Assembly (NCBI GenBank): GCA_016931225.1
Contig: JAFGFE010000005.1
Coordinates: 1-64,000 of the forward strand
Source: Candidatus Zymogenaceae bacterium
Lineage (GTDB): Bacteria > Desulfobacterota > Zymogenia > Zymogenales > Zymogenaceae
Length of the DNA stretch: 64,000 bases
Reading direction: 5' to 3'
Shown here: positions 1 through 64,000 of the stretch, piece by piece
How positions within the stretch are numbered: the stretch's first letter is position 1
How the letters are laid out: the number at the start of each line of letters is the position of its first letter
Translations under genes and position numbers: made by a program
Notes under the pieces: generated by a model
Seen by the model: the letters and a program-made list of their open reading frames with translations, nothing else
Database searches by the model: none
What the model was told of the DNA's origin: nothing

Positions 1-78
1 AAACGGTAGCCGAGGAGAGCGTGGCGTAGTATAGTAGAACCATCTCACAGGAAGGCAAACTGTCAACGCAACTCGTGA

Positions 79-1743
79 CTACCGCACATAATATAAGGAA
101 TTAGTATCTAGGCTTGATACTGGATCATCAAGAACAACAATACTTTCTTCCAAATTGAATCTTTTATCTTTCAGTGATTTCAGAAAATACAGCAAAGCAA
201 TAGCCGTCATTTCCCCTTCACTAATATCTTTAGCTGGTTCATCATGTCGCATTATGGTGTATCCAGTTTCATTTATTTTGAGATGAAGTTCTGTATGACC
301 AAGATATTTTCGTAAATCATCGTTTAGTTCTTCTGCAGGTCGACGATGCTCAACAATTTCTCGTTCAATTTCACGGATTTGATTAGAGATCTCCTCTATT
401 TGAAAATTCAATTCTTTTATATCATTTTCAATTGACGAGATATTATTTTTTAGACTTGTATATTCATCAAGATTAAAAGAAACAAAATCCATTTCAAGTG
501 CATTTCTTATATCTATGATTTTTGATTCAAATTCATCGCAAGATCGATTGTGTTTTGCTATTACATTATTAGTATTTTCAACAAAAATATTGATGTCAAG
601 ATCAGGGATAGTAGTATCAAGTGAAACCTGTTCAAAAGCACGATTTTTTTTATTTTCTAATTCACTAACTAATCCCTTTAATGCAAAAACTACGGATTTA
701 CTTTCCTTGTTCAGATCATTACTCACTTTCTCATATTCGAATTTAAGATCATCATAAAATTCTATAATTTTTGGAGTATTCAAGTTTTCAAGTTCATTAA
801 TATTCTTTTCTAGAACTTTAATTTGTTTGTCCAGTTCATTTATTAAATCAGAATACTCACTGCTGAAATGAGATTCTAATCTTGAAATTCTCTTTTCTGA
901 AATTGGTTGATCACAGAAAAGACATTTTTTTGCACTACGTTCCTTGTGAAGCCCAAGTCCATCAAAAATCCATGACGTTAATTGTGAGTCACTTTTTAAT
1001 GATTCAATCGCACTTGAAACTACCGTTTTGTGAAGTATATCATCAACATCTTTTTTATAATTAATAAGTTTTGGTAAAGTAAAATCAATTTCTTGTATTT
1101 TATCTTTTGGTTTATCATGAATACGTTGATGATATTTATTACGAGTTTCCTGATCAATCAGAGATGAGGCTTTGTTATTTAAAATAATCATCTTATCTGC
1201 ACAAGCTTTAACATCTCTTTTGTCATAAGTATTAAATTTGTTGTCTCCACTTGACCTAAGCATTTCTCGAATATTTCCAGCTTTTTCTGTACAAAACGAT
1301 TCATATTTTTCCTGAGCCACATTCTTCTCTCTGTTTTTTGTTTCAAGGCTCTTTCTAAAAATATCTAAGTCCTCATTTAGTTTGTCAACTAACTTCTGTT
1401 TTTCAACATTTTCCTTACCTAATACTAGTATAGGCGCAACACTTCCTCCTTTTGGGAAAACACTTTCTTCCCTAAATGGTTTATTAAAAACTCGTATTGG
1501 CCTCAAAGATTTAGTGAAATCTTCGTTGCTTATATTATATCCATCTATCTTTAAAGTAATATTGCTAAAAGGTGGTTCTTCTTGATTCTCCAACGCTTGA
1601 AATATCCGACTTAATGTCGTCTTTCCCGAACCATTCCATCCATATATAAGATTGTACCTCTTGAATTCAGGAAGATTACTAGGCCATGAAAAATTACGGA
1701 AAACGAAACAATCTCGCATCAATTTTATTTGATCAATCTTCAT
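79..1743 (-). CDS. RloC-like AAA ATPase with zinc hook, C-terminally truncated
   Basis: ABC-type/SMC-like ATPase of the AAA_13 family that includes the anticodon nuclease RloC. Walker A GWNGSGKTT lies at residues 35-43, a signature-like ISEGEMTA near 507 and Walker B VVLDDP followed by the D-loop SSLD near 535-548. Long coiled coils flank a CxxC zinc hook (C274, C277), as in RloC and Rad50. The frame stops six residues after the D-loop, so the H-loop and any C-terminal nuclease domain are missing; reading through the TAG gives no recognisable continuation in the 78 bases left. The gene is visibly AT-rich compared with the rest of the window, which suggests horizontal transfer. It may be a relic, or cut by a rearrangement at the window edge. 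An RNase function cannot be claimed without the C-terminus. Confidence 0.75.
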   Translation of the reverse strand: MKIDQIKLMRDCFVFRNFSWPSNLPEFKRYNLIYGWNGSGKTTLSRIFQALENQEEPPFSNITLKIDGYNISNEDFTKSLRPIRVFNKPFREESVFPKGGSVAPILVLGKENVEKQKLVDKLNEDLDIFRKSLETKNREKNVAQEKYESFCTEKAGNIREMLRSSGDNKFNTYDKRDVKACADKMIILNNKASSLIDQETRNKYHQRIHDKPKDKIQEIDFTLPKLINYKKDVDDILHKTVVSSAIESLKSDSQLTSWIFDGLGLHKERSAKKCLFCDQPISEKRISRLESHFSSEYSDLINELDKQIKVLEKNINELENLNTPKIIEFYDDLKFEYEKVSNDLNKESKSVVFALKGLVSELENKKNRAFEQVSLDTTIPDLDINIFVENTNNVIAKHNRSCDEFESKIIDIRNALEMDFVSFNLDEYTSLKNNISSIENDIKELNFQIEEISNQIREIEREIVEHRRPAEELNDDLRKYLGHTELHLKINETGYTIMRHDEPAKDISEGEMTAIALLYFLKSLKDKRFNLEESIVVLDDPVSSLDTNSLYYVR

Positions 1744-1998
1744 TGCCCACCTGAGATATATATAGTTAGATCAACTCAATATTTTCAATAGAATGTTTAT
1801 GTAAAATTATATTTATTATAAAATAATTAAAAACCAAACACAAATATATATTCCTTCTTTGATACGCTGTATCAGTTTTTTCTATTTGTTCTTTACTATT
1901 AATTTCTCCCCAATCTAATGGATCACATCACCTCAAACCCACACCTCCAACCCCTCCCAAAAAAAACATCTCACCGAAACAATTGCCTCACCATCGAC
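1744..1998. other. AT-rich intergenic region upstream of the RloC-like gene
   Basis: About 250 bases of low-GC sequence that should hold the promoter of the RloC-like gene. I see no gene, no clear -35/-10 pair and no repeat here. GC content rises near the Fur-like box that follows. Confidence 0.4.
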
Positions 1999-2017
1999 GG
2001 TAATAATTATCGTTATT
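1999..2017 (+). promoter_or_regulatory. Fur-box-like palindrome, copy A
   Basis: The 19 bases GGTAATAATTATCGTTATT match the classical 19-bp Fur consensus at 14 positions by eye, with TAATAA/TTATTA arms. It sits 91 bases before a vestigial ATG at 2090. The same arrangement recurs at 3649 (box start to ATG 93 bases). It no longer drives a recognisable gene. Confidence 0.5.
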
Positions 2018-2089
2018 AATTTGCTTATCGCGCAATTCCTCGCGCATCACAACAGAGGATGTGAAAATGTGTGGGGAGCATTCAAGGAT

Positions 2090-2137
2090 ATGTCCGGACC
2101 GCGAAACCGATCGAGGCGGCGCTTTTTGTGGGACTGA
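2090..2137 (+). pseudogene. Vestigial 5' end duplicated from the thioredoxin-NHL gene
   Basis: An ATG followed by MSGPRN and then divergent codons to a TGA after 15 residues. The region from two bases before the ATG through codon 7 repeats the start of the gene at 3742 with a single mismatch over about 22 bases, and the purine-rich leader and Fur-like box upstream are also shared. It is best read as the remnant of a duplicated promoter and start region, not as a functional peptide. Confidence 0.45.
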
Positions 2138-2151
2138 GTTGCCGTGCTGCG

Positions 2152-2994
2152 TCAGCCCTTCGGCTCAAAAATCAAATTCTCGGGATTCATGAGAAACTTG
2201 ATGTGTCTGCCGTCTATTTCCATTATTTCATGCATCATTTTCTTTTCGCCCGTGGAGCGAATAAGCAGCTTGTCTTTCTGTTTCTTGAGATATTCGTTCA
2301 ACTCGTCGTAACTGCTTCTGCCTTCAAAAAATGCCGTCAACCGCCTGAACAACTTCGGGAATATGATAACATCATCCTGAATGGTATCCTTGTTCCAAAG
2401 CATGAATTCCGGGGTCTTATCCAACGCCCAAATGCCGACCCTCTTTTCCCTGGCTTTTTCCGTGGCGGACGTAAAAGCGGTCAGCAACTCATCCTGCATG
2501 GTGCCGTAAAAAGTCGGGTAAACCAGCCCCAGCTCAAGCAGCTTCATGTTGATGCTGTCATCGAGCGGCAGGTCCCCGGCGTCAAGCTCCCGGCCGTCAA
2601 CAAGATCCACATCAGCAGGAAAAACAAGAGAAATCGGTCTCTCATACATATCAATTGAAGACGCGGCGATAAAACCACTTGAGCCGTCGGAGGCCGACAC
2701 AATCTTGGTGACAGCTATATTATATATGACATCCTTGATACCGATCATCTCCAGCAGAATTTCAAGTGCGGCCACGCCAAAGGATCGCGGCTGATGCGAC
2801 TCTTCATAATGAGTTTCCAGAGCGTCTATCGCTTCAAACCTCAGCTGCTTTTTTTCACTTTTTTTCTTGTTTGCATTCTTCCAGGTAAAATAGTCCCAGT
2901 GAACAGACTCGTTAGCTTGAAACCGTATTGAATCTCCATCAGGAGAATATCCCTTCACATGGAAGCTTCCCTTGATTATCTTGTACTTCATCAT
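2152..2994 (-). CDS. Staphylococcal nuclease-like (SNase/TNase) domain protein
   Basis: The protein has an SNase-like OB-fold layout: a GDSIRF strand (residues 20-25), an LRFEAIDALE segment (51-60) in the place of the family's R-L-x-G-I-D-x-P-E, an MYERP segment (116-120) for the YGR position, and the late LLELGLVYP...GIWA helix region. Residues equivalent to catalytic R35, E43 and R87 of staphylococcal nuclease appear kept as R52, E60 and R119, but the T-P of D-T-P-E is A-L. No signal peptide is seen, so it is probably cytoplasmic. GGGGAGGG precedes two consecutive ATGs; the second (2991) has the better spacing. About 80 C-terminal residues have no recognised domain. It lies between the two Fur-box modules, next to a recombinase relic. 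Confidence 0.6.
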   Translation of the reverse strand: MMKYKIIKGSFHVKGYSPDGDSIRFQANESVHWDYFTWKNANKKKSEKKQLRFEAIDALETHYEESHQPRSFGVAALEILLEMIGIKDVIYNIAVTKIVSASDGSSGFIAASSIDMYERPISLVFPADVDLVDGRELDAGDLPLDDSINMKLLELGLVYPTFYGTMQDELLTAFTSATEKAREKRVGIWALDKTPEFMLWNKDTIQDDVIIFPKLFRRLTAFFEGRSSYDELNEYLKKQKDKLLIRSTGEKKMMHEIMEIDGRHIKFLMNPENLIFEPKG

Positions 2995-3186
2995 ACCCTC
3001 CCCATGATGTAAGTCTCACAACAATGAGATTGATCCGCACAGGATGCTGTTTTCTTTGTTACCGCCCGTATGTGACGCCCGGGAATCCCACATCGATGAC
3101 GCCGCAAGGGGCGGACCCCCATCGGCCCCTCGCCGCGGGCTCGGCCATATATACGGACAAGGTGTGCGGATCGGCACAAAAACCTC

Positions 3187-3420
3187 CCTCCCAGAGCTCG
3201 TCTGTTGGGCTGCGGACACCCGAAGGTCCCCGGTTGAGGACATGGGTGCGGATCATGGTGGTCTTCACGTCCGTATGGCTCAGAATTCCCAAACAGTCCT
3301 GATGTTGTAGCCGCTCTTCAGGAGTTGGGTGGCAAAGGAATGATGAGAAGCATGACATGTGGCGCGTCTGGCGAAACCGGCGGCCCCGAGAGGATACACT
3401 GCACGGAATACCCCTGACTT
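3187..3420 (-). pseudogene. Integron-type tyrosine recombinase C-terminal relic
   Basis: Reading the minus strand from about 3420, one frame gives ATCHASHHSFATQLL then KSGYNIRTVWEF, and after the loss of one base (near 3275) the next frame gives SHTDVKTTMIRTHVLNRGP then SGVRSPTDEL. This is the C-terminal catalytic region of an integron integrase/XerC-like recombinase; TTMIxTHVLNRGPxGVRSP is typical of integron integrases. The arginine of the HxxR box is replaced by histidine, there is a frameshift, and the N-terminal two thirds are absent, so it is dead. No attC-type site was recognised beside it. It marks an old mobile-element event next to the nuclease-like gene. Confidence 0.7.
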
Positions 3421-3648
3421 TTACATTTATAAACTTATTTTCGCAGGAAAGCAATAAAAAAACATCAATAATAATTAACAGTATCTCTTGCCGTGTGTTC
3501 TCTTATTACCGCCTGAACAGGCTGTTTTCCCTCATTGTTCCCTTTCGTTTCTCTTTTTCCAATCCAGCGGTGTCCATCGCCTATTCATATATATCCCTCA
3601 ATCCCTTCCATCGGAAACACGGTGCAGGAATGTATGTCCTATCTTGAC

Positions 3649-3667
3649 AATAATCATTATCATTATT
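3649..3667 (+). promoter_or_regulatory. Fur-box-like palindrome, copy B
   Basis: AATAATCATTATCATTATT matches the 19-bp Fur consensus at 15 positions by eye and forms an AATAAT/ATTATT palindrome. It lies 93 bases before the start codon at 3742 and inside an AT-rich promoter region. Iron-dependent (or other FUR-family) control of the thioredoxin-NHL gene is the natural inference. No fur gene is in the window; the only FUR-family gene here is the Zur-like one at 63410-63826. Confidence 0.6.
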
Positions 3668-3741
3668 ATAATATATAAAACAATCAAAATCGGCCCTGCG
3701 ATAACGGCATGAATGTGAAAGAGCCGGGAGCTTGCGACGAT

Positions 3742-5787
3742 ATGTCCGGACCACGAAACCATACGATGCGATATCGCCGCCTGGCGGCGGCGGTATCTCT
3801 CCTCCTGATTGCGGCCATCGCATTCGGCGGGATAGTTTTTAAAAGAACCCTGGGAAACGCAGGCGATTTTGCCATGACACCGTTCAATGAAAAAATATAC
3901 GCCCCGGACTTTCCAACAGAGCTCGACTGGCTCAACACCGAGCGCCCCCTCACGATAGACGAGCTCCGGGGGAAGGTGGTGCTGCTGGATTTCTGGACCT
4001 ACTGCTGCATCAACTGCATCCACGTGATAGGTGACCTGAAGATGCTCGAGGAGAAATACCCCGACGAGCTTGTGGTCATCGGGGTCCATTCGGCCAAGTT
4101 CACAGCAGAAGGAGAGACCGATAACATCCGCCAGGCCATCCTCCGCTACGAGATCGAGCACCCGGTCATCAACGACTCGAACATGATCCTTTGGCGGAGC
4201 TACGGCGTGCATGCCTGGCCGACGGTGGTGCTCATCGCTCCGGACGGCACCATCGTGGGCTCCCGCTCCGGCGAGGGCGTCTTCGCGGCCCTGGATAGCG
4301 TCATCACCCGGGTCATCGAGGACTACGACGCGGTCGGGCTTATCGACCGCTCCCCGATTCCGATGGTGCCTGAATCAATGATGGCAGCCGATACGCCGCT
4401 GCTCTTCCCGGGAAAGGTCCTGGCCCATGAGGAATCCGGACGGCTCTTCATCGCCGATTCCAACCACAACCGCATCCTGGTGCTGTCTCTTTCTGATCAC
4501 TCCCTCATCGACGTCATTGGCGGCGGCACAGACGGATTTACCGACGGAAGTTTTGAGACGGCAACGTTCTTCCACCCCCAGGGGATGGTGGCGGACGGGG
4601 ATGCCCTCTACATCGCCGATACGGAAAACCACGCCATCAGGAAGGCGGATCTGAACGAGAGAACCGTCGTTACCGTCGCCGGGACCGGGCGGCAGGGATT
4701 CAGTGTGAGTGGTGAGGCCGACGCCCTCTCGACGAACCTCAACTCCCCCTGGGACCTGGCCCTCGTGAACGGCACCCTCTACATCGCCATGGCCGGCCCC
4801 CACCAGCTCTGGCGGATGGATCTCAACACCGGCCGCATCACCGTCCACGCCGGAAGCGGACGGGAGGGACGGCTTGACGGGAAGCTGTCTTTTGCATCCC
4901 TTGCCCAGCCATCGGGGTTGACGACGGACGGGGAAAAGCTCTACTTCGCCGACAGCGAAATCAGCGCGATCCGATCGGCGGACATCGATCCCACAGGGAA
5001 AGTCGACACCATTGTGGGGGGTGACCTCTTCGACTTCGGCGATACAGACGGGACCGGCCTCTCCGCCCGCCTCCAGCACCCGTTGGGCGTCGCCTATCAC
5101 GATCGTGTGCTGTACGTCGCCGACACCTACAACAACAAGATCAAGCGCGTCGACATCGCTGCGCGGACGATCACGACGTTCGCGGGAACCGGGGCGACCG
5201 GCGGCTCCGACGGGACTCTTTTCGACGCCACGTTCGACGAGCCGGCGGGCGTCACCTACGCCGACGGACGCCTCTACGTCGCCGACACCAACAACCACCT
5301 CATCCGCATCATCGACATCACAAACGACACCGTCTCCACCCTCTCCATCCCGGATATCGCCGCCGCGCACCCCGAAGACTCCCCCGCCGTCGATACCAAG
5401 CCGGTCCGCCTGTCTCCCCTGACCACTGGCCCGGGGGAGGGAACCATCACGCTTGTGCTGCCGGAAGGATATACACTGACAGAGTCGGCGCCGTCGTATC
5501 TCGACGTCACCCTCGCAGGAAACAACACGCCGAAAACCGCGGACGGCACGGCGGCGGACACCATATCGCTTTCGCCCGAGTCCTTTCCGCTGACCGTGCC
5601 CATCGCCCTGACAGGCGGTGAGGATGAGATCATTCTTTCCGGGGCGCTGTATCTGTGCACGGAGGCCGACTCCGGCACGTGCATCTTCGTGGACGTGAAC
5701 GCGATCATACCCATTATTGTCCGTCCCGACGATCCCCCCGGACGGATCGAGGCATCCCTGGCGCCCGTCTTCCCGGATCTTCCATGA
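3742..5787 (+). CDS. Membrane-anchored thioredoxin-like protein with NHL repeats (NHLRC2-like)
   Basis: The order is one N-terminal membrane segment (LAAAVSLLLIAAIAFGG), a thioredoxin-like domain with the redox motif WTYCCINC, then a six-bladed NHL beta-propeller (repeated LYIADTENHAIR / LYVADTYNNKIK units) and a beta-rich C-terminal domain. This is the architecture of NHLRC2 and its bacterial relatives. The domains should lie outside the cytoplasmic membrane and could act as a disulfide or thiol redox protein; the substrate is unknown. The reading frame is open from 3709, but ATG 3742 has GGGAG 11 bases upstream and its first codons are conserved in the vestigial copy at 2090, so 3742 is preferred. 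A Fur-like box precedes it. Confidence 0.8.
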   Translation: MSGPRNHTMRYRRLAAAVSLLLIAAIAFGGIVFKRTLGNAGDFAMTPFNEKIYAPDFPTELDWLNTERPLTIDELRGKVVLLDFWTYCCINCIHVIGDLKMLEEKYPDELVVIGVHSAKFTAEGETDNIRQAILRYEIEHPVINDSNMILWRSYGVHAWPTVVLIAPDGTIVGSRSGEGVFAALDSVITRVIEDYDAVGLIDRSPIPMVPESMMAADTPLLFPGKVLAHEESGRLFIADSNHNRILVLSLSDHSLIDVIGGGTDGFTDGSFETATFFHPQGMVADGDALYIADTENHAIRKADLNERTVVTVAGTGRQGFSVSGEADALSTNLNSPWDLALVNGTLYIAMAGPHQLWRMDLNTGRITVHAGSGREGRLDGKLSFASLAQPSGLTTDGEKLYFADSEISAIRSADIDPTGKVDTIVGGDLFDFGDTDGTGLSARLQHPLGVAYHDRVLYVADTYNNKIKRVDIAARTITTFAGTGATGGSDGTLFDATFDEPAGVTYADGRLYVADTNNHLIRIIDITNDTVSTLSIPDIAAAHPEDSPAVDTKPVRLSPLTTGPGEGTITLVLPEGYTLTESAPSYLDVTLAGNNTPKTADGTAADTISLSPESFPLTVPIALTGGEDEIILSGALYLCTEADSGTCIFVDVNAIIPIIVRPDDPPGRIEASLAPVFPDLP

Positions 5788-5816
5788 TCGAGGATATCCC
5801 GGGGCGTCCCTCGCAT

Positions 5817-5837
5817 CCCGGGCCAAACGGCCCCGGG
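5817..5837. other. GC-rich hairpin after the thioredoxin-NHL gene
   Basis: CCCGGGCC-AAAC-GGCCCCGGG forms a strong stem with one bulged C, 30 bases after the stop. It lacks a T-run, so it may be a processing or stability hairpin rather than a classical terminator. Confidence 0.4.
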
Positions 5838-5956
5838 CGCGGCATTCAGGTATATTTCCTTGCATGAACACCGGGTTTCTTCTATACTGAACCCCAACGG
5901 TCATATAAAACCGAAAATGATCACCCTCCTTCGTTATCTATGGCGGCGCCATATCA

Positions 5957-6664
5957 ATGACACAAGATACCCGTCCACCGCTCCCAGACCGGATCGTTCG
6001 CAGCAGGAGAAAGACCCTCGGCCTCGTCGTGGAGTCGGACGGCACGCTGACGATCCGGGCGCCCCGCTGGGCCGATGACGACATCATCGCCCGGGTCATC
6101 ACGGAAAAACGGGCGTGGATCGAGAAAAAACAGGACGAGGTGAGAGCGATACAAAGGCTCAATCCGCCGAAAACCTATCAATCGGGAGAGCTGTTCCCGT
6201 ACCTCGGGGAGGAATGTGAACTTCAGATCGTTCCCGGAAACAAGCGGTTGATACTTAACGACGGCGTCTTCCTCTTGGGGCGGGGCCGTCAGGACGGGGC
6301 AAAAAGCACGTTCGAGGCGTGGTATCGCAAGCAGGCGAAATCATACATCCCCTCCCGGGTGTCTCGATTCGCAGACGCATTGGGCCTTTCGTACCGGAGC
6401 GTCAAGATAAACGGCGCGAAAAAGCGCTGGGGGTCGTGCAGCAGCACGGGCAACCTGAACTTCACCTGGCGGCTGATGATGGCGCCGGTGGAGATGATCG
6501 ATTACGTCATTGTCCATGAGCTCTGCCACCTCACCCACCCGAATCACTCCCGGGCGTTCTGGGAGCTTGTCGGGTCGGTGGTGCCCGATTATCGGCGCAA
6601 GCGGAGGTGGCTCAGGGAACATACACACCGTTTGAACCTTGACGAAGGGGGGTGCGTATCATGA
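5957..6664 (+). CDS. YgjP/DUF45-family metallopeptidase-like protein
   Basis: A cytoplasmic protein of the M48/SprT-like zinc metallopeptidase group. The zinc motif HELCH appears in VHELCHLTHPNHSRAFW near residue 190, followed by the conserved arginine-rich RRKRRWLREH end. The N-terminal half has the beta-rich layout typical of the family, and WGSCSSTGNLNF is also a family hallmark. The length of 235 residues is normal. Physiological substrates are poorly known. The stop overlaps the ATG of the downstream K+ channel gene (ATGA at 6661-6664), implying translational coupling. Confidence 0.85.
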   Translation: MTQDTRPPLPDRIVRSRRKTLGLVVESDGTLTIRAPRWADDDIIARVITEKRAWIEKKQDEVRAIQRLNPPKTYQSGELFPYLGEECELQIVPGNKRLILNDGVFLLGRGRQDGAKSTFEAWYRKQAKSYIPSRVSRFADALGLSYRSVKINGAKKRWGSCSSTGNLNFTWRLMMAPVEMIDYVIVHELCHLTHPNHSRAFWELVGSVVPDYRRKRRWLREHTHRLNLDEGGCVS

Positions 6665-7104
6665 TTTCATTTTTACTCACACTCGTCAATTTTGTACGAA
6701 GCATCGTCAATGGTCTGAAAGACCCCGAGTTTCGGGGACTCTTCATCACGCTGCTCGTCACCCTGCTCATCGGATCGCTCTTCTATCACCGCGCCGAAGG
6801 CTGGTCGCTGCTCGATTCCCTCTATTTTTCCGTCATCACCCTCTCGACCGTCGGATACGGCGACCTAGCGCCCACGAAAATCGGCTCCAAGATATTTACC
6901 ATCATGTACATTTTCATGGGGATCGGCATCCTTTTGGGTTTCGTGGATAAAATGTTCCGCGTCCGGTATCAAAAATCCACAGAGACAAAAAAAGCCGCCG
7001 GGGCCGAAACATCACATCAGACGGTCAAAGAGACTCCGGCGCCGGGGCGCCCGCACACTGAATCCAACGGCGAAGGAGATTCAGCCGACACACCAAAGAA
7101 ATAA
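6661..7104 (+). CDS. Two-TM potassium channel pore protein (Ion_trans_2)
   Basis: A small KcsA-like channel subunit. A first membrane segment (LFITLLVTLLIGSLFY) is followed by a pore helix, the K+ selectivity filter TVGYGD, and a second membrane segment (IFTIMYIFMGIGILLGF). A hydrophilic tail of about 50 residues ends the protein; it has no RCK/TrkA-N domain. A GTG at 6652 is also open, but AGGGGGG lies 8 bases before ATG 6661, which overlaps the previous stop. It probably forms a tetramer in the inner membrane. Confidence 0.85.
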   Translation: MISFLLTLVNFVRSIVNGLKDPEFRGLFITLLVTLLIGSLFYHRAEGWSLLDSLYFSVITLSTVGYGDLAPTKIGSKIFTIMYIFMGIGILLGFVDKMFRVRYQKSTETKKAAGAETSHQTVKETPAPGRPHTESNGEGDSADTPKK

Positions 7105-7219
7105 CGGCTGATCACAGCAAACAGCCGGAAAAACGTGCCGCCGAACGACACAGTATCTCATCGGCGTAGAGACAACAGATTTTTTTATACCCATACACCC
7201 ATATCAGGGAGGTGATTGC

Positions 7220-8038
7220 ATGGCCGACTTTTATTGGGGAAAAATCGCCCTCGTCACCGGCGGTGCGTCGGGCATCGGCAGGGCGCTGGGCGCAGAATTA
7301 TGCCGTCGGGGGGCGCATGCGATCCTGGCGGATGTGGACATCGAAAGAGCGGAGTTCTGCACGGGTGAGATCAAGAAAACGGGAGGCAGCGCCGAGGCGA
7401 TGAGCCTGGATGTCACCGACGCAAAACAGGTGCGGACGGCCGTCGAGGAGACCGTCACCCGCCACGGACGGATCGATTACCTCTTCAACAACGCCGGCAT
7501 CGCGATACTGGGAGACGCGCGGGATATCACCCTGGAGCAGTGGAAGCGGGTGGTCGATGTCGATCTGTGGGGAGTTGTTCACGGCGTCGACGCCGCCTAT
7601 CCCGTCATGGTGAAACAGGGATTCGGACACATCGTCAATACCGCCTCCATGGCGGGCCTGATCCCCATACCCGCCATCCTCAGCTATACCGCATCGAAAC
7701 ACGCCGTGGTGGGCCTTTCCCTGGCGCTCCGGGTTGAAGCGAGGGACCTGGGAGTCAAAATCAGCGTGGTGTGCCCCGGTTTTGTCAGGACCGAAATATT
7801 CGACAACGCCGAGACAACGAACATAAACAGGGACAAACTGCACGAAAAGGTGCCTATCGCCGCCAACGTGGACCGGGCGGCGTGGCGCATCCTCCGGGGA
7901 GTGAAAAGAAACCGGGCGGTCATCACGCCGACGCTGGACGGCCGGCCCTTCTGGCGGCTCTATCGGGCCGCTCCCTGGCTGTTCGGACCGATCCTTCGGA
8001 ACATGGTAGGGGACATGAGGGAACTCAGGAACGAATAA
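7220..8038 (+). CDS. Short-chain dehydrogenase/reductase
   Basis: A Rossmann-fold SDR oxidoreductase of 272 residues. The cofactor motif TGGASGIG lies near residues 13-20, NNAG near 90, and the catalytic YTASK with an upstream serine (TASMAG) near 145-160. An acidic residue after the second strand (ADVD) favours NAD(H). GGGAGGTG lies well placed before the ATG. The C-terminal 60 residues are longer than the minimal fold and resemble SDRs acting on lipids or steroids, but the substrate cannot be stated. It is convergent with the sigma-54 regulator. Confidence 0.85.
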   Translation: MADFYWGKIALVTGGASGIGRALGAELCRRGAHAILADVDIERAEFCTGEIKKTGGSAEAMSLDVTDAKQVRTAVEETVTRHGRIDYLFNNAGIAILGDARDITLEQWKRVVDVDLWGVVHGVDAAYPVMVKQGFGHIVNTASMAGLIPIPAILSYTASKHAVVGLSLALRVEARDLGVKISVVCPGFVRTEIFDNAETTNINRDKLHEKVPIAANVDRAAWRILRGVKRNRAVITPTLDGRPFWRLYRAAPWLFGPILRNMVGDMRELRNE

Positions 8039-8121
8039 TCCAAATCCTTATGTATCAGCATATTTTTATATGGAATGGGACACGGCGGGAAGCACACGGA
8101 TAGAAATCGTATTCAGACCAT

Positions 8122-9528
8122 CTACTCGTCGTCTATGCCCAGTTTTTTCATCTGGTAGAGCAGCACCTGGCGGGGGATACCGAGCAGCCGGGCCGCGTGG
8201 GAACGGTTTCCATCGGTAGTGCGAATCGCCTTTGTGATCAGCTCCCGGGAGACGTTCTCGATGGTTTTCTGGAAATCAATCCCCTCCTCCGGCAGCGATG
8301 TCGCCAGCAGGGGGTCATCGCCGCCGGTGCGGGATTCCATGTCGGGGCCGGATAGGGTGAGATGTTTCGGCTCAACAACCTCTCCGTCACAGACGATCAC
8401 CGCACGCTCAATGACGTTTCTCAACTCCCGGATATTTCCGGGCCAGTGATATTCCTCGAGGCTCGCGACCGCTTCATCCGAGATGTCCGTCACCTTCCGC
8501 TTGAGACGCTTGGCGCATTCCTCCAAAAACGCCCGGGCGAATAACTCGATATCCTGGCGTCTTTCCACCAGCCCAGGCAGGGAAAACTCCACGACCTTGA
8601 GCCGATAGTAGAGATCGTTTCGAAACTCCCCCGCTTCCACCGCCCGGCCGAGATCCTTGTTTGTGGCGGCGATGATACGAATATCAAGAGTAATGTCCCT
8701 GGTTCCGCCCACCCGCTTGAAAGTCATGCTGTCGAGAAACTTGAGGAGCTTCGCCTGAAGCAGCATCGACATATCCCCGATTTCATCGAGGAATATGGTC
8801 CCCCCCGCCGCCAGCTCGAACTGCCCCTGCTTTCTGATCCGCGCGTCGGTAAACGCCCCCGGCTCGTATCCAAAGAGCTCCGACTCCATCAGGTTTTCCG
8901 GTATCGCCGCGCAGTTTATTTCGACAAACGGCGCCTCGCCGCGATTTGACCGGTAATGGATGAACCTGGCCAGAAACTCCTTCCCGGTCCCGGAATCTCC
9001 CTGAATGAGAATCGTGGTTGAATCGGAGCGGGCCACCGACAGGGCATTGCGATATATCTCCATTACCCCCTTGGAGCGACCCACAAGGTAGTTGAAACTG
9101 TATTTCTTTCGATCCTGCTCCCGGAGAAATTCGATCTCTCGGATCAGGTGAATGTTTTTCAGGTTTTTCTCCACCGTCAAAAGCAGTTGTTCTTCACCGG
9201 CGGGCTTGGTAAGGTAATCGACGGCCCCCGCCTTCATGGTCTCTATGACCGACTTCACCGAACCGTATCCGGTGAGCATCACCACCTGGGTTTCATCGCA
9301 TCCCTCGTGAATCCGACGCAGAACATCCAGTCCGCTCATGTCCGGCAGCATCAGGTCCAAGAGCACCAGGTCCGGTTGAATCCGAGCCGCCAGATCCAGG
9401 CCCCGGGCTCCGGTCAGTGCGGTATGAACCTCGTACCCCTTTCCCTCAAGCAACCGGGTGAGGATGTTAACAATATTCACCTCGTCATCGATGACGAGAA
9501 TGACGTATTTCATTGCACTCTGTCTCAT
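8122..9528 (-). CDS. NtrC-family sigma-54-dependent response regulator
   Basis: Receiver domain (phosphorylatable D58 in LVLLDLMLPD), AAA+ sigma-54 activator domain (Walker A GDSGTGKE, Walker B region GGTIFLDEIG) and a C-terminal Fis-type helix-turn-helix (RSHAARLLGIPRQVLLYQMK). The loop that touches sigma-54 reads GAFTDA rather than GAFTGA. ATG 9513 is an alternative start. There is no kinase gene beside it on the same strand; the nearest are the PAS kinases at 16.7-21.2 kb. A candidate target is the sigma-54-type promoter at 38246-38262, but that link is inference. Confidence 0.92.
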   Translation of the reverse strand: MRQSAMKYVILVIDDEVNIVNILTRLLEGKGYEVHTALTGARGLDLAARIQPDLVLLDLMLPDMSGLDVLRRIHEGCDETQVVMLTGYGSVKSVIETMKAGAVDYLTKPAGEEQLLLTVEKNLKNIHLIREIEFLREQDRKKYSFNYLVGRSKGVMEIYRNALSVARSDSTTILIQGDSGTGKEFLARFIHYRSNRGEAPFVEINCAAIPENLMESELFGYEPGAFTDARIRKQGQFELAAGGTIFLDEIGDMSMLLQAKLLKFLDSMTFKRVGGTRDITLDIRIIAATNKDLGRAVEAGEFRNDLYYRLKVVEFSLPGLVERRQDIELFARAFLEECAKRLKRKVTDISDEAVASLEEYHWPGNIRELRNVIERAVIVCDGEVVEPKHLTLSGPDMESRTGGDDPLLATSLPEEGIDFQKTIENVSRELITKAIRTTDGNRSHAARLLGIPRQVLLYQMKKLGIDDE

Positions 9529-9721
9529 AGCGCCGGACCATCGTTTGTGACTTTATTATAGTGGTTTTACGGCCTGTTTGTCCATTGTTTTGATTCCGGG
9601 AGGGTGAAAAAAAAGGCGAAAAAGCTTTTACTCTTTGTCCGGGGTAACGACACACACATCAGAGGTGTTTTATAAAACGGAAAGATGAAAACAGGATCGT
9701 GAGAACTCCGAATCACGTCGT

Positions 9722-10633
9722 CTATTCATTGATGACGACGACAAAACCGGCGTCGGTGAATATACGAGAAATCCTTTCAAGTCGGTCTTCGGAAAGGATA
9801 CCCATGTCTCGATAGAGGTCCGCTCTCCCCACCTTTTCGTACTTGCTCTTGGCCATTGTGTTGTACGGCATACAATGGACCGGCCCGGTATATTCGACGG
9901 ATGACAGAAATCGTGCGTTGGAGTGGATCGAATCGTCATCCGCGTTGAAGCCGGGAATGATTGGTATCCGGGGAATGATCCGCGATGAACCGGAAAGGGT
10001 GAGGATTGACGTGAAATTGTCGATTATTTTTTCAATCCCGACGCCGGTCATCTCCCGGTGACGACTCGTATCGAGGGACTTGATATCGAAGAGAAACAGG
10101 TCCACAAGCTCATCGAGCGGCCGCACCAGCGACGCATCGAAGAAGCCGCAGGTTTCAAGGGCGGTATGGATACCGTGATGTTTGAGCGCGGTCAGCACCT
10201 CCACCAGGAAGATCGGCTGCATGGTGGCCTCCCCCCCGGAGACGGTCACACCGCCCCCGGAATCCTCATAAAAGGGAAGATCCACCAGCACCTCCCGGAG
10301 CACATCGTCCGTCGAGAGAGACCCTCCGATGACTTCCAGCGCCCCCGACGGGCACGCATCCACGCACCTCCCGCATACCCGACACGTGGACGAGTCCCGA
10401 AAAAGCGCCCCGTCGACGACGGCAACGGCGCCCGCGGGGCAGACGTCCCGGCACGTACCGCACCCGGTACACACCGACGGGAGATACCCGATCTCAGGTT
10501 TCTTTTTCCATGACTCGGGATTATGACACCAGGCGCAGCGGAGGGGGCATCCCTTGAAAAAAACCGTTGTGCGGATGCCCGGCCCGTCGTAAATGGAATA
10601 GTGGGCGATGTCGAAGACGATACCGGAAGTCAC
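9722..10633 (-). CDS. Glycyl-radical enzyme activating protein (radical SAM)
   Basis: PflA-type activase that installs the glycyl radical using SAM and a [4Fe-4S] cluster. The family start DGPGIRTTVF is followed by the radical-SAM CxxxCxxC (C29, C33, C36) and a two-cluster ferredoxin insert (C55/58/61/65 and C84/87/90/94), as in activases of the benzylsuccinate-synthase/glycerol-dehydratase type rather than short PflA. It lies 16 bases downstream of the glycyl-radical enzyme gene, same strand. It appears intact although its partner is broken. Confidence 0.92.
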   Translation of the reverse strand: MTSGIVFDIAHYSIYDGPGIRTTVFFKGCPLRCAWCHNPESWKKKPEIGYLPSVCTGCGTCRDVCPAGAVAVVDGALFRDSSTCRVCGRCVDACPSGALEVIGGSLSTDDVLREVLVDLPFYEDSGGGVTVSGGEATMQPIFLVEVLTALKHHGIHTALETCGFFDASLVRPLDELVDLFLFDIKSLDTSRHREMTGVGIEKIIDNFTSILTLSGSSRIIPRIPIIPGFNADDDSIHSNARFLSSVEYTGPVHCMPYNTMAKSKYEKVGRADLYRDMGILSEDRLERISRIFTDAGFVVVINE

Positions 10634-10649
10634 GCGTCCACCTCCCAGG

Positions 10650-13228
10650 CTACATGCGGTGTTCGGAGCGGGAGATGATCTCGTCCTGGATTTCTTTCCC
10701 CAAATCCACGAAGTACGCGCTGTATCCCCCCACCTTCACGATCAGCCCCCGGTACTGCTCGGGATCGTCCTGATCCGCTCGGAGCATTTCCGTGGACGCC
10801 ACGGTGGGCTGCACCTGCTCTCCGCCCAGCCGGAAGTACGTCTTCAAGAGAGATATGTACTTTCTCCTGGTCTCGACCGTCTCGCCGATGGCCGAGGGGT
10901 GGAGCCTCACGTTCACGGCGCACCCCAGCACGTGGGAAAAATCGAGGGCCGCCACTGACCTCAGCACCCCGGTCAGCCCCCGGGTGTCCACATTGCAGGG
11001 ATTGCAGCTTGCGGCATAGGGTTTTGCCGCCCGGCGACCATCCGGCGTGGCCAGGGACACCCGGCCGTCGTAGGTGTGTGAGGTCATGCTGTTTATGAAC
11101 GGGGCGTACGGCCCCCCCTTGAACGTACGGTGCCTGTAGATCTCCCGGAAAAGCCGGAGGGTCAACCGGTGGGCCAGCTCGTCGGACTCCGCCTCCCCGT
11201 TGCCCCATTTGCCGGGCACCTCCTGTATCTTCTCCAGGATATCCTCGTATCCGGTGAAATTGTGATCTGTCGCCTCGAGGATATCCTACACCGTCATGAT
11301 CCTCTCTTCATACACCAGCTTTTTGATGACATAGAGGGAATCGACCACGTTGGCGATGCTGTTCATGAAGAGAATCCCCTCGAGGTCATACAACGCGCCC
11401 CCGGCGGTGACGTCCCGTCTCTTTTCAAGACACCCCCCCATGAAGGCCGAGATATACGGCGCCGGGAGCTTTTCCGCATAGAGCCGATCCCGGATCTGCG
11501 TGGCGCGGACGATCAGCTCGATCATGTTGACGGCCTGGGAGATAAACGCCTCATACAGCTCGTCAAAGGTTGTAAAGGTGTCGGGATCGCCGGTTTTCAG
11601 TCCCACACCCGTAACCGTTCCGACCAGGGTCCGGGAGTCGCCGTTTCTCAGGGTGATATCCAGGATACGGGCCATGAGCAGCGCGGAAAAGCCGATGCCG
11701 CCGGTCCTCCCCGGGGCGCACATGTCCACACACCCGGTAATGGCGTAGCCGTTGGCATCCCGATCGGTGAAGTCCCGCCGCTTCATGGCCTCGATGGAGA
11801 CTTGATCGTTCATGAGGGAAATGCTTGACGTCCCCCGATAATGAAGATCGGCCACCTTCAGGTAGAGGTTCTCCGGGGTTTCGTCGTGGAGGCGCACCAC
11901 CACATTTAGGGCGGTCTTCGAGCGGTGGGCCGCCTCGAGAATCAGGTGGGTCAGCTCGTTCTCAGCATCTTTCCCGTCCGGCGTCAATCCCCCCAGGGTC
12001 ACCGGCTCCGACCCCTCGAATCGCTGGCCGAAATCCCCGTAGTAATTCGAATCCGGCCGCATGTTATGGGTCATCACCTTGAGCAGCAGTTCCTCGAGAA
12101 GCTCCCGGGCCTCATCCCGGGTGATGCGCCCCTCACGGAGGTCCGCCTCGTAATAAGGGAAGAAGTACTGGTCGAGCCGTCCCGGAGCGTGGACATTGAA
12201 GGGCACCGCCAGCTCTCTACCGCCGTCTTGACCGTCCAGTAGGACTGTACCGCCTCCCGGAAGGTGCGGGCGGGCCTGAGCGGCGCCCACTCGCAGGCCT
12301 CGAGCATGCCCACGATGATTCGCCTCCTCTCGGGGTCCGTCTCCCTATCCAGCTCCCTTTTCAACGCCTCCGCCAGGCGCCGGGCGTAGGTGATCACCCC
12401 CTCCAGGGCGATATCCACGGAAGTCAGAAACTCCATCGCCTCCCGATCCCCGTTCGTCAGGGAATCCTTAACCCGCCAGACCTCATCCTGCATGGATAAA
12501 AGCCCCTTCTTGATGGGGGTCTCATGGTCGAGGATCAAATGCCCCTGCCAGACGCCGATCGCCGCCCCCAGCGATATCACGATGTCCTTTCTGGACGTGG
12601 TGGCGGGGAGCGCGGCGGCGAACATCTCCATGTCCCCGGCATAGATCCGCTCGTCCGTGATCCTCCTCTGAAGCTCCTCCGCAATGGTCTTCCCCCGCCA
12701 GTACGGCAGGATCCCCCCCAGCAGGAGCTTTTTGTCCTTCCGGGAGATGGCGCAGGGATTAACCCGCCTTTTCTGCATGGGGGTGGTGCCGATGGAGGGC
12801 ATGGCGGCGCCCACCCTGCTTGACTCGGTGATGCTCCCGATCAGGGCCCTGAGGCCGTAGCGGCGCAGCATATATGCAAGGAAGGTGATGTTCTGTCCGA
12901 CGATGGAGCGGATCATGCTCCAGAGCCCCAGCTCCACCTCGAACACCCGGTTGAAGAGCCCCTTTTCCACATCGATCGGGACCCCGAGGAAAAATTCCGT
13001 CCAGGAGCCGACGATGCGATCGTCGGGATCGATGGTGATGTCCATCCGCTCAAACACCCTTCTTACGGCTTGGGCGACGCGGACGTTTTGGGAAAGGTCA
13101 CTCGCTTCCGTCTCCCGCCACGATTCGGTGTAATACTTCGCCCGCTGGATTGAAATATGGGCCACATCACTCAGGTAACGGGTCCTCATCCGAGTGATTC
13201 GCTCGCTCGCCTCGTCGTTGTTCTTCAT
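10650..13228 (-). pseudogene. Glycyl-radical enzyme (PFL-like), interrupted by a frameshift and an amber codon
   Basis: Three reading-frame pieces together make one PFL-type enzyme of about 860 residues. The N-terminal piece (13228 down) loses frame at a GAGAG near 12211-12219, where removing AG joins TVKTAVE to LAVPFNVHAPGRLDQY. The middle piece carries the active-site cysteine in TGCVDMCAPG (Cys codon 11730-11732) and ends at TAG 11286-11288; beyond it the same frame continues directly as DILEATDHNFTGYEDI into the C-terminal piece with the glycyl motif VGGYSAYF (Gly codon near 10725). All catalytic residues survive, so the lesions are recent or are sequencing errors. The substrate is unknown. 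ATG 13228 has GGGGGAGG just upstream. Confidence 0.85.
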
Positions 13229-13286
13229 GCCCTCCCCCGTCTCCCTCTCAACAGGATACACACAGACTCTCAGGTAAGCTCACTGT

Positions 13287-13314
13287 CCGGCGGCGGGATA
13301 CTTCCCGCCGCCGG
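13287..13314. other. Perfect 12-bp inverted repeat in the GRE operon
   Basis: CCGGCGGCGGGA, a TACT loop and the exact complement form a very stable hairpin between the membrane-protein stop (13326) and the glycyl-radical enzyme start. No T-run follows on either strand, so it more likely stabilises or processes the mRNA than terminates it. Confidence 0.55.
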
Positions 13315-13325
13315 GGAAGGATCGC

Positions 13326-13964
13326 TTAAATCCACTTGAGGATGCCGGCACACACGAACATCAACACGAAGTTGAGGGCAAAAAGTCCGCCGATGACGAT
13401 CTTCTGGGTCTTCGGCTTCCAGTCCACCGAATACATGCCGACAACCCAAAACGGGATGTAGACGAAGATGAACACCGTCAGGGCGTTCCACCAGGGATAG
13501 ACCCAGTGAAACGCCGGGGTCTTGGCCAGGAATATCTCGAAGACGGAGAAGAACGCCGCGTTCAGGATTGCGATGAAAAGCCTGTTGGGTATCCCCAGGA
13601 TCTTGACCTTCGGATCCTCGGGCAGAATCTTCGAGAACATCAGGCCCGCCACCGAGAACATGAGGCTCAGCTCCGCGCCCACGCCGACGAGAATTAAAAA
13701 TCCCGTTCCGGTGGGCACCGTCCAGAGGGCGTGGCCGGAAAAATGCTGTATCAGGGCGTTGATGATCTCAGCCAGCCAGTGCACCATGTACAGAGACAGT
13801 CCCGCCACAACGGCCTTCCAGTTCTTGTGCTGGATTTCGTTGAAATAAAAATAGAACACGCAGGCAAGCAGCGTAATGATATACCACTGGAAGGGATCTC
13901 CGCTCCGCAGAATATCGAGAGCCTGCTGTGTCAACTCCGGATGATTCAGATTCGTTGAAAACAT
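13326..13964 (-). CDS. Polytopic membrane protein of unknown function in the GRE operon
   Basis: 212 residues with about six hydrophobic segments (for example WYIITLLACVFYFYF, GTGFLILVGVGAELSLMF, ALTVFIFVYIPFWVVGMY) and short charged loops. I do not recognise a family. Position between the GPH symporter and the glycyl-radical enzyme, on the same strand, suggests a role with that substrate (transport, or a membrane step). A GGAGG-type site is present upstream of ATG 13964. Confidence 0.7.
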   Translation of the reverse strand: MFSTNLNHPELTQQALDILRSGDPFQWYIITLLACVFYFYFNEIQHKNWKAVVAGLSLYMVHWLAEIINALIQHFSGHALWTVPTGTGFLILVGVGAELSLMFSVAGLMFSKILPEDPKVKILGIPNRLFIAILNAAFFSVFEIFLAKTPAFHWVYPWWNALTVFIFVYIPFWVVGMYSVDWKPKTQKIVIGGLFALNFVLMFVCAGILKWI

Positions 13965-14088
13965 TGAACATACCTCCTTTTTTATACATATATTGTAACG
14001 GCATTCGACCCGTCACACAAAGACAGTGTATTCTTTCGGAGACGCCGCCCCCCGAACGCCCATCTCCATACCCCGGGAGGCGACTCTC

Positions 14089-15450
14089 TCATGTTTTATC
14101 GGTGCGGTTTTCAATATCCCGGATCATGTCCCTGTGCATATCCGCATTTATGGGAAACAGAGCAATGAAGATGCTCCCTATCACGAGCAGCGCCGCGGGG
14201 ATGAGGGTCAACAGCACCCTGATGCCCATCAGCGATTGGTCCGTCTGCTCGATGTTGGGGATATATCCCACAAAATTGAGAACAATACCGGAGATGAACA
14301 TCGCCAGGGCCGCGGGATACTTCTGGCCGAAGAAAAACGCCCCGTAGATAACCCCCTCCCGGCGGAGGCCCTGTTTCCACTCGGAATACTCCACCGTGTC
14401 CGGCACCATCGCCCAGGGACACAACCAGTTGGTAGCCATACCGAAGGCGCCCAGGAAGAACAGGAACAGCGTCAGGTAGACGTTTATTTCACCGAAGAAG
14501 AATAACAGCACCAGCACGCCGGCAAAGCTCAGCATCCCCAGGTTATAGGTGATTTTTTTACCGATCTTCTTCGTCAGATAGACGGAAAACGGCATAAAGA
14601 GAATTGCCGTCACGAACAGGCAGAGAAACGCCACCGGGATCATGGACTCGTTGTTGAGATTGTACTTGAAGTAGTAATTGACCACCGCCGCGGTGGTCAA
14701 CACCGCCGTCAGGTTGATGGATGTGCCGAAAAAGAGAATGATCAGCGGCTTGTTGCCCCCGATCACCTTCAGGCTCTCTTTTACGGTCATATGTTCCGTG
14801 GTCTCTTGCCCTCCCCGTTCTTTGACGCTGGCGAATGTGATGAGGATTACCGCCGCCACAACGGCGCCGTACAGGATCCCTGTCATGCGAAAGCCGATCA
14901 GCTTGTCCTCTCCCCCAAACAGGCCCACCAGGGGAAGCGTCGCTCCGGCGGCGATCAGCGCGCCGAAGATGGCGAAAGACATCCGATACCCGGTCAACAC
15001 CGATCGCTCGTCAGTATCCTGTGTCAAGTTCGCGGTCAGGGCGCTGTAGGGAACGTTATTGATGGTGATGATGGTACAGAACAGCACGAACACCACCAGG
15101 GCATAGACCACCCGGAGGGCATGACTTTCGATATCCGGCCCGTAAAACAGCGCACACACCGCCAATCCCAGGGGGATGGCGCCGAACAGCAGATAGGGGC
15201 GCTTGCTCCCCCAGCGGCTTCTCGTCCGATCGCTTATATGGCCCATCATCGGATCGCTGATCGCGTCCCACAGCTTGGATACCAACATGATCGTTCCCGC
15301 CGCCGCCGCGTTTATGAGAAACGTATCGGTGAAGAAGATGAGTAAATAGAGCGCCGTCGTCTGGTAGGCCAGATTGAACGCAAAATCTCCGACTCCATAA
15401 CCGAGTTTCCCGCCGACGGTCAGGGTCCGTGCACCATCCGGATCTTTCAT
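14089..15450 (-). CDS. GPH-family (glycoside-pentoside-hexuronide) cation symporter, MFS
   Basis: A twelve-TM secondary transporter. The N-terminus KLGYGVGDFAFNL and the loop DPMMGHISDRTRSRWGSKRP are hallmarks of the GPH:cation symporter family, which imports sugars, uronides or sulfated and related compounds with Na+ or H+. The frame is open to a TTG at 15510, but ATG 15450 places the start just before the family motif. It follows the tetR gene closely and precedes the membrane protein and glycyl-radical enzyme, so it probably imports the pathway substrate. Confidence 0.88.
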   Translation of the reverse strand: MKDPDGARTLTVGGKLGYGVGDFAFNLAYQTTALYLLIFFTDTFLINAAAAGTIMLVSKLWDAISDPMMGHISDRTRSRWGSKRPYLLFGAIPLGLAVCALFYGPDIESHALRVVYALVVFVLFCTIITINNVPYSALTANLTQDTDERSVLTGYRMSFAIFGALIAAGATLPLVGLFGGEDKLIGFRMTGILYGAVVAAVILITFASVKERGGQETTEHMTVKESLKVIGGNKPLIILFFGTSINLTAVLTTAAVVNYYFKYNLNNESMIPVAFLCLFVTAILFMPFSVYLTKKIGKKITYNLGMLSFAGVLVLLFFFGEINVYLTLFLFFLGAFGMATNWLCPWAMVPDTVEYSEWKQGLRREGVIYGAFFFGQKYPAALAMFISGIVLNFVGYIPNIEQTDQSLMGIRVLLTLIPAALLVIGSIFIALFPINADMHRDMIRDIENRTDKT

Positions 15451-15533
15451 GATACCACCGTAAAAGAGGTTAATAGAATTATCTTCGCAGAACTTTTCAC
15501 ATACACCCAAGGAACACTCGGGCGGGCCGTTCC

Positions 15534-16214
15534 CTATTCGCCGACGCAGATATCGGCGGCCGCCTCTCGAGACGATCCCGCCAGCACCCCATCGAACAGG
15601 GTTGAGAGCCCCGCTTGGATCATCTCCTCCAGGCCAATACCGGCGACCCGAAGGTTATCCCGCTCCTGCATCAGGATCATCCCGTCCATCATCGCCCAGA
15701 AGACCATACCCGCCGCAAACGGATCGACCTTGCGGCACTCTCCCTTCTCTATCCCCTCGGTGAAGATATTCTCGATGAGCTTCAGGATCGACAGAGTCTT
15801 TTCATCTATAAGCCGGCCAATCTCGCTTTCCTGCTCCCGCAGCTCGTCCTGCCCCTCCAGGACCATCAGGGCGATGAAATTGAAGTATTCCTTATACGTG
15901 CGATAGAAATCCAGGTAGGCACGAGCGGCGGCGAATATTTTATCGCCGACGGAAAGGGTCCGATCGGCGATTGCTTCCGAAAGCATTCCCGTCAGGATAT
16001 CGATCCCCTCGTCCTGGAAGGACTTGTAAAGTTCGCTCTTCGCGGAAAAATAGAGATAAAACGTTCCGGTGCCGACGCCCGCCTTTTCCGTAATCATCTC
16101 TATGGTGGTGCCGTGATAGCCGTGACGCATGAACAGCTCCCGGGCGGCGTCCAGCAGCATGAGCCGACGCCGTTGTTTGTCTCTTTGCTTCCTCGCCCTC
16201 AGTGGAATCTTCAT
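15534..16214 (-). CDS. TetR/AcrR-family transcriptional regulator
   Basis: An N-terminal TetR helix-turn-helix (residues about 15-60, with HGYHGTTIEMITEKAGVGTGTFYLYF) and a helical ligand-binding C-terminal domain. The frame is open from a GTG at 16241, but that codon lies inside a palindrome, so ATG 16214 is the more likely start. First gene of the GRE operon. Two ATGAA-N5-TTCA palindromes just upstream are likely its operators, giving autoregulation and control of the whole operon. Confidence 0.9.
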   Translation of the reverse strand: MKIPLRARKQRDKQRRRLMLLDAARELFMRHGYHGTTIEMITEKAGVGTGTFYLYFSAKSELYKSFQDEGIDILTGMLSEAIADRTLSVGDKIFAAARAYLDFYRTYKEYFNFIALMVLEGQDELREQESEIGRLIDEKTLSILKLIENIFTEGIEKGECRKVDPFAAGMVFWAMMDGMILMQERDNLRVAGIGLEEMIQAGLSTLFDGVLAGSSREAAADICVGE

Positions 16215-16226
16215 AATACGGCTTAT

Positions 16227-16241
16227 ATGAACGGCATTCAC
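16227..16241. promoter_or_regulatory. Putative TetR operator 1
   Basis: ATGAACGGCATTCAC is an ATGAA-N5-TTCA palindrome 13 bases before the preferred tetR start. The same pattern recurs at 16282, with 55 bases between centres. Confidence 0.55.
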
Positions 16242-16281
16242 TTATTTTATATGAAAGCGCCGCCTGAATGTCAAGAAATAA

Positions 16282-16296
16282 ATGAACCATATTCAT
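16282..16296. promoter_or_regulatory. Putative TetR operator 2
   Basis: ATGAACCATATTCAT is a perfect five-base-arm palindrome with the same half-sites as the element at 16227. The region between the two sites should contain the tetR promoter. Confidence 0.55.
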
Positions 16297-16745
16297 CTAT
16301 TTTTCCCGCCGCTGTCGTCTCCCATCACATGCGGCGGATGAACGGGGACTCATCTCCCGACACCGGGCTCGAATCGCCGCCGGCGCCCCTCCCCCGCTCA
16401 TCACGCAATAAACCCCTCGTGTTCCGGCGCCTTTCGTTTCCCAAAAAGACTCCATACACATAACCCGCACCCAGACGATGCCGTCCCTTTGTTATCGGGA
16501 ATGAAAGAGACGCCAAACGGCGACATATGATCCTTTTTCATTGTTTTTTTGTATGATTTATATGATATATATATGTTATAATCAAAAACAAGTCTTTTAA
16601 AAATTCAATTCAAAAGGGGAGCCCGAAACACCACGCAACTCCTCAGCCCCGGAAAAACAATAACGGCCGTGCTGAAACACTTTCACCCCATAAACTCATC
16701 CTCGATATCTTTCTCAATGACAACTGAAGTAGCCGCGATCATACC
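16297..16745. other. Intergenic leader of the hybrid kinase gene
   Basis: About 450 bases without a gene. The part from 16520 to 16600 is very AT-rich and contains TATAAT at 16577-16582 in the direction of the kinase gene, with no good -35. The remainder shows no repeat or RNA motif that I recognise. Confidence 0.3.
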
Positions 16746-19067
16746 ATGAAAAACGGTCGAACCAAGACTCCGACAAACAAGACACACAAACACAACGATG
16801 TGCTTTTGACCCTGTCACAATTCGCCGATGACACGGGTTTGATTTTCGGCGTCTTGAACACCGAGGGAATCCTCGTTCGTGCAAATCATTTGTGCATCGA
16901 AATTTTCAGCACAAAAGTCCCCTCCCCCGTCGGAAAAATCTTGCATCCCGATCTGATCCCCGATGAATCCGGGGCGTTATGGAAAACTGTTCTGTCCGAT
17001 AACACGGCACGGACAATACGAACATTCATACCCGCGAACGACGACGGCGGGCGAACGATCGTGTGGCACGCCGCCCCGTTTTCCCATGCTGATGATCCCA
17101 CAACGGCCCTTGTGCTGCTGGGGACGGAAATAACCGACGACTCCTCCCGTGACGACACCCCGAACGAATCCGATAAGAAGACGACCAATACCCTGCTTGG
17201 CCTATTGAAAAATATCGCCGGAATGTTTAATCACTCAGTTATCGTAACCGACACACATCAGCGAATCATCTATGTAAACGAGGCGTCGGAGAATCTGTAC
17301 GGCTACACCGCATCAGAATTTTTAGGAAAAAATCCTGATTTCCTCAACTCCGAGCCCCTCTTCGACGTCATTCAGAACCAGATATCAGATAATATCGAGT
17401 CCGGTTACGAATGGTCCGGCAACGTGCACAACAAGAGGAAAGACGGCTCGGAATTCATCTCTGATATCAAAGTATCCCCCATTACGGACGATACCGGCTC
17501 CGTCATTGCCTATATGGGCATCCAGCGCGACGCGACCCATGACCGGGAGACACGGGAGGCCCTGAGACAGAGTGAGGAAAAATACTCATCTATCCTCAAA
17601 AATATCAACGAAGGGTATTATGAGGTGGACCTCGGCGGTAATTTCACCTTTTTCAACGATTCCATGTCCGAGATTCTCGGCTACTCCCCGGAAGATATGA
17701 TCGGGATGAATAATCGTGCCTTCATGAGCGAAGGAACGGCTAAAATGGTGTTTGAAACCTTCAATCGGGTATACCGCACCAGACAAACGGTCAAGGCCTT
17801 TGACTGGGAGCTTGTCAGAAGGGACGGTGAGAGGCGATTCGTTGAAGTCTCTGTTTCCCTGCTTCATGACGGCAGGGGCCGGCCCACCGGCTTTTCCGGC
17901 ATCGCCAGGGACGTCACCGAACGAAAGCGCCTGGAAGAGCAGCTCCTTGAAGCGAAAAAAATGGAGGCCATCGGAACCCTTGCCGGCGGTATCGCCCATG
18001 ACTTCAACAACATCCTGGCGTCCATCCTCGGATTCGCCTCATATCTGAGAAGCAAGTCCTCTCCGGGTGACGATTATCACAAGGGACTTACGGTCATCGA
18101 AGAATCGGCCGTCCGCGCCTCCGGACTGACATCCCAGCTTTTGGCCTACTCGCGGAGGGGGAGCATCATGATCAAGCCGCTCAACCTCAACAGAATCCTC
18201 AATGAGGTATGCGAGCTCACTGTCAAGGGCTTTGATTCGTCAATTGTCTGTACACTGGACACCCAGGACAACCTGAAAAACATCAGGGGAGACGAATCCC
18301 AGATACATCAGGTTGTGATGAACCTGGTCATCAACGCCCGTGACGCCATGCCCGACGGCGGGACGCTCACCATCAAAACCGAGATGTTCGCCACAAAACT
18401 GCCGAATCAGATGCCTGGTTTTGTCATCAGGCCGGGAGAATATGCTCGAATAGCGGTCGGCGACTCCGGCAAGGGGATGAGCGAGGAAGTTCTGGCCAAG
18501 ATGTTCGAACCCTATTTTACGACCAAGGAGAAACAGGGTGGAGCCGGCCTGGGGATGAGTGTTGTATACGGCATAGTGAAAAATCACGGCGGATACATAC
18601 ACGCCGAAAGCACGCCGGATATCGGCACGACGATTGAGATCTACTTTCCCGCAACAAACCAGATGGAGCAGTCCATCAAGGGTCCGGCTCCTTCAGACCG
18701 GGGCGGTTCGGAAACAATCCTGATCGTGGATGATGAAAGCAGTATCGTTTCCATGCTTACGCATGTCCTGAGTAACGCAGGCTATTCGATACTGTCGACC
18801 CAGTCCGGGTGCGAGGGTCTGCGATTATACAAGGAACACATCGATGATATCGATCTGGTCATTCTGGATATCATCATGCCCGATCTCAGGGGAGACGAGG
18901 TGCTCGAACAGATTCTTGAAAACAATCCCTCGGCACGGGTTATTCTCTTCAGCGGCTACAGTGAAAAGGAAAGCTATCGACACCTGTTAAACCACGGAAC
19001 GGTCGAGTTTCTCAGCAAACCATTTTCTATAGAAAACCTCCTCGGCATGATCCGTTCGATGTTGTAG
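16746..19067 (+). CDS. Hybrid PAS histidine kinase with C-terminal receiver
   Basis: Three PAS-like sensor modules (about residues 25-135, 155-275 and 280-395), a HisKA dimerisation domain of the HDFNN type (GGIAHDFNNILA, phospho-acceptor H418), a HATPase domain with N box VINARDAMPDGG and G box GGAGLGMSVVYGIVKNHGG, and a receiver domain (ILIVDDES at about 656; phospho-Asp in LVILDIIMPD). There is no transmembrane segment, so it senses cytoplasmic signals. The start ATG has no strong ribosome site. It is followed on the same strand by a second PAS kinase; partner regulators are unknown, the orphan NtrC-type gene at 8.1-9.5 kb being one candidate. Confidence 0.92.
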   Translation: MKNGRTKTPTNKTHKHNDVLLTLSQFADDTGLIFGVLNTEGILVRANHLCIEIFSTKVPSPVGKILHPDLIPDESGALWKTVLSDNTARTIRTFIPANDDGGRTIVWHAAPFSHADDPTTALVLLGTEITDDSSRDDTPNESDKKTTNTLLGLLKNIAGMFNHSVIVTDTHQRIIYVNEASENLYGYTASEFLGKNPDFLNSEPLFDVIQNQISDNIESGYEWSGNVHNKRKDGSEFISDIKVSPITDDTGSVIAYMGIQRDATHDRETREALRQSEEKYSSILKNINEGYYEVDLGGNFTFFNDSMSEILGYSPEDMIGMNNRAFMSEGTAKMVFETFNRVYRTRQTVKAFDWELVRRDGERRFVEVSVSLLHDGRGRPTGFSGIARDVTERKRLEEQLLEAKKMEAIGTLAGGIAHDFNNILASILGFASYLRSKSSPGDDYHKGLTVIEESAVRASGLTSQLLAYSRRGSIMIKPLNLNRILNEVCELTVKGFDSSIVCTLDTQDNLKNIRGDESQIHQVVMNLVINARDAMPDGGTLTIKTEMFATKLPNQMPGFVIRPGEYARIAVGDSGKGMSEEVLAKMFEPYFTTKEKQGGAGLGMSVVYGIVKNHGGYIHAESTPDIGTTIEIYFPATNQMEQSIKGPAPSDRGGSETILIVDDESSIVSMLTHVLSNAGYSILSTQSGCEGLRLYKEHIDDIDLVILDIIMPDLRGDEVLEQILENNPSARVILFSGYSEKESYRHLLNHGTVEFLSKPFSIENLLGMIRSML

Positions 19068-19260
19068 GCGATACGCGTCTTTGAAGAAATGGAGCGGCCC
19101 CGGTCACGAAAACTCCGCCTATCCATGTCGGTTCGTCCCTGGACGGATCTTCCTAACACACGAGACAAGTGACTATCGTAATCCCGACACCCCGGCCGCA
19201 TATTTCCCGAAAAAATCAGGTCGAAAAAAAATGCTCAGCTTCACTCAAATATGATATTAT

Positions 19261-21234
19261 GTGAAGTTGAAGCTCGAGTTTATAGACTCATTCGCTTTTC
19301 GAAGCATCAAACACGACCGTTCTGCGATCGCCGGGATGAAAGAACAAAAGATGAAAGAGCGGAGTATGACTCTCCCCGTGGACCCCAAGGAACAACAGAT
19401 TCTCAACAGTATTTCAGATGTGATTCTCTCACTCGATCCGGAAATGAAAATCCGCTGGGCGAATACAGCCGCGGGTGCGCTGACCGGCGGGAAAGCCGCA
19501 GATATCGTGGGCCATCGATGCTACCATATCCTCATGAAAAATCTCGACGTCTGTGACGATTGTCCCCTCCAGCGGGTACTCAAAACGAAAAAACCACAGG
19601 AAGGAAACATCCGTTCGGCGGACGACACCGTCTGGCGGGTTCGCGGCTATCCGGTCCTCTCGGATGACGGGGAGATTGAAGGCATTATCGAGGTCAGACA
19701 GGATATCTCGAGTGATGTCAAGCACGAGGAGATTCTCAAACGCGCCTCGGATGAATGGCGAACCACCTTCGACTCCATCAGCGACATGATATCCATCGTG
19801 GACACCGGTCTTACCATCATCAAGGGAAACAACGCATTCGCCGCATCATTCGGAAAACTTCCCCGGGACCTGGTGGGCGAAAATTATCATGATCTTTTGC
19901 TCCAGTCCATCGGCACGGATATCACGTTTCCGGTGGACGAGATCAAAGCGACCATCAGTCCGCAGGTCATCGACTGGTATGAACCAAGGATTGACACGCA
20001 CTTCGAGCTTTCGGTATCGCCCATTTACAAGGACAACACGGAGATATCGGGTCACGTCATCATCCAGAAGGACGTGACTCACATGAAAAAACGGGAAGTC
20101 ATGCATCTGAAGGCGTCGGATGAATGGCGGGCCGGTTTCGATTCCCTGAATGATATCATCTGCATCATCGACGACAAACTGAAAATCCTGAAGGTAAATG
20201 AAGCATTCGCCCGCTACTTCGACGCAAAGCCGAAAAATCTCATCGGGAAAAGCTATGACACACTTCTCAGGGCATCCGGCCGTAAACCGCTCAGCCTCCC
20301 CTATGAAGATGTGGTCCGCTACAGTCGCGGCAAGGTCCTGGAATCATATGATGACAAGACCAATACTCATTTTGAAATCACCTTAACGCCCATTGTTGAG
20401 AGGAAGAAGACCTCCGCCGCCCTGGTACATATACAAAGAGACATTTCACAAAGGATACGATCCGCCGGAAAGATCAAGGAGTATTCACAACACCTGGAAA
20501 TGATGCTGAGTCAATTGACCAAGGAGCTGCATCAAGCGCCGGAAGAGATGGTCAAAAAGACGAAGCTTTCCGTCCTGAGACAGATGGCCAGCGGCGTCGG
20601 ATATGAGCTGAGACACCCCCTGGACAGGATATCAAGATCAATTTCCAGCCTTAGAAAAAAACTCGAAGGTGCCGATGATGAGACGGTGAAGAATCTCGAC
20701 ATGATATCCGAAGAGATACGAAAGGCGGAACGGGTGATGCTGGACCTCCTCTATTTCTCCCGGGCGAAGACTTCGGAAAAGCAGGTGGTGCCGATCCCTG
20801 ACCTGGTCGCAATCGTTCTCAAACGCAGACCCCCGCCGAAAAACGTGCGTGTGACGACGAAGTTCCCCTCGGGCCTTCCTTCGGCGCACGCTTCCTCCAC
20901 CCAGGTGGCGCAGGTGCTCTATAACCTGCTGCAGAACGCCTATCAATCCGGCAGCGGGGACACGCAGATATCCGTAAACATACAGGCGAAGGCACTGCAT
21001 GACTACCTCTCCATCTCTGTTGCGGATAACGGTGGGGGGATACCGGCCAGGAACCTGGCGAAAATTTACGATCCGCTGTTTACCACCCGCTCCAGGGGAA
21101 TGGGCATCGGACTGACGATCGTAAAGAATCTCGTCGAGGCCAACGGCGGAACCATCTCCGTTGAAAGCAAGGAAAAGAAGGGGACCACCGCCACATTCAC
21201 ACTGCCGATTCTTATGGATACGGGTACGGAATGA
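19261..21234 (+). CDS. PAS histidine kinase with atypical H-box (Tyr in place of His)
   Basis: Soluble kinase with three PAS modules: the first has a CDDCP cysteine pair near residues 98-102, the others start at about residues 160 and 283 with the repeated SDEWR(T/A)xFDS(I/L). A coiled coil leads to a HisKA-like helix whose H-box reads GYELRHPLDRI: Y448 occupies the position of the phospho-acceptor histidine, and H452 replaces the usual asparagine of R-N-P-L. The ATPase domain looks intact (NLLQNAYQ, DNGGGIP, GMGIGLTIVKNL). It may signal through H452, through partners, or not by histidine phosphorylation. GTG 19261 and ATG 19336 are both possible starts. A strong terminator follows. Confidence 0.88.
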   Translation: MKLKLEFIDSFAFRSIKHDRSAIAGMKEQKMKERSMTLPVDPKEQQILNSISDVILSLDPEMKIRWANTAAGALTGGKAADIVGHRCYHILMKNLDVCDDCPLQRVLKTKKPQEGNIRSADDTVWRVRGYPVLSDDGEIEGIIEVRQDISSDVKHEEILKRASDEWRTTFDSISDMISIVDTGLTIIKGNNAFAASFGKLPRDLVGENYHDLLLQSIGTDITFPVDEIKATISPQVIDWYEPRIDTHFELSVSPIYKDNTEISGHVIIQKDVTHMKKREVMHLKASDEWRAGFDSLNDIICIIDDKLKILKVNEAFARYFDAKPKNLIGKSYDTLLRASGRKPLSLPYEDVVRYSRGKVLESYDDKTNTHFEITLTPIVERKKTSAALVHIQRDISQRIRSAGKIKEYSQHLEMMLSQLTKELHQAPEEMVKKTKLSVLRQMASGVGYELRHPLDRISRSISSLRKKLEGADDETVKNLDMISEEIRKAERVMLDLLYFSRAKTSEKQVVPIPDLVAIVLKRRPPPKNVRVTTKFPSGLPSAHASSTQVAQVLYNLLQNAYQSGSGDTQISVNIQAKALHDYLSISVADNGGGIPARNLAKIYDPLFTTRSRGMGIGLTIVKNLVEANGGTISVESKEKKGTTATFTLPILMDTGTE

Positions 21235-21298
21235 CCGGAGCGCCTCGTAGAATCATCCTCACATCGCGGCGTAGATCACCCGTATCTATATATCATAT

Positions 21299-21333
21299 AA
21301 AAAAACGGGGCCTGTTTTCGGCCCCGTTTTTTT
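21299..21333. terminator. Bidirectional rho-independent terminator
   Basis: ACGGGGCC-TGTTTTC-GGCCCCGT stem with a T-run on the plus side and an A-run on the other, between the convergent PAS kinase and ParA genes. Confidence 0.9.
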
Positions 21334-21400
21334 ATAATATTACATCCTGTTTCAGCAAGGGTGCTCCCTCACTTCTTGACCCACCTGAAAGATTCAATCC

Positions 21401-22168
21401 TCATTCCACCTTCTGAATCACCTCTTCGGCAAGCTCCAGGTACGATTTGACGCCTGCACTGCTGATATCAAACAGTATCGCAGGCTTTCCCATTTTGGGC
21501 ACCTCTGACAGACGGATGTTTCTGGGTATATATACATCGAAGACCTTTTTCTTGAGATCAACTCGGAGATCCTCGGCCACCTCCCGGGATGCAGACGTGC
21601 GCATATCCACCATCGTCAAAAGAAAGCCCAAGAGCTTCAGGTTCGGATTGAATTTCTTCCCGACCACACGGGCCGCCTTTATCAAACGTCCGATCGTCTT
21701 CAGGGCGTAAAATTCGCTCTGAACCGGTACTATCAGATAATCAGCCGCCGCCATGCCGGCGACGGTAATCGCCCCCAGGGACGGGGGGCAATCAATCAGC
21801 ACGAAATCATACGCATCCTTAATCTCATCGATGATATCCCTCACCATGAAGATGTTCTCGTTAATCCTATTGAAGTATGCGGTCTCTTCCTCGTTGCTCC
21901 AGATATTCGACGGGGCGAAGCTGAGGTACTCAATTTCCGTTCCATGAATCATCTTTCGGGGACTCATCCCGTTCAACACCACGTCATAAAAACCGCCCCG
22001 CAGATCCTCCCTCTTCCGTCCAAAACTAAGCCAGAGACCGCACTGGGGATCAAGACCAACGACCAATGTCCGTCGCTCATACACAGCGAGGGAAGCACCG
22101 AGGTTAACCGCCGTCGTTGTCTTCCCCACCCCGCCTTTCTGGCTGGCAATGGTAATCACATGACTCAT
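21401..22168 (-). CDS. ParA/Soj-family ATPase at the end of the chemosensory operon
   Basis: P-loop ATPase of the ParA/MinD superfamily: deviant Walker A KGGVGKTT (residues 10-17), Walker A' region LVVGLDPQCG and Walker B VLIDCPPSLG. No ParB gene or parS-like site is near. The gene follows cheB by 30 bases on the same strand. ParA-type proteins in chemotaxis operons (ParC/PpfA) position chemoreceptor arrays or segregate cytoplasmic clusters, which is the likely role here. Length of 255 residues is normal. Confidence 0.85.
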   Translation of the reverse strand: MSHVITIASQKGGVGKTTTAVNLGASLAVYERRTLVVGLDPQCGLWLSFGRKREDLRGGFYDVVLNGMSPRKMIHGTEIEYLSFAPSNIWSNEEETAYFNRINENIFMVRDIIDEIKDAYDFVLIDCPPSLGAITVAGMAAADYLIVPVQSEFYALKTIGRLIKAARVVGKKFNPNLKLLGFLLTMVDMRTSASREVAEDLRVDLKKKVFDVYIPRNIRLSEVPKMGKPAILFDISSAGVKSYLELAEEVIQKVE

Positions 22169-22198
22169 GAAACAGCCCCTTTTATCTGAAAATATTCA

Positions 22199-23314
22199 TC
22201 AGGCTTTTTTCGTGACGTTTTGAAGCATCGCCGGTATCTGGTTTATGGACAGCACCGAATCCACAACACCGTTTTCTATGGCGGATTTCGGCATACCGAA
22301 AACCAGGGAGGTGCTCTCGTCCTGGGCGATGGTTGTTCCCCCCATCATTTTTATGGCCTTCAGGCCCTTGGAGCCGTCCCTGCCCATTCCGGTAAGTATA
22401 ATACCGATCGTGTTCTCCCCAAATGTGGCGGCCGCCGAATAAAACAGGGTGTCGATGGAGGGTGTGGCGCTTTTTTCATCCTCATCCACCTTCTCAAGCT
22501 CCACCTGGGGGGCCAAAAACGGCTTGACAATCTTGACATTGTAATTACCCGGAGTCACCAATACCTTTCCGCTCTCGATGACGTCCCCGTTTTTTGCCTC
22601 CGAGACTTCCAGAAACGTCACCCTGCCCAGTCGTTCCGCGAAAAACCGTGTGAAGAATCTGGGCATGTGCTGGGCGACGATGATCCCTGCGGGAAAGGTC
22701 GGCGGCAGTTTTCCGAGGATGAATTCCAGGGCCTTCGGTCCCCCCGTGGACGCGCCGATCACCACGATCTTATTCTCCGCCAGACGGGCTAGCTCCTCCT
22801 TGGTGTATCCATCCGGCTTTTTCCTGATCGGCCTGATGCTTTTGCCCGCACCTCTGGCCTTTTCTTCGGCGATGTCCGGACTGATCGCCAGGTATTTATC
22901 CATGTCCACGTGATATGCGGCCCGTATCTTCGTCGTCAGCTCCTGCTTGAGGAACTTGAAGTTGAGGATCATGGATCCCTTCTTCGGCTTGGGAATAAAA
23001 TCCACTGCGCCCATCTCCAAGGCGCGAAAGGTAATGTTCGCTCCCTCGTTCGTCACCCCGCTGAGCATAATAACCGGGACCTTATACTCCCGGGCGAGTA
23101 TCTTCAGCGAGGACAGTCCGTCCATGCGGGGCATGATGACGTCCATTGTCACCACATCCGGCTTCAGGTCGAGATACTTCTGTATCGCATCCTCGCCGTT
23201 CACGGCGACTCCCACCACCTCGATGTCCGCTTCTTCCTCGAGGACATTCGTGACGGCCCGTCTGATAACAGGGGAATCATCGACTATCAGTGTTTTTATT
23301 CTACTACCCGCCAA
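22199..23314 (-). CDS. cheB: Chemotaxis protein CheB, intact methylesterase
   Basis: Receiver domain (D58 in VVTMDVIMPRMDG) joined to a CheB methylesterase domain with the full triad: S189 in IGASTGGP, H216 in AQHMPRFF and D313 in GMGRDG. It removes methyl groups from, or deamidates, MCP receptors, opposing CheR. It sits between cheA and parA. This is the only one of three CheB-type proteins in the operon with a complete active site. Confidence 0.95.
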   Translation of the reverse strand: MAGSRIKTLIVDDSPVIRRAVTNVLEEEADIEVVGVAVNGEDAIQKYLDLKPDVVTMDVIMPRMDGLSSLKILAREYKVPVIMLSGVTNEGANITFRALEMGAVDFIPKPKKGSMILNFKFLKQELTTKIRAAYHVDMDKYLAISPDIAEEKARGAGKSIRPIRKKPDGYTKEELARLAENKIVVIGASTGGPKALEFILGKLPPTFPAGIIVAQHMPRFFTRFFAERLGRVTFLEVSEAKNGDVIESGKVLVTPGNYNVKIVKPFLAPQVELEKVDEDEKSATPSIDTLFYSAAATFGENTIGIILTGMGRDGSKGLKAIKMMGGTTIAQDESTSLVFGMPKSAIENGVVDSVLSINQIPAMLQNVTKKA

Positions 23315-23350
23315 AGAAGCCTCTCCTTTGTATTCCGCATGTTCCCACCA

Positions 23351-26300
23351 TCATGAGACCGGGGGAGTGTCGTTTTCCGTTTCGATTCTTTTCCTGACAG
23401 ATCGCTTCTGATACCGCCGCTCCGCCTGTTTTTTCCTGAGCTCCCGCTCCTTGGCGATCGCCAGGTTTACCAGTTCTATCACATCAATGATAAGAGATAT
23501 CGATCCATCCCCCATAATCGACGCGCCGGATACTCCCCTGGTTCCGGTCAGATATTCCTCGAGGGACTTGATAACGATATCCTCTTCACCCAGGAGCCTG
23601 TCCACTATGAGACCCACTTCCCTCCCCTCGGCGCTTAATATTACCACATATACCTTCTTTTGTGCATCCTCTTCACTTTCCCATCCGGTATTCATGCGAA
23701 ATATCTCTGAAAGATGCAGAAGCGGCAATACCTTGTCTCGTATCCTGAGGACCTGATGCCCTTCGATGGTATCAATCTCGTCGATGTGCACCTGGACCGT
23801 TTCAATAACCGATGACAGTGGAATGGAAAATACCCGCTGTTGTATCTCAACGATCAGGGCCTGGATAATCGCCAGGGTCAGCGGCAGCTTGATATTAAAC
23901 GATGCTCCCTTCCCCAACTCCGTTATCACGTCGATGCTCCCCTTCAGCTTGTCGACATTTCGTTTCACGATATCAAGCCCGACGCCCCGACCGGAAACAT
24001 GGCTGACCTTCTCGGCCAGGGAAACACCCGGCTTGAACAGATAATTGATCATGTCCCGCTCGGTCAGGCGTTCCGCCTCGAGGGCCGTAACCTCACCCGA
24101 AGACTCCATTCGCGACTTGATCTTGCTGAAGTCCATCCCTCTCCCGTCATCGGATACTTCGATGATCACCTGATTGCCCTGATGATACGCGGAGATATTC
24201 AATGTCCCTTGCTCGGGCTTGCCCATTTTTCGTCGTTCCCCGGGGGATTCGAAACCGTGATCGATGGAATTTCTGATAATGTGAGTAAGGGGGTCGCCGA
24301 TTTCCTCTATGACCGATTTGTCCAGCTCCGTTTCCTTACCGGTGATAATCAGGTTCACATCCTTGTTCATCTTGTTGGCCAGGTCACGCACCATCCGGGG
24401 AAATCGGGCGAACAACTGGTTTATACTGACCATCCTGACACGCATGACGCCTTCCTGGAGTTCATTGGAAACGCGGCTCAGCTCCGTTGTGGACTCCTCG
24501 AATTCAAGGGCGAGCTGTCTGAGGTTTATCATTTCCTGCTTGTCGAGCTTCTTCAATTCCAGGATTTCCCGATACATATCCCTGAACAAGTTTACCAACT
24601 GGGAAAAGCTTGCGCGGTTGACGACCAGCTCGCCCACCAGGTTCATGATATTATCCACCCGCTCGGTCTCCACCCTGAGGGTCTTTCGTGAATAGGGGAT
24701 CTCCGTTCCGGGCGGCTCTTCGTCGCCCCCTCCCGGGGGGACAGAACCTCCCGGCGGCGTCTCATCCGAGATTCTCCGGGAGGCGACCGGCGTCGCGGCC
24801 TCCCCCGGCTTCTCCATGACGGAAATATCCGGCGTTTCGGCCCGTATATCCTCCGCCTTCGGCCTTTCCCGGGGCTCCCGGGTCGGCACCGACGGTATTT
24901 CGACCGCCTCCGGGATCTTCCCCGCGGATCGGGAAAGCGTGCCGATCTCATCTTCCAATTCGGTATAGAAGCCGCCCAGAGTCTCAGACAACGATGAGAT
25001 CGATTCGGGATTATGTCCCGCTTCGGTGAGAATTTTCATCTCCTTCTCAAGAATACTCAGGATGGAGTCGTATCCCATGAATTTCGCCGACGACCGGAGG
25101 CTCTCCACCGCTTTCTTGTATATTTCCACCGATTCCTCGATATCACTTCCGTTCCGAATATTGGTGAGGCACACATCGATGGTCTCCATATATTGCTCGG
25201 CGGCGGAGAGGAATATCTGCAAGAGCTCCCGGTCTTCATCGGTCAGTTCAATCACCTCGGCCGTTTCTTCTTCCGATGGCTCGGTGAAAATCTTCGAGCG
25301 TCTCAGCGCGGATTTCAGACCTGACAATTCCTGCACCAGGGTGGTGACGGATTCAGGGCTCATCCCGTGGCGATCCTTCAGGTACCGTTCCAGAAGGGTG
25401 ACGATTTGGTTGAGTTGATCGACGATGGAGAAATATTCCATGTAATTCGCCGAACGTCTGAGCTTCAGCACAATCTCCAGCAATTCCTGTATTAAATCGT
25501 CATCGGCCTCCTTGTCCTCGATATCCTGAAGGCGCACATCCAGAATGGAAAAGAGGTCAACCGTAGCGGAGAGAAAAATATCTATCAGCTCCTCATCATA
25601 CCCCACGGCGAGATCCTCTTTGACCTCGCCTCTGATCGCCGCTATATGCCCTTCCGACTCCCCCTGTACCGTGGATACGGATGGGGCCTGTGTCTGAGCG
25701 GAAGCGGCCTCCCGCTCTTCCTGGAAAAAGGCGATGATATCCGAGGCAAGATTCGCGCTGATCCCTTCAATTTTGGAGAGATCCTCCTCATTCGCCCTGG
25801 ACAGCGCATCCCACGTCAAATAACCGGCTTCGTAGATCTGTCGGGCTTTTGCGGCGCCCACCCCGGGTATTATGGTGAATTCCTTGATCGCCTCATCGGC
25901 GGACAACGGTGTTTTGCCGTCGGTGCCGGAGATCTCCGTTGTGTTCCCAATGACCGGCTCTGTTTCGTTGACATATTCCCGGATAATGTCAAGGTTGTTG
26001 TAGAAACTGAGCACCTCGTTATCGGTGAGGCTCTCCCCCTCCTCAAGAAACAACATAATGGATTTACTGATATTGCTGAGACTCGTATCAAGCTCGTCGT
26101 ACCCGAAATACTCAATGGACGACCGAAAACTCTCCACAAGCTTCAGAAATCGCTCCAGTTCTTCGGTGGTTTTTTTCTCTTCCAACACCTTGAGAGCGTT
26201 TTCCAGCTCATCCATATGCTGCTCGAGGACCTCGGAAATCTCGTTGTCGAACACGTCCTCGCTTGGGGGGATATGGGCCTTCGAACGGGTGCGTACCGTA

Positions 26301-26887
26301 TCATCCACATCGCCGTATTTCTCACCGAGATCGGGAAACTCTTCATCCAGATCTAGATCCATCTCTATCGTGTCTTCCGGCTCTTCCGGAGGTTCCTCTG
26401 CGGCCTTCGTCGGTGCCGTGTCTTCCGGTTTTCTCGATGAAAACACTCCCTCGGTCACCTCGTCCGATGTCTCTTCATCCAGAGTGTCGTTCTCCGGCAA
26501 TTCGACGTCCCCATTAAGCAAACGATCAAGGGCGACGGAGGCGGATTCCACACTTGAGAGCTCCTCTTTACTCTCGGAGAGATCCTGCAGGAGAGACGTG
26601 ACCGTGTCCATACCCATAAAGAGAACATCGATTATATCCTTGGTGGCCGTCAGAGACCCCTGCCGGAGCCGTTCGAGTATGCTCTCCATCTTGTGCAGGA
26701 ATTCCCCGGTTTTCTCCAGGCCGATATAATCGGCTGATCCCTTGATGGAGTGAACGGCCCGAAAAAGCTGGTTGAGATATTCCTGGTTCTTCGGGTCGTC
26801 CACCAGCCGATTGAGGTTTTCCTCCAGCTCGGATAAGTGCTCGTTGCTTTCTATGATGAATTCCTTCAACAGTTCTTCATCGTACAT
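23351..26887 (-). CDS. cheA: Giant CheA histidine kinase with several Hpt-like repeats and a HhH module
   Basis: 1178 residues, far longer than a usual CheA (about 650). Residues 1-110 form a true Hpt domain (H46 in AVHSIKGSADY). Three further Hpt-like helical modules (near residues 245, 470 and 590) keep the scaffold but have E, L and E in place of the histidine. Residues about 340-388 form a helix-hairpin-helix (IPGVGAAKARQIYEAG and IEGISANLASDIIAFF). From about 729 come the P3 dimerisation helix, the kinase domain (N box RNSIDHGFE, SDDGRGMD, GRGVGLDIVK) and a CheW-like P5 domain. Acidic, proline-rich linkers connect the parts. It phosphorylates the operon's receivers. Confidence 0.93.
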   Translation of the reverse strand: MYDEELLKEFIIESNEHLSELEENLNRLVDDPKNQEYLNQLFRAVHSIKGSADYIGLEKTGEFLHKMESILERLRQGSLTATKDIIDVLFMGMDTVTSLLQDLSESKEELSSVESASVALDRLLNGDVELPENDTLDEETSDEVTEGVFSSRKPEDTAPTKAAEEPPEEPEDTIEMDLDLDEEFPDLGEKYGDVDDTVRTRSKAHIPPSEDVFDNEISEVLEQHMDELENALKVLEEKKTTEELERFLKLVESFRSSIEYFGYDELDTSLSNISKSIMLFLEEGESLTDNEVLSFYNNLDIIREYVNETEPVIGNTTEISGTDGKTPLSADEAIKEFTIIPGVGAAKARQIYEAGYLTWDALSRANEEDLSKIEGISANLASDIIAFFQEEREAASAQTQAPSVSTVQGESEGHIAAIRGEVKEDLAVGYDEELIDIFLSATVDLFSILDVRLQDIEDKEADDDLIQELLEIVLKLRRSANYMEYFSIVDQLNQIVTLLERYLKDRHGMSPESVTTLVQELSGLKSALRRSKIFTEPSEEETAEVIELTDEDRELLQIFLSAAEQYMETIDVCLTNIRNGSDIEESVEIYKKAVESLRSSAKFMGYDSILSILEKEMKILTEAGHNPESISSLSETLGGFYTELEDEIGTLSRSAGKIPEAVEIPSVPTREPRERPKAEDIRAETPDISVMEKPGEAATPVASRRISDETPPGGSVPPGGGDEEPPGTEIPYSRKTLRVETERVDNIMNLVGELVVNRASFSQLVNLFRDMYREILELKKLDKQEMINLRQLALEFEESTTELSRVSNELQEGVMRVRMVSINQLFARFPRMVRDLANKMNKDVNLIITGKETELDKSVIEEIGDPLTHIIRNSIDHGFESPGERRKMGKPEQGTLNISAYHQGNQVIIEVSDDGRGMDFSKIKSRMESSGEVTALEAERLTERDMINYLFKPGVSLAEKVSHVSGRGVGLDIVKRNVDKLKGSIDVITELGKGASFNIKLPLTLAIIQALIVEIQQRVFSIPLSSVIETVQVHIDEIDTIEGHQVLRIRDKVLPLLHLSEIFRMNTGWESEEDAQKKVYVVILSAEGREVGLIVDRLLGEEDIVIKSLEEYLTGTRGVSGASIMGDGSISLIIDVIELVNLAIAKERELRKKQAERRYQKRSVRKRIETENDTPPVS

Positions 26888-27005
26888 AACGACACCTGCG
26901 ATCCGTTTCCGTTAACAATGCTCCGCCCGTTTTTGGAAACGACAAAAATGAACGGATCGTGCACATAATATTTTTCATCTCTTACGAACCGGCCGCTCTC
27001 TCAGG

Positions 27006-27767
27006 TCAAACCGCGTTATAGAGAATGTGAATGCCTATCAATAATAACAGAAATATAAAAATTTCCCTCAAAATCCGGTCATCTATTCGACCGGCAAGCC
27101 TCGGCCCGATCTGACCGCCGATTATTACGCCCGGTATGCTCCACAGAAGCACGGAGGTATCGAACCTGCCGCCGAACGCCAAGTGAGAGACCACGCCGAT
27201 TACGGCGACGACGGCCATCACCAGAACCGCGGTCCCCACCGCCACTTCCATCGAGAGCTTGAAACGCTTGACCATTATCGGCACGATGAAATCGCCCACC
27301 CCCACCGAAAGAAGTCCGCTGACAAAAGAAGACACCAACGGAACGATGCCGAACCGCACGGCTTCCCGTATCTCCACCGTGGTGCGGCGCTCGTCCGTGA
27401 ACCAATCGTCTCCCGAAATGAAGAACAGCGCGATACCGATAGTCACAAGACCCAGGGCCACCTCGAGGATGTGTGACGGGAGCCGCTGGCTGACGAATGA
27501 TCCCAGCACCACCATCGGTACGGCCGTCCCGATGCACAGAAGCGCCAGCGGCACATCGACCCTCTTTATCCACAGGTACCGAACCGTACCGCTGCCGATT
27601 CCCGCGACCTGTATCGCCAGGGCCGTCGGTACCGCCACGTCCGGCGGAAGCCTCAGGACCAGCATTAAAAACGGCATCCATAATACTCCGCCGCCGATCC
27701 CGGTAATGGTCACCACCGTGGCGATGGCAATCCCTACGAAAAACGAGAGAAAGACCAGTGATTCCAT
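27006..27767 (-). CDS. TauE/SafE-family membrane transporter, pair 1
   Basis: About eight hydrophobic segments, with the family's GIGGGVLWMP near the N-terminus and the mirrored second-half motif SGLLSVGVGDFIVP. The family exports sulfite, sulfonates or other small anions. It lies 4 bases downstream of a HAMP-only membrane protein, and the same pair recurs at 28411-30074. A substrate-linked sensing role with the HAMP protein is inference. Confidence 0.88.
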   Translation of the reverse strand: MESLVFLSFFVGIAIATVVTITGIGGGVLWMPFLMLVLRLPPDVAVPTALAIQVAGIGSGTVRYLWIKRVDVPLALLCIGTAVPMVVLGSFVSQRLPSHILEVALGLVTIGIALFFISGDDWFTDERRTTVEIREAVRFGIVPLVSSFVSGLLSVGVGDFIVPIMVKRFKLSMEVAVGTAVLVMAVVAVIGVVSHLAFGGRFDTSVLLWSIPGVIIGGQIGPRLAGRIDDRILREIFIFLLLLIGIHILYNAV

Positions 27768-27770
27768 GAA

Positions 27771-28403
27771 TCACAAATTCCATTTTCCTTCCGGCTCCAC
27801 GGAAAACAGGGTAAACTCTTCCGTCATTTCATGTAACTGCACAAGGCTCCGCCTGAGATGTTCCGTCTCCCGATATGCCGGGGCCTCTGTACCGTTCGGA
27901 TCTATCAAGCACGCCTGTATATCGTCCAGGGAATCCAAGCCGGAGGAGGCGAAAATCCGGACATGGCCCACCACCTCGCCGAAATCGCTGATGAGATCGT
28001 TAATGAATTCCCCCATCCTGCCGATTTCATCGTTGGTATAGACCGGCATCGCCTCCTTCAAGTCGCCCGTGGAGATGCGGTCGCCGACCCGGAACATACG
28101 CCTCAACGGCAGGGTGATCTTCTTGACAAAGATGACCAGCACCACGCTTGTAATAAGCACCTGTATGGCAAGAAGCAGCATAACCTTGTTCCTGAGGCGG
28201 ACCAACGGCTCTATCGCCTCGGCTTCCGTGATGCTTCCCGCAGTCAGAAGAGCCGCATTATCCAATATCATTCCCCGCAGGTTCTCATCGCCAACCTCCC
28301 GCATGAACTCGATGCCCAGGGTGAGTACGGTCAGAACGATGATCATGAGATATATGATCATCCGTCTGCCGATGGTAATCCGTTCTTTCTTCCCCGGCTC
28401 CAT
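27771..28403 (-). CDS. HAMP-domain membrane protein without output domain, pair 1
   Basis: 210 residues: a membrane segment (MIIYLMIIVLTVLTLGIEFM), a short exterior helix of about 45 residues, a second membrane segment (VMLLLAIQVLITSVVLVIFV), a HAMP domain (LPLRRMFRVGDRISTGDL through PVYTNDEIGRMG) and a helical tail. It has no MCP tip, kinase or cyclase domain. It is clearly paralogous to the gene at 29235, sharing PVYTxDEIGxxGxxINDxxxDFxEV. It lies between two TauE/SafE genes and may couple transporter state to the CheA array. Confidence 0.8.
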   Translation of the reverse strand: MEPGKKERITIGRRMIIYLMIIVLTVLTLGIEFMREVGDENLRGMILDNAALLTAGSITEAEAIEPLVRLRNKVMLLLAIQVLITSVVLVIFVKKITLPLRRMFRVGDRISTGDLKEAMPVYTNDEIGRMGEFINDLISDFGEVVGHVRIFASSGLDSLDDIQACLIDPNGTEAPAYRETEHLRRSLVQLHEMTEEFTLFSVEPEGKWNL

Positions 28404-28410
28404 ACGCTCC

Positions 28411-29223
28411 CTAATACATCATTTCTATAATAATACTGAGGTTGTCAGCGATCATCTTGGCGCCTGTGAGCAGCACAAACATGGAAAACAGTATCTTGAG
28501 AACCGCCTCCGGAGCGAACCTGTTTAAAATCGGCCCAAGCTGCCCGCCGCACAACACGCCGGTCATGGTAAATATCGCCACATCCCAACGTATCTGGCCC
28601 TCCCAGATATTGATTGATGTGGCCACGTATCCGGCAATGGCCTCCACCATCACGGTGGTCGCCACCGCCCGGTGCACGTTGAGTTTGTAGACACGCTCCA
28701 GAACCGGGAAGATGGTCTCCGCCGTACCCACCGAGGAGAGTCCGCTGGAGAGCCCTCCCAAAAACGGAACCCACGCGAAGGGATATATCTCCTCGGTTCC
28801 CAAACCCTCCCGATTTCCATATTTCTTTTCCGCCATGGAGACAAACGTCCATATGGCGCACCCCACGACGATCAGCCCGAAAAACACCTTGAGGATCGCC
28901 TCGTTGGTCACCAGGGCCAGATGAAGACCGATAATCACGCCCGGTATGGTGAGCATGATCATCGGAAAGGCTATATTGAATTCGATTTGACGCTGTCTGA
29001 CGTATCCCACCAGCGCGGAGCTCATGCCGACGAGCTCCGTGACCATGCCGGTGCCGACGCTCTCGGGCACGGTCATGCCTAGAAAATATACAAAAATGGG
29101 CAGAAAGATAATCCCGCCGCCGAATCCGCTTCCAGTGGCGGTCATCGCCACCAGGATGGAAATCGGAAACATAAACCAGTTTGCCGACGACTGGGCGAGA
29201 AATTCCATCACATGCTCCATCAT
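28411..29223 (-). CDS. TauE/SafE-family membrane transporter, pair 2
   Basis: 270 residues with an ordinary TauE/SafE layout: N-terminal GSGFGGGIIFLPIF, central charged loop, and second-half LGGLSSGLSSVGTAETIFPVL. It is distantly similar to the protein at 27006. It is separated by 7 and 11 bases from HAMP genes on both sides, so it is co-transcribed with them. Confidence 0.88.
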   Translation of the reverse strand: MMEHVMEFLAQSSANWFMFPISILVAMTATGSGFGGGIIFLPIFVYFLGMTVPESVGTGMVTELVGMSSALVGYVRQRQIEFNIAFPMIMLTIPGVIIGLHLALVTNEAILKVFFGLIVVGCAIWTFVSMAEKKYGNREGLGTEEIYPFAWVPFLGGLSSGLSSVGTAETIFPVLERVYKLNVHRAVATTVMVEAIAGYVATSINIWEGQIRWDVAIFTMTGVLCGGQLGPILNRFAPEAVLKILFSMFVLLTGAKMIADNLSIIIEMMY

Positions 29224-29234
29224 CCATGCCCATA

Positions 29235-30059
29235 TTACAGTTTGTCAAGATCGATCTGGTAGAAACTAAAGGATTCCACCAGCGATTTGAGCTCTCGGAT
29301 GTCCTTGTAGAGGACATTGAGCTGCTGTTGAATTTCATCACTGATTTGCTTTTCCTTGAGTACTTCCACCCGGTTATGAATAACATCGGTAGCGTCCGCC
29401 GCGGATAGGCTGATCTTTCCAACCATCAATAAAACTTCCTGAAAATCCGCGGTTATATCATTAATGATGCCACCCAGCTGACCTATCTCGTCTTTCGTAT
29501 ACACCGGCACCGTCTTTGCGAGATTTCCCCGGGAAATCTCCTTCGCCGTCTGTACCATCTCGTCCAGGGGACCGGCCACGTCCTTGATAAAGAAAAACAG
29601 GGTTAAGAAGACCGCCGCCAGCACTATTCCCAAAACAATGATCATACGTATCTGCAGGTGATTCAGCGGTTCATATATCGACTCGAAATTAAAACCCGCC
29701 ACAGCATCCAAAGCTGTGTGTTCCTCGGCCTGAACCATGATGATCTCGGTGATCTGATCGGTCAGCTTCGGCTCGCCCACCTCGATAATCAACTCCACCG
29801 TAATGGCGATACAGACGAACACCACCAGCAGGAAATATATCAACAGCTTTTTCTTCAGATCGCTGAAAATGGCGCTTTGACGCTTCTCTTTCGCGGATTT
29901 CCTCCGTTCACTTTTCCTGCGTTCCACGCCGAAGCGACGCTCACCCTTTTTTTGCACATCCCGCCAGTTATGTTTCCTTCTCTCTCCTTTTCTCTGTTTT
30001 TCCCTCCGACGATCAACACCGTTCCAGGATGAGCCGCCCTCGCCATTTATTTCGTTCAT
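29235..30059 (-). CDS. HAMP-domain membrane protein with basic N-terminal tail, pair 2
   Basis: Two membrane segments (LLIYFLLVVFVCIAITVEL and MIIVLGIVLAAVFLTLFFF) enclose a short exterior loop; then a HAMP domain (GPLDEMVQTAKEISRGNL through PVYTKDEIGQLG) and a helical tail without an output domain. Unlike its paralogue at 27771, it carries a cytoplasmic tail of about 65 residues rich in repeated ERRK/RRKSERRKS blocks. ATG 30074 is open, but GGAAGG lies six bases before ATG 30059. It is part of the duplicated HAMP-TauE module. Confidence 0.8.
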   Translation of the reverse strand: MNEINGEGGSSWNGVDRRREKQRKGERRKHNWRDVQKKGERRFGVERRKSERRKSAKEKRQSAIFSDLKKKLLIYFLLVVFVCIAITVELIIEVGEPKLTDQITEIIMVQAEEHTALDAVAGFNFESIYEPLNHLQIRMIIVLGIVLAAVFLTLFFFIKDVAGPLDEMVQTAKEISRGNLAKTVPVYTKDEIGQLGGIINDITADFQEVLLMVGKISLSAADATDVIHNRVEVLKEKQISDEIQQQLNVLYKDIRELKSLVESFSFYQIDLDKL

Positions 30060-30133
30060 CTGATGCCTTCCCATGAATTCAAAGGTAATATCAAGATGCT
30101 AATCTCCGCATAATTGATACCCAGCAACACCTT

Positions 30134-30508
30134 TCATTCGTTCAGGACCCGGACCACGGTGGCCTTGAGCTCCTCGGGGGTAAAGGGCTTCAAGATCACC
30201 GCTCTGATCCCCATTTTTTCCGCCGCCTCTTCAAGAAAATGCTTTTCCTCCTCCTGTCGGAGGGTCAGCAGTATTACGCGGGCGTCCGGATTATCCTTGA
30301 GGATCGTTTCCGCTGCGGTAAAGCCGTCGGTATTTCGCATGGTCACATCCATCGTGACCAGGTCCGGCTGAAGCCGGCGAAACAACTCCACGGCTTCATC
30401 GCCGTCCTTTGCCTCTCCCACCACTTCGATATCGTCGTCCAACAGCGCCTCTTTAATACGGTTTCGCATGAAGGTCGAGTCATCGACAACTAACACGGTC
30501 CTGGGCAT
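30134..30508 (-). CDS. cheY: CheY-like single-domain response regulator
   Basis: 124 residues, only a receiver: VLVVDDST acidic pair, phospho-Asp in LVTMDVTM, LLTL threonine and the KPF lysine are all present. It is the most canonical CheY of the operon and follows the MCP gene. Its downstream target (motor, pilus or other) is unknown because no such genes are near. Confidence 0.9.
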   Translation of the reverse strand: MPRTVLVVDDSTFMRNRIKEALLDDDIEVVGEAKDGDEAVELFRRLQPDLVTMDVTMRNTDGFTAAETILKDNPDARVILLTLRQEEEKHFLEEAAEKMGIRAVILKPFTPEELKATVVRVLNE

Positions 30509-30725
30509 CTGTCGTTTCTCCTTTGGTTCTGGTCAATAGTCGTTCATGGTTTCCGGCACCTACCGGGGAGGTCTCCCTTTCTCTCTTTACATAGGACACC
30601 GCCCGCATACCGAGTGAGAACAGATATCCCGAAAACGGTTTATCCCCATGACGGATCACCTTTAAGGAAATCGGCGGGGGAGGGATCATCCTTCCCTCTC
30701 CCGGGTCAATGGTGTATCACAGTAT

Positions 30726-33071
30726 CTACTTCTCCCGCGCGATCTCGTCCGCCGTGCGGAACCGGAACTGGCTCATAAGATCAACATTGGTACCGGCCAT
30801 TCGCTGGATCGTCTCGGCGTTTTCCCGGACGATACCGGCTCCCTCAACCACCTCCGAGGTGTTCTGAACGCCTTCGATAATACTCTCGCTGATGCGGGCT
30901 GAACGGCTCGCGACATCCTGAATGACCTCCTCGAAGGCCTGGGTTCTCCGTCCCTGCTCGGTGGTCAACTCCACGATTTCTTGGGCCAGAGACGCCAGGT
31001 CGTCCATGGAGCGAAGCACCTCCTCGATGCTCTTGAGCTGCAGGGTCATGGCCTCGGCGACCGTTCCAGCCATTGCCGTGGCCTCCTCGCCGGATTTCAC
31101 GCCGAACTCAAGGCTCTCCGTCGCCTCACGGGCCAGGTTTGCATTCTGCCGGGCGATACCTGTGGTTTCCTCGGCATTCTTGAGAATCCGGTCCAGCTCC
31201 ATGGCCACATCTCCGGCGGCCCGGGTACCGTCTTCCACGGCGCGATGCGCTGCTCGGATCAGGTCGGTAATCTCCTTGGTGGCCTCACCGGAACGCTCGG
31301 CCAGTTTCCTGACCTCGTCGGCGACCACCGCAAAACCCTTCCCATGCTCGCCGGCTCTCGCCGCCTCAATGGCGGCGTTGAGGGCCAGGAGGTTGGTTTG
31401 CTCGGCGATGTCGTTGATGACCTCGACGATCTCAAACACCTGCTCGGTGGATTCGGAGATCGATCGAATACCTACCTCGTTTCTTTGCACCGCTTCCTGG
31501 CCGGCTCTGGCGATACTCATCACGTTCTCGGCACGCTCGGCGGCGCCCGCGGCGTTTGTCGTCACGGTACCGGCAATCTCCAGGGCCCTTCTCAGCTCGG
31601 CGGTGGCCTCAAGACCTCCCGCAGAAACGCCTTTCGCCTGCTCCACCAGCTCGTTGATGGCCGACGCCATCTCGTTGACCGACGAAGATGTCTGGGCGGC
31701 GTTTGTTGCCTGGGCGTTGGCTCGCTCCTGGACGGACAGGGCTGTTTGGGCCATTTCGGAAATCAGGTTCAAGGCCGTTCGGGACGCCTCCACCTCACTC
31801 TCGGTAATATCGGAGATCTCGTTCATTTTTCCCCGGAGCTCCGTCATAATGCTTGCATTTCTCTCAGCAATAGGCCCCGCTTCCTGGGAGAGGTTTCGCA
31901 CCGTTCCGGCGCCCTGGGCGACCCGGGCAACAATGCCCTCCAGTCGGGCCACGAACTCATTAAAGTTCTGTGCCAAAACCCCCAGTTCATCACTTGTCGT
32001 TACCTCCAGTCGCTGTGTCAGGTCAGCGCCGGCGCCGGCCAGCGCCTCCATCTGGTCGGAGTACCGGGTGATGGGACCTGAGATGTTTCGGGCAAAGAAA
32101 TACGCCACGACTCCCACCAGGACCGCCATGAGAAGCGTTATCACCGTGGCGTATATTCGCGAGGCGGACAGGGTACGGTAGGCTTCCGCAACGTCAGATT
32201 CCGAGACAATGAGCATGTTGTACTGGGGAACGGGGATGGCCACGCCGAATACGTCCGTACCCCGGTAGTCCTCCCATCTGCCGAAAGTACGCTCCTCCTC
32301 TCTGCCGCCCACGTATTCCTCTACGGTAGCGGCCAGCTCGGCGCCTCGCTTGTAGCTTTCCAGATCAGAGATGTTGATCTCGAAGATCGCCGTCTCTTTC
32401 ACCAGTCCCTCACGTATCAGGTCAGCAACGAAGAGAGACTCAGAGGCCATGTACCCGGTATCCAGGGCTGCGATATAGGTTTCACCGGTGTCACCGAATC
32501 TCGTGTGAGTGAGGAGATCCGTGAAATAATTCGGTTCGATAAGCTGTACGAACACACCGTACTTTACCCCTCCCTTTATAACCGGGCCGGACAGAGCGAT
32601 CAATATATGACCATGGATGGGGTCCTCATAATATTTGACCACAACATTATCCGGGTCATTATTGCCAATCGCCTCCGAGAACCAGTCCTCATTGATAAAA
32701 CTGTTCCCGATGTTTTCAGGAAACGTGCTGGCCTTGCAGACGCCCGAGTTGTCGATATACATGATATCGTGAAGAAATCGGGTTCGCTCCGCCTTCAGGG
32801 ACTCAAAGAGCGTCACCGTGATGAAGAACTCTCCGGTCACCAGCGGTTGCTCGAATTCCGCGTAACTGGCGAAGGTTCGATGGTCACTGCGACGCTCTGC
32901 AAAAAACTCGGTGATGATACCGCCCGCTGCATTCGAGAGGGACGTCAACTCACTCTCGATTAGCGTGTTGGTATCCGATTTGACTCGCTGATACGCCATA
33001 ATCGATATCGTCAGCATCGGAACAAGGGCGATGACGATCATTAGGACGATCAGTTTTAACCGAATAGACAT
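30726..33071 (-). CDS. Methyl-accepting chemotaxis protein with dCache-like sensor
   Basis: 781 residues. TM1 ([19 protein letters not shown]), an exterior region of about 270 residues compatible with a double Cache domain, TM2 ([17 protein letters not shown]), a HAMP domain, and a long cytoplasmic coiled coil with the conserved hairpin tip [22 protein letters not shown]-rich helices provide methylation sites for the CheR and CheB in the same operon. It is the only MCP in the window. The ligand cannot be predicted. Confidence 0.93.
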
Positions 33072-33141
33072 TTTCTATCCCCCTTTATATTCACAGGTAT
33101 GTATGCCGCGAGAGACCTTTCGCGCCCCCGCGGAATTTATG

Positions 33142-33633
33142 TTATTCAACACCAGTCAACTGCTCTCTTTCTCGATCGGTGAGTATCTTGGAAAAATCCA
33201 GAAGAATGATCAGCCGGTCCTCCAGGCGGCTTACGCCGTAGATATACTCGCTCTCCACCCCGGCGGTTACCATTTCAGGCGCACTCTGAATGGACTCCGT
33301 ATGAACGCTCATGACCTTGGAGACCGAATCAACGATAAAACCGGTCACCTTTTCCTCCAACTCGATGATCATAATCCGGGTGGCTTTGTCAGTCGGAGTA
33401 ATTTCCAGATCCAGACGCCGGCGCAGGTCCACCACCGGCACCACCTTTCCGCGAAGGTTTATGACGCCCTCCAGAAACGCCGGTGTGTTCGGTACCTCGG
33501 TTATGGTAGTCGGCCGGATGATCTCCTGGACCAGAAGGATGTCAACCCCGAATTCCTCGTTACTTAAGAAAAATGTAACAATCTGCATATCCCCCGCTCT
33601 TTCGAGCCCCTCGGCCCGTTTTTCTTCGGCCAT
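33142..33633 (-). CDS. cheW: CheW adaptor protein
   Basis: 163 residues with the CheW fold: FFLSNEEFGVDILLVQEI, VINLRGKVVPVVDLRRRL and the VSKVMSV region are typical. It links the MCP to CheA. It lies 13 bases after cheR and 70 bases before the MCP gene. Confidence 0.93.
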   Translation of the reverse strand: MAEEKRAEGLERAGDMQIVTFFLSNEEFGVDILLVQEIIRPTTITEVPNTPAFLEGVINLRGKVVPVVDLRRRLDLEITPTDKATRIMIIELEEKVTGFIVDSVSKVMSVHTESIQSAPEMVTAGVESEYIYGVSRLEDRLIILLDFSKILTDREREQLTGVE

Positions 33634-33646
33634 GTTCCATCACCTC

Positions 33647-34486
33647 CTATGTCTTTCGTTTTTTATATACAAATGTGTTCATTATCTTCATCGGCTTAAA
33701 TATCGTGGTGTGCCGCATCAGCGATTCGGTGGATGCTGTAAAAAGATATCCATTCTCATCCAGTACGTGGGAAATCCCCCTGACGACTTCCGGCACCCGC
33801 TGATCCGAAAAATACATCAGGACGTTTCGGCAAAACACCACATCAAAATGAAAATCGCGCCGCGCCTCCCATGATGCCACATCGTTGAGATTGATCGGGA
33901 TGAATTGTATCATCTCCCTCAGCTCCGGGATTACCTCGAACCCGCCGTTTTTCGTTGATACATAGGTCCCCATAAATCGAGAGGGGAGGTGCCGTATCGC
34001 CCATTGACTATATTTGCCGATTCGGGCGGAATCCAGAGCGATCTCGTTTATATCCGAGGCGATAATGGTGACCTTCATATCGGGAAGATCCGGCCGCTCA
34101 CGTTTGAGCTCCTGGCAAAGAATGGCCAAGGTATAGGCTTCCTCGCCGGTGGAACATCCCGCACTCCAGATACGTATCGTTCTCGTGCCCACCCTCTGAG
34201 CGATTTCCGGAAGCACCCGATCCTTCAGGGCGGCAAGCTGCTCCTCCTCCCGAAAAAAAAAGGTTTCGCTGATTTTCATCTTGTCAATCAGATTAACCAG
34301 CTCAATATCTTTATACCGGTGCTTGACCGCCAGATAGTAGGTAAAGGGGGTCTCAAAACCGAGCTCTGAAATCCGTTCGGCAAGCTTTCTGGAAAAAATC
34401 CCCAGCTGCTCATCTTTCAGTTTCAAACCGGTTATCTCCTGGACATAGTCCCTGACCATTCTCACACCTTCAATGTCCAAGATCAT
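33647..34486 (-). CDS. cheR: CheR chemoreceptor methyltransferase
   Basis: 279 residues: an N-terminal helical domain and a SAM-binding domain with IWSAGCSTGEEAYTLAIL, FRNVLMYF-type VVFCRNVLMYF and the final YLFTASTESL. It methylates MCP glutamates. Its start overlaps the stop of the upstream receiver gene by 17 bases. Confidence 0.94.
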   Translation of the reverse strand: MILDIEGVRMVRDYVQEITGLKLKDEQLGIFSRKLAERISELGFETPFTYYLAVKHRYKDIELVNLIDKMKISETFFFREEEQLAALKDRVLPEIAQRVGTRTIRIWSAGCSTGEEAYTLAILCQELKRERPDLPDMKVTIIASDINEIALDSARIGKYSQWAIRHLPSRFMGTYVSTKNGGFEVIPELREMIQFIPINLNDVASWEARRDFHFDVVFCRNVLMYFSDQRVPEVVRGISHVLDENGYLFTASTESLMRHTTIFKPMKIMNTFVYKKRKT

Positions 34487-34853
34487 CTCCCAACAGCATC
34501 TTCATATGTGTAACCAGTTTTTTCGGCTCCGTCGGCTTCGCCAGGTGAATGTTGGCGCCCGCCTTGAGGCCCTTTTCCCGGTGTTTTTTTATTTCCTCTT
34601 CCACCGTGATGATTATTATGGGAATTACGTCATACCCGTCTATCCGCCTGATTCTCTCGATAAACTCATATCCGTCCATCACCGGCATGAAAATATCGGT
34701 GATAACGCCTTTGTAGCGATTGTTCCGGGCCATCTCAAGGGCCTCTGCGCCGTTTTCCGCGGTATCCACCACGAATCCCTCCGATTGAAAAATCACCCGC
34801 AGAGAATCACGGATCACCTTGGAATCGTCCACTACCAGAAGTTCAGGATACAT
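34470..34853 (-). CDS. Single-domain response regulator
   Basis: 127-residue receiver with VVDDSKVIRDSL, phospho-Asp in GVITDIFMPVMDG and KPTEPKKL. The helix-3/4 insert KGLKAGANIHL is normal for CheY-like proteins. It overlaps the cheR start, so the two are probably translated together. Whether it competes with CheY for phosphate from CheA or has its own target is unknown. Confidence 0.9.
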   Translation of the reverse strand: MYPELLVVDDSKVIRDSLRVIFQSEGFVVDTAENGAEALEMARNNRYKGVITDIFMPVMDGYEFIERIRRIDGYDVIPIIIITVEEEIKKHREKGLKAGANIHLAKPTEPKKLVTHMKMLLGDDLGH

Positions 34854-34896
34854 GAGGCCCTTATAGCTTTTTTATAACATAAATTAAGTAAAAAAC

Positions 34897-36699
34897 TTAC
34901 TTTTTTTTCAATGCCTTTGAAAGCTCAAAAGCAATGCTGACATCCGGAAATACGCCGTCGGTAATACCGTCCGCGATCACCGCCGACGGCATCTGGGGAT
35001 AGAGGCATGTCTTCTCCTCCTGGGCGAATATCAATCCACCCATCTGTTTTACCTCCCGGGCGCCCTCAATCCCATCGTCATGTTCCCCGGTCATAACCAC
35101 TCCGATGGCCCTGTCTCCATAGGTCTCCGCCAGGGAAAGCAAAAGCATATTGAAGGAGTTTTTATGTTCGAAGTCGAAAGGACGTTCATGGAGTCTTATT
35201 TTCTTTGTGCCGCTGTCATCGACAACGGTCATGTAATTGCCGTCGGACGTAATGTAACAGACTCTCTCTTTAATCTCCTCACCGTCGACGGCGGGTTTGA
35301 CGATCATTTGGGAAAAGGTGTTGAGATAATCGGCAAAAGGTCCGACAATATCGTTCGGCATGTACTGCACCGCCAGCACCGCGGCGTTCACATCTTTCGG
35401 GAATCTGGTGATCATCTTCATCATTGAACCATACCCGCCCATTGCGGCCCCGACGGCCACCACGTTATCGGCCCGGTTGTGCGACGAGATATCGGTGTCG
35501 TCGCTTTCACTTTCCGTTACTCGAATGTGTTGGATGGAGCTGATCCTGACCTGAGCGGCCCGTTTGATCTTTTCGATGATGTTCCTTTTCTGATCTTCGA
35601 GACTCAGGTCCTGACGGGAATTGGGCTTGGCGATGAAATCCACCGCGCCGAAGCGAAACGAATCGAAGGTCGTTTTTGCGCCCTCCACCGTATACGCCGA
35701 CAGCATCACCACCGGCGTCGGCTGCATGATCATAATATGCTTGAGGGCGGTCAATCCGTCCATTTCCGGCATATTGACGTCCATCGTCACCACATCAGGC
35801 CGATGCTTGGCGAGCTTCACCAGGGCGTCCTTGCCGTCCCGGGCGATATCCACAACGTCGACATCCTCGTCACCGGAGAGAATATCAGAAATCCCCTTGG
35901 CGATGATCTTGGAGTCGTCCACCACCAGCACCTTCACCCTTCCCCCGGTCGAAAGAAAAGATCCTTCCGTGTTGTCGATGATGATTTCCTCATCCAACAC
36001 AAAATCCTTTCGGTGTATCTCGTCGAGGGTAACTATGTTTTCCATCAACAATTGTTCCCACTTCTTATGAATGGACTTGGCAATGGGAGCGGTGTTTCGT
36101 TGTGTGGAAAATTGACCACCGGGCCACGACAGTATCTCCTTCAAGGCGGGCTCGCCTTTGGTCCCGTTCGATTCCGCATGAACTATTTCGCCGTTCTCGA
36201 AAAAGATTATCCCCTCCCGGCCCTGGGAACGAAAACTCACCGCGTTCGTCACCCTGGCCAGGCAGTTGAGCTGAATGATGTCCGGTATTTGTATGCCCTC
36301 CATTTCCCCCTTGAAGCTTCCGACGCTCCTTTCAAAGGCGCTTGTTATCAGGCTAAACAGCTCTTTCGGTTCGAAGGGTTTTTCGATATACCCCACAGAC
36401 CCGTTCTGAAAGGCTTGACTATGAAGCTCGGGAGTTGAATAACCGGTCATCATGATGACCTTAACTTCAGGATGGTGTTTTTTTACCTCCATTAAGAGAT
36501 CAAACCCATTGACATCGGGCATGTAGATATCGGTAACCAATATATCAATGTCCTGGGACCTGATTATTTCGATGGCGTCTCCGCCCGATACGCATTCGAT
36601 ATATTCGTATCCTTCACTGAATCCTTTGAGGTTCTTGATGATGAATGCAAGAAGATCCCGGTCATCATCCACCACTAAAACTTTTTTTGTATCACTCAT
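34897..36699 (-). CDS. REC-PATAN-REC-CheB fusion with inactive methylesterase domain
   Basis: 600 residues: a receiver (1-120, phospho-Asp in ILVTDIYMPD), a DUF4388/PATAN domain (about 130-225, with IFFENGEIVHA), a second receiver (255-375, MDVNMPEMDG) and a CheB methylesterase fold (410-600). The catalytic serine of IGAST is A419 (VGAAMGG) and the catalytic histidine of QHMP is Y446 (VQYMP); only the aspartate (D542) remains. It should therefore not cleave methyl esters and may instead bind receptor sites or act as a phosphate sink. The gene lies between an atypical CheB and a receiver gene. Confidence 0.9.
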   Translation of the reverse strand: MSDTKKVLVVDDDRDLLAFIIKNLKGFSEGYEYIECVSGGDAIEIIRSQDIDILVTDIYMPDVNGFDLLMEVKKHHPEVKVIMMTGYSTPELHSQAFQNGSVGYIEKPFEPKELFSLITSAFERSVGSFKGEMEGIQIPDIIQLNCLARVTNAVSFRSQGREGIIFFENGEIVHAESNGTKGEPALKEILSWPGGQFSTQRNTAPIAKSIHKKWEQLLMENIVTLDEIHRKDFVLDEEIIIDNTEGSFLSTGGRVKVLVVDDSKIIAKGISDILSGDEDVDVVDIARDGKDALVKLAKHRPDVVTMDVNMPEMDGLTALKHIMIMQPTPVVMLSAYTVEGAKTTFDSFRFGAVDFIAKPNSRQDLSLEDQKRNIIEKIKRAAQVRISSIQHIRVTESESDDTDISSHNRADNVVAVGAAMGGYGSMMKMITRFPKDVNAAVLAVQYMPNDIVGPFADYLNTFSQMIVKPAVDGEEIKERVCYITSDGNYMTVVDDSGTKKIRLHERPFDFEHKNSFNMLLLSLAETYGDRAIGVVMTGEHDDGIEGAREVKQMGGLIFAQEEKTCLYPQMPSAVIADGITDGVFPDVSIAFELSKALKKK

Positions 36700-36714
36700 G
36701 GTTCACAGGTATCT

Positions 36715-37749
36715 CTATAGATCGTTCTTTAAAATAGGAATATCATGAAAATCATTGATCACCTGGGTTATCAGACCCCGTTCCAGGACATCCCGGTCCG
36801 AATCCGGGAGAAAGTGCGTCTCGTAACTCTGAACAAGGGTCGTTCCTCCCCTTCGATACACCTCCTCAATACCCTTTACTCCATCCTGATTCACCCCGGC
36901 AATGAGCATGCCGATCGTTCCCGACTCGAAGATTTCAGCCGCGGATATCATCATGGCATCTATGGGTTTTCCTTCAGTAGGTCTACTCTCTATATAAAAC
37001 GTGTCTTCAAAGATGTCCTCATGAATGCCGATATTGTTGGAGAGTGAGTTTACATACACCGTTGATTGCCTGAGAATCGTTTTGTCGGCGGCGACAACCA
37101 CATTGAGGGGAGATACCGTATTGAATTTTTCAACAAACGATTCGAGTATCATCGGCGAAATATCCTGACTGATGAGTATTGGTGTTTTGAAGTCCCTCGG
37201 CAGATGGTGCACCAGCCTGATAATATGGTTCGGACCGCCCAGAGATGTCCCGACGACAATAATTCTCTTTTTCGTCCATGGAGCATTCTCCACCTGTGGG
37301 CGATCGGATAATTCCTGGATTTTCACCCGCCTGATATTCTCCACATCAACGGTGGACGCGATCTTTATACGGTGTATCAATTCCTCCTTCTGGGACTCAA
37401 TATTTCGAGATACCGATCCGGACGGCTTCGGCAGAAAATCAACAACGCCGAGTCTGAGACTCTCGAACGTCACGTCCCCCTGATGGGTCAGCGCGCTGAC
37501 CACGACAACGGGCGTGGGGCATTCGATCATAATATGCTTAAGCGCGGTAATACCGTCCATTTCCGGCATGTCGATATCAAGGGTCACCACGTCCGGCTTC
37601 AGGGTTTTGACGGCCTCGATCCCCTCCTGTCCCGTCTTCCCGTATCCCACCACCTTGATATTCTCGTCGGACTCCAGGAGCCTGGTGAGCTCTTTTCGCA
37701 TGAACTCCGCGTCATCGACGATCACAACCCTGATATTTTTATCTACCAT
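36715..37749 (-). CDS. CheB-like protein with altered catalytic triad
   Basis: 344 residues, a canonical receiver (phospho-Asp in VVTLDIDMPEMDG) joined to a CheB fold. The serine is kept (S169 in VGTSLGG) and the late aspartate too (D289 in VNQDGVKG), but the histidine position of AQHMP reads SQDIS, with D196. Methylesterase activity is therefore doubtful. It is the second of three CheB-type proteins in this operon. Confidence 0.88.
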   Translation of the reverse strand: MVDKNIRVVIVDDAEFMRKELTRLLESDENIKVVGYGKTGQEGIEAVKTLKPDVVTLDIDMPEMDGITALKHIMIECPTPVVVVSALTHQGDVTFESLRLGVVDFLPKPSGSVSRNIESQKEELIHRIKIASTVDVENIRRVKIQELSDRPQVENAPWTKKRIIVVGTSLGGPNHIIRLVHHLPRDFKTPILISQDISPMILESFVEKFNTVSPLNVVVAADKTILRQSTVYVNSLSNNIGIHEDIFEDTFYIESRPTEGKPIDAMMISAAEIFESGTIGMLIAGVNQDGVKGIEEVYRRGGTTLVQSYETHFLPDSDRDVLERGLITQVINDFHDIPILKNDL

Positions 37750-37759
37750 ACCGTCACCT

Positions 37760-38134
37760 TCATCCGAGTACCTCGCGAACTAACTCCTGAAGACTCTCCA
37801 TCACAAACGGTTTTTCGAGACAGCCGAACACTCCCCCCCTGTCCAATAACGTTTTTTCCTTTTCACTGATATATTCATAGAGGAGTACAACCTTGAGCTC
37901 CGGATGGAGTTCCCGCAGTTTGAAAAAAAAATTCATTCCCCCCATACCGGTGAGTGCGATATCCGAGAGAATAAGGTCAAATCCCCGGTCATTAATTCTT
38001 TCCAGGGCGTTTTCCGCGCTGTTCACGGTTTCTATCGTAATTTCCGGATAATCCTCGAGGATTTTATTTTTCAGGTAATCGGCGTATGCGCTTTCCTCAT
38101 GTACTATCAGAATTCCGTTGTTGGTGGCATGCAT
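37760..38134 (-). CDS. Atypical receiver protein, first gene of the chemosensory operon
   Basis: 124 residues of the CheY fold. The phospho-acceptor Asp (D58, LILSDIALTG) and the EKPF lysine are present, but the acidic pair is HE (H12, E13 in LIVHEES) and the conserved threonine/serine is a tyrosine (LLYEY). Mg2+ binding and phosphorylation may be weakened. It is the first gene after the sigma-54-type promoter; the ribosome site is weak. Confidence 0.8.
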   Translation of the reverse strand: MHATNNGILIVHEESAYADYLKNKILEDYPEITIETVNSAENALERINDRGFDLILSDIALTGMGGMNFFFKLRELHPELKVVLLYEYISEKEKTLLDRGGVFGCLEKPFVMESLQELVREVLG

Positions 38135-38245
38135 GTGACAGTTGACTCATTACGAAGTAAAAAAACCGATATGGTATCGGGATACCGCCTGGAACGCCAT
38201 ACATGGCGCACGAACAAACAAGACGGCTGTTCGAATCATTAAAAT

Positions 38246-38262
38246 TGCAAGAATCATGCCTA
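38246..38262 (-). promoter_or_regulatory. Sigma-54 (-24/-12) promoter of the chemosensory operon
   Basis: The minus strand reads TAGGCATGATTCTTGCA: GG and GC are separated by exactly 10 bases and most positions agree with TTGGCAC-N5-TTGCA. Transcription would start near 38235, about 100 bases before the first receiver gene, and run leftward through the 17 kb operon. An NtrC-type activator is encoded at 8122-9528. Confidence 0.7.
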
Positions 38263-38551
38263 ATACCGACTTTTCGCAACGGAACTCCTCCCGCATAAAC
38301 AGAATTGTCCTGTAATATCAATATGATAGACTGTTCGCCATGTGTGTGTGACCGCAAAAATAAATTCTCTGACCCACACACCCATAAAACGCAAAATATT
38401 TTACATCCCTGTTCCCTCGAATATATTATTTATATATTGTATAATAATATCAACAAATTACAAAGCATTTTAGAATGATACAAGATGGCAAAAAATTTTG
38501 CATTTTTCGGAAAAATCTCTGTGTTTATTATGTCCTGTATGTATCATACTC

Positions 38552-38587
38552 CTGAAAAAACCCTTGCCTCCCGAAGGGAAAGGGTTT
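38552..38587 (-). terminator. Minus-strand hairpin terminator in the OYE leader
   Basis: AAACCCTT-gcc-TCCC-GAA-GGGA-AAGGGTTT forms a long stem. Read leftward it is followed by a run of T, so it can stop antisense transcription entering the chemosensory promoter region; on the plus strand it lies in the leader of the flavin oxidoreductase gene and has no T-run. Confidence 0.55.
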
Positions 38588-38597
38588 ACCATGCCAA

Positions 38598-38615
38598 TGT
38601 TCAATATCGTGAACA
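38598..38615. promoter_or_regulatory. Palindromic operator-like site before the OYE gene
   Basis: TGTTCA-ATATCG-TGAACA has perfect six-base arms and lies 44 bases before the start codon at 38659. It is likely bound by a dimeric repressor that is not encoded beside it. Confidence 0.45.
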
Positions 38616-38658
38616 GATCGTCCAACCGTATGTATATCCATCTATTGAGGAATAATCC

Positions 38659-39882
38659 ATGCCAACGCTCTTTGAAGAGACCCGTATCAAGTCCATGACA
38701 TTGAAAAACCGTATCGTACGCTCCGCTACCTTTGAGGGAATGAGCAGTGATAACGGAAAACCCACCGACGATCTTCTTACCCTGTACGAGCGCCTTGCCC
38801 GGGGCGGTACGGGGCTGATCATCACCGGCATGTTCTATGTCTCGGACGACGGGAAGTATAGAAAAGAAGGGGCCCTGGGAATCCACACCGACGACCTGAT
38901 CCCGTTGTATCGATCCATCACCGACAGGATTCACGCCCTGGGGGGCGCCATCGCCACGCAGATAGCCCACTGCGGCCGGCAGACGACGCCGGCGGCCATC
39001 GGCACCCGCCCCATCGCCCCGTCGGCGGTCACCGATCGCTCAAGCTTCATCACCCCCCGGGCCATGACCACCGACGACATCCGGCGGGTCATCGACGATT
39101 TCGCCGCCGCCGCCGGTCGGGCCAAACAGAGCGGCTTCGACGCCGTCCAGATCCACGGCGCCCACGGCTACCTGGTCAGCTCCTTTCTGTGCCCACACAC
39201 CAACCGCAGGACGGATCGCTGGGGGGGATCCCTCGAAAACCGCATGCGCTTCGTCACCGAGGTGGTCGGGGCGTGCCGGGAGTCCGTCGGAGACGACTAC
39301 CCGCTGCTCATCAAGATCAGCGCCACCGACGGCATGAGGCGGGGGTTGACCCTCACCGAGAGCGTCGAGGCGGCGAAGATGCTCGACGCCCTGGGGATAG
39401 ACGGGATTGAGGTGAGCTGCGGCATCGCAGAGGACAGCATGACGACCCTCCGGGGAGACCTCCCCATCGACGCGTTGCTGGACGACCTGGGGATGTTTCG
39501 GGGAAGGCCGCTTCTGCGCTTTTTCACCCGCAGATTCGGCAAACGTCTCTTCGCCACGCCATTTTCCGAGGAGTACAACCTGGACGCCGCGATTGCCATC
39601 AAGGAGGCGGTCTCGGTACCTGTTTTCGCGGTGGGCGGCGTCACCCGCCCCGAGCGGATGGAAAAGATCGTTCAAGAGGGATGGGCCGACTATATATCAC
39701 TCTCCCGTCCGCTGATCATCCAGCCCCACTGGCCCAACAAGATCCAAGAAGGAGACACACGACCGAGCCCGTGCATCAGGTGCAACCACTGCCTGATATA
39801 TCTCCCCGCAGCTCCCCTCAGATGCTACCACGGCCGCCGCATCGGGGAGGTAAAAGGCGCCGACACGAAAAATATGTCTTAA
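38659..39882 (+). CDS. Old Yellow Enzyme-family NADH:flavin oxidoreductase
   Basis: FMN-dependent TIM-barrel enzyme: N-terminal LFEETRIKSMTLKNRIVRS, the active-site HGAHGYLVSSFLCP with the following NRRTDRWGGSLENRMRF, and a C-terminal cysteine cluster CIRCNHC. It has 407 residues and lacks the second FAD/NAD domain of 2,4-dienoyl-CoA reductase-type members. It probably reduces an activated C=C bond; the substrate is unknown. GAGGAAT precedes the ATG. A VOC-family gene follows by 24 bases on the same strand. Confidence 0.9.
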   Translation: MPTLFEETRIKSMTLKNRIVRSATFEGMSSDNGKPTDDLLTLYERLARGGTGLIITGMFYVSDDGKYRKEGALGIHTDDLIPLYRSITDRIHALGGAIATQIAHCGRQTTPAAIGTRPIAPSAVTDRSSFITPRAMTTDDIRRVIDDFAAAAGRAKQSGFDAVQIHGAHGYLVSSFLCPHTNRRTDRWGGSLENRMRFVTEVVGACRESVGDDYPLLIKISATDGMRRGLTLTESVEAAKMLDALGIDGIEVSCGIAEDSMTTLRGDLPIDALLDDLGMFRGRPLLRFFTRRFGKRLFATPFSEEYNLDAAIAIKEAVSVPVFAVGGVTRPERMEKIVQEGWADYISLSRPLIIQPHWPNKIQEGDTRPSPCIRCNHCLIYLPAAPLRCYHGRRIGEVKGADTKNMS

Positions 39883-39906
39883 TTTTTTCACCCAAGGGAG
39901 GAACCG

Positions 39907-40272
39907 ATGGCAAATCCATTCGTGCACATTGAGTTGACCTCCGACGATCCGGTCAGGGCGAAAGAGTTCTACGGGAAGCTCCTGGACTGGACGCTGGAGG
40001 ATATCCCAATGGAGGGGGACGTCTATACCCTGATTCATGTAGGGGATCGGGGCGCCGGCGGCGGCATCATGAAGACGCCTGCGCCGGGTATTCCGACCCG
40101 CTGGCTTCCCTACATCGAGGTGGATGACGTGGCGAAAAAGACGGCCCTCACAACTTCGCTGGGAGGACGGGTGGAGATGGAAAAGACCGAAGTGCCGGGG
40201 ATTGGGTGGTTCGCCGTCATCACCGATCCCACCGGGGGTGTTGTGGGGTTGTGGGAGACAATGAATCCCTAA
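39907..40272 (+). CDS. VOC/glyoxalase-family protein
   Basis: 121 residues with the two-module VOC pattern, FVHIELTSDDPVRAKEFYG and the mirrored WFAVITDPTGGVVGLWE. Histidine near residue 8 and glutamate at the end are positioned like metal ligands. Close relatives are annotated only as glyoxalase/bleomycin-resistance-like proteins. GGGAGGAA is well placed before the ATG. Co-transcribed with the flavin oxidoreductase. Confidence 0.85.
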   Translation: MANPFVHIELTSDDPVRAKEFYGKLLDWTLEDIPMEGDVYTLIHVGDRGAGGGIMKTPAPGIPTRWLPYIEVDDVAKKTALTTSLGGRVEMEKTEVPGIGWFAVITDPTGGVVGLWETMNP

Positions 40273-40276
40273 AAGC

Positions 40277-40314
40277 ACACGGGGGCGGGGATGAATATCC
40301 CCGCCCCCGTCGTG
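40277..40314. terminator. Strong GC-rich hairpin between convergent genes
   Basis: ACGGGGGCGGGGAT-GAAT-ATCCCCGCCCCCGT is a perfect 14-bp stem between the VOC gene (+) and the cyclase-family gene (-). T-runs are short, but the position supports bidirectional termination. Confidence 0.75.
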
Positions 40315-40335
40315 TCCTAAGCATAAAAATTCAAC

Positions 40336-41115
40336 TTATGCGTCCACCTCCGCCACAGCGCGAATCCATCCCGCAGATGCGCCCTTGATCTTAATCGGGA
40401 AGCAATAGAAGGTAAACCCGGTCTGGGGTATCTTGTCCAGGTTGGTGAGCTTCTCGATCTGGAAATATCCCTTCTCGATGCCGGCGAAGTGCGCCTCCCA
40501 GATGAGGGAGGGGTCCTTTGTTTCCTGAAACTCCTGGGCGATATAGGGGAGCGGCCGATCCCAGCTCCAGGCGTCGGTCCCCACCACGTTCACGCCCATA
40601 TTCAGGATATGCAGGGTCGAATCCCTCCCCATGCCGCATCCCTTCATCAGGTATTCCTGCTTCCCCCAGTATTCATCCGCGCCGGTCATGATCAACACGG
40701 CGTCCCCCGGCTTGACCGTATACCCGATGCGCTTCAATTCCTCATCGACGTCATCCGGGGTCACCTTGTAGCCGTCGGCGTATTTTCTGAAATCCAGCAC
40801 CACCCCGTCAGAGATGCACCATTCCAGGGGCATCTGGTCCACCGTCTTGGCCGGCTTCCCCCCGTCCTGGGTGGGGTGATAGTGCCACGGGGCGTCGATG
40901 TGCGTCCCGGCGTGAGTGCTCACCGAAAGAAGTTCCACCGCCCATCCCTTGCCGTCCGGCAGATCCTTTTTGGGATCAATGCCCGGAAAGAACGGGATCA
41001 TGGTCTCCGCACCCGCATCGTGGTCTATGTATTGAATCTGAGGGATCATCAGGGGCGGATCCGAGGGGAGTCCGTCCTCGATGGCAATTGACAGGTCTAT
41101 AAATTTCCTCGCCAT
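40336..41115 (-). CDS. Cyclase-family (kynurenine formamidase-like) hydrolase
   Basis: The metal-binding motif HAGTHIDAPWH (about residue 84) is the HxGTHxDxPxH signature of the family, which includes KynB and isatin hydrolase. The protein begins ARKFIDLSIAIEDGLPSDPP and ends with a conserved FP-IKIKGASAGWIRA-type segment. AGGAG lies 8 bases before ATG 41115, which is preferred over the GTG at 41124. Neighbours (DapL, FAH family) do not define the substrate. Confidence 0.85.
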   Translation of the reverse strand: MARKFIDLSIAIEDGLPSDPPLMIPQIQYIDHDAGAETMIPFFPGIDPKKDLPDGKGWAVELLSVSTHAGTHIDAPWHYHPTQDGGKPAKTVDQMPLEWCISDGVVLDFRKYADGYKVTPDDVDEELKRIGYTVKPGDAVLIMTGADEYWGKQEYLMKGCGMGRDSTLHILNMGVNVVGTDAWSWDRPLPYIAQEFQETKDPSLIWEAHFAGIEKGYFQIEKLTNLDKIPQTGFTFYCFPIKIKGASAGWIRAVAEVDA

Positions 41116-41188
41116 ACCCAACACTCCTTTCCATGAATGCCAGTCTCATAAACGGCCGGATCGCCGTATTCCGTACAACAGTCTGTTA

Positions 41189-42361
41189 TCAGTCTTTCTT
41201 CATGGCGTCGACGATGCGTCGTCCCGCCTCAATAAGGCGCTCCTCGGTGGTGCACAGGGTCAGCCTGACGTAGCCCTCTCCGCTGGGGCCGAAGCCGGAA
41301 CCGGGGGTCACCACGATATGGGCCTTCTTCAGCATGAGCTCCGTGAACGACTCCGAGGTATACCCCTCGGGCACCCGGACCCAAAAATAGAAGGTGGCCG
41401 ACGGCGTGCTACATTGTAATCCCGCTTTTTTGAGCGCCGAGGCGAGCACGTTCCTGCGGCTTCGGTAGACGTCCCGGATGGGGACGGACAGCTCGTCGGC
41501 GTGATCCAGGGCGAAGGCCGCGGCCGCCTGTATCGGCTGGAAGATGCCCGAGTCCATGTTCGATTTCGCCTTCCCCAATCCCCCCACGATTTTTTGATTC
41601 CCCACGGCGAAGCCGACGCGCCATCCGGTCATATTAAACGACTTGGAGAGGCTGTGTATCTCCATGCCCACATCCTTCGCCCCCTCCACTTCAAGAAAGC
41701 TCATGGGGCGTTCGGTATTGAAATAAAGCTCCGTATACGCCGCGTCGTGGACGACGATGATATTGTGCTTTTTCGCGAAAGTAACCACGTCTTTGAAATA
41801 CGCCTCGTCGGCGATTGCCGAGGTGGGGTTGTTCGGATAGTTGAGGTACATGAGCCTCGCCCGCCGGGCGGTGTCGTCGTCGACGGCGCTCAAATCCGGA
41901 AGGTATCCGTTTTTCTCCAACAGCGGCATATACGAAACCTCGCCGCCGGAAAACTTCGCGGTAATGGCATACACCGGATACGCCGGCTCCGGCACCAGGA
42001 CGACATCCCCCGGATTCACGAAGGCCACCGGTACGTGAGAGATGCCCTCCTTGGAGCCGATGACGGAGACGACCTCCCCGTCCTGCTGTATATGTACCTC
42101 GAACCTGCGGTTATACCACTCCGCCACGGAGCGGCGAAACACCTCCATGCCCCGGGTGAAGGGATACCGATGATTGAGAGGATTTTCCACCTCCCGCTGG
42201 AGCACCTCGATGATGGGCTTCGGGGTCGGCAGATCGGGGTCTCCCACCCCCAGGTCGATGATGTCCGCCCCCGTTTTTTGCATCTCAGCCTTGAGCTGGT
42301 CGATTTTTTCAAACAGGTAGGGGGGAAGCTCGTTGATACGATCGGCATAGGTCACTTTCAT
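41189..42361 (-). CDS. dapL: LL-diaminopimelate aminotransferase-type class I/II aminotransferase
   Basis: 390-residue fold-type I PLP enzyme beginning YADRINELPPYLFEKIDQLK, which is typical of LL-diaminopimelate aminotransferases, with NYPNNPTSA and the PLP-lysine motif SLSKSFNMTGWRVGF. It would convert tetrahydrodipicolinate directly to LL-diaminopimelate, bypassing DapD/DapC/DapE. A dapB gene lies 1 kb upstream on the same strand, which supports the assignment; related enzymes with other amino-acid substrates cannot be excluded. Confidence 0.82.
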   Translation of the reverse strand: MKVTYADRINELPPYLFEKIDQLKAEMQKTGADIIDLGVGDPDLPTPKPIIEVLQREVENPLNHRYPFTRGMEVFRRSVAEWYNRRFEVHIQQDGEVVSVIGSKEGISHVPVAFVNPGDVVLVPEPAYPVYAITAKFSGGEVSYMPLLEKNGYLPDLSAVDDDTARRARLMYLNYPNNPTSAIADEAYFKDVVTFAKKHNIIVVHDAAYTELYFNTERPMSFLEVEGAKDVGMEIHSLSKSFNMTGWRVGFAVGNQKIVGGLGKAKSNMDSGIFQPIQAAAAFALDHADELSVPIRDVYRSRRNVLASALKKAGLQCSTPSATFYFWVRVPEGYTSESFTELMLKKAHIVVTPGSGFGPSGEGYVRLTLCTTEERLIEAGRRIVDAMKKD

Positions 42362-42434
42362 CGGCGTTCATTTCCTCAAGGTCAATAACAAGCTGATTAT
42401 AGGACACGTCGGGATGTGGGCGGTTCCCGGGACG

Positions 42435-43193
42435 TTACTCCGCCTCAATCACGCGGTTGGACAGGGTCCCGATTCCGGCGATGGTCACGTCCACCCGGTC
42501 CCCCGGCTCCAGGGGGCCGATCCCCGCCGGGGTTCCGGTGGCGATGACGTCTCCGGGAAGCAGGGTCATAATCCGCGAGATGAACGATACCAGCTCGAAC
42601 ACGTCCCAGTTGAGGTGTTTCGTGTGTGATGACTGTACCGTCTTGTTGTTGACCCTGGTCTCGATGGCGACATCGGTGGGATCGATATCGGTATCGATCC
42701 AGGGCCCGATGGGGCAGAATGTGTCGAAGGACTTCGCCCGGGTGAACTGTACATCCTTCACCTGGAGGTCCCGGGCCGTCACGTCGTTGACGCAGGTATA
42801 GCCCAGGATATACTCCTCGGCGTCTTCGGGGGAGACGTTTTTCGCCTCCTGGGAGATGACCACCGCCAGCTCACCCTCGTAGTCCACCCGTTCCGACATG
42901 ACGGGGTAGATGATATTCTCATCCGGTCCGATGATGGACGTGGACGGCTTGAGAAAAATCATCGGGTCTGCGGGAAGGTCCATCCCCACCTCCTTGGCGT
43001 GGTCGGTGTAATTCAGGCCCACCGCCACCACCTTCGAGGGTGCCGTGGGGGCCAGGAGCGTCACCTCCGGCAGGAGATAGACGACCGCGTCTTCATCCGA
43101 CGGGATCTCTCCATTCACAAGCTCTATGATGTCGTCTCCATCCACGATGCCGTACCGGACCGATGAGTCGGCAAAAAAACGGGCGATCTTCAT
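42435..43193 (-). CDS. Fumarylacetoacetate hydrolase-family protein
   Basis: 252 residues. The conserved core [36 protein letters not shown] and the metal ligands E-x-E (YEGE) with a later D ([10 protein letters not shown]) mark the FAH/2-hydroxyhepta-2,4-diene-1,7-dioate isomerase superfamily. Members are hydrolases, isomerases, decarboxylases or oxaloacetate tautomerase; this cannot be resolved from sequence. The gene is between dapB and dapL on the same strand. Confidence 0.88.
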
Positions 43194-43314
43194 GTATTAT
43201 CCTTTCTCCACGCCGAGATGCGAGGAGTCAATGTAAAGATATATCGAAGCGGATGACTCGCTGTGTATCGCTGTCCGAAAGAGCCTGTTCGGGCGCCCGA
43301 CACCTTCTCTTCGC

Positions 43315-44127
43315 TTACGAGAGACCCAGCACATCCTGCATGTCGTACATTCCGGGCTGACGTCCGATGACCCAGCGTGCGGCGCGAACCGCGCCGGAGG
43401 CCAACGTCATGCGGCTGTGGGCCCGGTGCACCAGCTCGATGCGCTCCCCGATACCGCCGAAGATGACCGTGTGCTCGCCCACGATGTCCCCGGCCCTCAC
43501 CGCCATCACGCCGATTTCTTCCGTGGTACGTTTGCCCACCATCCCCTCCCGGCCGTACACCCCGGCCTTTTCCGTATCCCGCTCCAGCGCCCGGGCGATG
43601 ATCTCGTAGAGTCGTTTCGCCGTGCCGCTGGGGGCGTCCACCTTCTGTCGGTGATGGGCCTCGATGATCTCCACGTCGTAGGCACTTCCCAGCACCGCCG
43701 CCACTTCGCCCGCGATCTTGAACAGGACGTTCACGCCCACGCTCATATTGGGGGCCATCACCACAGGAATCACCGAGGACGCCTCCGTTACCCGGGTCAC
43801 ATCGTCATCGGAAAGCCCCGTGGTGCCGGTGACCGCCGCGATTTTCGCATCCGCCGCGGCCCGAATCACCGCCACGGTCCCCTCGGGCGATGAAAAATCT
43901 ATCAGCACATCCGCCCCTTCGAGGGCGGCCTTCATATCATCAGTAATTTTAATCCTCTCCGCCGCCTCCCCCGGCCCACCCTGCTCCGCCAACGCGGGGG
44001 TTCCCAGGGCCGGATGCCCCGGCATCTCCAGGGCGCCGGAGAGAGTCATGTCGCCCTCGCCCATCAGGGCGGTCATCACCGTCCGCCCCATCCTGCCGCT
44101 GGCGCCGCTTATCGCCACATTAATCAT
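43315..44127 (-). CDS. dapB: 4-Hydroxy-tetrahydrodipicolinate reductase
   Basis: 270 residues: Rossmann motif ISGASGRMGRTV at the N-terminus, VTGTTGLS, APNMSVGVN and the active-site segment EAHHRQKVDAPSGTA. It catalyses the second committed step of diaminopimelate/lysine synthesis with NAD(P)H. Together with dapL it implies the aminotransferase variant of the pathway. It follows rmuC by 23 bases. Confidence 0.95.
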   Translation of the reverse strand: MINVAISGASGRMGRTVMTALMGEGDMTLSGALEMPGHPALGTPALAEQGGPGEAAERIKITDDMKAALEGADVLIDFSSPEGTVAVIRAAADAKIAAVTGTTGLSDDDVTRVTEASSVIPVVMAPNMSVGVNVLFKIAGEVAAVLGSAYDVEIIEAHHRQKVDAPSGTAKRLYEIIARALERDTEKAGVYGREGMVGKRTTEEIGVMAVRAGDIVGEHTVIFGGIGERIELVHRAHSRMTLASGAVRAARWVIGRQPGMYDMQDVLGLS

Positions 44128-44150
44128 ATCGATCCTTCCGATTTCGTCTG

Positions 44151-45302
44151 TTACGATTCCTCGATCGCCGGGGGTTCGCCCTGACCGAGGGCCCCCACGT
44201 CATCCAGCCGGTCCTCAAACCTGCCCAGCTTGGAACCGGCGTCGTCGTATTTGTTCCGCGCGTTTTTCAGATGCGTCCCCAGCACCTCGAAATCCTCCCG
44301 GAATTTGGTGAAATCCCCCTTGAGGCGATCCAGATGCCCCAGCATCTCCCGGGCGTGCTCCTCGATACGCATCCCCTTGAGACCCAGGGCAATGGCCTGA
44401 AGATAGGCGTAAAAGCTGTTGGGGGATACCGGGATGACGTTTTTCGCGAGGGCATAGTTCAACAGCGACCGCTCACCCCCCAAATCCTCGTCCCGGATGA
44501 TGGTTTCATAATATATATTCTCCGCCGGGATATACATCAGGGCGAAGGCGAAGGTTCCCTCGTCGGTGCGGATATATTTTTCGGAGATCTCGTCGACCTG
44601 CTTTTTCACATCCCCCACGAAGGTTTTCTTCGCCCGCTTCTTCTCCTCGTCGCTGTCGGCCCCGATATACTTCCTGAAGTTTTCCATGGGAAACTTGGCG
44701 TCCACCGGCACCATACCGTCCCGGAGGATGATGACCGCGTCCACGATTTCGCCCGTGGAAAAGCGATACTGGGTCTTGACGTGCTCTGCGGGGAGTATCT
44801 GGGCAAGGAAATCCGCAAGTAAAAACTCCCCGAATCCGCCCCGAAGCTTCGGCGCCTTCAGGATGTCCTGGAGTTCCAGGATGTCCTTTCCCACCGCCAC
44901 GATCCGCTGCTGGGCCACCTCGAGCCCGGTGAGGGTCTCAGTGACATTTCGGAGCCGCTGATCCACGCTCTCCCGGGTGCGCTCCATCGACTTGGCGTTG
45001 ATATCCAAGCGCTTTTCCAAAAGCGCCGAGTTGTCCGCCAGCCGCTTGTCGATGAGGCCCTGGACGTTGGTGAGCTTGTTGTCCACCGAGGTGTTGACCG
45101 TCTGCATCATCGATTGGAGCTCTTTGGCGAGGGTGCGGCCGCTTTGCTCCATAATGAGGCGCATCTCCTGCTGGCGCATCTCCTCGCCGTGCTTGAGCCG
45201 GCCCATGGAGGCCAACAGATAGACGAGCAACACGACAAGGGCGATGATCAGACCGCCCCCTCCAAGGAGGAGCGCCATGCCGTATTCGGATATGAAATTC
45301 AT
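44151..45302 (-). CDS. rmuC: RmuC-family DNA recombination protein
   Basis: 383 residues with one N-terminal membrane segment (LLLGGGGLIIALVVLLVYLL), a long coiled coil (residues about 35-140) and the RmuC nuclease-like core containing LRGGFGEFLLADFL, VPVDAKFPMENF and the YIPAENIYYE region. RmuC proteins limit recombination between inverted repeats and belong to the restriction-endonuclease-like fold. It lies 12 bases after a small membrane protein gene. Confidence 0.92.
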   Translation of the reverse strand: MNFISEYGMALLLGGGGLIIALVVLLVYLLASMGRLKHGEEMRQQEMRLIMEQSGRTLAKELQSMMQTVNTSVDNKLTNVQGLIDKRLADNSALLEKRLDINAKSMERTRESVDQRLRNVTETLTGLEVAQQRIVAVGKDILELQDILKAPKLRGGFGEFLLADFLAQILPAEHVKTQYRFSTGEIVDAVIILRDGMVPVDAKFPMENFRKYIGADSDEEKKRAKKTFVGDVKKQVDEISEKYIRTDEGTFAFALMYIPAENIYYETIIRDEDLGGERSLLNYALAKNVIPVSPNSFYAYLQAIALGLKGMRIEEHAREMLGHLDRLKGDFTKFREDFEVLGTHLKNARNKYDDAGSKLGRFEDRLDDVGALGQGEPPAIEES

Positions 45303-45314
45303 CGTGTTATACTA

Positions 45315-45704
45315 TCAACTATTCGTCTCCCTGTAAATCTCTTTTTCCTCCATCCCAACAAGCGCCTCCAGAATCACGAAGTAAAATTCCTCCAGTTTTC
45401 TCAGTCTGTTCTCGTACCAGGCGTAATAGAACACATACGGGACCATCAGGATAAACAAAAGCCCCTCGATGAAAAGGAGCGGCCTGATGAATTCACCCCC
45501 GGCAAGGATGACCGGAAGCAGCAGGAAAAAAAGGACCGTCACCAGGGCGAAGGCCCCGAAGTGCATTTTTCGCTCCTCCTTGAAATATTCCACCTTTTTG
45601 TCGTGCACGGTCAGAAGCCATTCCAGATCTTTTTCATTCAGGTGATCGACGGATCGAAACCTGTCCTTCAGGTGTGTCTCGTAAAACTCAATCGTCCGGG
45701 GCAT
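45315..45704 (-). CDS. Small membrane protein of unknown function
   Basis: 129 residues with two hydrophobic segments (FGAFALVTVLFFLLLPVIL and PLLFIEGLLFILMVPYVFYY), a charged N-terminal half and a helical C-terminus. No family recognised. It is immediately upstream of rmuC (12 bases), probably in the same transcript. Confidence 0.65.
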   Translation of the reverse strand: MPRTIEFYETHLKDRFRSVDHLNEKDLEWLLTVHDKKVEYFKEERKMHFGAFALVTVLFFLLLPVILAGGEFIRPLLFIEGLLFILMVPYVFYYAWYENRLRKLEEFYFVILEALVGMEEKEIYRETNS

Positions 45705-45808
45705 GGGCGTCCTCCATTCATTTCACGTCTATTGAAAACTTCAGACGGCCTTCATTATAATAATATCGGCCTTTCCGGTCAAGAATGCTGGTTGTCACAC
45801 CATCCGCT

Positions 45809-45837
45809 TTGACACGCGGGGAAAAACCGCATATACT
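45809..45837 (+). promoter_or_regulatory. Sigma-70-type promoter of the small exported protein
   Basis: TTGACA (45809-45814), a 17-base spacer and TATACT (45832-45837) form a near-consensus promoter; transcription would begin near 45845, about 85 bases before ATG 45930. Confidence 0.75.
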
Positions 45838-45929
45838 TATACTATTCCGCACGTCCCGCCGGACGTCGATATCCGGCCCGTCGGGAATGCGACATGTCAA
45901 ACCACGTTTTCAATCCAAGGAGGAAATTC

Positions 45930-46229
45930 ATGAAACGATTATCGATAGCATGCGCTGGACTGATCGCTGGGATACTGCTCCTCTTTTCGACGGTCACAGT
46001 GATGGCCCAGGCGCCCGACCTCTATCCGTCCGAGAGCATCCCCACATCCGCGGGGGAGCTTCTGGATGTGAGCGTACTCGGAAGTCGGGCGGATTATTAT
46101 ATTTGCTACACGTTCCGGGAGCCGGGCGGGAAGCTGACCACATACGTGTTTCAGGTGGGAGGATCCCGGGTGACTGACGCGGCGAGCATGGATTTCCGAC
46201 TGTCCCATATCCTGCACCCGATGAAGTAG
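45930..46229 (+). CDS. Small exported protein of unknown function
   Basis: 99 residues with a clear signal peptide (KRLSIACAGLIAGILLLFS, cleavage after VMA-Q-A) and a mature part of about 75 residues with YYICYTFREPGGKLTTYVF, probably beta-rich. AAGGAGG lies seven bases before ATG 45930; the upstream ATG at 45894 has none. No family is recognised. Confidence 0.75.
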   Translation: MKRLSIACAGLIAGILLLFSTVTVMAQAPDLYPSESIPTSAGELLDVSVLGSRADYYICYTFREPGGKLTTYVFQVGGSRVTDAASMDFRLSHILHPMK

Positions 46230-46277
46230 CGGCGGTCGTCACCACCGACGAGCAGGAAATGCTTTTTTCGTTTTCTC

Positions 46278-46307
46278 TTTTCATTCGTGACGATTCTGGT
46301 CTATAAT
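46278..46307 (+). promoter_or_regulatory. Sigma-70-type promoter of the TPR lipoprotein gene
   Basis: TTTTCA (46278-46283), an 18-base spacer and TATAAT (46302-46307). The -10 is perfect; the -35 matches four of six positions. Confidence 0.55.
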
Positions 46308-46352
46308 GGCGTCCATTGACCCGACGCTCTATCAACAGGGGGGAAAAGACCC

Positions 46353-47168
46353 GTGAAACGCACGATTTTACTACTGGGCCTCTTCATGGTGCTTATATCG
46401 ACCGGCTGCGTGACCACACACCAGGGGGGGCCGTCCTCCGGAGACACCGCCAGGAACGCCTCCTACGACGAGGCCAGGGATTTATACAACCTGGGCGTCA
46501 TCGCCTTTGACGCCGGTAACTATGAAGTGGCCCTCGAATATCTGAACCAGTCGAAGACCCTCTGGACGGGGAGTAAAGAGGGCGAGGCGGAGGTGCTCCT
46601 GGCGCGGGCCCGGGTCTATTCAGCCATCGATCAATACGACCTGGCTTTGGCGGATATCGCCCGACTGATCGTCCAGTCCCCGGACAATCCTGAAGCCTAC
46701 TTCGAGCGGGCCGTTATCAGCTACCGGCTGGGAAACGTATCCAGCGCGGAAGACGACCTGCTTTCCGCCCTCACGATCGACCCGACCTATGCCCGGGCGC
46801 ACAATCTCATGGGGGTTATCCACCGTTCCCGGAACAATCCGGAGCTGGCCCTGGCCTCCATCAACAACGCCGTTCGATATGACGACTCGTACGCCCCCGC
46901 CTACTACAACCGCGGGCTGATCAAGTTCGACATGGGAGACTGGGAGGGGGCCGTCGCTGATTTCTCGGAAGCCATCGTCCGCTATACCGACGACCAGACC
47001 GACTACCTCGCCCAGGCACACTGTCGGCGGGCCGAGGCGTTTCTCATGCTGGGAAACGCGAAGATGGCCGAGAAGGATCGCGAAAGGGCGGAGATCCTCT
47101 CTCCGGGCATGTGCGACAGCGGCCAGGACCTCAACGAAGTCCGCGGGAAGGGCGGCATCTCCCGATAA
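46353..47168 (+). CDS. TPR-repeat lipoprotein
   Basis: 271 residues. A lipoprotein signal peptide (RTILLLGLFMVLISTGC, acylated C20) is followed by about five tetratricopeptide repeats, for example ARDLYNLGVIAFDAGNYEVA and AYYNRGLIKFDMGDWEGAV. It probably acts as a periplasmic or outer-membrane-anchored scaffold. GTG-proximal GGGGGG precedes the start. A strong terminator follows. Confidence 0.88.
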   Translation: MKRTILLLGLFMVLISTGCVTTHQGGPSSGDTARNASYDEARDLYNLGVIAFDAGNYEVALEYLNQSKTLWTGSKEGEAEVLLARARVYSAIDQYDLALADIARLIVQSPDNPEAYFERAVISYRLGNVSSAEDDLLSALTIDPTYARAHNLMGVIHRSRNNPELALASINNAVRYDDSYAPAYYNRGLIKFDMGDWEGAVADFSEAIVRYTDDQTDYLAQAHCRRAEAFLMLGNAKMAEKDRERAEILSPGMCDSGQDLNEVRGKGGISR

Positions 47169-47187
47169 GGATCGGAATACGACACGA

Positions 47188-47223
47188 AACAGGGGAATTC
47201 CCATAGGGAATTCCCCTGTTTTC
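47188..47223. terminator. Bidirectional rho-independent terminator
   Basis: A perfect inverted repeat of about 15-16 bp with an ATA loop (AACAGGGGAATTCCC and its complement), flanked by A and T runs, between the convergent TPR lipoprotein and aldolase genes. Confidence 0.9.
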
Positions 47224-47272
47224 ATTTATATGATATTTCAACCATGCCGCTTTATGCGGCCCGGCGCATCGC

Positions 47273-48196
47273 CTACGCCTTTCCCGCGCACCCCAGTACG
47301 TTTTTCAGCTTGTGGCGAACCAGCTCCCGGATGGCGTCCCGGGCGGGACCCAGGTATTTCCTGGGATCGAAATCCTCGGGATTCTCGACGAAGTGCTTCC
47401 TGATCGTGGCGGTCATGGCAAGGCGGAGGTCCGTGTCTATGTTGACCTTGCACACCCCCAGCTTTGCGGCCCGACGGATCATCTCCTCGGGAACGCCCCT
47501 TGCTCCGGGGAGCTTGCCGCCGTAGGCGTTGGCCTGCTCGACGAACTCCGGCAACACCGTGGACGCCCCGTGAAGCACCAGGGGGTAGCCCGGAAGCTTC
47601 TCGGAAATCACCTCCAGCCGCTCGAAATCGAGCTGCGGCTCCCCCTTGAACTTGTACGCCCCGTGGGACGTCCCCACGGAGATGGCCAGAGAGTCGCACC
47701 CGGTCTTTTCAACGAACTGTACCGCCTCGTCGGGATCGGTGAAGACCGACTTCTTGCTGGAGATGGCGTCTTCGATGCCCGCAAGCTTCCCCAGCTCCGC
47801 CTCCACCGGAATTCCCCGCTCGTGGGCGTATTCCACCACTTTTTTCGTCAGGGCCACGTTTTCATCGAAGGGATGTTTCGAGCCGTCTATCATGATCGAA
47901 GTGAAGCCGCCATCGATGCACGATTTTGCTATCTCGAAATCCTCACCGTGATCAAGGTGCAGACACATCGGCACATCCGCGGTTTCAAGGGCCGCCTCCA
48001 TCAGCTTCAGCAGGTATTCATGCCGGGCGTATTTCCGGGCTCCCGCGCTGACCTGGAGGATCAGCGGCGCCTTTTCGTCCTGGGCCGCCTCTACAATCCC
48101 CTGTATGATTTCCATGTTATTGATATTGAACGCACCCACAGCGTACTGTTCCCTGTAGGCCCTCTCAAACATCTCCTTTGTTCCGGTCAACGGCAT
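47273..48196 (-). CDS. fba: Class II fructose-bisphosphate aldolase
   Basis: 307-residue zinc-dependent aldolase: zinc and active-site segments LHLDHGEDFEIA, MIDGSKHPFDEN, PVEAELGKLAG, VGTSHGAYKF and LVLHGAST. It cleaves or forms fructose 1,6-bisphosphate. It is the last gene of an operon with transketolase and glucokinase (35-base gap to tkt). Length is typical of the shorter class II type; related tagatose-bisphosphate aldolase activity is possible. Confidence 0.93.
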   Translation of the reverse strand: MPLTGTKEMFERAYREQYAVGAFNINNMEIIQGIVEAAQDEKAPLILQVSAGARKYARHEYLLKLMEAALETADVPMCLHLDHGEDFEIAKSCIDGGFTSIMIDGSKHPFDENVALTKKVVEYAHERGIPVEAELGKLAGIEDAISSKKSVFTDPDEAVQFVEKTGCDSLAISVGTSHGAYKFKGEPQLDFERLEVISEKLPGYPLVLHGASTVLPEFVEQANAYGGKLPGARGVPEEMIRRAAKLGVCKVNIDTDLRLAMTATIRKHFVENPEDFDPRKYLGPARDAIRELVRHKLKNVLGCAGKA

Positions 48197-48231
48197 ATCG
48201 CAATTCCTCCTTGTCCATCGTTATGACTGGT

Positions 48232-50238
48232 TTATGAGATAAGCTTGAGCGCCCTCTCGGTTATCTTTTCGACGCTGAAACCGTATTGTTCAAACAACAC
48301 GTCCGCCGGGGCCGACGCGCCGAAGGTCTCCACCCCCACGATGTCTCCGTCGATGCCGACGTATCTTTCCCATCCGAAGGGAGACGCCGCCTCGACGGCG
48401 ATCTTTTTCACGCCCCGAGGGAGGACCTCCCTCCGATATTCCTCTGGCTGCTCGTCGAACAGCTCAAAACAGGCCATATTTACCACCCGAGCGTTGACGT
48501 TTTTCTCGGCCAAGGCCTGTGCTACGGAAAGGGCCAGGTGCACCTCGGCGCCGGTGGCGATGAGAATCAGGTCGGGCTCACCCCCGGGCTTCGTCAGTGT
48601 GTAGCCCCCCCTTTCGATCTCACCCGCTTTCGGGTATATCCCTCGATCGAGCAGGGGCAGCCCCTGTCGGCTGAGAATCAGGGCCGTGGGGCCCGATATC
48701 CTCTCCAGGGCGATTTTCCAGGCGGCCGCGGTCTCCTGTGCATCCGCGGGACGGATCACGGCGACGTTCGGCATCACCCTCAAGGCGGCCAGGTGCTCCA
48801 CCGGCTGATGGGTGGGGCCGTCCTCCCCCAGGCCGATGCTGTCGTGGGTAAACACGTACACCACCCGAAGCCCCATCAGGGCCGCCAGGCGTATGGCCGG
48901 GCGCATGTAGTCCGCAAACACCAGGAACGTCCCGCCGTAGGGCACAAGCCCCGCAAGGGCCATGCCGTTGAGCATCGCGGCCATGGCGTGCTCCCGAACA
49001 CCGAAGCGGATGTTTCTCCCCCCGAGGTTTTCCCTTTGGAAATCCGTGTAGTTCTTCAGATACGTGTTGTTGGAGGGGGCCAGGTCCGCGGATCCGCCGA
49101 CAAGCCAGGGGATCACATCCGCAAGATTGTTGAGTACCTCCCCCGAAGCGGCCCGGGTGGCCGTCTTCTTTTCCGGGTCGAAGGCCGCATCCAACACCTC
49201 CCCCCATCCCTCGGGAAGCCCCTTCTCCGCGATCAGCGCCATTTCTTTCGCCCGCTCGGGATTTCTGGCCTTGTACTCCTCCATCGCAGCCCGCTCGGCG
49301 TGGACATACGCCCGTTTCTCACTGGCGATCTCGGTGAAATGTCGGGATACCTCCGCGGGCACGTAAAAGAGGGGCTCTGTGGGCCAGCCCAGGTTTTCCT
49401 TCGTCTCACGGACGTGTTCCGAGCCCAGGGGAGAACCGTGGCACGACGCGCTCCCCACCTTTGCCGGACAGCCGAAGCCGATGTGGGTCTTGATCATGAT
49501 CAGGGTCGGCCGCTTCTCCTCCGCGATCCCCCGGCGGACGGCGGCCTCGATCAGCTCTGTATCGTTGCCGTCGCGCACGGTCAGGACCTGCCACCCCGCG
49601 GCGCCGAATCGTTCGGCCACGTTGACGGTAAAGGTGATATCCGTATTGCCCTCGATGCTGATGTCGTTGTCGTCATAGAGATAAACGATATTACCCAGGC
49701 CCAGGTGCCCCGCAAGCTCGGCGCTTTCTTCGCTGACGCCCTCCATCAGGTCCCCGTCGCCGACTATGCCGAAGACCCGCTCTCCCACGACCGCATGGTC
49801 TTTCGTGTTGTATCTGGCGGCGAGATGCCTGAGGGCCAGCGCCATCCCGACACCGGTGGCGAAGCCTTGGCCGAGGGGGCCGGTGGTGGTCTCCACTCCC
49901 GGCGTATGGCCGTATTCCGGGTGTCCGGGGGTCTTGCTTCCCCACTGGCGAAACGCCTTCAGATCGTCCATGCTTATATCATAGCCGCACAGATGAAGCA
50001 GGGCATACAACAGCATGGAGCCGTGACCCGCCGACAGGATGAATCGATCCCTCCCTATCCACGCCGGGTCTTCGGGATCGAACCTGAGAAATTTCGTAAA
50101 CAGGGTATATGCCATTGCGGCGGCGCCCATGGGCATGCCCGGATGACCCGACTTTGCTTTTTCAATCGCGTCCACCGCCAGCATTCGAATGGTATTGATA
50201 CTCAGGGCCTCGATTTCCGCCTTATCCTTGCCTTTCAT
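48232..50238 (-). CDS. tkt: Transketolase
   Basis: 668 residues, full length. The thiamine-diphosphate motif GDGDLMEGVSEESAELAGHL, the N-terminal SGHPGMPMGAA and the substrate-binding EDGPTHQPVEHLAALR are present. It transfers two-carbon units in the pentose phosphate pathway. Its start overlaps the glucokinase stop by 17 bases. Confidence 0.96.
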   Translation of the reverse strand: MKGKDKAEIEALSINTIRMLAVDAIEKAKSGHPGMPMGAAAMAYTLFTKFLRFDPEDPAWIGRDRFILSAGHGSMLLYALLHLCGYDISMDDLKAFRQWGSKTPGHPEYGHTPGVETTTGPLGQGFATGVGMALALRHLAARYNTKDHAVVGERVFGIVGDGDLMEGVSEESAELAGHLGLGNIVYLYDDNDISIEGNTDITFTVNVAERFGAAGWQVLTVRDGNDTELIEAAVRRGIAEEKRPTLIMIKTHIGFGCPAKVGSASCHGSPLGSEHVRETKENLGWPTEPLFYVPAEVSRHFTEIASEKRAYVHAERAAMEEYKARNPERAKEMALIAEKGLPEGWGEVLDAAFDPEKKTATRAASGEVLNNLADVIPWLVGGSADLAPSNNTYLKNYTDFQRENLGGRNIRFGVREHAMAAMLNGMALAGLVPYGGTFLVFADYMRPAIRLAALMGLRVVYVFTHDSIGLGEDGPTHQPVEHLAALRVMPNVAVIRPADAQETAAAWKIALERISGPTALILSRQGLPLLDRGIYPKAGEIERGGYTLTKPGGEPDLILIATGAEVHLALSVAQALAEKNVNARVVNMACFELFDEQPEEYRREVLPRGVKKIAVEAASPFGWERYVGIDGDIVGVETFGASAPADVLFEQYGFSVEKITERALKLIS

Positions 50239-51292
50239 CCATTACCTCCATGCCGTCATCATCTTCCACTGCCAGGTACACAGCACCAATAAGCTGAACG
50301 GCGGGATTGACAATCACCCACACCGGTACTTCCTTCAGGTAGTCTGAAAGCCTCCCCTTGTCCAAAAACGACTCGATGAACCGTCCGTCGGTCATCGCTG
50401 GAAGAATTTTCGGGGCGATCCCCCCGCCGATATACACACCCCCATCGGCCATCAGCGTAAGCGCCATGTTCCCCGCTTCCGCGCCGTACGCGGAGACGAA
50501 CATGCGAAGGGTCTGAACCGATATGTCGGACACCCCATCCAGCGCGTTTCTCGTGATGATCTGGTTGGGGTCGGTCGGCCTCTCACGCGGCGGTTTTTCA
50601 TCGATCCCGCCCTTTTCCCGATCGAGAAGCCGCTCCACGTCCGGGTCCGGGGCCGCGCGGCCGGTATCTTTCAAAAACTCATAGATGGACCGAATGCCGC
50701 CGCCGGAGATCACCCGCTCCTTGCTGACATGCCCGTATCGGGAGCGGAGATAGTCACAGAGCGCCGCCTCCTCGTCGTTTCTGGGCGGATAATCCGCGTG
50801 CCCCCCCTCCGAGGGGCGGGGGATCAACACCGTTTCGTCCCCTCTTTTCATGGGGATCAGGTACGCCTCTCCCAGGCCGGTGCCCGCGGCGACGATGGCC
50901 GCCGTCCCTCTCCGACGCCCTCCTCGATATCCCCCGGGATGCAGGCACACAAGGTCAGTATCTTCGAGGTGCGGCGTACCCGCCGCCAGGGCCACCAGGT
51001 CGTTGACCAGAAGCGTCCGGTCACAGCCAACCATGCGGGAGATATCACGCCGATCGATGCGCCATGAGAGGTTGGTCACCAGCACCGCCCCATCATGAAC
51101 CGGTCCCGCCGCCGCCACACAGGCGCCGTTGATCGCTTCGTCCCCAGCCAGAAAATCGGCGACGATATCGCCAAAGGAGTCGAAATCGCGATTTGTATAG
51201 TCTGTCCGGCGATCCATCACCGGGCCGCCCAATTCTTCGGTAAAGAGGGCAAGCCGGGTGGTGGTGCCGCCGATATCTGCGGTAAAAATCAC
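50222..51292 (-). CDS. glk: Glucokinase (Glk family)
   Basis: ROK-independent Glk-type hexokinase: phosphate motif FTADIGGTTTRLALF at the N-terminus, AAGPVHDG, the sugar-binding NDLVALA and GTGLGEAYLIP, EGGHAD and the late VYIGGGIAPK. The frame is open 65 codons further upstream, but that stretch is unlike the family, so GTG 51292 (356 residues) is preferred; no strong ribosome site is seen. It feeds glucose 6-phosphate to the following transketolase and aldolase. Confidence 0.88.
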   Translation of the reverse strand: MIFTADIGGTTTRLALFTEELGGPVMDRRTDYTNRDFDSFGDIVADFLAGDEAINGACVAAAGPVHDGAVLVTNLSWRIDRRDISRMVGCDRTLLVNDLVALAAGTPHLEDTDLVCLHPGGYRGGRRRGTAAIVAAGTGLGEAYLIPMKRGDETVLIPRPSEGGHADYPPRNDEEAALCDYLRSRYGHVSKERVISGGGIRSIYEFLKDTGRAAPDPDVERLLDREKGGIDEKPPRERPTDPNQIITRNALDGVSDISVQTLRMFVSAYGAEAGNMALTLMADGGVYIGGGIAPKILPAMTDGRFIESFLDKGRLSDYLKEVPVWVIVNPAVQLIGAVYLAVEDDDGMEVMDERQG

Positions 51293-51514
51293 GGTATCAT
51301 GCGAAAACCGAGCGGTATTGTTCCGCTCGATGATGGATTCAAAAAATTTTCTGTATTGTACTTTTTCCACCAAATGATAGCACACCTGACAATCTTGGCA
51401 AGGGAAAACATCCGAAAAAGGAGGCAATAACCCGGTTTCAAAGAGAGTGAGTGGATCAATGAACTTAAAAAAACAAAAAATTCGCACGAATGTGGAAAAT
51501 TCCGGACGTTTCTG

Positions 51515-51543
51515 TTTTCATTCCTTCAAAAACCTGCTACAAT
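51515..51543 (+). promoter_or_regulatory. Sigma-70-type promoter of the crotonase gene
   Basis: TTTTCA (51515-51520), 17 bases, TACAAT (51538-51543). Transcription from about 51550 excludes the upstream start at 51542 and supports ATG 51593. Confidence 0.55.
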
Positions 51544-51592
51544 GGAGTCCGCGAAAATGAACATTGTTATGTCAAAGAACGAGGTGTGGAAC

Positions 51593-52417
51593 ATGGCTGG
51601 AACCTACAAAGTCTTTGAAATTGAGAAGAAGGAAAAATTCGCTTGGTTATTCATGAACCGACCGGAAAAACTCAACGCATGCGGACCCGACTTCTGGAGA
51701 GAAGCGGTGGACGTGATGGAAGAAATGGACCAAGACGACGACGTGCGCGTGGTTATCCTGGGGGGAAGGGGAAAGGCCTTCACCGCAGGTATTGACCTGA
51801 TAGGCATGGCCGGTGAGGTGACGGGTCTCACCGAACCCGGAATCATGGGCAGAAAGCGCGTAAAACTCATCAAGGACATCCTGAGACTTCAGAAATCCAT
51901 CACCGCGTTCGAGTCATGCAGCAAACCCGTCATCGCCGCAATCCAAGGCCACTGCATCGGCGCAGGCGTGGACCTCATCACCGCCTGCGATATCCGGCTG
52001 GCTAGCGAAGACGCCACCTTTTCGGTGAGGGAGGCACGGATAGCCATTGTTGCCGACGTGGGCACCCTGCAGCGCCTTCCCCGTATCGTCGGTGAGGGAT
52101 TCGCCAAGGAGATGACCTACACCACCCGGAACTACTCGGCTCAGGAAGTAAAAGAGATGCACCTGGTCAACTACGTCTATCCCGATAAGGACACGATGTA
52201 CGCGGCCGCCGAAGACCTGGCCCGGGAGATCGCGGACCAGTCTCCTCTGGCGGTGATGGCGGCCAAGGATGTCATCCATTACTGCAGGGATAAGTCGATG
52301 GACGACGGCTTGACATATGTCGCCCACAAGAGCGCAAACATCCTCCCCTCAAAGGATCTCTTCGAGGCACTTGCCGCATTTGGAGAACGGAGAAAACCTG
52401 ATTTTACTGGTGAGTGA
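51593..52417 (+). CDS. Crotonase-family protein, dienoyl-CoA isomerase-like
   Basis: Enoyl-CoA hydratase/isomerase fold: MNRPEKLNA, oxyanion-hole GGRGKAFTAGIDL and GHCIGAGVDLITACDIRLAS. The segment ADVGTLQRLPR carries the aspartate that is characteristic of delta(3,5)-delta(2,4)-dienoyl-CoA isomerase (ECH1) rather than the glutamate of hydratases. GAGGTG lies before ATG 51593. It begins a plus-strand set with an SCP2-like protein and a class III aminotransferase. Confidence 0.82.
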   Translation: MAGTYKVFEIEKKEKFAWLFMNRPEKLNACGPDFWREAVDVMEEMDQDDDVRVVILGGRGKAFTAGIDLIGMAGEVTGLTEPGIMGRKRVKLIKDILRLQKSITAFESCSKPVIAAIQGHCIGAGVDLITACDIRLASEDATFSVREARIAIVADVGTLQRLPRIVGEGFAKEMTYTTRNYSAQEVKEMHLVNYVYPDKDTMYAAAEDLAREIADQSPLAVMAAKDVIHYCRDKSMDDGLTYVAHKSANILPSKDLFEALAAFGERRKPDFTGE

Positions 52418-52520
52418 TCGAACCGGTGTTGTTTCGGGATGATGCGTTATTGAGAGTATCTTTATCATACAATTTTTGTCACCCCCGTATCACCGGGATT
52501 GAACGCACGAGGAGGGAGTT

Positions 52521-53282
52521 ATGTCTGCTGAAATCGTGAAGGCCCGGCTGTACCTGTATGCCGTGCTTCACCTGTTCGAAGAACTCGCCAAGAGAGACGC
52601 GGAAGCAAAGGAAATTATCAAGAAACACTCCGGCGTCATCCAGTTCAAGGCGCCCGGGAGCCTTGCAGCCCAGGTGGAAATCAGCCCGGACGGTGTGGTG
52701 GCCACACCCGGCACCGATAAAAAGCCGACCGTCAGCCTGTTTCTCCCCAGCGTCTCCATGTTAAACAACCTTTTCGAAGGGGGATTTACCCTGCCCATCC
52801 CGGTAAAGGGACTTCTGAAGATGGGCCTGGTGATGAAGGGATTTGACCCTTTGGGAAAAAGGCTGGAAGCCTACATGGACAATGTGGAAAATCCCCCCGG
52901 CGGCAAGAAGGGCAAGGAGATGGTGGCCTCGCTTTTGATGGTGGCCGCCATATTCGGCGCGGCCCAGGTGGGCAACGCGGACGAATCCGTAAAGGACATC
53001 GTCAAGAAGATACCGGACGGCATCGCCTTTCTGGAAATCAAGGGAGGACCGTCTGTCTACCTGAAAAAAGAGGGGACGACATTTACCGCCGCAAAGGGAA
53101 AACCGGATGATTACACGGTATACCTCGGGTTTAGAGATTATGACATCGCCTATGCCATGTTCACCGACACCCTTGACCTGATGGCCGCCATCTGCCTGGG
53201 AGACATCGACCTCTCGGGATCGCTGGCGATGGTGGAACAGCTCGCGGTGCTCATGGAAAAGGCCGGGGCCTACCTGGAATAA
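52521..53282 (+). CDS. SCP2 sterol-binding-like domain protein
   Basis: 253 residues, no signal peptide. The C-terminal half (DYTVYLGFRDYDIAYAMF and CLGDIDLSGSLAMVEQL) resembles the SCP-2 lipid-transfer fold, and the N-terminal half has a similar strand pattern, so it may be an internal duplication. GGAGGGAG precedes the ATG. It lies between the crotonase and the aminotransferase. A role in carrying hydrophobic CoA esters is inference; the family call is moderate. Confidence 0.55.
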   Translation: MSAEIVKARLYLYAVLHLFEELAKRDAEAKEIIKKHSGVIQFKAPGSLAAQVEISPDGVVATPGTDKKPTVSLFLPSVSMLNNLFEGGFTLPIPVKGLLKMGLVMKGFDPLGKRLEAYMDNVENPPGGKKGKEMVASLLMVAAIFGAAQVGNADESVKDIVKKIPDGIAFLEIKGGPSVYLKKEGTTFTAAKGKPDDYTVYLGFRDYDIAYAMFTDTLDLMAAICLGDIDLSGSLAMVEQLAVLMEKAGAYLE

Positions 53283-53312
53283 TTCGGAACGGGAAGACGA
53301 GGGAGACAAATC

Positions 53313-54563
53313 ATGAAGGGTTACGAAGATAAATATAAGAAATCCTTGGAGATTTTCAAGCGAGCTGTCAAGGTGATACCCCAGGGTATCTACGGTCACC
53401 ATACACCCGTCATAACCGGCCCCCTGGCCTCTCCCTATTATGTGGAGAAAACCAAGGGATGTCGCTACTGGGACGTCGACGGCAACGAGTATATCGATTA
53501 CATCTGCGCCTACGGCCCGATGGTTTTGGGATACAACAACGACGAAGTCGAGGAGGCCGCCGACGCCCAACGCCGCAAGGTCAGCAGCTGCAACCACCCC
53601 GCGGAGGTGATGGTGCTGCTTGCCGAGCGCCTGACCGGACTCATCCCCATGGCCGAATGGGCGGTGTTCGGCAAGAACGGCGCGGACATGACCAACCACT
53701 CCCTCCTGGTCGCCAGAAAACATACCGGGAGGAAAAAAATCATCATGGCCAAGGGCGCATACCACGGTACGGCTCCTTGGGCGCAGGGCGCCGGCCACGG
53801 CGGCGTGATTGACGAGGACGTCGATCACATCCTCTATATAGACTGGGGCGACCTCGAGGGATTCCGCCGGCTCGTCAAGGAAAACCCGGACCAGGTGGCG
53901 GGGGCCATCTTTACACCGTATCACCATCCCACGTGGGCGGATCAGCAGATGCCACCCGACGGTTTCTGGAACGGCATCAGGAAAACCTGTGACGACGAGG
54001 GAATCATCCTAATTCTGGACGATGTCCGGGCCGGATTTCGCCTGGATATGAGGGGATCCCACGAATACTTCGGCTTCCAACCGGATATCTCCTGCTACTG
54101 CAAGGCCATCGCCAATGGGCACCCCCTGTCGGCCATGGTCGGGAACGAAAAGACACGGCTCAGCGCCAGTAATGTCTTTTTCACCGGGAGTTACTGGTTC
54201 GCCGCGGATCCGATGGCCGCGTCTTTAAAGACCCTGGAAATCCTCCAGAGAGACAAGGGCATCGAAAAGATGCGCAAAATGGGTGAGAAGCTCAAGTCGG
54301 GACTGGAGGAGATGGCCCAGGCCAACGACCTGGAGATTTCCGTCACCGGACCCCCGGCCATTCCCTTCATGACCTTTGTGGGAGATGTGAGCTTCAGAAG
54401 AAGCCAGCTGTTCGCCGCAGAGTCCATGAAACGGGGGGTCTTCTTTCATCCCCATCACAACTGGTTCGTCTCGGCCGCCCATGAGGAAAAGGACATCGAA
54501 AAGTCGGTCAACATTGCGAACGAGGCGTTCAAGGAGGTCAAGAAGGTTTTCGGAGCGAGTTAA
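53313..54563 (+). CDS. Class III aminotransferase (glutamate-1-semialdehyde mutase-like)
   Basis: 416-residue fold-type I PLP enzyme. YWDVDGNEYIDYICAYGPM, the acidic LILDDVRAGFR and the PLP lysine in SCYCKAIANGHPLSAMVG resemble HemL and related omega-transaminases. It is not next to other haem genes, so HemL itself is unlikely. GGGAGA precedes the ATG. It is followed by a strong terminator. Confidence 0.85.
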   Translation: MKGYEDKYKKSLEIFKRAVKVIPQGIYGHHTPVITGPLASPYYVEKTKGCRYWDVDGNEYIDYICAYGPMVLGYNNDEVEEAADAQRRKVSSCNHPAEVMVLLAERLTGLIPMAEWAVFGKNGADMTNHSLLVARKHTGRKKIIMAKGAYHGTAPWAQGAGHGGVIDEDVDHILYIDWGDLEGFRRLVKENPDQVAGAIFTPYHHPTWADQQMPPDGFWNGIRKTCDDEGIILILDDVRAGFRLDMRGSHEYFGFQPDISCYCKAIANGHPLSAMVGNEKTRLSASNVFFTGSYWFAADPMAASLKTLEILQRDKGIEKMRKMGEKLKSGLEEMAQANDLEISVTGPPAIPFMTFVGDVSFRRSQLFAAESMKRGVFFHPHHNWFVSAAHEEKDIEKSVNIANEAFKEVKKVFGAS

Positions 54564-54614
54564 AGAAAATCCGAATAACCGCGTTTCCGAGACTTCCTTA
54601 ACACATCATACACA

Positions 54615-54655
54615 AAACGGACGCATCAACACCTCTCGATGCGTCCGTTTTTTTT
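54615..54655 (+). terminator. Rho-independent terminator after the aminotransferase
   Basis: AAACGGACGCATC and its exact complement form a 13-bp stem with a 10-base loop, followed by eight T. Confidence 0.93.
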
Positions 54656-54667
54656 GTATATCATCCT

Positions 54668-54697
54668 TTGAACTTCACCTGTACTATAGTGTATAAT
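54668..54697 (+). promoter_or_regulatory. Sigma-70-type promoter of the V4R gene
   Basis: TTGAAC (54668-54673), 18 bases, TATAAT (54692-54697). A second TATAAT lies at 54701. It is followed by a leader of about 45 bases to ATG 54749. Confidence 0.7.
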
Positions 54698-54748
54698 GGG
54701 TATAATATGTTGCGTGAATATATTCATCTTTTAAGGGAGACTCTCTTC

Positions 54749-55639
54749 ATGACTCATAATACCATTTCATGGGATACAACGCGGGGAATCATCACCCTAA
54801 AAGCGGGAGACCGTACGGAAAGGCTCATACTCCAGCGCCGGGGTTTTCTCCAGTCGTTTTTGGATGAAATTGAAAAAGCGGAGGGGAAAAACGCCGTCAC
54901 CATGACCCTTCGCTCCCTGCTGACGACCGTGGGCTCACCCAAGGCCGATACGGACAATCCCACCTACGGCCACGTCCGCGACGCAAACGACAAGACCATC
55001 TTGCCGATATCCACGGACGGTTCGACCATACCGGACCTCTTCCAGTGGGACGGGAAAACCCGGGACCTGATCGCCTTCGGAAACACCCCGTTTTCCATGC
55101 TGCCCCTGAGGTTCCTCCAGGCGTTCAAGGACGCCTCCATTTCCATCCTCACCGAGCACGGTGCCCGGGCCATATTAAACACCGTCACCCGCCGGGCGGG
55201 ATACGCGGTGGGGCAGCGGGCGTGTGAAAATTACAACTGGAACGACCTGGAAGGGGCCATGGCCTCCATGGACGGGGTGCTTTCCAACAGCTTTCCGTTC
55301 CTGGGGTGGGGAAGAACCCGGATCGCCACCAAAATGATGCCCGACGGCATGTATATGTTCTACCTGAAATGCTGGGACGCCTACGAGTCCGACGGCGTCA
55401 CATCGGACTCCCCGACATGTTTCCTGTTCCAGAAATATCTGGAGGGGCTCGGGGCCATGATCGCCGAGACATATATAGGCGACACAACGGAATCGAAAGA
55501 AGTCATGTGTTCCGCCGCCGGAGACGAATGCTGTGCGTTTGCCATCAAGCAGAAAAAAGTAGGCTCAGGCCCCCTCGACTGGAATGAACTGGAAGAACAG
55601 TGGCGGGAACTGGACAACCTGGCATTGAAGCCGGAATAG
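54749..55639 (+). CDS. V4R (4-vinyl reductase) domain protein
   Basis: 296 residues. The C-terminal region (about residues 130-280) is a V4R domain, with the YLEGLGAMIAETYIGD helix and the cysteine-bearing end VMCSAAGDECCAFAIK. The N-terminal 120 residues have no recognised domain. V4R domains bind small hydrophobic ligands in XylR-type regulators and in BchJ-like proteins, but no DNA-binding or ATPase domain is attached here. AAGGGAG lies nine bases before ATG 54749; the frame is open further upstream, past the promoter. Confidence 0.75.
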   Translation: MTHNTISWDTTRGIITLKAGDRTERLILQRRGFLQSFLDEIEKAEGKNAVTMTLRSLLTTVGSPKADTDNPTYGHVRDANDKTILPISTDGSTIPDLFQWDGKTRDLIAFGNTPFSMLPLRFLQAFKDASISILTEHGARAILNTVTRRAGYAVGQRACENYNWNDLEGAMASMDGVLSNSFPFLGWGRTRIATKMMPDGMYMFYLKCWDAYESDGVTSDSPTCFLFQKYLEGLGAMIAETYIGDTTESKEVMCSAAGDECCAFAIKQKKVGSGPLDWNELEEQWRELDNLALKPE

Positions 55640-55752
55640 CCGACGTCATCCGAAAGCCGAAAAAAACCCGACATCATCCATATATATACATCAAAGCGGT
55701 TTTCGGGCGTCCAATACGTTACCGGTTTCTTACATACATTTTGATTTATTTT

Positions 55753-55790
55753 CGGGACGACTCCTTCCTAACGGGATTCGTCCCGTTTTT
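55753..55790 (+). terminator. Rho-independent terminator after the V4R gene
   Basis: CGGGACGA and TCGTCCCG enclose a 17-base loop and are followed by five T. Confidence 0.8.
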
Positions 55791-56177
55791 CATGGTAATC
55801 CGTCAATCCTCCCTGCATGTTCCGTCCATTGTTCATCCGTCCGGCCGTCGATTCCATGAAAAATAACAGAATGTTTATTCTCCCTTTACATGTATCGGTT
55901 AGGGTATGCATGCTTAAAAAAGAACAATACATCCCACACTTGCCCTTTTCATACCTCATTTTTCTCATTGGGCGTCTTGAACCGCACTGGACCGGCGATA
56001 TGAGACGCCCGTTTTTTATCCCGACTCCGGAAAAAATACTGGTCATTATGCACCCCGCCATGCAATAATATAATAACGTGTGTATGTATCAACGGCTGAG
56101 GGAACCTCTTCCCGGACATTCGCACAATCACCATCCCAGCCACCATACTCCTCTTCTTTTATCTTTTATCTCATATC
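55791..56177. other. Intergenic leader of the CoA-transferase operon
   Basis: Nearly 400 bases without a convincing gene. The short open frames here have no ribosome site or family resemblance. I see no palindrome or riboswitch-like structure. The promoter of the CoA-transferase genes should be inside it. Confidence 0.35.
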
Positions 56178-57248
56178 ATGGGGCTTTCTATGGAAAAATT
56201 CATGGCAACGGACAAGCTCATGACCGCCTCCGAGGCGATCGAGCGTTTTGTGTCCGATGGAGACTCCTTCGTGTTCGCCAATTGCCTCTATTGTATGCCC
56301 CTGGCGCTGACACATGAATTGATACGCAAAAAGAAGCGGAACCTCATGTGTTTTCAACAGGGCGGTATCGAGGAAATAGACCAACTGGTGGAATCGGAGG
56401 TCATCGATCGGCTGGTACTGGCGTATAATTTCCGGTCCGGAGGCACACGCCTGGTATCACCCCTCGACCGAGCGATCAAGGAACGCGGCCTTTTGGTGGA
56501 AGAGATGACAAACCACACGCTGCTATCGATGATGAAGGCGGGCGCCATGGGCTATCCCTTCATTCCGGTCATGGGCGGCATACGGGTGACCGACGTGGTC
56601 AAACGGCGGGGCTTTCTCAAAAGCGACCGCTTCGCCGAAGTGGAGGACCCCTTTTCCGGAAAGCCGGTCCTCGTGGTCAAGGGATATAATCCCGACTTCG
56701 CACTGATTCATGTTCAGCGGGCCGACAGATCAGGCAACGGTCAGCTCTGGGGTGCGATGATCAACTCCAAGTGGGCGGCATTGGCGGCAAAGCGGGTTAT
56801 TCTCTCGACCGAGCAAATCGTCGACAGCGATGTCATCAAGTCGTCCCCTCACCTGACGATTGTTCCCGCCCATAAGGTGGCGGCGGTGGTTCATTCCCCC
56901 TGGGGCGCCCACCCATCGGAAGTAGCCGGCCATTATGACTACGATATGCTATTTCGGGTGTTGTTCTTCGCGTCCGCGTCATCGGCCGAAGGGCTTCTCG
57001 CCTGGATAGACGAGTGGATACACAATGTTTCCGACCGGGAGGCGTACATCGAACATTACAAGAGAAAATTCGGGTCGGACACCTTGAGGGAGCTGTTGCC
57101 GCAGCGTTTCGAGAGCACACCCGCCGATTACGGTTTTCCATTCACCCGGGTCTGGGACGAAAACGATTATTCAAACCAGCTTGGCATGAGCATGGACGAA
57201 TTCGTGGCAATGCTCGATGAGAAAGGAGTGCTGATCGATGGCGGTTAA
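56178..57248 (+). CDS. Family I CoA-transferase subunit A (glutaconate CoA-transferase alpha-like)
   Basis: 356 residues of the CoA-transferase fold: LMTASEAIERFVSDGDSFVF at the N-terminus and central VVKGYNPDFALIHVQRADRSG (a family hallmark). It pairs with the overlapping subunit B. Candidates are glutaconate CoA-transferase and the ring-opening hydrolase IpdAB of steroid degradation; the sequence does not decide. Starts at 56178, 56190 or 56202 are possible and none has a strong ribosome site. Confidence 0.85.
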   Translation: MGLSMEKFMATDKLMTASEAIERFVSDGDSFVFANCLYCMPLALTHELIRKKKRNLMCFQQGGIEEIDQLVESEVIDRLVLAYNFRSGGTRLVSPLDRAIKERGLLVEEMTNHTLLSMMKAGAMGYPFIPVMGGIRVTDVVKRRGFLKSDRFAEVEDPFSGKPVLVVKGYNPDFALIHVQRADRSGNGQLWGAMINSKWAALAAKRVILSTEQIVDSDVIKSSPHLTIVPAHKVAAVVHSPWGAHPSEVAGHYDYDMLFRVLFFASASSAEGLLAWIDEWIHNVSDREAYIEHYKRKFGSDTLRELLPQRFESTPADYGFPFTRVWDENDYSNQLGMSMDEFVAMLDEKGVLIDGG

Positions 57249-58077
57249 ATATACCATAGACGAGCTGATCGTTTCCCGGGCGTCAAAGGAGATCAGAGAC
57301 AGCGAGATGGTGGTGATCGGCCAGGGCATCCCCATGGCCGCGGGAGTACTGGCCCGAGCGACCCACGCCCCGAATTCCATCATTCTGACCGAGGCGGGGA
57401 TATACGGTATGGATCCCTTCAAGGTCCCGCTGCATATCGCCGATGTGAGCTGCACCAGGGGATTCACCTATTCCTGCGACATGGTAGACATCTTCACCAC
57501 CGTCGTAAACAGGGGATACGTCGATGTGACGTTCCTCGGGGTGGGGCAGATCGATAAATTCGGCAACATGAACAGCTCATATATCGGCGATCCCGATAAC
57601 TTCATCATCCGCATGATGGGAGCGGGCGGAGCGCCCGAGTTCGTGGGATATGCAAACAGGGCGGTGCTGACCATGCGGGGCGGAGAATTTGTTGAAAAGC
57701 TCGATTACTTCACCTCGCCCGGTTATGTGGAGGGCGGCACCTCCCGGTACGATGCGGGCATGCCCGAGGGATCGGGACCCGAGATTCTCATCACCACCAA
57801 GGGAGTCTTTCGATTCGACGACGATTCCAAGGAGATGTATCTTGCCGGACTCCATCCGAATATGACGGTGGAGGAGATAACGAAGGATATTCCCTGGGAC
57901 CTGAAGATTGCGGATTCACTGGAAACAACCCCGCTGCCCACGCCCGAGGAGCTCGACATCATCAGGCGGTTTGCTCCCGAGATCTCCATGGGAAGGAAGC
58001 TGCAGATTGAGACCATCGGCGCCCGGATCGGGCGATTGTTTGCGAAGATCGCCGAAGGACACGCGAACGACGAATGA
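57238..58077 (+). CDS. Family I CoA-transferase subunit B
   Basis: 279 residues. MVVIGQGIPMAAGVLARAT, ILTEAGIYGMDP (the glutamate in TEAG is at the family's catalytic or structural position) and FLGVGQIDKFGNMNSS are typical of the beta-like subunit. The start overlaps subunit A by 11 bases, so the two are translationally coupled. It is followed by the amidohydrolase-fold gene, same strand. Confidence 0.87.
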   Translation: MAVKYTIDELIVSRASKEIRDSEMVVIGQGIPMAAGVLARATHAPNSIILTEAGIYGMDPFKVPLHIADVSCTRGFTYSCDMVDIFTTVVNRGYVDVTFLGVGQIDKFGNMNSSYIGDPDNFIIRMMGAGGAPEFVGYANRAVLTMRGGEFVEKLDYFTSPGYVEGGTSRYDAGMPEGSGPEILITTKGVFRFDDDSKEMYLAGLHPNMTVEEITKDIPWDLKIADSLETTPLPTPEELDIIRRFAPEISMGRKLQIETIGARIGRLFAKIAEGHANDE

Positions 58078-58135
58078 TTTTCCGAGATCACATTCACAAC
58101 CTCGATCAGAAATCCAACGATACCGAGAGGAGACC

Positions 58136-59104
58136 ATGAGCAACTCATATAAAATCATCGATTCCCTGTGCTACATCCCTACAGAGGAGGTGGTCCTGGA
58201 TATGATCGCCTCCCTTCCCCCACAGATGGCCAGATACCTGAAAAACGTCTTCGGTCCCAGGGTGTCACCGATCCTGGGAGTAGAGGCCGATGAGCTCTTT
58301 CGCATGAAAAAGGAGTTGACCCAGGATGAACTCAAGGCCGCCCTCGCCCCGAAGATGAAGGTGTTGGCCACCGATCCCGAGACCTTTATCGCGAGCCTCG
58401 ACGAAATGGGCGTGGAGCGGGCGGTGATTTTCAATCTGGACGAGGAGACCCCCAGCGGCCTGGCGGGCCTTCCCAACGACTACTACGCGGACCTGGTTCG
58501 CCGCTTCCCGGATACATTCATCGGCGTGGCCGGTATAGATCCTCTCAAGGGGATGGACGCCTTCCGGGAAGTGCGGCGCTGTTACGACCTGGGTCTTCGG
58601 GGCATCGCCATGCGCCCGTTCATGTTCGGCATCCCGCCGCATCACGCGAAAATGTATCCCATATACGCCGCGTGTGTGGACCTGGATATTCCGGTCTGGT
58701 TTCACATGTCCATCAATTACTCCACCAATACCATGGAGGTGGAACGCCCCATATATCTGGACATCGTGGCCCAGGATTTTCCCGAGTTGAAGATCATCGC
58801 AGGACACGGCGGCTGGCCCTGGGTGGAGGAGATGGTCGCCGTCGCCTGGCGAAACGAGAACGTATATATTGATATCGCCTCCTACATCCCGAAATACATC
58901 GGCATGCCCGGAACCGGCTGGGAGCCGCTGCTTCGCTACGGCAACTCCATCCTCCAGGACCGGGTCCTGTTCGGCTCCACGTGGCTCTTTATGGGCATGA
59001 CCATCAAACAGCTGGCGGACGGGGTGATGGAATTGCCCCTGAAGGAGGAGGTAAAACACAAGTGGCTCTATCATAACGCGGCGAGACTCTTCGGACTTGC
59101 CTGA
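58136..59104 (+). CDS. Amidohydrolase-2 fold protein lacking the metal-binding residues
   Basis: 322-residue TIM-barrel protein of the amidohydrolase-2 family, with late family segments KIIAGHGGWPWVEEMV and YHNAARLFGL. The HxH metal motif normally after the first strand (I-D-x-H-x-H) reads IDSLCYIP, so both histidines are gone, and the late FGSD aspartate is FGSTW. Metal-dependent hydrolysis or decarboxylation is therefore doubtful. GAGAGGAG precedes ATG 58136. It lies right after the CoA-transferase genes and may act on, or bind, their product. Confidence 0.85.
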   Translation: MSNSYKIIDSLCYIPTEEVVLDMIASLPPQMARYLKNVFGPRVSPILGVEADELFRMKKELTQDELKAALAPKMKVLATDPETFIASLDEMGVERAVIFNLDEETPSGLAGLPNDYYADLVRRFPDTFIGVAGIDPLKGMDAFREVRRCYDLGLRGIAMRPFMFGIPPHHAKMYPIYAACVDLDIPVWFHMSINYSTNTMEVERPIYLDIVAQDFPELKIIAGHGGWPWVEEMVAVAWRNENVYIDIASYIPKYIGMPGTGWEPLLRYGNSILQDRVLFGSTWLFMGMTIKQLADGVMELPLKEEVKHKWLYHNAARLFGLA

Positions 59105-59250
59105 TATCATCCGCTGTACACGGCACATGCCGTGACGGGCGAGAAGGCGTGTCACCCGCCGGTGTCTCCGATACCGAGCGGGTGACATCGACCGTCGACG
59201 TCACGGCATACTTCTTTGATCGCCATTTCGGTCCTTTGTCGGTGTGATAT

Positions 59251-60564
59251 GTGCATCCACTGGAATTTCCTTGCTTTTTCACACAATTGCTGGTAGAAGA
59301 TATACGTTTGTCTCACGGAGAACCCGCCATCGACAGCTCTCGAGAAAAATCCTTCCTCTCCCCCGTACGGCTGCTGCTCCTCTCGATGGGGCTCTACGCC
59401 GTGCAGACGTTCTGGGGGTTTTCCATGGCCACCCTGCCGGTGCACCTGCTGGAAATCCTCGGATCCGAAACTCTAACCGGCATCGTCATCGCCGCCGCGG
59501 GTATCTTCGGCATGAGCATGCCGATCGTCGCCGGAGCGCTCTCCGACCGCATCTCCACCCCTTTTGGAAAGCGAAAGCCCTTTATCGTCTCGGGCTGGAT
59601 TGTCACGGTGACGATCCTCCTCATCATGCCGTCCGTCACATCGAAGGCGGCGGTCATCTTCCTGGCGCTGATTGTATACGCCGCCTTCTTCGTGGCGATG
59701 GGGCCCTACTTCGCCCTCCTGCCCGACCTGGCGCCCCCCCAGCAGCAGGGAACGGCCTCGGGCGTGATGTTTTTCGTGGGGGGCATCGGGGTCATCGCCT
59801 ATCTCTTTTTCGGAGGCCGGGCCTGGGAGGCAAACCACGCGTTCCCGTTCTTCTGGGCGGCGGGGTCAATCGTCTTCGCCGTCGCCGTCATGTGCGCCGG
59901 CACCCGGGAGCCGAAGCACCCGCCCGTCGTCCGAAAATCGGGAGACCTGATAAGACGCATCATGAGCGAGCGCCGGGCGGTCTCCTTCTACGGCGGCATG
60001 ATACTGTGGTGGAGCGGCATATGGATGGCGAATTACTTTTTCGTCATCGCCATGCGGGGTATGTTCGGGGTCACCGTCCGGGAGGCGGTGCTGGTGCAGT
60101 TTCTCTTTACCGTCTCATATGTCCTTTTCGCCCTGCCGATGGGCTACCTGGGCGTCAGGGCGGGCCAAAAGCGGCTGACCGTCGTGGGCCTCATGCTTTT
60201 GGCCCTGGTTCTCTTCATCACGGGCGTCGTCATGGATTTCCGCTCCGTCTACCCCCTGATGATTATAGCCGGCGCCGCATTCGCCATCATACTGGTGGTG
60301 GCGTATTCCTACTTCATCACCATCATCCCGCCGGAGAACACGGCCGGGTTCCTGGGCGTCTACATGGCGTGCCAGAACGGAGCCATCCTCATCGGCCCCG
60401 CCCTGGGGGGATACCTCGTCGAGACCTTCGGGCCGAGGAGCATGTATCCCTGCGCCGGAGTCCTGGTGCTTTTGGGTGTGATGTGTATCCTGAACATTCG
60501 AGAAAGACGGGGGGGCATCCCCGGGGTCGGCTCAAAACCGCGTGAATCCACCGCAACGCATTGA
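59251..60564 (+). CDS. Major facilitator superfamily transporter
   Basis: About twelve membrane segments. The loop ALSDRISTPFGKRKPFI is the MFS loop 2-3 motif; similar D-x-x-S-x-x-GKRKP loops occur in the sugar/GPH-like subgroup. It follows the CoA-transferase and amidohydrolase genes and probably imports their substrate. The GTG at 59251 has a weak ribosome site; a start somewhat further downstream is possible. Confidence 0.85.
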   Translation: MHPLEFPCFFTQLLVEDIRLSHGEPAIDSSREKSFLSPVRLLLLSMGLYAVQTFWGFSMATLPVHLLEILGSETLTGIVIAAAGIFGMSMPIVAGALSDRISTPFGKRKPFIVSGWIVTVTILLIMPSVTSKAAVIFLALIVYAAFFVAMGPYFALLPDLAPPQQQGTASGVMFFVGGIGVIAYLFFGGRAWEANHAFPFFWAAGSIVFAVAVMCAGTREPKHPPVVRKSGDLIRRIMSERRAVSFYGGMILWWSGIWMANYFFVIAMRGMFGVTVREAVLVQFLFTVSYVLFALPMGYLGVRAGQKRLTVVGLMLLALVLFITGVVMDFRSVYPLMIIAGAAFAIILVVAYSYFITIIPPENTAGFLGVYMACQNGAILIGPALGGYLVETFGPRSMYPCAGVLVLLGVMCILNIRERRGGIPGVGSKPRESTATH

Positions 60565-60748
60565 CCGGTGAGGATATCCCGAAGAAGACCGAACGTCCGC
60601 AGAGTCTACGGACGGCGGGACGGAACTGGTGCGGGAGACGGCGCCGCATGAGTCCGACAGGTAACCGCAAGACACGCGCCGCGCCTCATCGGATTCTTCC
60701 CTTTCCTGCGAGGAATCGACGACTCGGCAAACCGGTCGCCCCGACGGA

Positions 60749-61591
60749 TCACCGTCCCGAAACCGCCCGGTAGATGTATGCCAGAAGAAACAGGAGGAAA
60801 TTGACCGCAACGATGGCGCCGCCGCTGGGAAGTCTCAGATGATAGGACAGGAAAACGCCCCCCAGCACCGAGATGACGGCGACCACGGCGGAAAGGATCA
60901 AACACCTCGAAAACGTGCGGGAAAGCTGGAGGCTGGTGATGGCGGGGAGGATGACCAGGGACGATATCAACAGCAGCCCCACCACCCGCATCCCCACCAC
61001 CACGACGACGGCGGAGATCACCGTGAAGAAATAGTTGTAGAAACCCACCCGCACGCCCATGGTACGGGCCGACTCCTCATCGAACGTTACCGCGAAGAGG
61101 TCGTGATAGGCCGCCGCGATAAAACCGATCACCACCGCCGATACGACAATGGAGACCCAGAATTCGCCCATGCTGATGGAGAGGATGCTGCCGAAGAGAT
61201 AACTCATCAGGTCGACGTTGTATCCCCCGGCTACGCTTGCGATAATGAGACCCGCCGCCATCCCCACGGCGGACACGATGCCGATGGCGACGTCCGCGTG
61301 CATCTTCACCCGTTCCTGGAGCTTGAGGATGCCCACCGACGACAGCACCGTCACCACCAGCGCCCACCAGAAGGGCTGGGAGCTGAACAACAATCCCACC
61401 GCCACGCCGCCGAAGGCCACATGGGTCAGCCCGTGGCCGATGAGGGCGTAGCGGCGCAACACCAGGAAGACCCCCAGCACCCCCGAGGCCACACCCACGA
61501 ATATGCCCGTGAATATCGCCCGCTGGATGAATCCGTATTCGAGAAATGAAAACAGCTCCGGGAATCCTCCCGCGAAACCGAATGCATGCAT
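60749..61591 (-). CDS. znuB: Zinc ABC transporter permease ZnuB
   Basis: 280 residues with about eight membrane segments and the family's ALIGHGLTHVAFGGVAVGLL and MRVVGLLLISSLVILPA regions. It forms the membrane channel of the ZnuABC zinc importer. It is the last gene of the zur-znuA-znuC-znuB operon, 31 bases after znuC. Confidence 0.92.
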   Translation of the reverse strand: MHAFGFAGGFPELFSFLEYGFIQRAIFTGIFVGVASGVLGVFLVLRRYALIGHGLTHVAFGGVAVGLLFSSQPFWWALVVTVLSSVGILKLQERVKMHADVAIGIVSAVGMAAGLIIASVAGGYNVDLMSYLFGSILSISMGEFWVSIVVSAVVIGFIAAAYHDLFAVTFDEESARTMGVRVGFYNYFFTVISAVVVVVGMRVVGLLLISSLVILPAITSLQLSRTFSRCLILSAVVAVISVLGGVFLSYHLRLPSGGAIVAVNFLLFLLAYIYRAVSGR

Positions 61592-61622
61592 GAATCAGAT
61601 ACCTCGATAAGCCGCCGCGCGC

Positions 61623-62390
61623 TCAGTTGTCTATGTGTTGGTGGCAGATAATATGCTGAGAGCTCCCGAAGTATTCCCCCATGCTGGGAGACATGCAGAA
61701 CTGCCCGCCGTCGCCGAAAAACAACTGCGTCCTGTTGATAAAGAGTATCTTGTTGTTCTTGATACCCATCCCCGCGATGTCATGATTAATGAGGAATACC
61801 GCGGTCCCCGTTCGGTTCAATTCATCTATCACCCGAAAAAATCCCTCCCGCACCCCCGGCTCCACGGCGGAGGTCGGCTCATCGAGAAACAGGATATCCG
61901 GCGTACTCACCAGCGCCCGTGCCAGATACACCCGCTGAACCTGACCTCCGGAAAGCTCCCCGATGCGCTGCTTCATAATGTCGACGATACCGACCCGTTC
62001 GAACGCCTCCTCAACGCGCCTTCTATCCCGACCATCCAACCGACGGGGAAATTTCTTCTCCGAAAGGAGCCCCATCGCCACCACCTCCATGGCGGACGCG
62101 GGGAAAAACGGATCGAACCGGGAGACGGTTTGGGGCACATAGGCCACCCTCTCCCACCGCCGGAAGTGCTCGAGACGACGCCCAAGGAGAAAAACCTCCC
62201 CCTCCCGGGGTTTAATGATGCCCAGGGCCAACTTCATGAGGGTGGTCTTCCCCGATCCGTTGGGGCCGATAACCCAGAGGTAATCCCCCTGTTCAAGTGT
62301 GAAGGTGATCTCCTCCACTACCGGATGGGCGTTGTACCCGAAACTGACCCGGCGCATTTCCAGCACCGCATTGGACACACGTGTTTCCAT
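61623..62390 (-). CDS. znuC: Zinc ABC transporter ATPase ZnuC
   Basis: 255 residues. Walker A GPNGSGKTTL, signature LSGGQVQRVYLARAL and Walker B ILFLDEPTSAVE. Its ATG directly follows the znuA stop (TAAATG). It powers zinc import with ZnuB and ZnuA. Confidence 0.93.
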   Translation of the reverse strand: METRVSNAVLEMRRVSFGYNAHPVVEEITFTLEQGDYLWVIGPNGSGKTTLMKLALGIIKPREGEVFLLGRRLEHFRRWERVAYVPQTVSRFDPFFPASAMEVVAMGLLSEKKFPRRLDGRDRRRVEEAFERVGIVDIMKQRIGELSGGQVQRVYLARALVSTPDILFLDEPTSAVEPGVREGFFRVIDELNRTGTAVFLINHDIAGMGIKNNKILFINRTQLFFGDGGQFCMSPSMGEYFGSSQHIICHQHIDN

Positions 62391-63410
62391 TTATTCACAT
62401 CCCAAGATGAGTTTGAGACCCTTGAGGTTTTCCTGCATGATATCGATAAAGGTCACGCCGTTCTCCAACTGATCTTTGGAGACATTTCCCGCCGGATTCA
62501 GCGTAACGATCTCGACACCGGCTTCATCCCTGATGGTTCGCGCCACCTTCGCGTCGAGCATCGCATCGGCGACGATGTATTTTATATCATGTTGTCCAAT
62601 GTAATCCACCATTTCCGTCAATTCCCTGGGTGACGGCTCTACATTGTGAGCCGCCCCGTAGATCGCTCGATGGTTCAATCCGTACCGGTGAGCCAGGTAT
62701 CCGAAGGCGAAATGGCCAGCCGATACGAGATCTTTCCCGGGACACACCGTCAGGGTGTCCCGATACATCTGATCGAGGAGCTCGAGGGTGGATGTGTACC
62801 CGTCGGTCCGCTCCAGGTAGCTGCCCGCATGCTCCGAGTCGATCTGCAGGTATCCCCCCAAAATGTTGTCAACCTGTACTTTCGCGTTTTCGAAGTCCAG
62901 CCAGTAGTGGGGGTCGTATAACCCGTGATGGTGTTCCCCCTCGTCCGCATCAGGCGTATGGGTGTCATGATCGCCGTCGCCGTTCTGTTCATCGTGTGTG
63001 TGAGCTTCCATATCGGCGATTTCCATCAATACCGCCCCATCGGCGGCGTTCACCACCAGAAGCTTTTGATTCTCAATCCCCGCCAACACGTCCTCCACCC
63101 AGGGTTCCAGTCCCGCGCCGCTGTAGATAAACATATCCGCGGACTCGATGGTCTCGATGTGTTTCGGCGTCGGCTCGAATGAATGAGGCGAAAGCCCCGG
63201 CGGCGGCAGCAGCACCACATCCGCCTGCTCTCCGCCGACAATTCGGGCGAAATCATACAGAGGGAAGGAACTTGCAACCACGCTGATCGTCTCGGGTCCG
63301 TCGGCCTCCGGTGTCGCCGTATCGCCGCACGACGCCAGCGTGAGGGGTATCATGAACGCACAGATAACGCACAGTACATATATCGCTCTCGGCACCTTTC
63401 TCATGATCAT
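62391..63410 (-). CDS. znuA: Zinc ABC transporter substrate-binding lipoprotein ZnuA
   Basis: 339 residues. A signal peptide ends in the lipobox LASC, so the protein is lipid-anchored. The cluster A-1 binding fold has metal ligands including H of LSPHSFEPTP and a His/Asp-rich loop (residues about 135-165, with HTHDEQNGDGDH and EGEHHHGLYDPHYW) typical of zinc-specific members. AGGAGG precedes the ATG, which overlaps the zur stop (TAATG). Confidence 0.94.
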   Translation of the reverse strand: MIMRKVPRAIYVLCVICAFMIPLTLASCGDTATPEADGPETISVVASSFPLYDFARIVGGEQADVVLLPPPGLSPHSFEPTPKHIETIESADMFIYSGAGLEPWVEDVLAGIENQKLLVVNAADGAVLMEIADMEAHTHDEQNGDGDHDTHTPDADEGEHHHGLYDPHYWLDFENAKVQVDNILGGYLQIDSEHAGSYLERTDGYTSTLELLDQMYRDTLTVCPGKDLVSAGHFAFGYLAHRYGLNHRAIYGAAHNVEPSPRELTEMVDYIGQHDIKYIVADAMLDAKVARTIRDEAGVEIVTLNPAGNVSKDQLENGVTFIDIMQENLKGLKLILGCE

Positions 63411-63826
63411 TATTCCTCCTGTTCAACGCACCCGGAACAGCCGGGGCAGACTCCCCGAAGCGTCAGGTGCTCTTCTTCCACAAGAAATCCGTCGTCCGGC
63501 ACATCCACCCGGGGAAGACGGATATCCTTCATGCAGGTGATGACGCCGCACACCCGGCAGTAAAAATGCGGGTGCTCTTCCTCCCCCCGATTGACAGCGT
63601 ACCGCGCCACATCGTCCATTCCCACCAAGCGATGGGCCACATCGTGCGAGACGAAGGCATTGAGGATTCGATAGACAGATGCCGGATCCATGCTGTCGGT
63701 CCCCAGAAGCCGGATGATCTCCCCCCCGGTGCGGGGATGCTTGGATTCGATAAGAATTTCAAGCACCTTCACCCTTCCCAGGGTCCGCTTCAATCCCCTC
63801 TTTTTCAGAATCAGCGCGGGATTCAT
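63410..63826 (-). CDS. zur: FUR-family regulator, Zur-like
   Basis: 138 residues: a winged helix-turn-helix (LKRTLGRVKVLEILIES, ASVYRILNAF) and a C-terminal dimerisation domain with two CxxC zinc sites (CRVCG and CPGC) and the HPHFYC metal site. It is the first gene of the znu operon, overlapping znuA. Control by zinc is inferred from the neighbours. No classical Zur box is visible upstream. Confidence 0.88.
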   Translation of the reverse strand: MNPALILKKRGLKRTLGRVKVLEILIESKHPRTGGEIIRLLGTDSMDPASVYRILNAFVSHDVAHRLVGMDDVARYAVNRGEEEHPHFYCRVCGVITCMKDIRLPRVDVPDDGFLVEEEHLTLRGVCPGCSGCVEQEE

Positions 63827-63920
63827 CCCCTTTCCCCCTTCCTTAGTTCTTTCGCCCTTCTTTATTCCTTTCGCACCCTCCCCCCCTTTATCCTCATCCT
63901 CCCCTCTTCCCCCTCCCGTT
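63827..63920. repeat. Homopurine/homopyrimidine tract upstream of zur
   Basis: About 95 bases that are almost all C/T on the plus strand (A/G on the zur sense strand), with many CCCTT and CCTCC units. The zur leader transcript would be purine-rich and carry several Shine-Dalgarno-like GGAGG strings. No gene lies in it. Confidence 0.5.
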
Positions 63921-64000
63921 TGACGGTCATACCGCCTCCGTCATCGTTTTTTGTGCGAAACGACCTCTCGGAGCCGACCCGCACCCTGAATGCAAATGAC

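Follow-up and report, generated by a model that had tools for sequence, protein, structure and literature searches.

The window, a stretch of 64,000 nucleotides, carries a chemosensory (che) cluster of 15 contiguous minus-strand genes at 21401-38134 whose order is conserved in a different genus of the family. From their sequences, most of the CheB-like proteins of this and related clusters appear to be pseudo-esterases that have kept their receivers. We give an even chance to the reading that the cluster encodes a self-contained, non-flagellar array in which CheA would act on receivers and pseudo-CheB switches, ParA would position the array, and HAMP effectors would gate TauE transporters. To our knowledge, the outputs of chemosensory systems comprise motility, pili, development, second messengers, and gene expression. 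If the reading is true, transport control joins these outputs through a conserved array that is linked to HAMP-transporter pairs.

Layout and transcription of the cluster

Analysis using Pfam upheld all 15 genes and the domain calls of the first-pass annotation. The cluster is 96.3% coding, with intergenic gaps of -17 to 217 bp, and its GC content is ordinary (52.7% versus 55.5% in the remainder of the window). The promoter-region elements and the genes, in 5' to 3' order, are as follows (domains according to Pfam; further evidence in parentheses).

38246..38261 (-), putative sigma-54-like -24/-12 element AGGCATGATTCTTGCA (score 10/11), 112 nt upstream of the first gene
38166..38180 (-), terminator/attenuator-like hairpin CCGATACCATATCGG-TTTTTTT in the leader (consensus match only; not clearly conserved in G002)
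37760..38134 (-), RR1, single receiver (PF00072)
36715..37749 (-), CheB1, receiver (REC) plus CheB-like domain (triad S-D-D, receiver residues intact)
34897..36699 (-), REC-PATAN(DUF4388)-REC-CheB-like protein (triad A-Y-D; 56% to G002 over the full length)
34470..34853 (-), RR2, single CheY-like receiver (76% to G002)
33647..34486 (-), CheR methyltransferase
33142..33633 (-), CheW
30726..33071 (-), receptor with 2 TM, dCache-type sensor, HAMP, and MCP signalling hairpin (TM and tip motif)
30134..30508 (-), RR3, single receiver (synteny)
29235..30074 (-), HAMP1, with a basic N-terminal tail, 2 TM, HAMP, and helical hairpin, no MCP tip
28411..29223 (-), TauE1, TauE/SafE (TSUP) anion transporter (PF01925; tree)
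27771..28403 (-), HAMP2, with 2 TM, HAMP, and helical hairpin (28% to HAMP1)
27006..27767 (-), TauE2, TauE/SafE transporter, paralogue of TauE1 (27%)
23351..26887 (-), CheA, 1178 aa (hhalign repeats; fold search)
22199..23314 (-), CheB3, REC-CheB (NCBIfam CheB above cut-off; intact S-H-D triad)
21401..22168 (-), ParA/MinD-family ATPase (AAA_31; alignment)

The genes include those by which a Che system is recognized, namely an MCP, CheW, and a CheA bearing Hpt, P3, HATPase, and CheW-like domains. Seven receiver domains are encoded; RR1 is partly degenerate in sequence, its acidic pair reading HE and the T/S switch residue being absent. In keeping with the first-pass annotation, Pfam finds no flagellar or pilus genes within the cluster. 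The sequence also shows a single membrane Cache receptor, CheW, and a CheA with one phosphorylatable Hpt.

CheA has one true Hpt together with three degenerate Hpt-like repeats and an HHH_5 domain (residues 338-389). The sole canonical phospho-site is His46 (HSIKGSA). The three extra repeats fit the P1 profile (hhalign, 93-96%), but their His position holds E, L, or E, and no C-terminal receiver was found using Pfam. In an AlphaFold model (single-sequence, pLDDT 57), three four-helix units flank an HHH. Foldseek matched the model to CheA P1 (1tqg, TM 0.78 on target) and to the N-terminal domains of RadA/RAD51, none with an E value below 1e-3. The HHH_5 domain recurs in the CheAs of G002, from another genus of the family, and of both f56 genomes. 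Multi-Hpt CheAs with degenerate Hpt copies have been described before, and the main text of a survey of CheA architectures makes no mention of an HHH (PMC10782961). We do not claim DNA binding by the HHH, which is RadA/RAD51-like but lies in an acidic-rich segment.

The ATPase has the deviant Walker A motif of ParA/Soj proteins, KGGVGKT(T), within SQKGGVGKTT. The array-positioning ATPases PpfA and ParC are of the same Soj/ParA type and are likewise encoded with a chemosensory array (PMC5706961, PMC5716589); unlike those systems, the window cluster lacks a ParP-like CheW-domain adaptor. The degenerate Hpt/HHH arm of CheA may act together with ParA in placing or segregating the array.

The sigma-54 promoter proposed in the first-pass annotation gained support as a putative site. 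Specifically, AGGCATGATTCTTGCA at 38261-38246 is one of the two top-scoring sigma-54-like sites in the 64 kb, RpoN is encoded, and TTAGGCAT-N5-TTGC recurs in the otherwise diverged G002 leader, at a distance of 136 nt from the corresponding first gene. The G002 site was missed by strict sigma-54 scoring and was found on inspecting the leader; an NtrC-type regulator is encoded immediately upstream of the G002 che operon. The hairpin at 38180-38166 lies downstream of the sigma-54-like site and ahead of the first che gene; its sequence makes it a possible attenuator. Promoters could also lie between MCP and RR3 (gap of 217 bp) and between TauE2 and CheA (118 bp).

Elsewhere in the window, 8122-9528 and 13326-15510 (-) encode an NtrC-type regulator, an MFS_2 transporter, and a 212-aa protein. 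The regulator is 61% identical to that just upstream of the G002 che operon, and homologues of the MFS_2 transporter and the 212-aa protein, together with a further NtrC, come after that operon. Two PAS histidine kinases, one with its own receiver, adjoin the end of the window operon (16746-19067 and 19261-21234, +). Scanning the window for Rfam families and tRNAs yielded no matches. Positions 1-2000 have a GC content of 31.7%, against an average of 55%, and are possibly foreign DNA.

Relatives of the cluster

The first-pass annotation had suggested a search for the same gene order in relatives, and the outcome was favorable: the order is identical in G002 and partial in L027, f42, f56, and f6. 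In G002, all 15 genes recur in the same order with protein identities of 41-77%, and the flanking gene order is mostly different. Among the other members of the family, G003 has the cluster split over contig pieces and G001 yielded no match. The partial orders are as follows.

L027 (Desulfobacterales MAG; NCBI phylum Thermodesulfobacteriota), RR3-HAMP-TauE-PATAN/CheB-CheW-CheA-CheB-ParA
Family f42, CheB-MCP-CheW-RR3-CheA-PATAN/CheB-CheB-ParA-HAMP-TauE, then a TauABC/SsuABC-like ABC importer
Family f56, PATAN/CheB-CheW-MCP-RR3-HAMP-CheA-ParA-CheB, TauE absent
Family f6, MCP-RR3-HAMP-CheA-ParA-PATAN/CheB, TauE absent

Families f56 and f6 thus keep a core of MCP-RR3-HAMP-CheA-ParA-pseudoCheB. CheR, among the clusters found, is confined to family f1.

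In a maximum-likelihood tree of the catalytic half of CheA, the clusters of f1, L027, f42, f56, and f6 form one clade (support 98/97). This class of CheA has so far been seen in the Thermodesulfobacteriota (Desulfobacterota), a phylum taken from the position of L027 inside the clade and from the other members being of the window's phylum. A further branch of the clade (f48, f55, f61, and f66) has the order CheB-CheB-PATAN/CheB-RR3-CheA, with no match to MCP or ParA in its clusters and an HDOD gene in the two that were checked, f48 and f55. The MCP-less clusters L132, L133, L128, and L130 of the same clade encode three degenerate CheBs, and HDOD where checked; they are possibly of the Geobacter alpha type. 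Falling outside the clade, clusters of family f40 (cheA-receiver-cheW-parA-cheR), which we take, as a guess, to be Desulfovibrionaceae, resemble the cheA3 operon of Desulfovibrio vulgaris. That operon shares a long CheA and a parA homologue with the window cluster and, unlike our reading of the latter, serves flagellar motility (PMC3944678).

Two described groups of alternative clusters are comparable. The Geobacter alpha-group clusters are delta-proteobacterial and non-flagellar, as is the window cluster, and those of f48 and f55 combine HDOD, CheBs, and CheA with no mcp, much as the alpha group does (PMC2577667). The window cluster differs from the alpha group in having its own MCP, ParA, HAMP/TauE, and PATAN protein, and in having no HD/HDOD gene. 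The beta group of Geobacter and Myxococcus is likewise delta-proteobacterial with an alternative output; compared by description, it lacks mcp genes (PMC2577667), whereas the window cluster has an MCP at 30726-33071.

CheB-like proteins and the question of pili

The three annotated CheB-type proteins all have the expected domains according to Pfam, but two of them are predicted pseudo-esterases. In CheB1, the catalytic His is replaced by Asp, so that the Ser-His-Asp triad of a methylesterase is lacking; it is likewise lacking in the REC-PATAN-REC-CheB protein. CheB3 is the only intact CheB in the window (GASTGG, AQHMP, and MGRDG), and this active-looking enzyme could perform adaptation together with CheR.

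Triads were read by aligning to CheB3 the CheB domains of the 49 CheB-like proteins that these clusters encode. The Ser-His-Asp triad is missing in 43 of the 49. The six exceptions are CheB3 of the window, CheB3 of G002, and one CheB in each of four f42 genomes. All but one (48/49) retain the Asp, Ser/Thr, and Lys residues of the receiver. This is the pattern expected if phosphorylation, and not esterase activity, is under selection, as we infer. The genome's other che cluster (G000:C18) retains all three CheB triad residues, so the loss is specific to this CheA class. We found no report of an inactive CheB in the open-licence literature. With catalysis so widely lost and the receivers retained, pseudo-CheB would count as a new and testable type of output domain for response regulators. 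In our favored reading, CheA would pass phosphate to RR2, to RR3, and to the receiver domains of the REC-pseudoCheB proteins; the latter proteins would be phospho-switched binding proteins instead of esterases.

The PATAN protein raises the question of type IV pili. PATAN-CheY regulators of cyanobacterial phototaxis similarly join PATAN to receivers and are Che-linked, and cyanobacterial PATAN regulators act on PilB1, as in PixE-PilB1 (PMC7690835). In the window protein, by contrast, PATAN is followed by another receiver and by a CheB domain that has lost its triad. By analogy with PixE-PilB1, the protein may touch the type IV pilus motor. That the whole cluster controls twitching in the manner of the Tfp class, with PATAN as the output, is possible but doubtful. 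Each of the 13 genomes searched for PilT encodes it, and the multi-Hpt CheA of the window is of a kind typical of the ACF/Tfp classes (PMC10782961). Against this, the CheA lacks the C-terminal receiver that predominates among multi-Hpt Tfp CheAs (PMC10782961), the cluster contains no pil genes, and another che cluster lies near pilT. This second cluster (L125; G000:C18:128000-142700) encodes CheR, a cytoplasmic MCP, CheW, CheY, a CheB without a receiver, and CheA, with pilT approximately 8 kb further on; it could serve pili.

HAMP proteins, TauE transporters, and the output of the array

TauE1 and TauE2 score above the PF01925 cut-off (132.8 and 156.2 bits). HAMP1 and HAMP2 have a short periplasmic loop between the two TM segments, and their hairpin ends in a conserved F-x-F/L-Y/F motif; the MCP signalling tip, looked for in both, is absent. 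The HAMP1 tail is strongly basic (24 K/R in 72). The best match to a low-confidence model of HAMP1 (pLDDT 64) was to HAMP-DHp fusions (3zcc, E 7e-3), and the DHp-like hairpin of the HAMP proteins has no conserved His.

Each of f1, f42, and L027 has HAMP genes paired with TauE genes. The RR3 gene adjoins a HAMP gene in f1, L027, f56, and f6, an adjacency that is broken in f42. Because f56 and f6 keep the HAMP protein without TauE, the HAMP protein is best regarded as a core element and TauE as optional. The TauE tree and the HAMP tree show matching groups, type 1 (f1 and L027; for HAMP also f6) and type 2 (f1 and f42), so that the two pairs look ancient and co-inherited with the cluster; the HAMP tree has long branches and its deeper joins are uncertain. 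Among 395 genomes of the phylum, TauE1 had matches at E<=1e-25 in 8, mostly with che genes on the same contig. Contigs of G048, G003, and G167 end beside the matches, and on readable contigs all TauE matches of this sample lie inside these clusters or at their broken edge. A TauE1 scan of the named genomes gave one locus only. Searches with the HAMP proteins across the phylum were swamped by generic HAMP matches. The combination of TauE, HAMP, and CheA was not found in the open-licence literature.

Based on these features, we propose that the 2TM-HAMP-hairpin proteins would be effectors or adaptors in the membrane, with a receiver reading them. RR3, as their usual gene neighbor, would be the best candidate, and TauE, where present, would be an anion transporter gated by the HAMP proteins. 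The strict form of this proposal, in which the transporter is the direct output of the array, CheA-driven receivers act through the HAMP hairpin on TauE gating, and the CheB domains are non-catalytic phospho-switches, is improbable.

The first-pass annotation had instead suggested that transporter state is sensed. As a model, the HAMP proteins would report the state of TauE to CheA, and the array would sense anion flux in addition to the Cache ligand. HAMP domains normally pass transmembrane signals inward, and the pairing of HAMP with TauE and their parallel trees are in keeping with such a role. Nevertheless, several points tell against it: lacking an MCP tip, the HAMP proteins have no known route into CheA/CheW, they persist without TauE in f56 and f6, and the cluster already has its own Cache receptor. 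We consider it unlikely, if still deserving of some weight; the direction from receiver through HAMP protein to TauE is at least as plausible, and we lean slightly toward it.

A similarly small probability attaches to HAMP/TauE being a sulfite- or sulfonate-type transport module that merely shares che regulation. In f42, the pair directly precedes the TauABC/SsuABC-like ABC importer (L082:14066-16704). Ordinary sulfonate loci look the same, and the importer gives a hint of a sulfonate or sulfite-type substrate; TauE is dispensable in f56 and f6. However, a HAMP protein remains in the che cluster where TauE is gone, and two ancient types of HAMP/TauE pair have been retained with the cluster. 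The dsrA gene, examined for a possible tie to sulfite, is absent in the TauE-bearing f1, f42, and L027 and present in the TauE-less f56; f6 has neither.

Whichever output applies, the cluster probably steers something other than swimming. A flagellar chemotaxis cluster encoded apart from flagellar genes would account for the presence of CheA, CheW, CheY-like receivers, CheR, and an intact CheB3, and CheA3 of D. vulgaris, encoded with parA, serves motility (PMC3944678), but it is very improbable given that no flagellin matched in the window's own genome (G000), which is 99% complete, or in three family members (G001-G003; Flagellin_N, the flagellin family alone being searched). Together with the conserved gene order, this result supports the annotation of an alternative-output chemosensory system. 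Flagellin was also absent from both f56 genomes and was present in two f42 genomes.

Finally, five genomes (G237, G215, G355, G385, and G311) have exactly one MCP, that of this cluster, and no CheR was found in the genomes of G237 (89% complete) or G355 (94%). Such one-receptor relatives may offer simple natural cases for learning if an array functions in the absence of methylation-based adaptation.

Follow-up and report, generated by a model that had tools for sequence, protein, structure and literature searches.

For ATPases of the ParA/MinD type, the recognition of non-DNA cargo is, to our knowledge, understood for only a few adaptors. In Vibrio, ParP is bound by CheA-LID and itself binds the ParA-like ATPase ParC, and in Rhodobacter the ParA-like ATPase of the PpfA/TlpT system positions a chemosensory cluster, its partner there being the N-terminus of a cytoplasmic receptor (PMC5706961). 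Among the CheA kinases, ChpA and other multi-Hpt proteins carry several Hpt domains, some of them without the phospho-acceptor histidine, and the function of such His-less Hpts is given as undetermined in the 2023 survey of CheA architectures (PMC10782961).

The stretch analysed here, 64,000 nucleotides of a contig from a Candidatus Zymogenaceae bacterium (hereafter, the window), encodes a CheA that contains three His-less Hpt-like segments (dHpt1, dHpt2 and dHpt3) and a helix-hairpin-helix (HhH), and whose operon ends with a gene for a ParA-type ATPase. It resembles the Vibrio system in having a ParA-like ATPase in a chemotaxis operon and a special CheA region, which in Vibrio is described as occurring only in CheAs that work with ParC/ParP (PMC5706961). 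It differs in that no ParP adjoins the ParA, whereas parP lies directly downstream of parC in Vibrio, and in that the CheA region is a dHpt1-HhH-dHpt arrangement that exists also as a separate protein. Unlike in Rhodobacter, the receptor here looks membrane-bound and the candidate partner of ParA would be CheA or the free-standing module. In contrast to ChpA and other multi-Hpt CheAs, the window CheA has neither a receiver domain nor an extra His-bearing Hpt, but places an HhH among its dead Hpts and is linked to ParA. By analogy, the nearest working parallel to the adaptor proposed below appears to be CheA-LID/ParP/ParC.

The first-pass annotation had called such a module inside CheA unusual. 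This holds for the HhH, for which no CheA precedent was found, and does not hold for the His-less Hpts, which were already published. Within the open-access literature searched, no description of an HhH in CheA was found by title among the matches listed, nor any of a ParA-linked dHpt-HhH module, and neither "hairpin" nor "HHH" occurs in the main text of the 2023 survey (PMC10782961). What would be new here is an adaptor-like module within a known CheA and ParA arrangement.

The window CheA and its operon

The CheA is a protein of 1178 residues in which Pfam recognises a P1 Hpt with the phospho-acceptor H46 together with P3, P4 and P5, the set of domains that defines a CheA (Table 1). Ordinary CheA function is expected of the H46 Hpt and the kinase core. 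The three dHpts and the HhH of the inserted block lie between residues ~110 and ~730, and the dead Hpts are expected to carry no phosphate. The motifs stand at residues 46 (HSIKGS), 252 (ESFRSSIEYFGY), 342 (GVGAAKARQIYEAG), 474 (LKLRRSANYMEY) and 595 (ESLRSSAKFMGY), so that the earlier description of a true Hpt followed by three Hpt-like segments bearing E, L and E proved correct in its motifs and coordinates. A search of the whole protein against Pfam, followed up to E 10, brought up no model for P2 or for CheY binding; P2 is optional in CheA and absent from nearly 52% of these kinases (PMC10782961).

Table 1. Genes of the window operon and domains of its CheA, listed from high to low coordinates
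Feature	Positions in window	Strand	Basis or remark
Receiver	37760-38134	-	
CheB-like protein	36715-37749	-	
Receiver-DUF4388-CheB-like protein	34897-36699	-	two receiver stretches
Receiver	34470-34853	-	
CheR	33647-34486	-	
CheW	33142-33633	-	
MCP	30726-33071	-	HAMP; sub-cut-off dCache match
CheY-like receiver	30134-30508	-	between MCP and CheA
HAMP protein	29235-30074	-	between MCP and CheA
TauE	28411-29223	-	between MCP and CheA
HAMP protein	27771-28403	-	between MCP and CheA
TauE	27006-27767	-	between MCP and CheA
CheA histidine kinase with inserted module	23351..26887	-	ORF list, Pfam, motif positions
Hpt (P1), residues 5-103, phospho-acceptor H46	26579..26875	-	Pfam Hpt 8.2e-22, two stretches counted; HSIKGS
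dHpt1, residues ~213-310, E252 replaces His	25958..26251 (limits approximate)	-	hhalign against true Hpts 82%, E 1.1e-5; no Pfam Hpt match
Helix-hairpin-helix, residues 338-389	25721..25876	-	HHH_5 4.5e-11; AlphaFold; Foldseek
dHpt2, residues ~430-531, L474 replaces His	25295..25600 (limits approximate)	-	hhalign against true Hpts 97%, E 9.3e-12
dHpt3, residues ~549-653, E595 replaces His	24929..25243 (limits approximate)	-	hhalign against true Hpts 95%, E 2.5e-8; Pfam Hpt E 0.02 alone
P3 dimerisation domain, residues 735-817	24437..24685	-	Pfam H-kinase_dim 9.6e-17
P4 kinase domain, residues 865-1004	23876..24295	-	Pfam HATPase_c 9.3e-15
P5 CheW-like domain, residues 1009-1141	23465..23863	-	Pfam CheW 4.1e-25
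CheB	22199..23314	-	directly downstream of CheA; receiver Asp and catalytic Ser/His/Asp present
ParA-type ATPase	21401..22168	-	last gene of operon; outside chromosomal Soj group; Pfam AAA_31 3e-44; tree

At the end of the operon the genes follow one another in the order CheA-CheB-ParA with short gaps, which is also the order in the ParC/ParP operons of Vibrio. No ParP-like gene was found adjoining the window ParA, and the large ORF that comes after it (19261-21234) encodes a PAS histidine kinase on the opposite strand. Since the linked MCP has a HAMP domain and a dCache-like match that, at 41.2 bits, falls short of the cut-off of 45, the receptor is probably located in the membrane.

Hpt ancestry of the histidine-less segments

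When the three segments were searched singly against Pfam, dHpt3 alone matched Hpt, with an E of 0.02 that lies below the cut-off, and dHpt1 and dHpt2 gave no Hpt match. Their ancestry was followed by profile-profile comparison with hhalign, in which family alignments of dHpt1 (n=14), dHpt2 (n=7) and dHpt3 (n=11) were set against 13 true Hpts (Table 1). In column-shuffle controls the observed score was reached by 0 of 100 versions in each of the six sets tried, and the nearest approach among the controls came from reversed dHpt1, at 24.4 against 35.1 observed. Because of this reversed control, and because dHpt1 restricted to the copies of the window's class reached only 47% against the true Hpts, dHpt1 is the weakest case. 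These comparisons argue for Hpt homology that is clear for dHpt2 and dHpt3 and moderate for dHpt1. In addition, the A3 profile of the module picks up both the true Hpt of the same protein (E 1.9e-9) and dHpt3 (E 1.1e-11). The profile check had been suggested together with the prospect that the segments might turn out to be unrelated coiled-coil linkers, a candidate rejected on the A3 search and the hhalign comparison in favour of derivation from Hpt.

The family alignments pair H46 with E252, L474 and E595, and the phospho-acceptor histidine is missing in 31 of the 32 dHpt copies read. The sole copy with a histidine, dHpt2 of a free-standing protein from another genome of the class (G001), lacks the K-G of the motif. 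Structure prediction, likewise proposed at the outset, returned a mixed answer: a single-sequence AlphaFold model of residues 204-660 shows four helices per segment, but its overall confidence is low (pLDDT 59, pTM 0.30). Foldseek found no match to this model at E <=0.001, and since the CheA P1 of Thermotoga (1tqg) came only at rank 30, behind other helical bundles, that match supports little.

Module and ParA across genomes

A free-standing dHpt1-HhH-dHpt2 protein is encoded in all four genomes of the window's class examined. In the genome of the window itself (G000) it lies at a second site, adjoining another ParA, where two contigs overlap by 85 bases, so that a further dHpt1 copy and a CheB-like frame upstream are gained. 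The CheA form of the module occurs in three of the four and was not found in G001, which is 89% complete. CheA-CheB-ParA is the gene order in G000 and G002, CheB-like/module/ParA that in G000, G001 and G002, and throughout the class ParA is the downstream gene wherever the contig continues; in G003 the contig ends after the free-standing module, and a ParA that groups with the others is located on another contig. The gene preceding the free-standing module is CheB-like in 4/4 class genomes, and the three of these proteins compared (that of G000 not included) have all lost the receiver Asp along with the catalytic Ser and His. Two loci from a genome scan with back-translated peptides matched the kinase part only and were set aside.

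G385 was the one additional genome to stand out in a search of 395 from the phylum; the count of genomes with the module is a minimum, because G311, with a degenerate HhH and dHpts, gave no spanning match and escaped the listing. In the order of G385 (Desulfomonilaceae), a CheA with the plan Hpt-dHpt1-(HhH)-dHpt3-kinase was found in 8 of 18 genomes, which are mutually related and therefore do not count as 18 independent cases. The HhH is present in seven of these eight CheAs and missing in G405. In all eight the CheA adjoins ParA (in G402 across two contigs), and CheB comes next. This type of ParA (at least 395 bits) occurs in exactly those eight genomes and in none of the ten others, several of which are incomplete. 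A third case, G079, has the order CheA, ParA and a DUF4388-receiver-CheB protein; its CheA, split in two ORFs, lacks an HhH and combines a single true Hpt with additional Hpt-like segments, four of which match at least one dHpt profile at E <=0.001.

In every case seen, what accompanies ParA is extra dHpts, carried by a CheA or by a free protein. A constant partnership of ParA with the HhH was considered and dropped, since G405 and G079 have the ParA without it. Equally, confinement of dead Hpts to ParA-linked CheAs was given up in view of two counterexamples: a CheA in G061 whose third Hpt-like segment is His-less by eye, with no ParA in its 5.9-kb contig, and one in G039 that carries a single dHpt3-like domain with no ParA within the 14 kb covered, which shows that dHpt3 is not tied to ParA. 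The G039 CheA groups with the ParA-linked CheAs in the CheA tree, where long branches call for caution.

A profile of the module-linked ParA, run on 390 genomes of the phylum, gave nine matches of at least 337 bits (two each in G000 and G002, one each in G001, G003, G311, G385 and G079), and the next matches reached at most 316 bits. Inspection of 30 loci (L133-L162), 7 above and 23 below this gap, placed six of the seven beside CheA or the free-standing module, L138 of G003 showing neither, and all 23 beside ParB. A 100/99 branch separates the module-linked from the Soj types in the ParA tree, which covers 26 of 29 loci; L110, L115 and L131 (G003:C409) were left out because no ORF with the motif was found. 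By sequence, the module-linked ParA appears as a type distinct from chromosomal Soj.

With the distribution in hand, two rival readings can be weighed. Other CheAs are on record in which some of several Hpts lack the histidine and have no established function (PMC10782961), dHpt1 is divergent, and the HhH was lost in G405; the block might be a neutral or structural extension, made of decayed Hpt duplications and a captured HhH that serves as a spacer, with the ParA linkage reflecting operon history. We regard this as improbable, given that the block has been retained in both deep lineages and, in free-standing form, in 4/4 class genomes, with a module identity of 43-51% between genera.

Alternatively, the dead Hpts might stay unphosphorylated and dock receivers of the CheY or CheB type close to H46, so replacing P2, the HhH being a spacer or an extra dock. 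Such docking would agree with the lack of a detected P2, with the several receiver domains encoded by the operon, with the conservation in dHpt3 of the region flanking the lost histidine (RSSxxFMGY / RSSSxYMDY) and with the G039 CheA. In most dHpt copies, however, the Hpt motif HxxKG is altered at its K-G, a pair that contributes to the receiver interface, and the free-standing module adjoins a CheB-like protein that has lost its receiver Asp and leaves it with no obvious client, which makes the docking of receivers rather unlikely.

The helix-hairpin-helix and a putative ParA adaptor

The HhH announced between the Hpt-like segments is genuine. HHH_5 matches at 43.5 bits, well above its cut-off of 27, residues 320-400 are modelled by single-sequence AlphaFold with fair confidence (pLDDT 80.5), and the Foldseek matches of this region are RAD51/RadA N-terminal domains, NusA, DisA and Hef, none of them at E <=0.001. 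A profile of the module HhH scores best, among the control loci examined, with the C-terminal repeats of the NusA type (among them L052, NusA by NCBIfam, E 1.2e-18), which two PDB entries among those matched show as the partner of a protein (SuhB, N); the host protein differs, and this closeness in sequence implies no shared function.

The HhH might instead bind DNA and, by itself or together with ParA, tether the array to the nucleoid in the manner of FrzCD in Myxococcus, whose arrays are located on the nucleoid (PMC5716589). A canonical GVG/GIG hairpin in six of the seven HhH copies of the window's class and DNA-acting proteins such as Hef and RadA among the Foldseek matches would be in keeping with this. 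Against it stand the net charge, which is -3 in the window HhH and -3 to +3 among the class copies, and the Desulfomonilaceae, where seven HhHs lack the GxG and have charges of -7 to 0 and the eighth CheA has no HhH (in the four of these CheAs scanned, HHH_5 scored 31.9, 27.8 and 26.3 bits, with none in G405). As the closest relatives among the control loci are NusA-type repeats and the linked receptor is probably in the membrane, we consider a DNA tether very improbable. The first reading of the module as a binding scaffold for receivers or DNA is compatible with the data insofar as a scaffold is meant; the genomes point to the ParA ATPase rather than DNA as its partner, because the GxG and one HhH were lost in the Desulfomonilaceae and the closest relatives among the control loci are of the NusA type.

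The gene linkage between block and ParA suggests that the signalling machinery is tied to a positioning motor of the ParA type. We propose, with confidence evenly balanced, that the block couples the chemosensory array to its dedicated ParA in a manner similar to CheA-LID/ParP/ParC of Vibrio, though without ParP. The block (dHpt1-HhH-dHpt2 plus dHpt3) would act as a protein-protein adaptor between the array and its own ParA ATPase; it would contact ParA, the HhH presumably contributing a protein-binding rather than a DNA-binding surface, and this contact would position the array or allow its inheritance by way of a ParA gradient or an anchor at the pole. Since no ParP adjoins the ParA, CheA may carry the adaptor itself.

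This coupling is favoured by the CheA-CheB-ParA order, the free-standing module with its ParA, the co-occurrence in the Desulfomonilaceae, the separate ParA lineage, the loss of the histidines and the Vibrio precedent. Other points weigh against it: the linkage to ParA may be no more than a sign that a chemosensory operon was inherited, as the grouping of G039 would allow; the HhH is inconstant, being absent in G405 and G079 despite ParA; and the window ParA has no ParP-like neighbour.

Since the module is found within CheA as well as on its own, and either form has a ParA to itself, it offers a direct route to what ParA recognises, and it provides a testable role for the His-less Hpts of the 2023 survey (PMC10782961). 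One of the Desulfomonilaceae genomes, G403, is Desulfomonile tiedjei DSM 6799, as judged from a 100% match over 3500 bases to the plasmid of that strain, which makes the order Desulfomonilales and the phylum Thermodesulfobacteriota in NCBI terms. As this strain, available as a public record, shares the layout, the question is not confined to uncultured genomes.

A wider version of the proposed coupling, possible though short of probable, is that dead chemotaxis parts (His-less Hpts, the HhH and a catalytically dead CheB-like protein) became a cargo adaptor for a dedicated ParA lineage, providing an array-ParA link inside CheA and, as a stand-alone set of pseudo-CheB, dHpt-HhH-dHpt and ParA, a phosphorylation-free device that would position some other cargo. 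Among the CheB proteins themselves, the ParA-linked CheB of the Desulfomonilaceae has lost Ser and His in 8/8 and kept the receiver Asp; in the window, the CheB next to ParA is intact, and of the two other CheB-like proteins one has lost His and the other Ser and His.

Gene content in and beyond the chemotaxis operon

The che operon of the window includes a four-gene stretch in which genes for TauE-type transporters and for HAMP-domain proteins, two of each, are interleaved; judged by eye, G002, another genome of the window's class, seems to share this order. The operon that carries CheA also encodes two additional CheB-like proteins in which catalytic residues have been lost. Past the operon end, two PAS-type histidine kinases, one of them containing a receiver, are encoded on the opposite strand.

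Coordinates of the features described in this section
Feature	Location	Substitution
TauE/HAMP genes	window, 27006-30074
PAS-type histidine kinases	window, 16746-21234
CheB-like pair	window, 34897-37749
CheB-like protein	window, 34897-36699	catalytic Ser to Ala, His to Tyr
CheB-like protein	window, 36715-37749	catalytic His to Asp
Free-standing module, G001	L024, 8254-9486
Free-standing module, window genome	L071, 8715-9317, with L029, 7718-8785
CheA, G079	L163, 8509-12998
CheA, G405	L100, 6380-9994

Variation in the free-standing module

In the free-standing dHpt1-HhH-dHpt2 protein of G001, which belongs to the window's class, the phospho-acceptor position of dHpt2 is occupied by histidine, and the K-G part of the Hpt motif is absent. 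The free-standing module of the window genome presents a tandem pair of similar dHpt1 copies located at a contig break with an 85-base overlap, and this doubling could be an assembly effect.

CheA variants in other genomes

The CheA of G405, a Desulfomonilaceae genome, has lost the HhH, retaining dHpt1, dHpt3 and the linkage to a ParA-type ATPase gene. In G079, a further genome of the phylum, CheA is distributed over two open reading frames, one for the N-terminal part, which contains several Hpt-like segments, and one for the C-terminal part with the kinase; either the gene is genuinely split or the sequence contains an error.

What the first reader, a model, noticed from the sequence alone, without database searches (positions are those of the whole stretch)
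27006..30074. Tandemly repeated TauE/SafE transporter plus HAMP-only protein module
Two HAMP-TauE pairs follow each other with 4-11 base gaps. The HAMP proteins are paralogues (shared PVYTxDEIG core) with no output domain, so they need a partner. A HAMP protein could read the state of the anion transporter and pass it to the CheA array. I know of no described system of this kind.
Basis: partly seen in the sequence, partly recalled or inferred. Interest (0 to 1): 0.85.

Follow-up and report, generated by a model that had tools for sequence, protein, structure and literature searches.

The report
HAMP-transporter gene pairs beside CheA
Two copies of a membrane transporter gene, each paired with a gene for a small signal-relay protein that has no recognisable output domain, sit in the middle of a bacterial sensing operon; the pairing is real and inherited across several bacterial families, which suggests that this transporter type works as part of a sensor, though no experiment has shown it.

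Summary
On the minus strand the order is cheY-HAMP1-TauE1-HAMP2-TauE2-cheA-cheB-parA, with gaps of 11, 7 and 3 bases inside the module. HAMP1 and HAMP2 are full-length paralogues, and so are TauE1 and TauE2. The block is syntenic in two same-family genomes.

In 395 genomes of the phylum, the short HAMP protein (15 genomes) and this TauE clade (16 genomes) occur together in all but one fragmented genome. Both are confined to the same six families, and two genomes carry both unlinked. They are largely confined to genomes with one CheA class.

Two corrections. First, HAMP1 belongs to a branch that sits between cheY and cheA without TauE in two other families, so it is a che component, not simply a TauE reader; the HAMP2-TauE2 type is the inherited pair. 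Second, the proteins keep a conserved C-terminal helical segment, and the genome has no FlhA but has PilT, so this is not flagellar chemotaxis.

Most likely, TauE gates or is read by HAMP, and the signal reaches the che array through the HAMP helices. Contact and direction are inferred, not shown. Effector-less HAMP receptors near transporters are known (Af1503), so this is a new variant of a known kind.

The parts
29235..30074 (-). HAMP1: basic cytoplasmic N-tail, TM1 (about residues 79-97), short outside loop, TM2 (145-163), HAMP (162-206), conserved C-terminal helical segment; che-core branch of the family
28411..29223 (-). TauE1: TauE/SafE-family membrane protein, divergent member of the HAMP-associated TauE clade, seen only in family f1
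27771..28403 (-). HAMP2: TM1-short loop-TM2-HAMP-C-terminal helical segment; TauE-paired branch of the family
27006..27767 (-). TauE2: TauE/SafE-family membrane protein, member of the HAMP-associated TauE clade
30134..30508 (-). CheY-like response regulator directly upstream of HAMP1; the same neighbour in families f1, f6 and f56
23351..26887 (-). long CheA (1178 aa) downstream of TauE2: Hpt, HHH insert, P3, HATPase, CheW
30726..33071 (-). membrane chemoreceptor with a dCache-like sensor (below Pfam cut-off), HAMP and MCP signalling domain, same operon region
33142..33633 (-). CheW
22199..23314 (-). CheB with intact Ser/His/Asp motifs
21401..22168 (-). ParA-like ATPase, conserved partner of this che cluster

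Best explanation
The short HAMP protein and the TauE-type transporter are partners in the membrane. The HAMP protein has two transmembrane helices and almost no outside domain, so its input most likely comes sideways from TauE: substrate occupancy or the transport state of TauE shifts the HAMP helices, much as sensory rhodopsin II drives HtrII. The C-terminal helical segment passes this on. In this genome the che-core branch (HAMP1) sits with the CheA array and a second pair (HAMP2-TauE2) has been inserted next to it, with TauE1 as a lineage-specific, diverged partner of HAMP1. The array would then respond to an anion handled by TauE and control a non-flagellar output such as type IV pili. Shown: gene order, paralogy, conservation, co-occurrence of the HAMP and TauE families, largely with one CheA class, absence of FlhA. 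Inferred: physical contact, direction of signalling, link of HAMP to CheA, substrate, output.
For: Discrete TauE clade: 19 members at E<=4e-87, the next hit in 395 genomes at 3e-38. HAMP family: full-length hits down to 1e-23, best generic HAMP hit 8e-19 with partial coverage. Of 16 genomes with the TauE clade, 15 have the short HAMP protein (G167 by a fragment ending at the contig edge); the hypergeometric value is 3e-26 by genome and 6e-10 by family (not corrected for phylogeny, and the TauE profile was seeded with paired members). Two genomes (G008, G385) keep both proteins unlinked. Tight spacing or overlap in the adjacent pairs. Mirror-tree Spearman 0.76 over 16 pairs and 0.90 in the paired branch. 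HAMP1 branch in the cheY-cheA slot in three families (f1, f6, f56) and the pair directly after parA in f42. Thirteen of the 16 genomes carry one CheA class found in 27 of 395. The HAMP proteins have two TM helices and a short loop.
Against: No interface could be modelled. Pairs occur away from che genes in G101, G311 and G345, so signalling to CheA is not needed to keep the pair. HAMP1 orthologues exist without an adjacent TauE. HAMP1 and HAMP2 have no MCP tip, so any contact with CheA/CheW would be of an undescribed type. The mirror-tree signal is not corrected for the species tree; the CheA-class profile was seeded mostly with these genomes.
Confidence: 0.42

Rival explanations
1. The signal runs the other way: the HAMP protein is a regulatory subunit that opens or closes the TauE transporter. 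Che proximity means the array, or the same stimulus, controls anion transport, not that TauE is a sensor.
For: The pair is the inherited unit and stands alone away from che genes in G101, G311 and G345. In f42 it is followed by an ABC transporter with an NMT1-type binding protein, a transport context. In the MamO case a TauE-like domain is needed for regulation of another protein, possibly through transport (PMC4794232). No recognised output domain.
Against: The che-core HAMP branch persists between cheY and cheA without TauE beside it, which fits a signalling role; most pair-bearing genomes also carry one CheA class.
Confidence: 0.3
2. HAMP1 is a structural or regulatory membrane anchor of this ParA-associated array (tethering or placing CheA/CheY through its basic tail), unrelated in function to TauE; HAMP2-TauE2 is a separate system that landed in the operon by insertion.
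For: HAMP1-type genes in the cheY-cheA slot without TauE in G079, G311 and G385; two deep branches in the HAMP tree; K/R-rich tail, 24 K+R against 10 D+E in 70 residues; ParA in the cluster.
Against: In f1 a TauE of the same clade follows HAMP1 directly in all three genomes; HAMP1 and HAMP2 are full-length homologues; in f42 it is the paired branch that lies at the che operon. The tail is short or absent in other che-core members.
Confidence: 0.18
3. The transporters serve anion homeostasis (for instance sulfite or organosulfonate export) and are only co-transcribed; the neighbours do not interact.
For: TauE proteins are common (all 14 control genomes match); substrates of the family are sulfite or sulfonates by literature (cited in PMC4794232).
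Against: Only this TauE clade goes with the HAMP protein; the window genome has further TauE proteins outside the clade. Co-occurrence holds even where the genes are unlinked (G008, G385).
Confidence: 0.1

Closest known systems
Af1503-like receptors (Archaeoglobus fulgidus; PMC4834066)
   Same: Two-TM-type receptor whose only recognised cytoplasmic domain is HAMP, no effector module, in an operon with a membrane transporter (MgtE); the authors note that such neighbourhoods are enriched for transport components.
   Different: Af1503 is archaeal and is coupled to the STAC protein Af1502; no STAC-like gene was recognised here. The transporter here is TauE/SafE, and the short HAMP proteins have almost no outside domain and lie in or beside a che operon.
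Sensory rhodopsin II - HtrII (own knowledge; HtrII HAMP appears among PDB hits)
   Same: A membrane-embedded partner feeds a two-TM HAMP protein that has no large sensor domain of its own.
   Different: HtrII ends in an MCP kinase-control domain; these proteins do not. The partner is a transporter family, not a rhodopsin.
CbrA-type transporter-STAC-kinase fusions (PMC4834066)
   Same: A solute transporter domain coupled to two-component signalling.
   Different: One polypeptide with an SLC5 transporter and kinase; here separate genes, TauE, and no kinase in the unit.
MamO (PMC4794232)
   Same: A TauE-like domain that is needed to regulate another protein.
   Different: Fused to a protease-like domain in magnetosome biology; no HAMP; only a weak profile resemblance to TauE2 (E=2e-4).

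Membership tests
TauE/SafE (PF01925) | Profile match over the whole domain | tested here: met
   TauE1 2-237 of 237, E=2.1e-38; TauE2 2-236, E=1.5e-45
TauE/SafE (PF01925) | Anion transport activity | not testable with these tools
   needs a transport assay; no solved relative found by sequence
HAMP domain proteins (PF00672) | Profile match above the curated cut-off | tested here: met
   42.1 and 28.4 bits against a cut-off of 25
Methyl-accepting chemotaxis proteins | MCP signalling domain with kinase-binding tip | tested here: not met
   no PF00015 match in HAMP1 or HAMP2
Af1503-like effector-less HAMP receptors | HAMP as the sole recognised cytoplasmic domain, no effector | tested here: met
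   but a conserved helical segment follows HAMP
Af1503-like effector-less HAMP receptors | Genomic coupling to a short STAC protein | tested here: not met
   no short ORF lies between the module genes; no STAC profile was run, so judged from gene order only
Af1503-like effector-less HAMP receptors | Full-length sequence homology to Af1503 | tested here: inconclusive
   the family profile matches only the HAMP part of AF1503 constructs
Flagellar chemotaxis system | Flagellar export component FlhA in the genome | tested here: not met
   no PF00771 match in G000 (99% complete) or G002
Tfp (type IV pili) chemosensory class | CheA with multiple Hpt domains; most multi-Hpt CheAs also carry a receiver domain (PMC10782961) | tested here: inconclusive
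   window CheA shows one Hpt, an HHH insert and no receiver; one relative has two Hpt stretches; PilT is present

The most novel reading that the evidence does not exclude
A transporter-fed input to a CheA array without a classical chemoreceptor: TauE1/TauE2 act as membrane sensors, short HAMP proteins relay their state, and HAMP1-HAMP2 mixed dimers or direct contact carry it to the array.
Probability: 0.28. Interest if true: 0.85.

Novelty: new variant of a known kind. Interest (0 to 1): 0.62.

Why it matters
Effector-less HAMP proteins have had no clear partner or output. A family that is inherited with one transporter clade, is found in or beside che operons in several families, and is small and two-gene makes a clean test case for how a transporter could feed a signalling array, and for whether chemosensory arrays accept inputs other than classical chemoreceptors.

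Tried and rejected
(1) Chance neighbours or a one-genome oddity: rejected by synteny and the phylum survey. (2) A simple duplication of the whole pair: only partly right; TauE1 and TauE2 are one clade, but HAMP1 belongs to a deep che-core branch that exists without an adjacent TauE. (3) CheA co-occurrence as such: weak, 283 of 395 genomes have CheA, so 16 of 16 is about 0.005 by genome and 0.14 by family. (4) Structure: HAMP2 and TauE2 are in frame across one TGA and two codons, so I folded them as one chain with window sequences only; pLDDT 48.7. HAMP1 with HAMP2: 57.7. Both are too poor for fold searches or interface claims. (5) Collection-wide protein search for HAMP1 returned only generic HAMP proteins. 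(7) Promoter scan: no sign of an internal promoter (1 site, 3 expected); terminator-like patterns are more frequent than in shuffles but lie mostly inside genes. (8) No paper found that links TauE with HAMP or chemosensing.

Full report
What is there. Minus strand, in order: CheR, CheW, a membrane chemoreceptor, CheY, HAMP1, TauE1, HAMP2, TauE2, a long CheA, CheB, ParA. Gaps inside the module are 11, 7 and 3 bases; 59 bases separate CheY from HAMP1 and 118 separate TauE2 from CheA. Both HAMP proteins match PF00672 and both TauE proteins match PF01925 over the full domain. HAMP1 and HAMP2 are alike over 204 residues and TauE1 and TauE2 over 227. Hydropathy gives two TM helices with a short loop in each HAMP protein and about seven strong TM peaks in each TauE.

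Conservation. In G002 the whole stretch, and in G003 the same order split over several contigs, repeats cheY-HAMP1-TauE1-HAMP2-TauE2-cheA (G002 also cheB and parA), with 67/73/52/56% identity for HAMP1/TauE1/HAMP2/TauE2 between the window genome and G002. The third relative of the family, G001, has neither HAMP nor TauE of this kind.

Survey. A profile of the short HAMP proteins was run on 395 genomes of the phylum. Full-length, short-frame matches are separated from generic HAMP hits, which cover only the HAMP region and lie in long frames. They occur in 14 genomes; G167 adds a fragment that ends at a contig edge directly before TauE. A TauE profile from the paired proteins gives 16 genomes with E<=4e-87, while the next hit is 3e-38. 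All 15 HAMP genomes are among the 16; the exception, G044, is 67% complete. Both sets cover the same six families (f1, f6, f42, f55, f56, f79). The hypergeometric values are 3e-26 by genome, 5e-18 by genus and 6e-10 by family. These ignore phylogeny, and the TauE profile was seeded with HAMP-paired members; however, TauE members in G008, G044, G079, G167 and G385 were not seeds, and a single-sequence search with TauE1 in 118 genomes also found only this clade.

Contexts. f1: both pairs inside the che operon. f42: cheW-cheY-cheA-cheB genes-parA-HAMP-TauE-ABC transporter with an NMT1-type binding protein (four genomes shown in full; in G048 the run is split between two contigs inside parA; G167 is seen only from the end of HAMP onwards). 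f6 and f56: a HAMP1-type gene between cheY and cheA with no TauE (G079, G311, G385; G008 is cut at the contig edge), plus a HAMP2-type gene and a TauE elsewhere: adjacent in G311, unlinked in G008 and G385; in G079 only the TauE was found. f55 (G101) and f79 (G345): a HAMP-TauE pair alone, away from che genes.

Trees. The HAMP tree splits into a che-core branch (f1 HAMP1, f6, f56) and a TauE-paired branch, with some long rows. In the TauE tree the paired members of the window genome, f6/f56 and G101+f42 form groups that match the HAMP tree, and TauE1 is a long branch of f1 only. Distances correlate (Spearman 0.76 for 16 pairs, 0.90 for 13 of the paired branch). Within f1, pair 1 is better conserved in both members than pair 2. 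None of this corrects for the species tree.

Link to CheA. CheA in general is common (283 of 395). A profile of the CheA core of these clusters puts 12 genomes on top, all with HAMP and TauE, followed by a related set down to about 520 bits; 27 genomes in all, 13 of them among the 16 TauE genomes (1.4e-14). The three others (G008, G044, G167) are fragmented assemblies. Eleven of the 13 were seeds or near copies of seeds; G101 was not a seed. In three class members without HAMP that I inspected (G275, G128, G364) CheY is followed directly by CheA. So HAMP1 fills the cheY-cheA slot only in a subset.

What the array may control. FlhA is absent from G000 and G002 (both 99% complete) and from G215, G237, G311, G345 and G385, but present in G008, G048, G079, G101 and G319. 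PilT is present in all eleven tested. The cluster is therefore not a flagellar one by need; type IV pili or another output is more likely. This is inference.

Mechanism. The HAMP proteins have no sensor domain to speak of and no MCP, kinase or cyclase output. A lateral input from TauE through the TM helices is the simplest use of this anatomy; the conserved helical segment after HAMP, ending in F-x-F-Y or similar in most members, is the likely contact surface for the next partner. Whether TauE informs HAMP or HAMP gates TauE cannot be told from sequence. I put about 0.42 on the sensing direction with the array as receiver and about 0.30 on regulation of transport.

Relation to the known. Af1503-like receptors end in HAMP, lack an effector and lie near transporters such as MgtE, with STAC proteins (PMC4834066). 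That is the same kind of arrangement with a different transporter, no recognised STAC partner and no che operon. The profile reaches only the HAMP part of AF1503. SRII-HtrII is an analogue for lateral input (own knowledge). MamO shows that a TauE-like domain can be needed to regulate a partner (PMC4794232).

Limits. Only one phylum was surveyed, without organism names. No interface prediction of use was obtained. Gene starts are as called by ORF.

Noticed in passing
window 23351-26887: CheA of 1178 aa carries a helix-hairpin-helix (HHH_5) insert at residues 338-389, also found in G002 and G311 but not in the f42 relative G237; a published survey of CheA architectures does not mention HHH.
   Followed up: partly
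window 34897-36699 and 36715-37749: Three CheB-like proteins lie in one che region; two look degenerate: in the RR-DUF4388-RR-CheB protein the motif Ser and His are replaced (GAAMGG, QYMP), in the other the His is replaced by Asp.
   Followed up: partly
window 29865-30074: HAMP1 begins with a 70-residue lysine/arginine-rich tail (24 K+R, 10 D+E), kept in G002 and G003 but short or absent in the other che-core HAMP proteins.
   Followed up: no
L084:10067-12705 and equivalents in L085, L086, L087, L047: In family f42 the HAMP-TauE pair is followed by an ABC transporter with permease, ATPase and an NMT1-type binding protein, a hint at the substrate class.
   Followed up: partly
window 27768-27773: HAMP2 and TauE2 are in frame across one TGA stop and one further codon (TTC); the same is true with other stops in L088 and L037. 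No fused protein was seen.
   Followed up: partly
L110 (G000:C18:125000-140000): The genome has a second, different che cluster (CheR, MCP, CheW, CheY, CheB, CheA) with a PilT match nearby at G000:C18:141591-142625.
   Followed up: no
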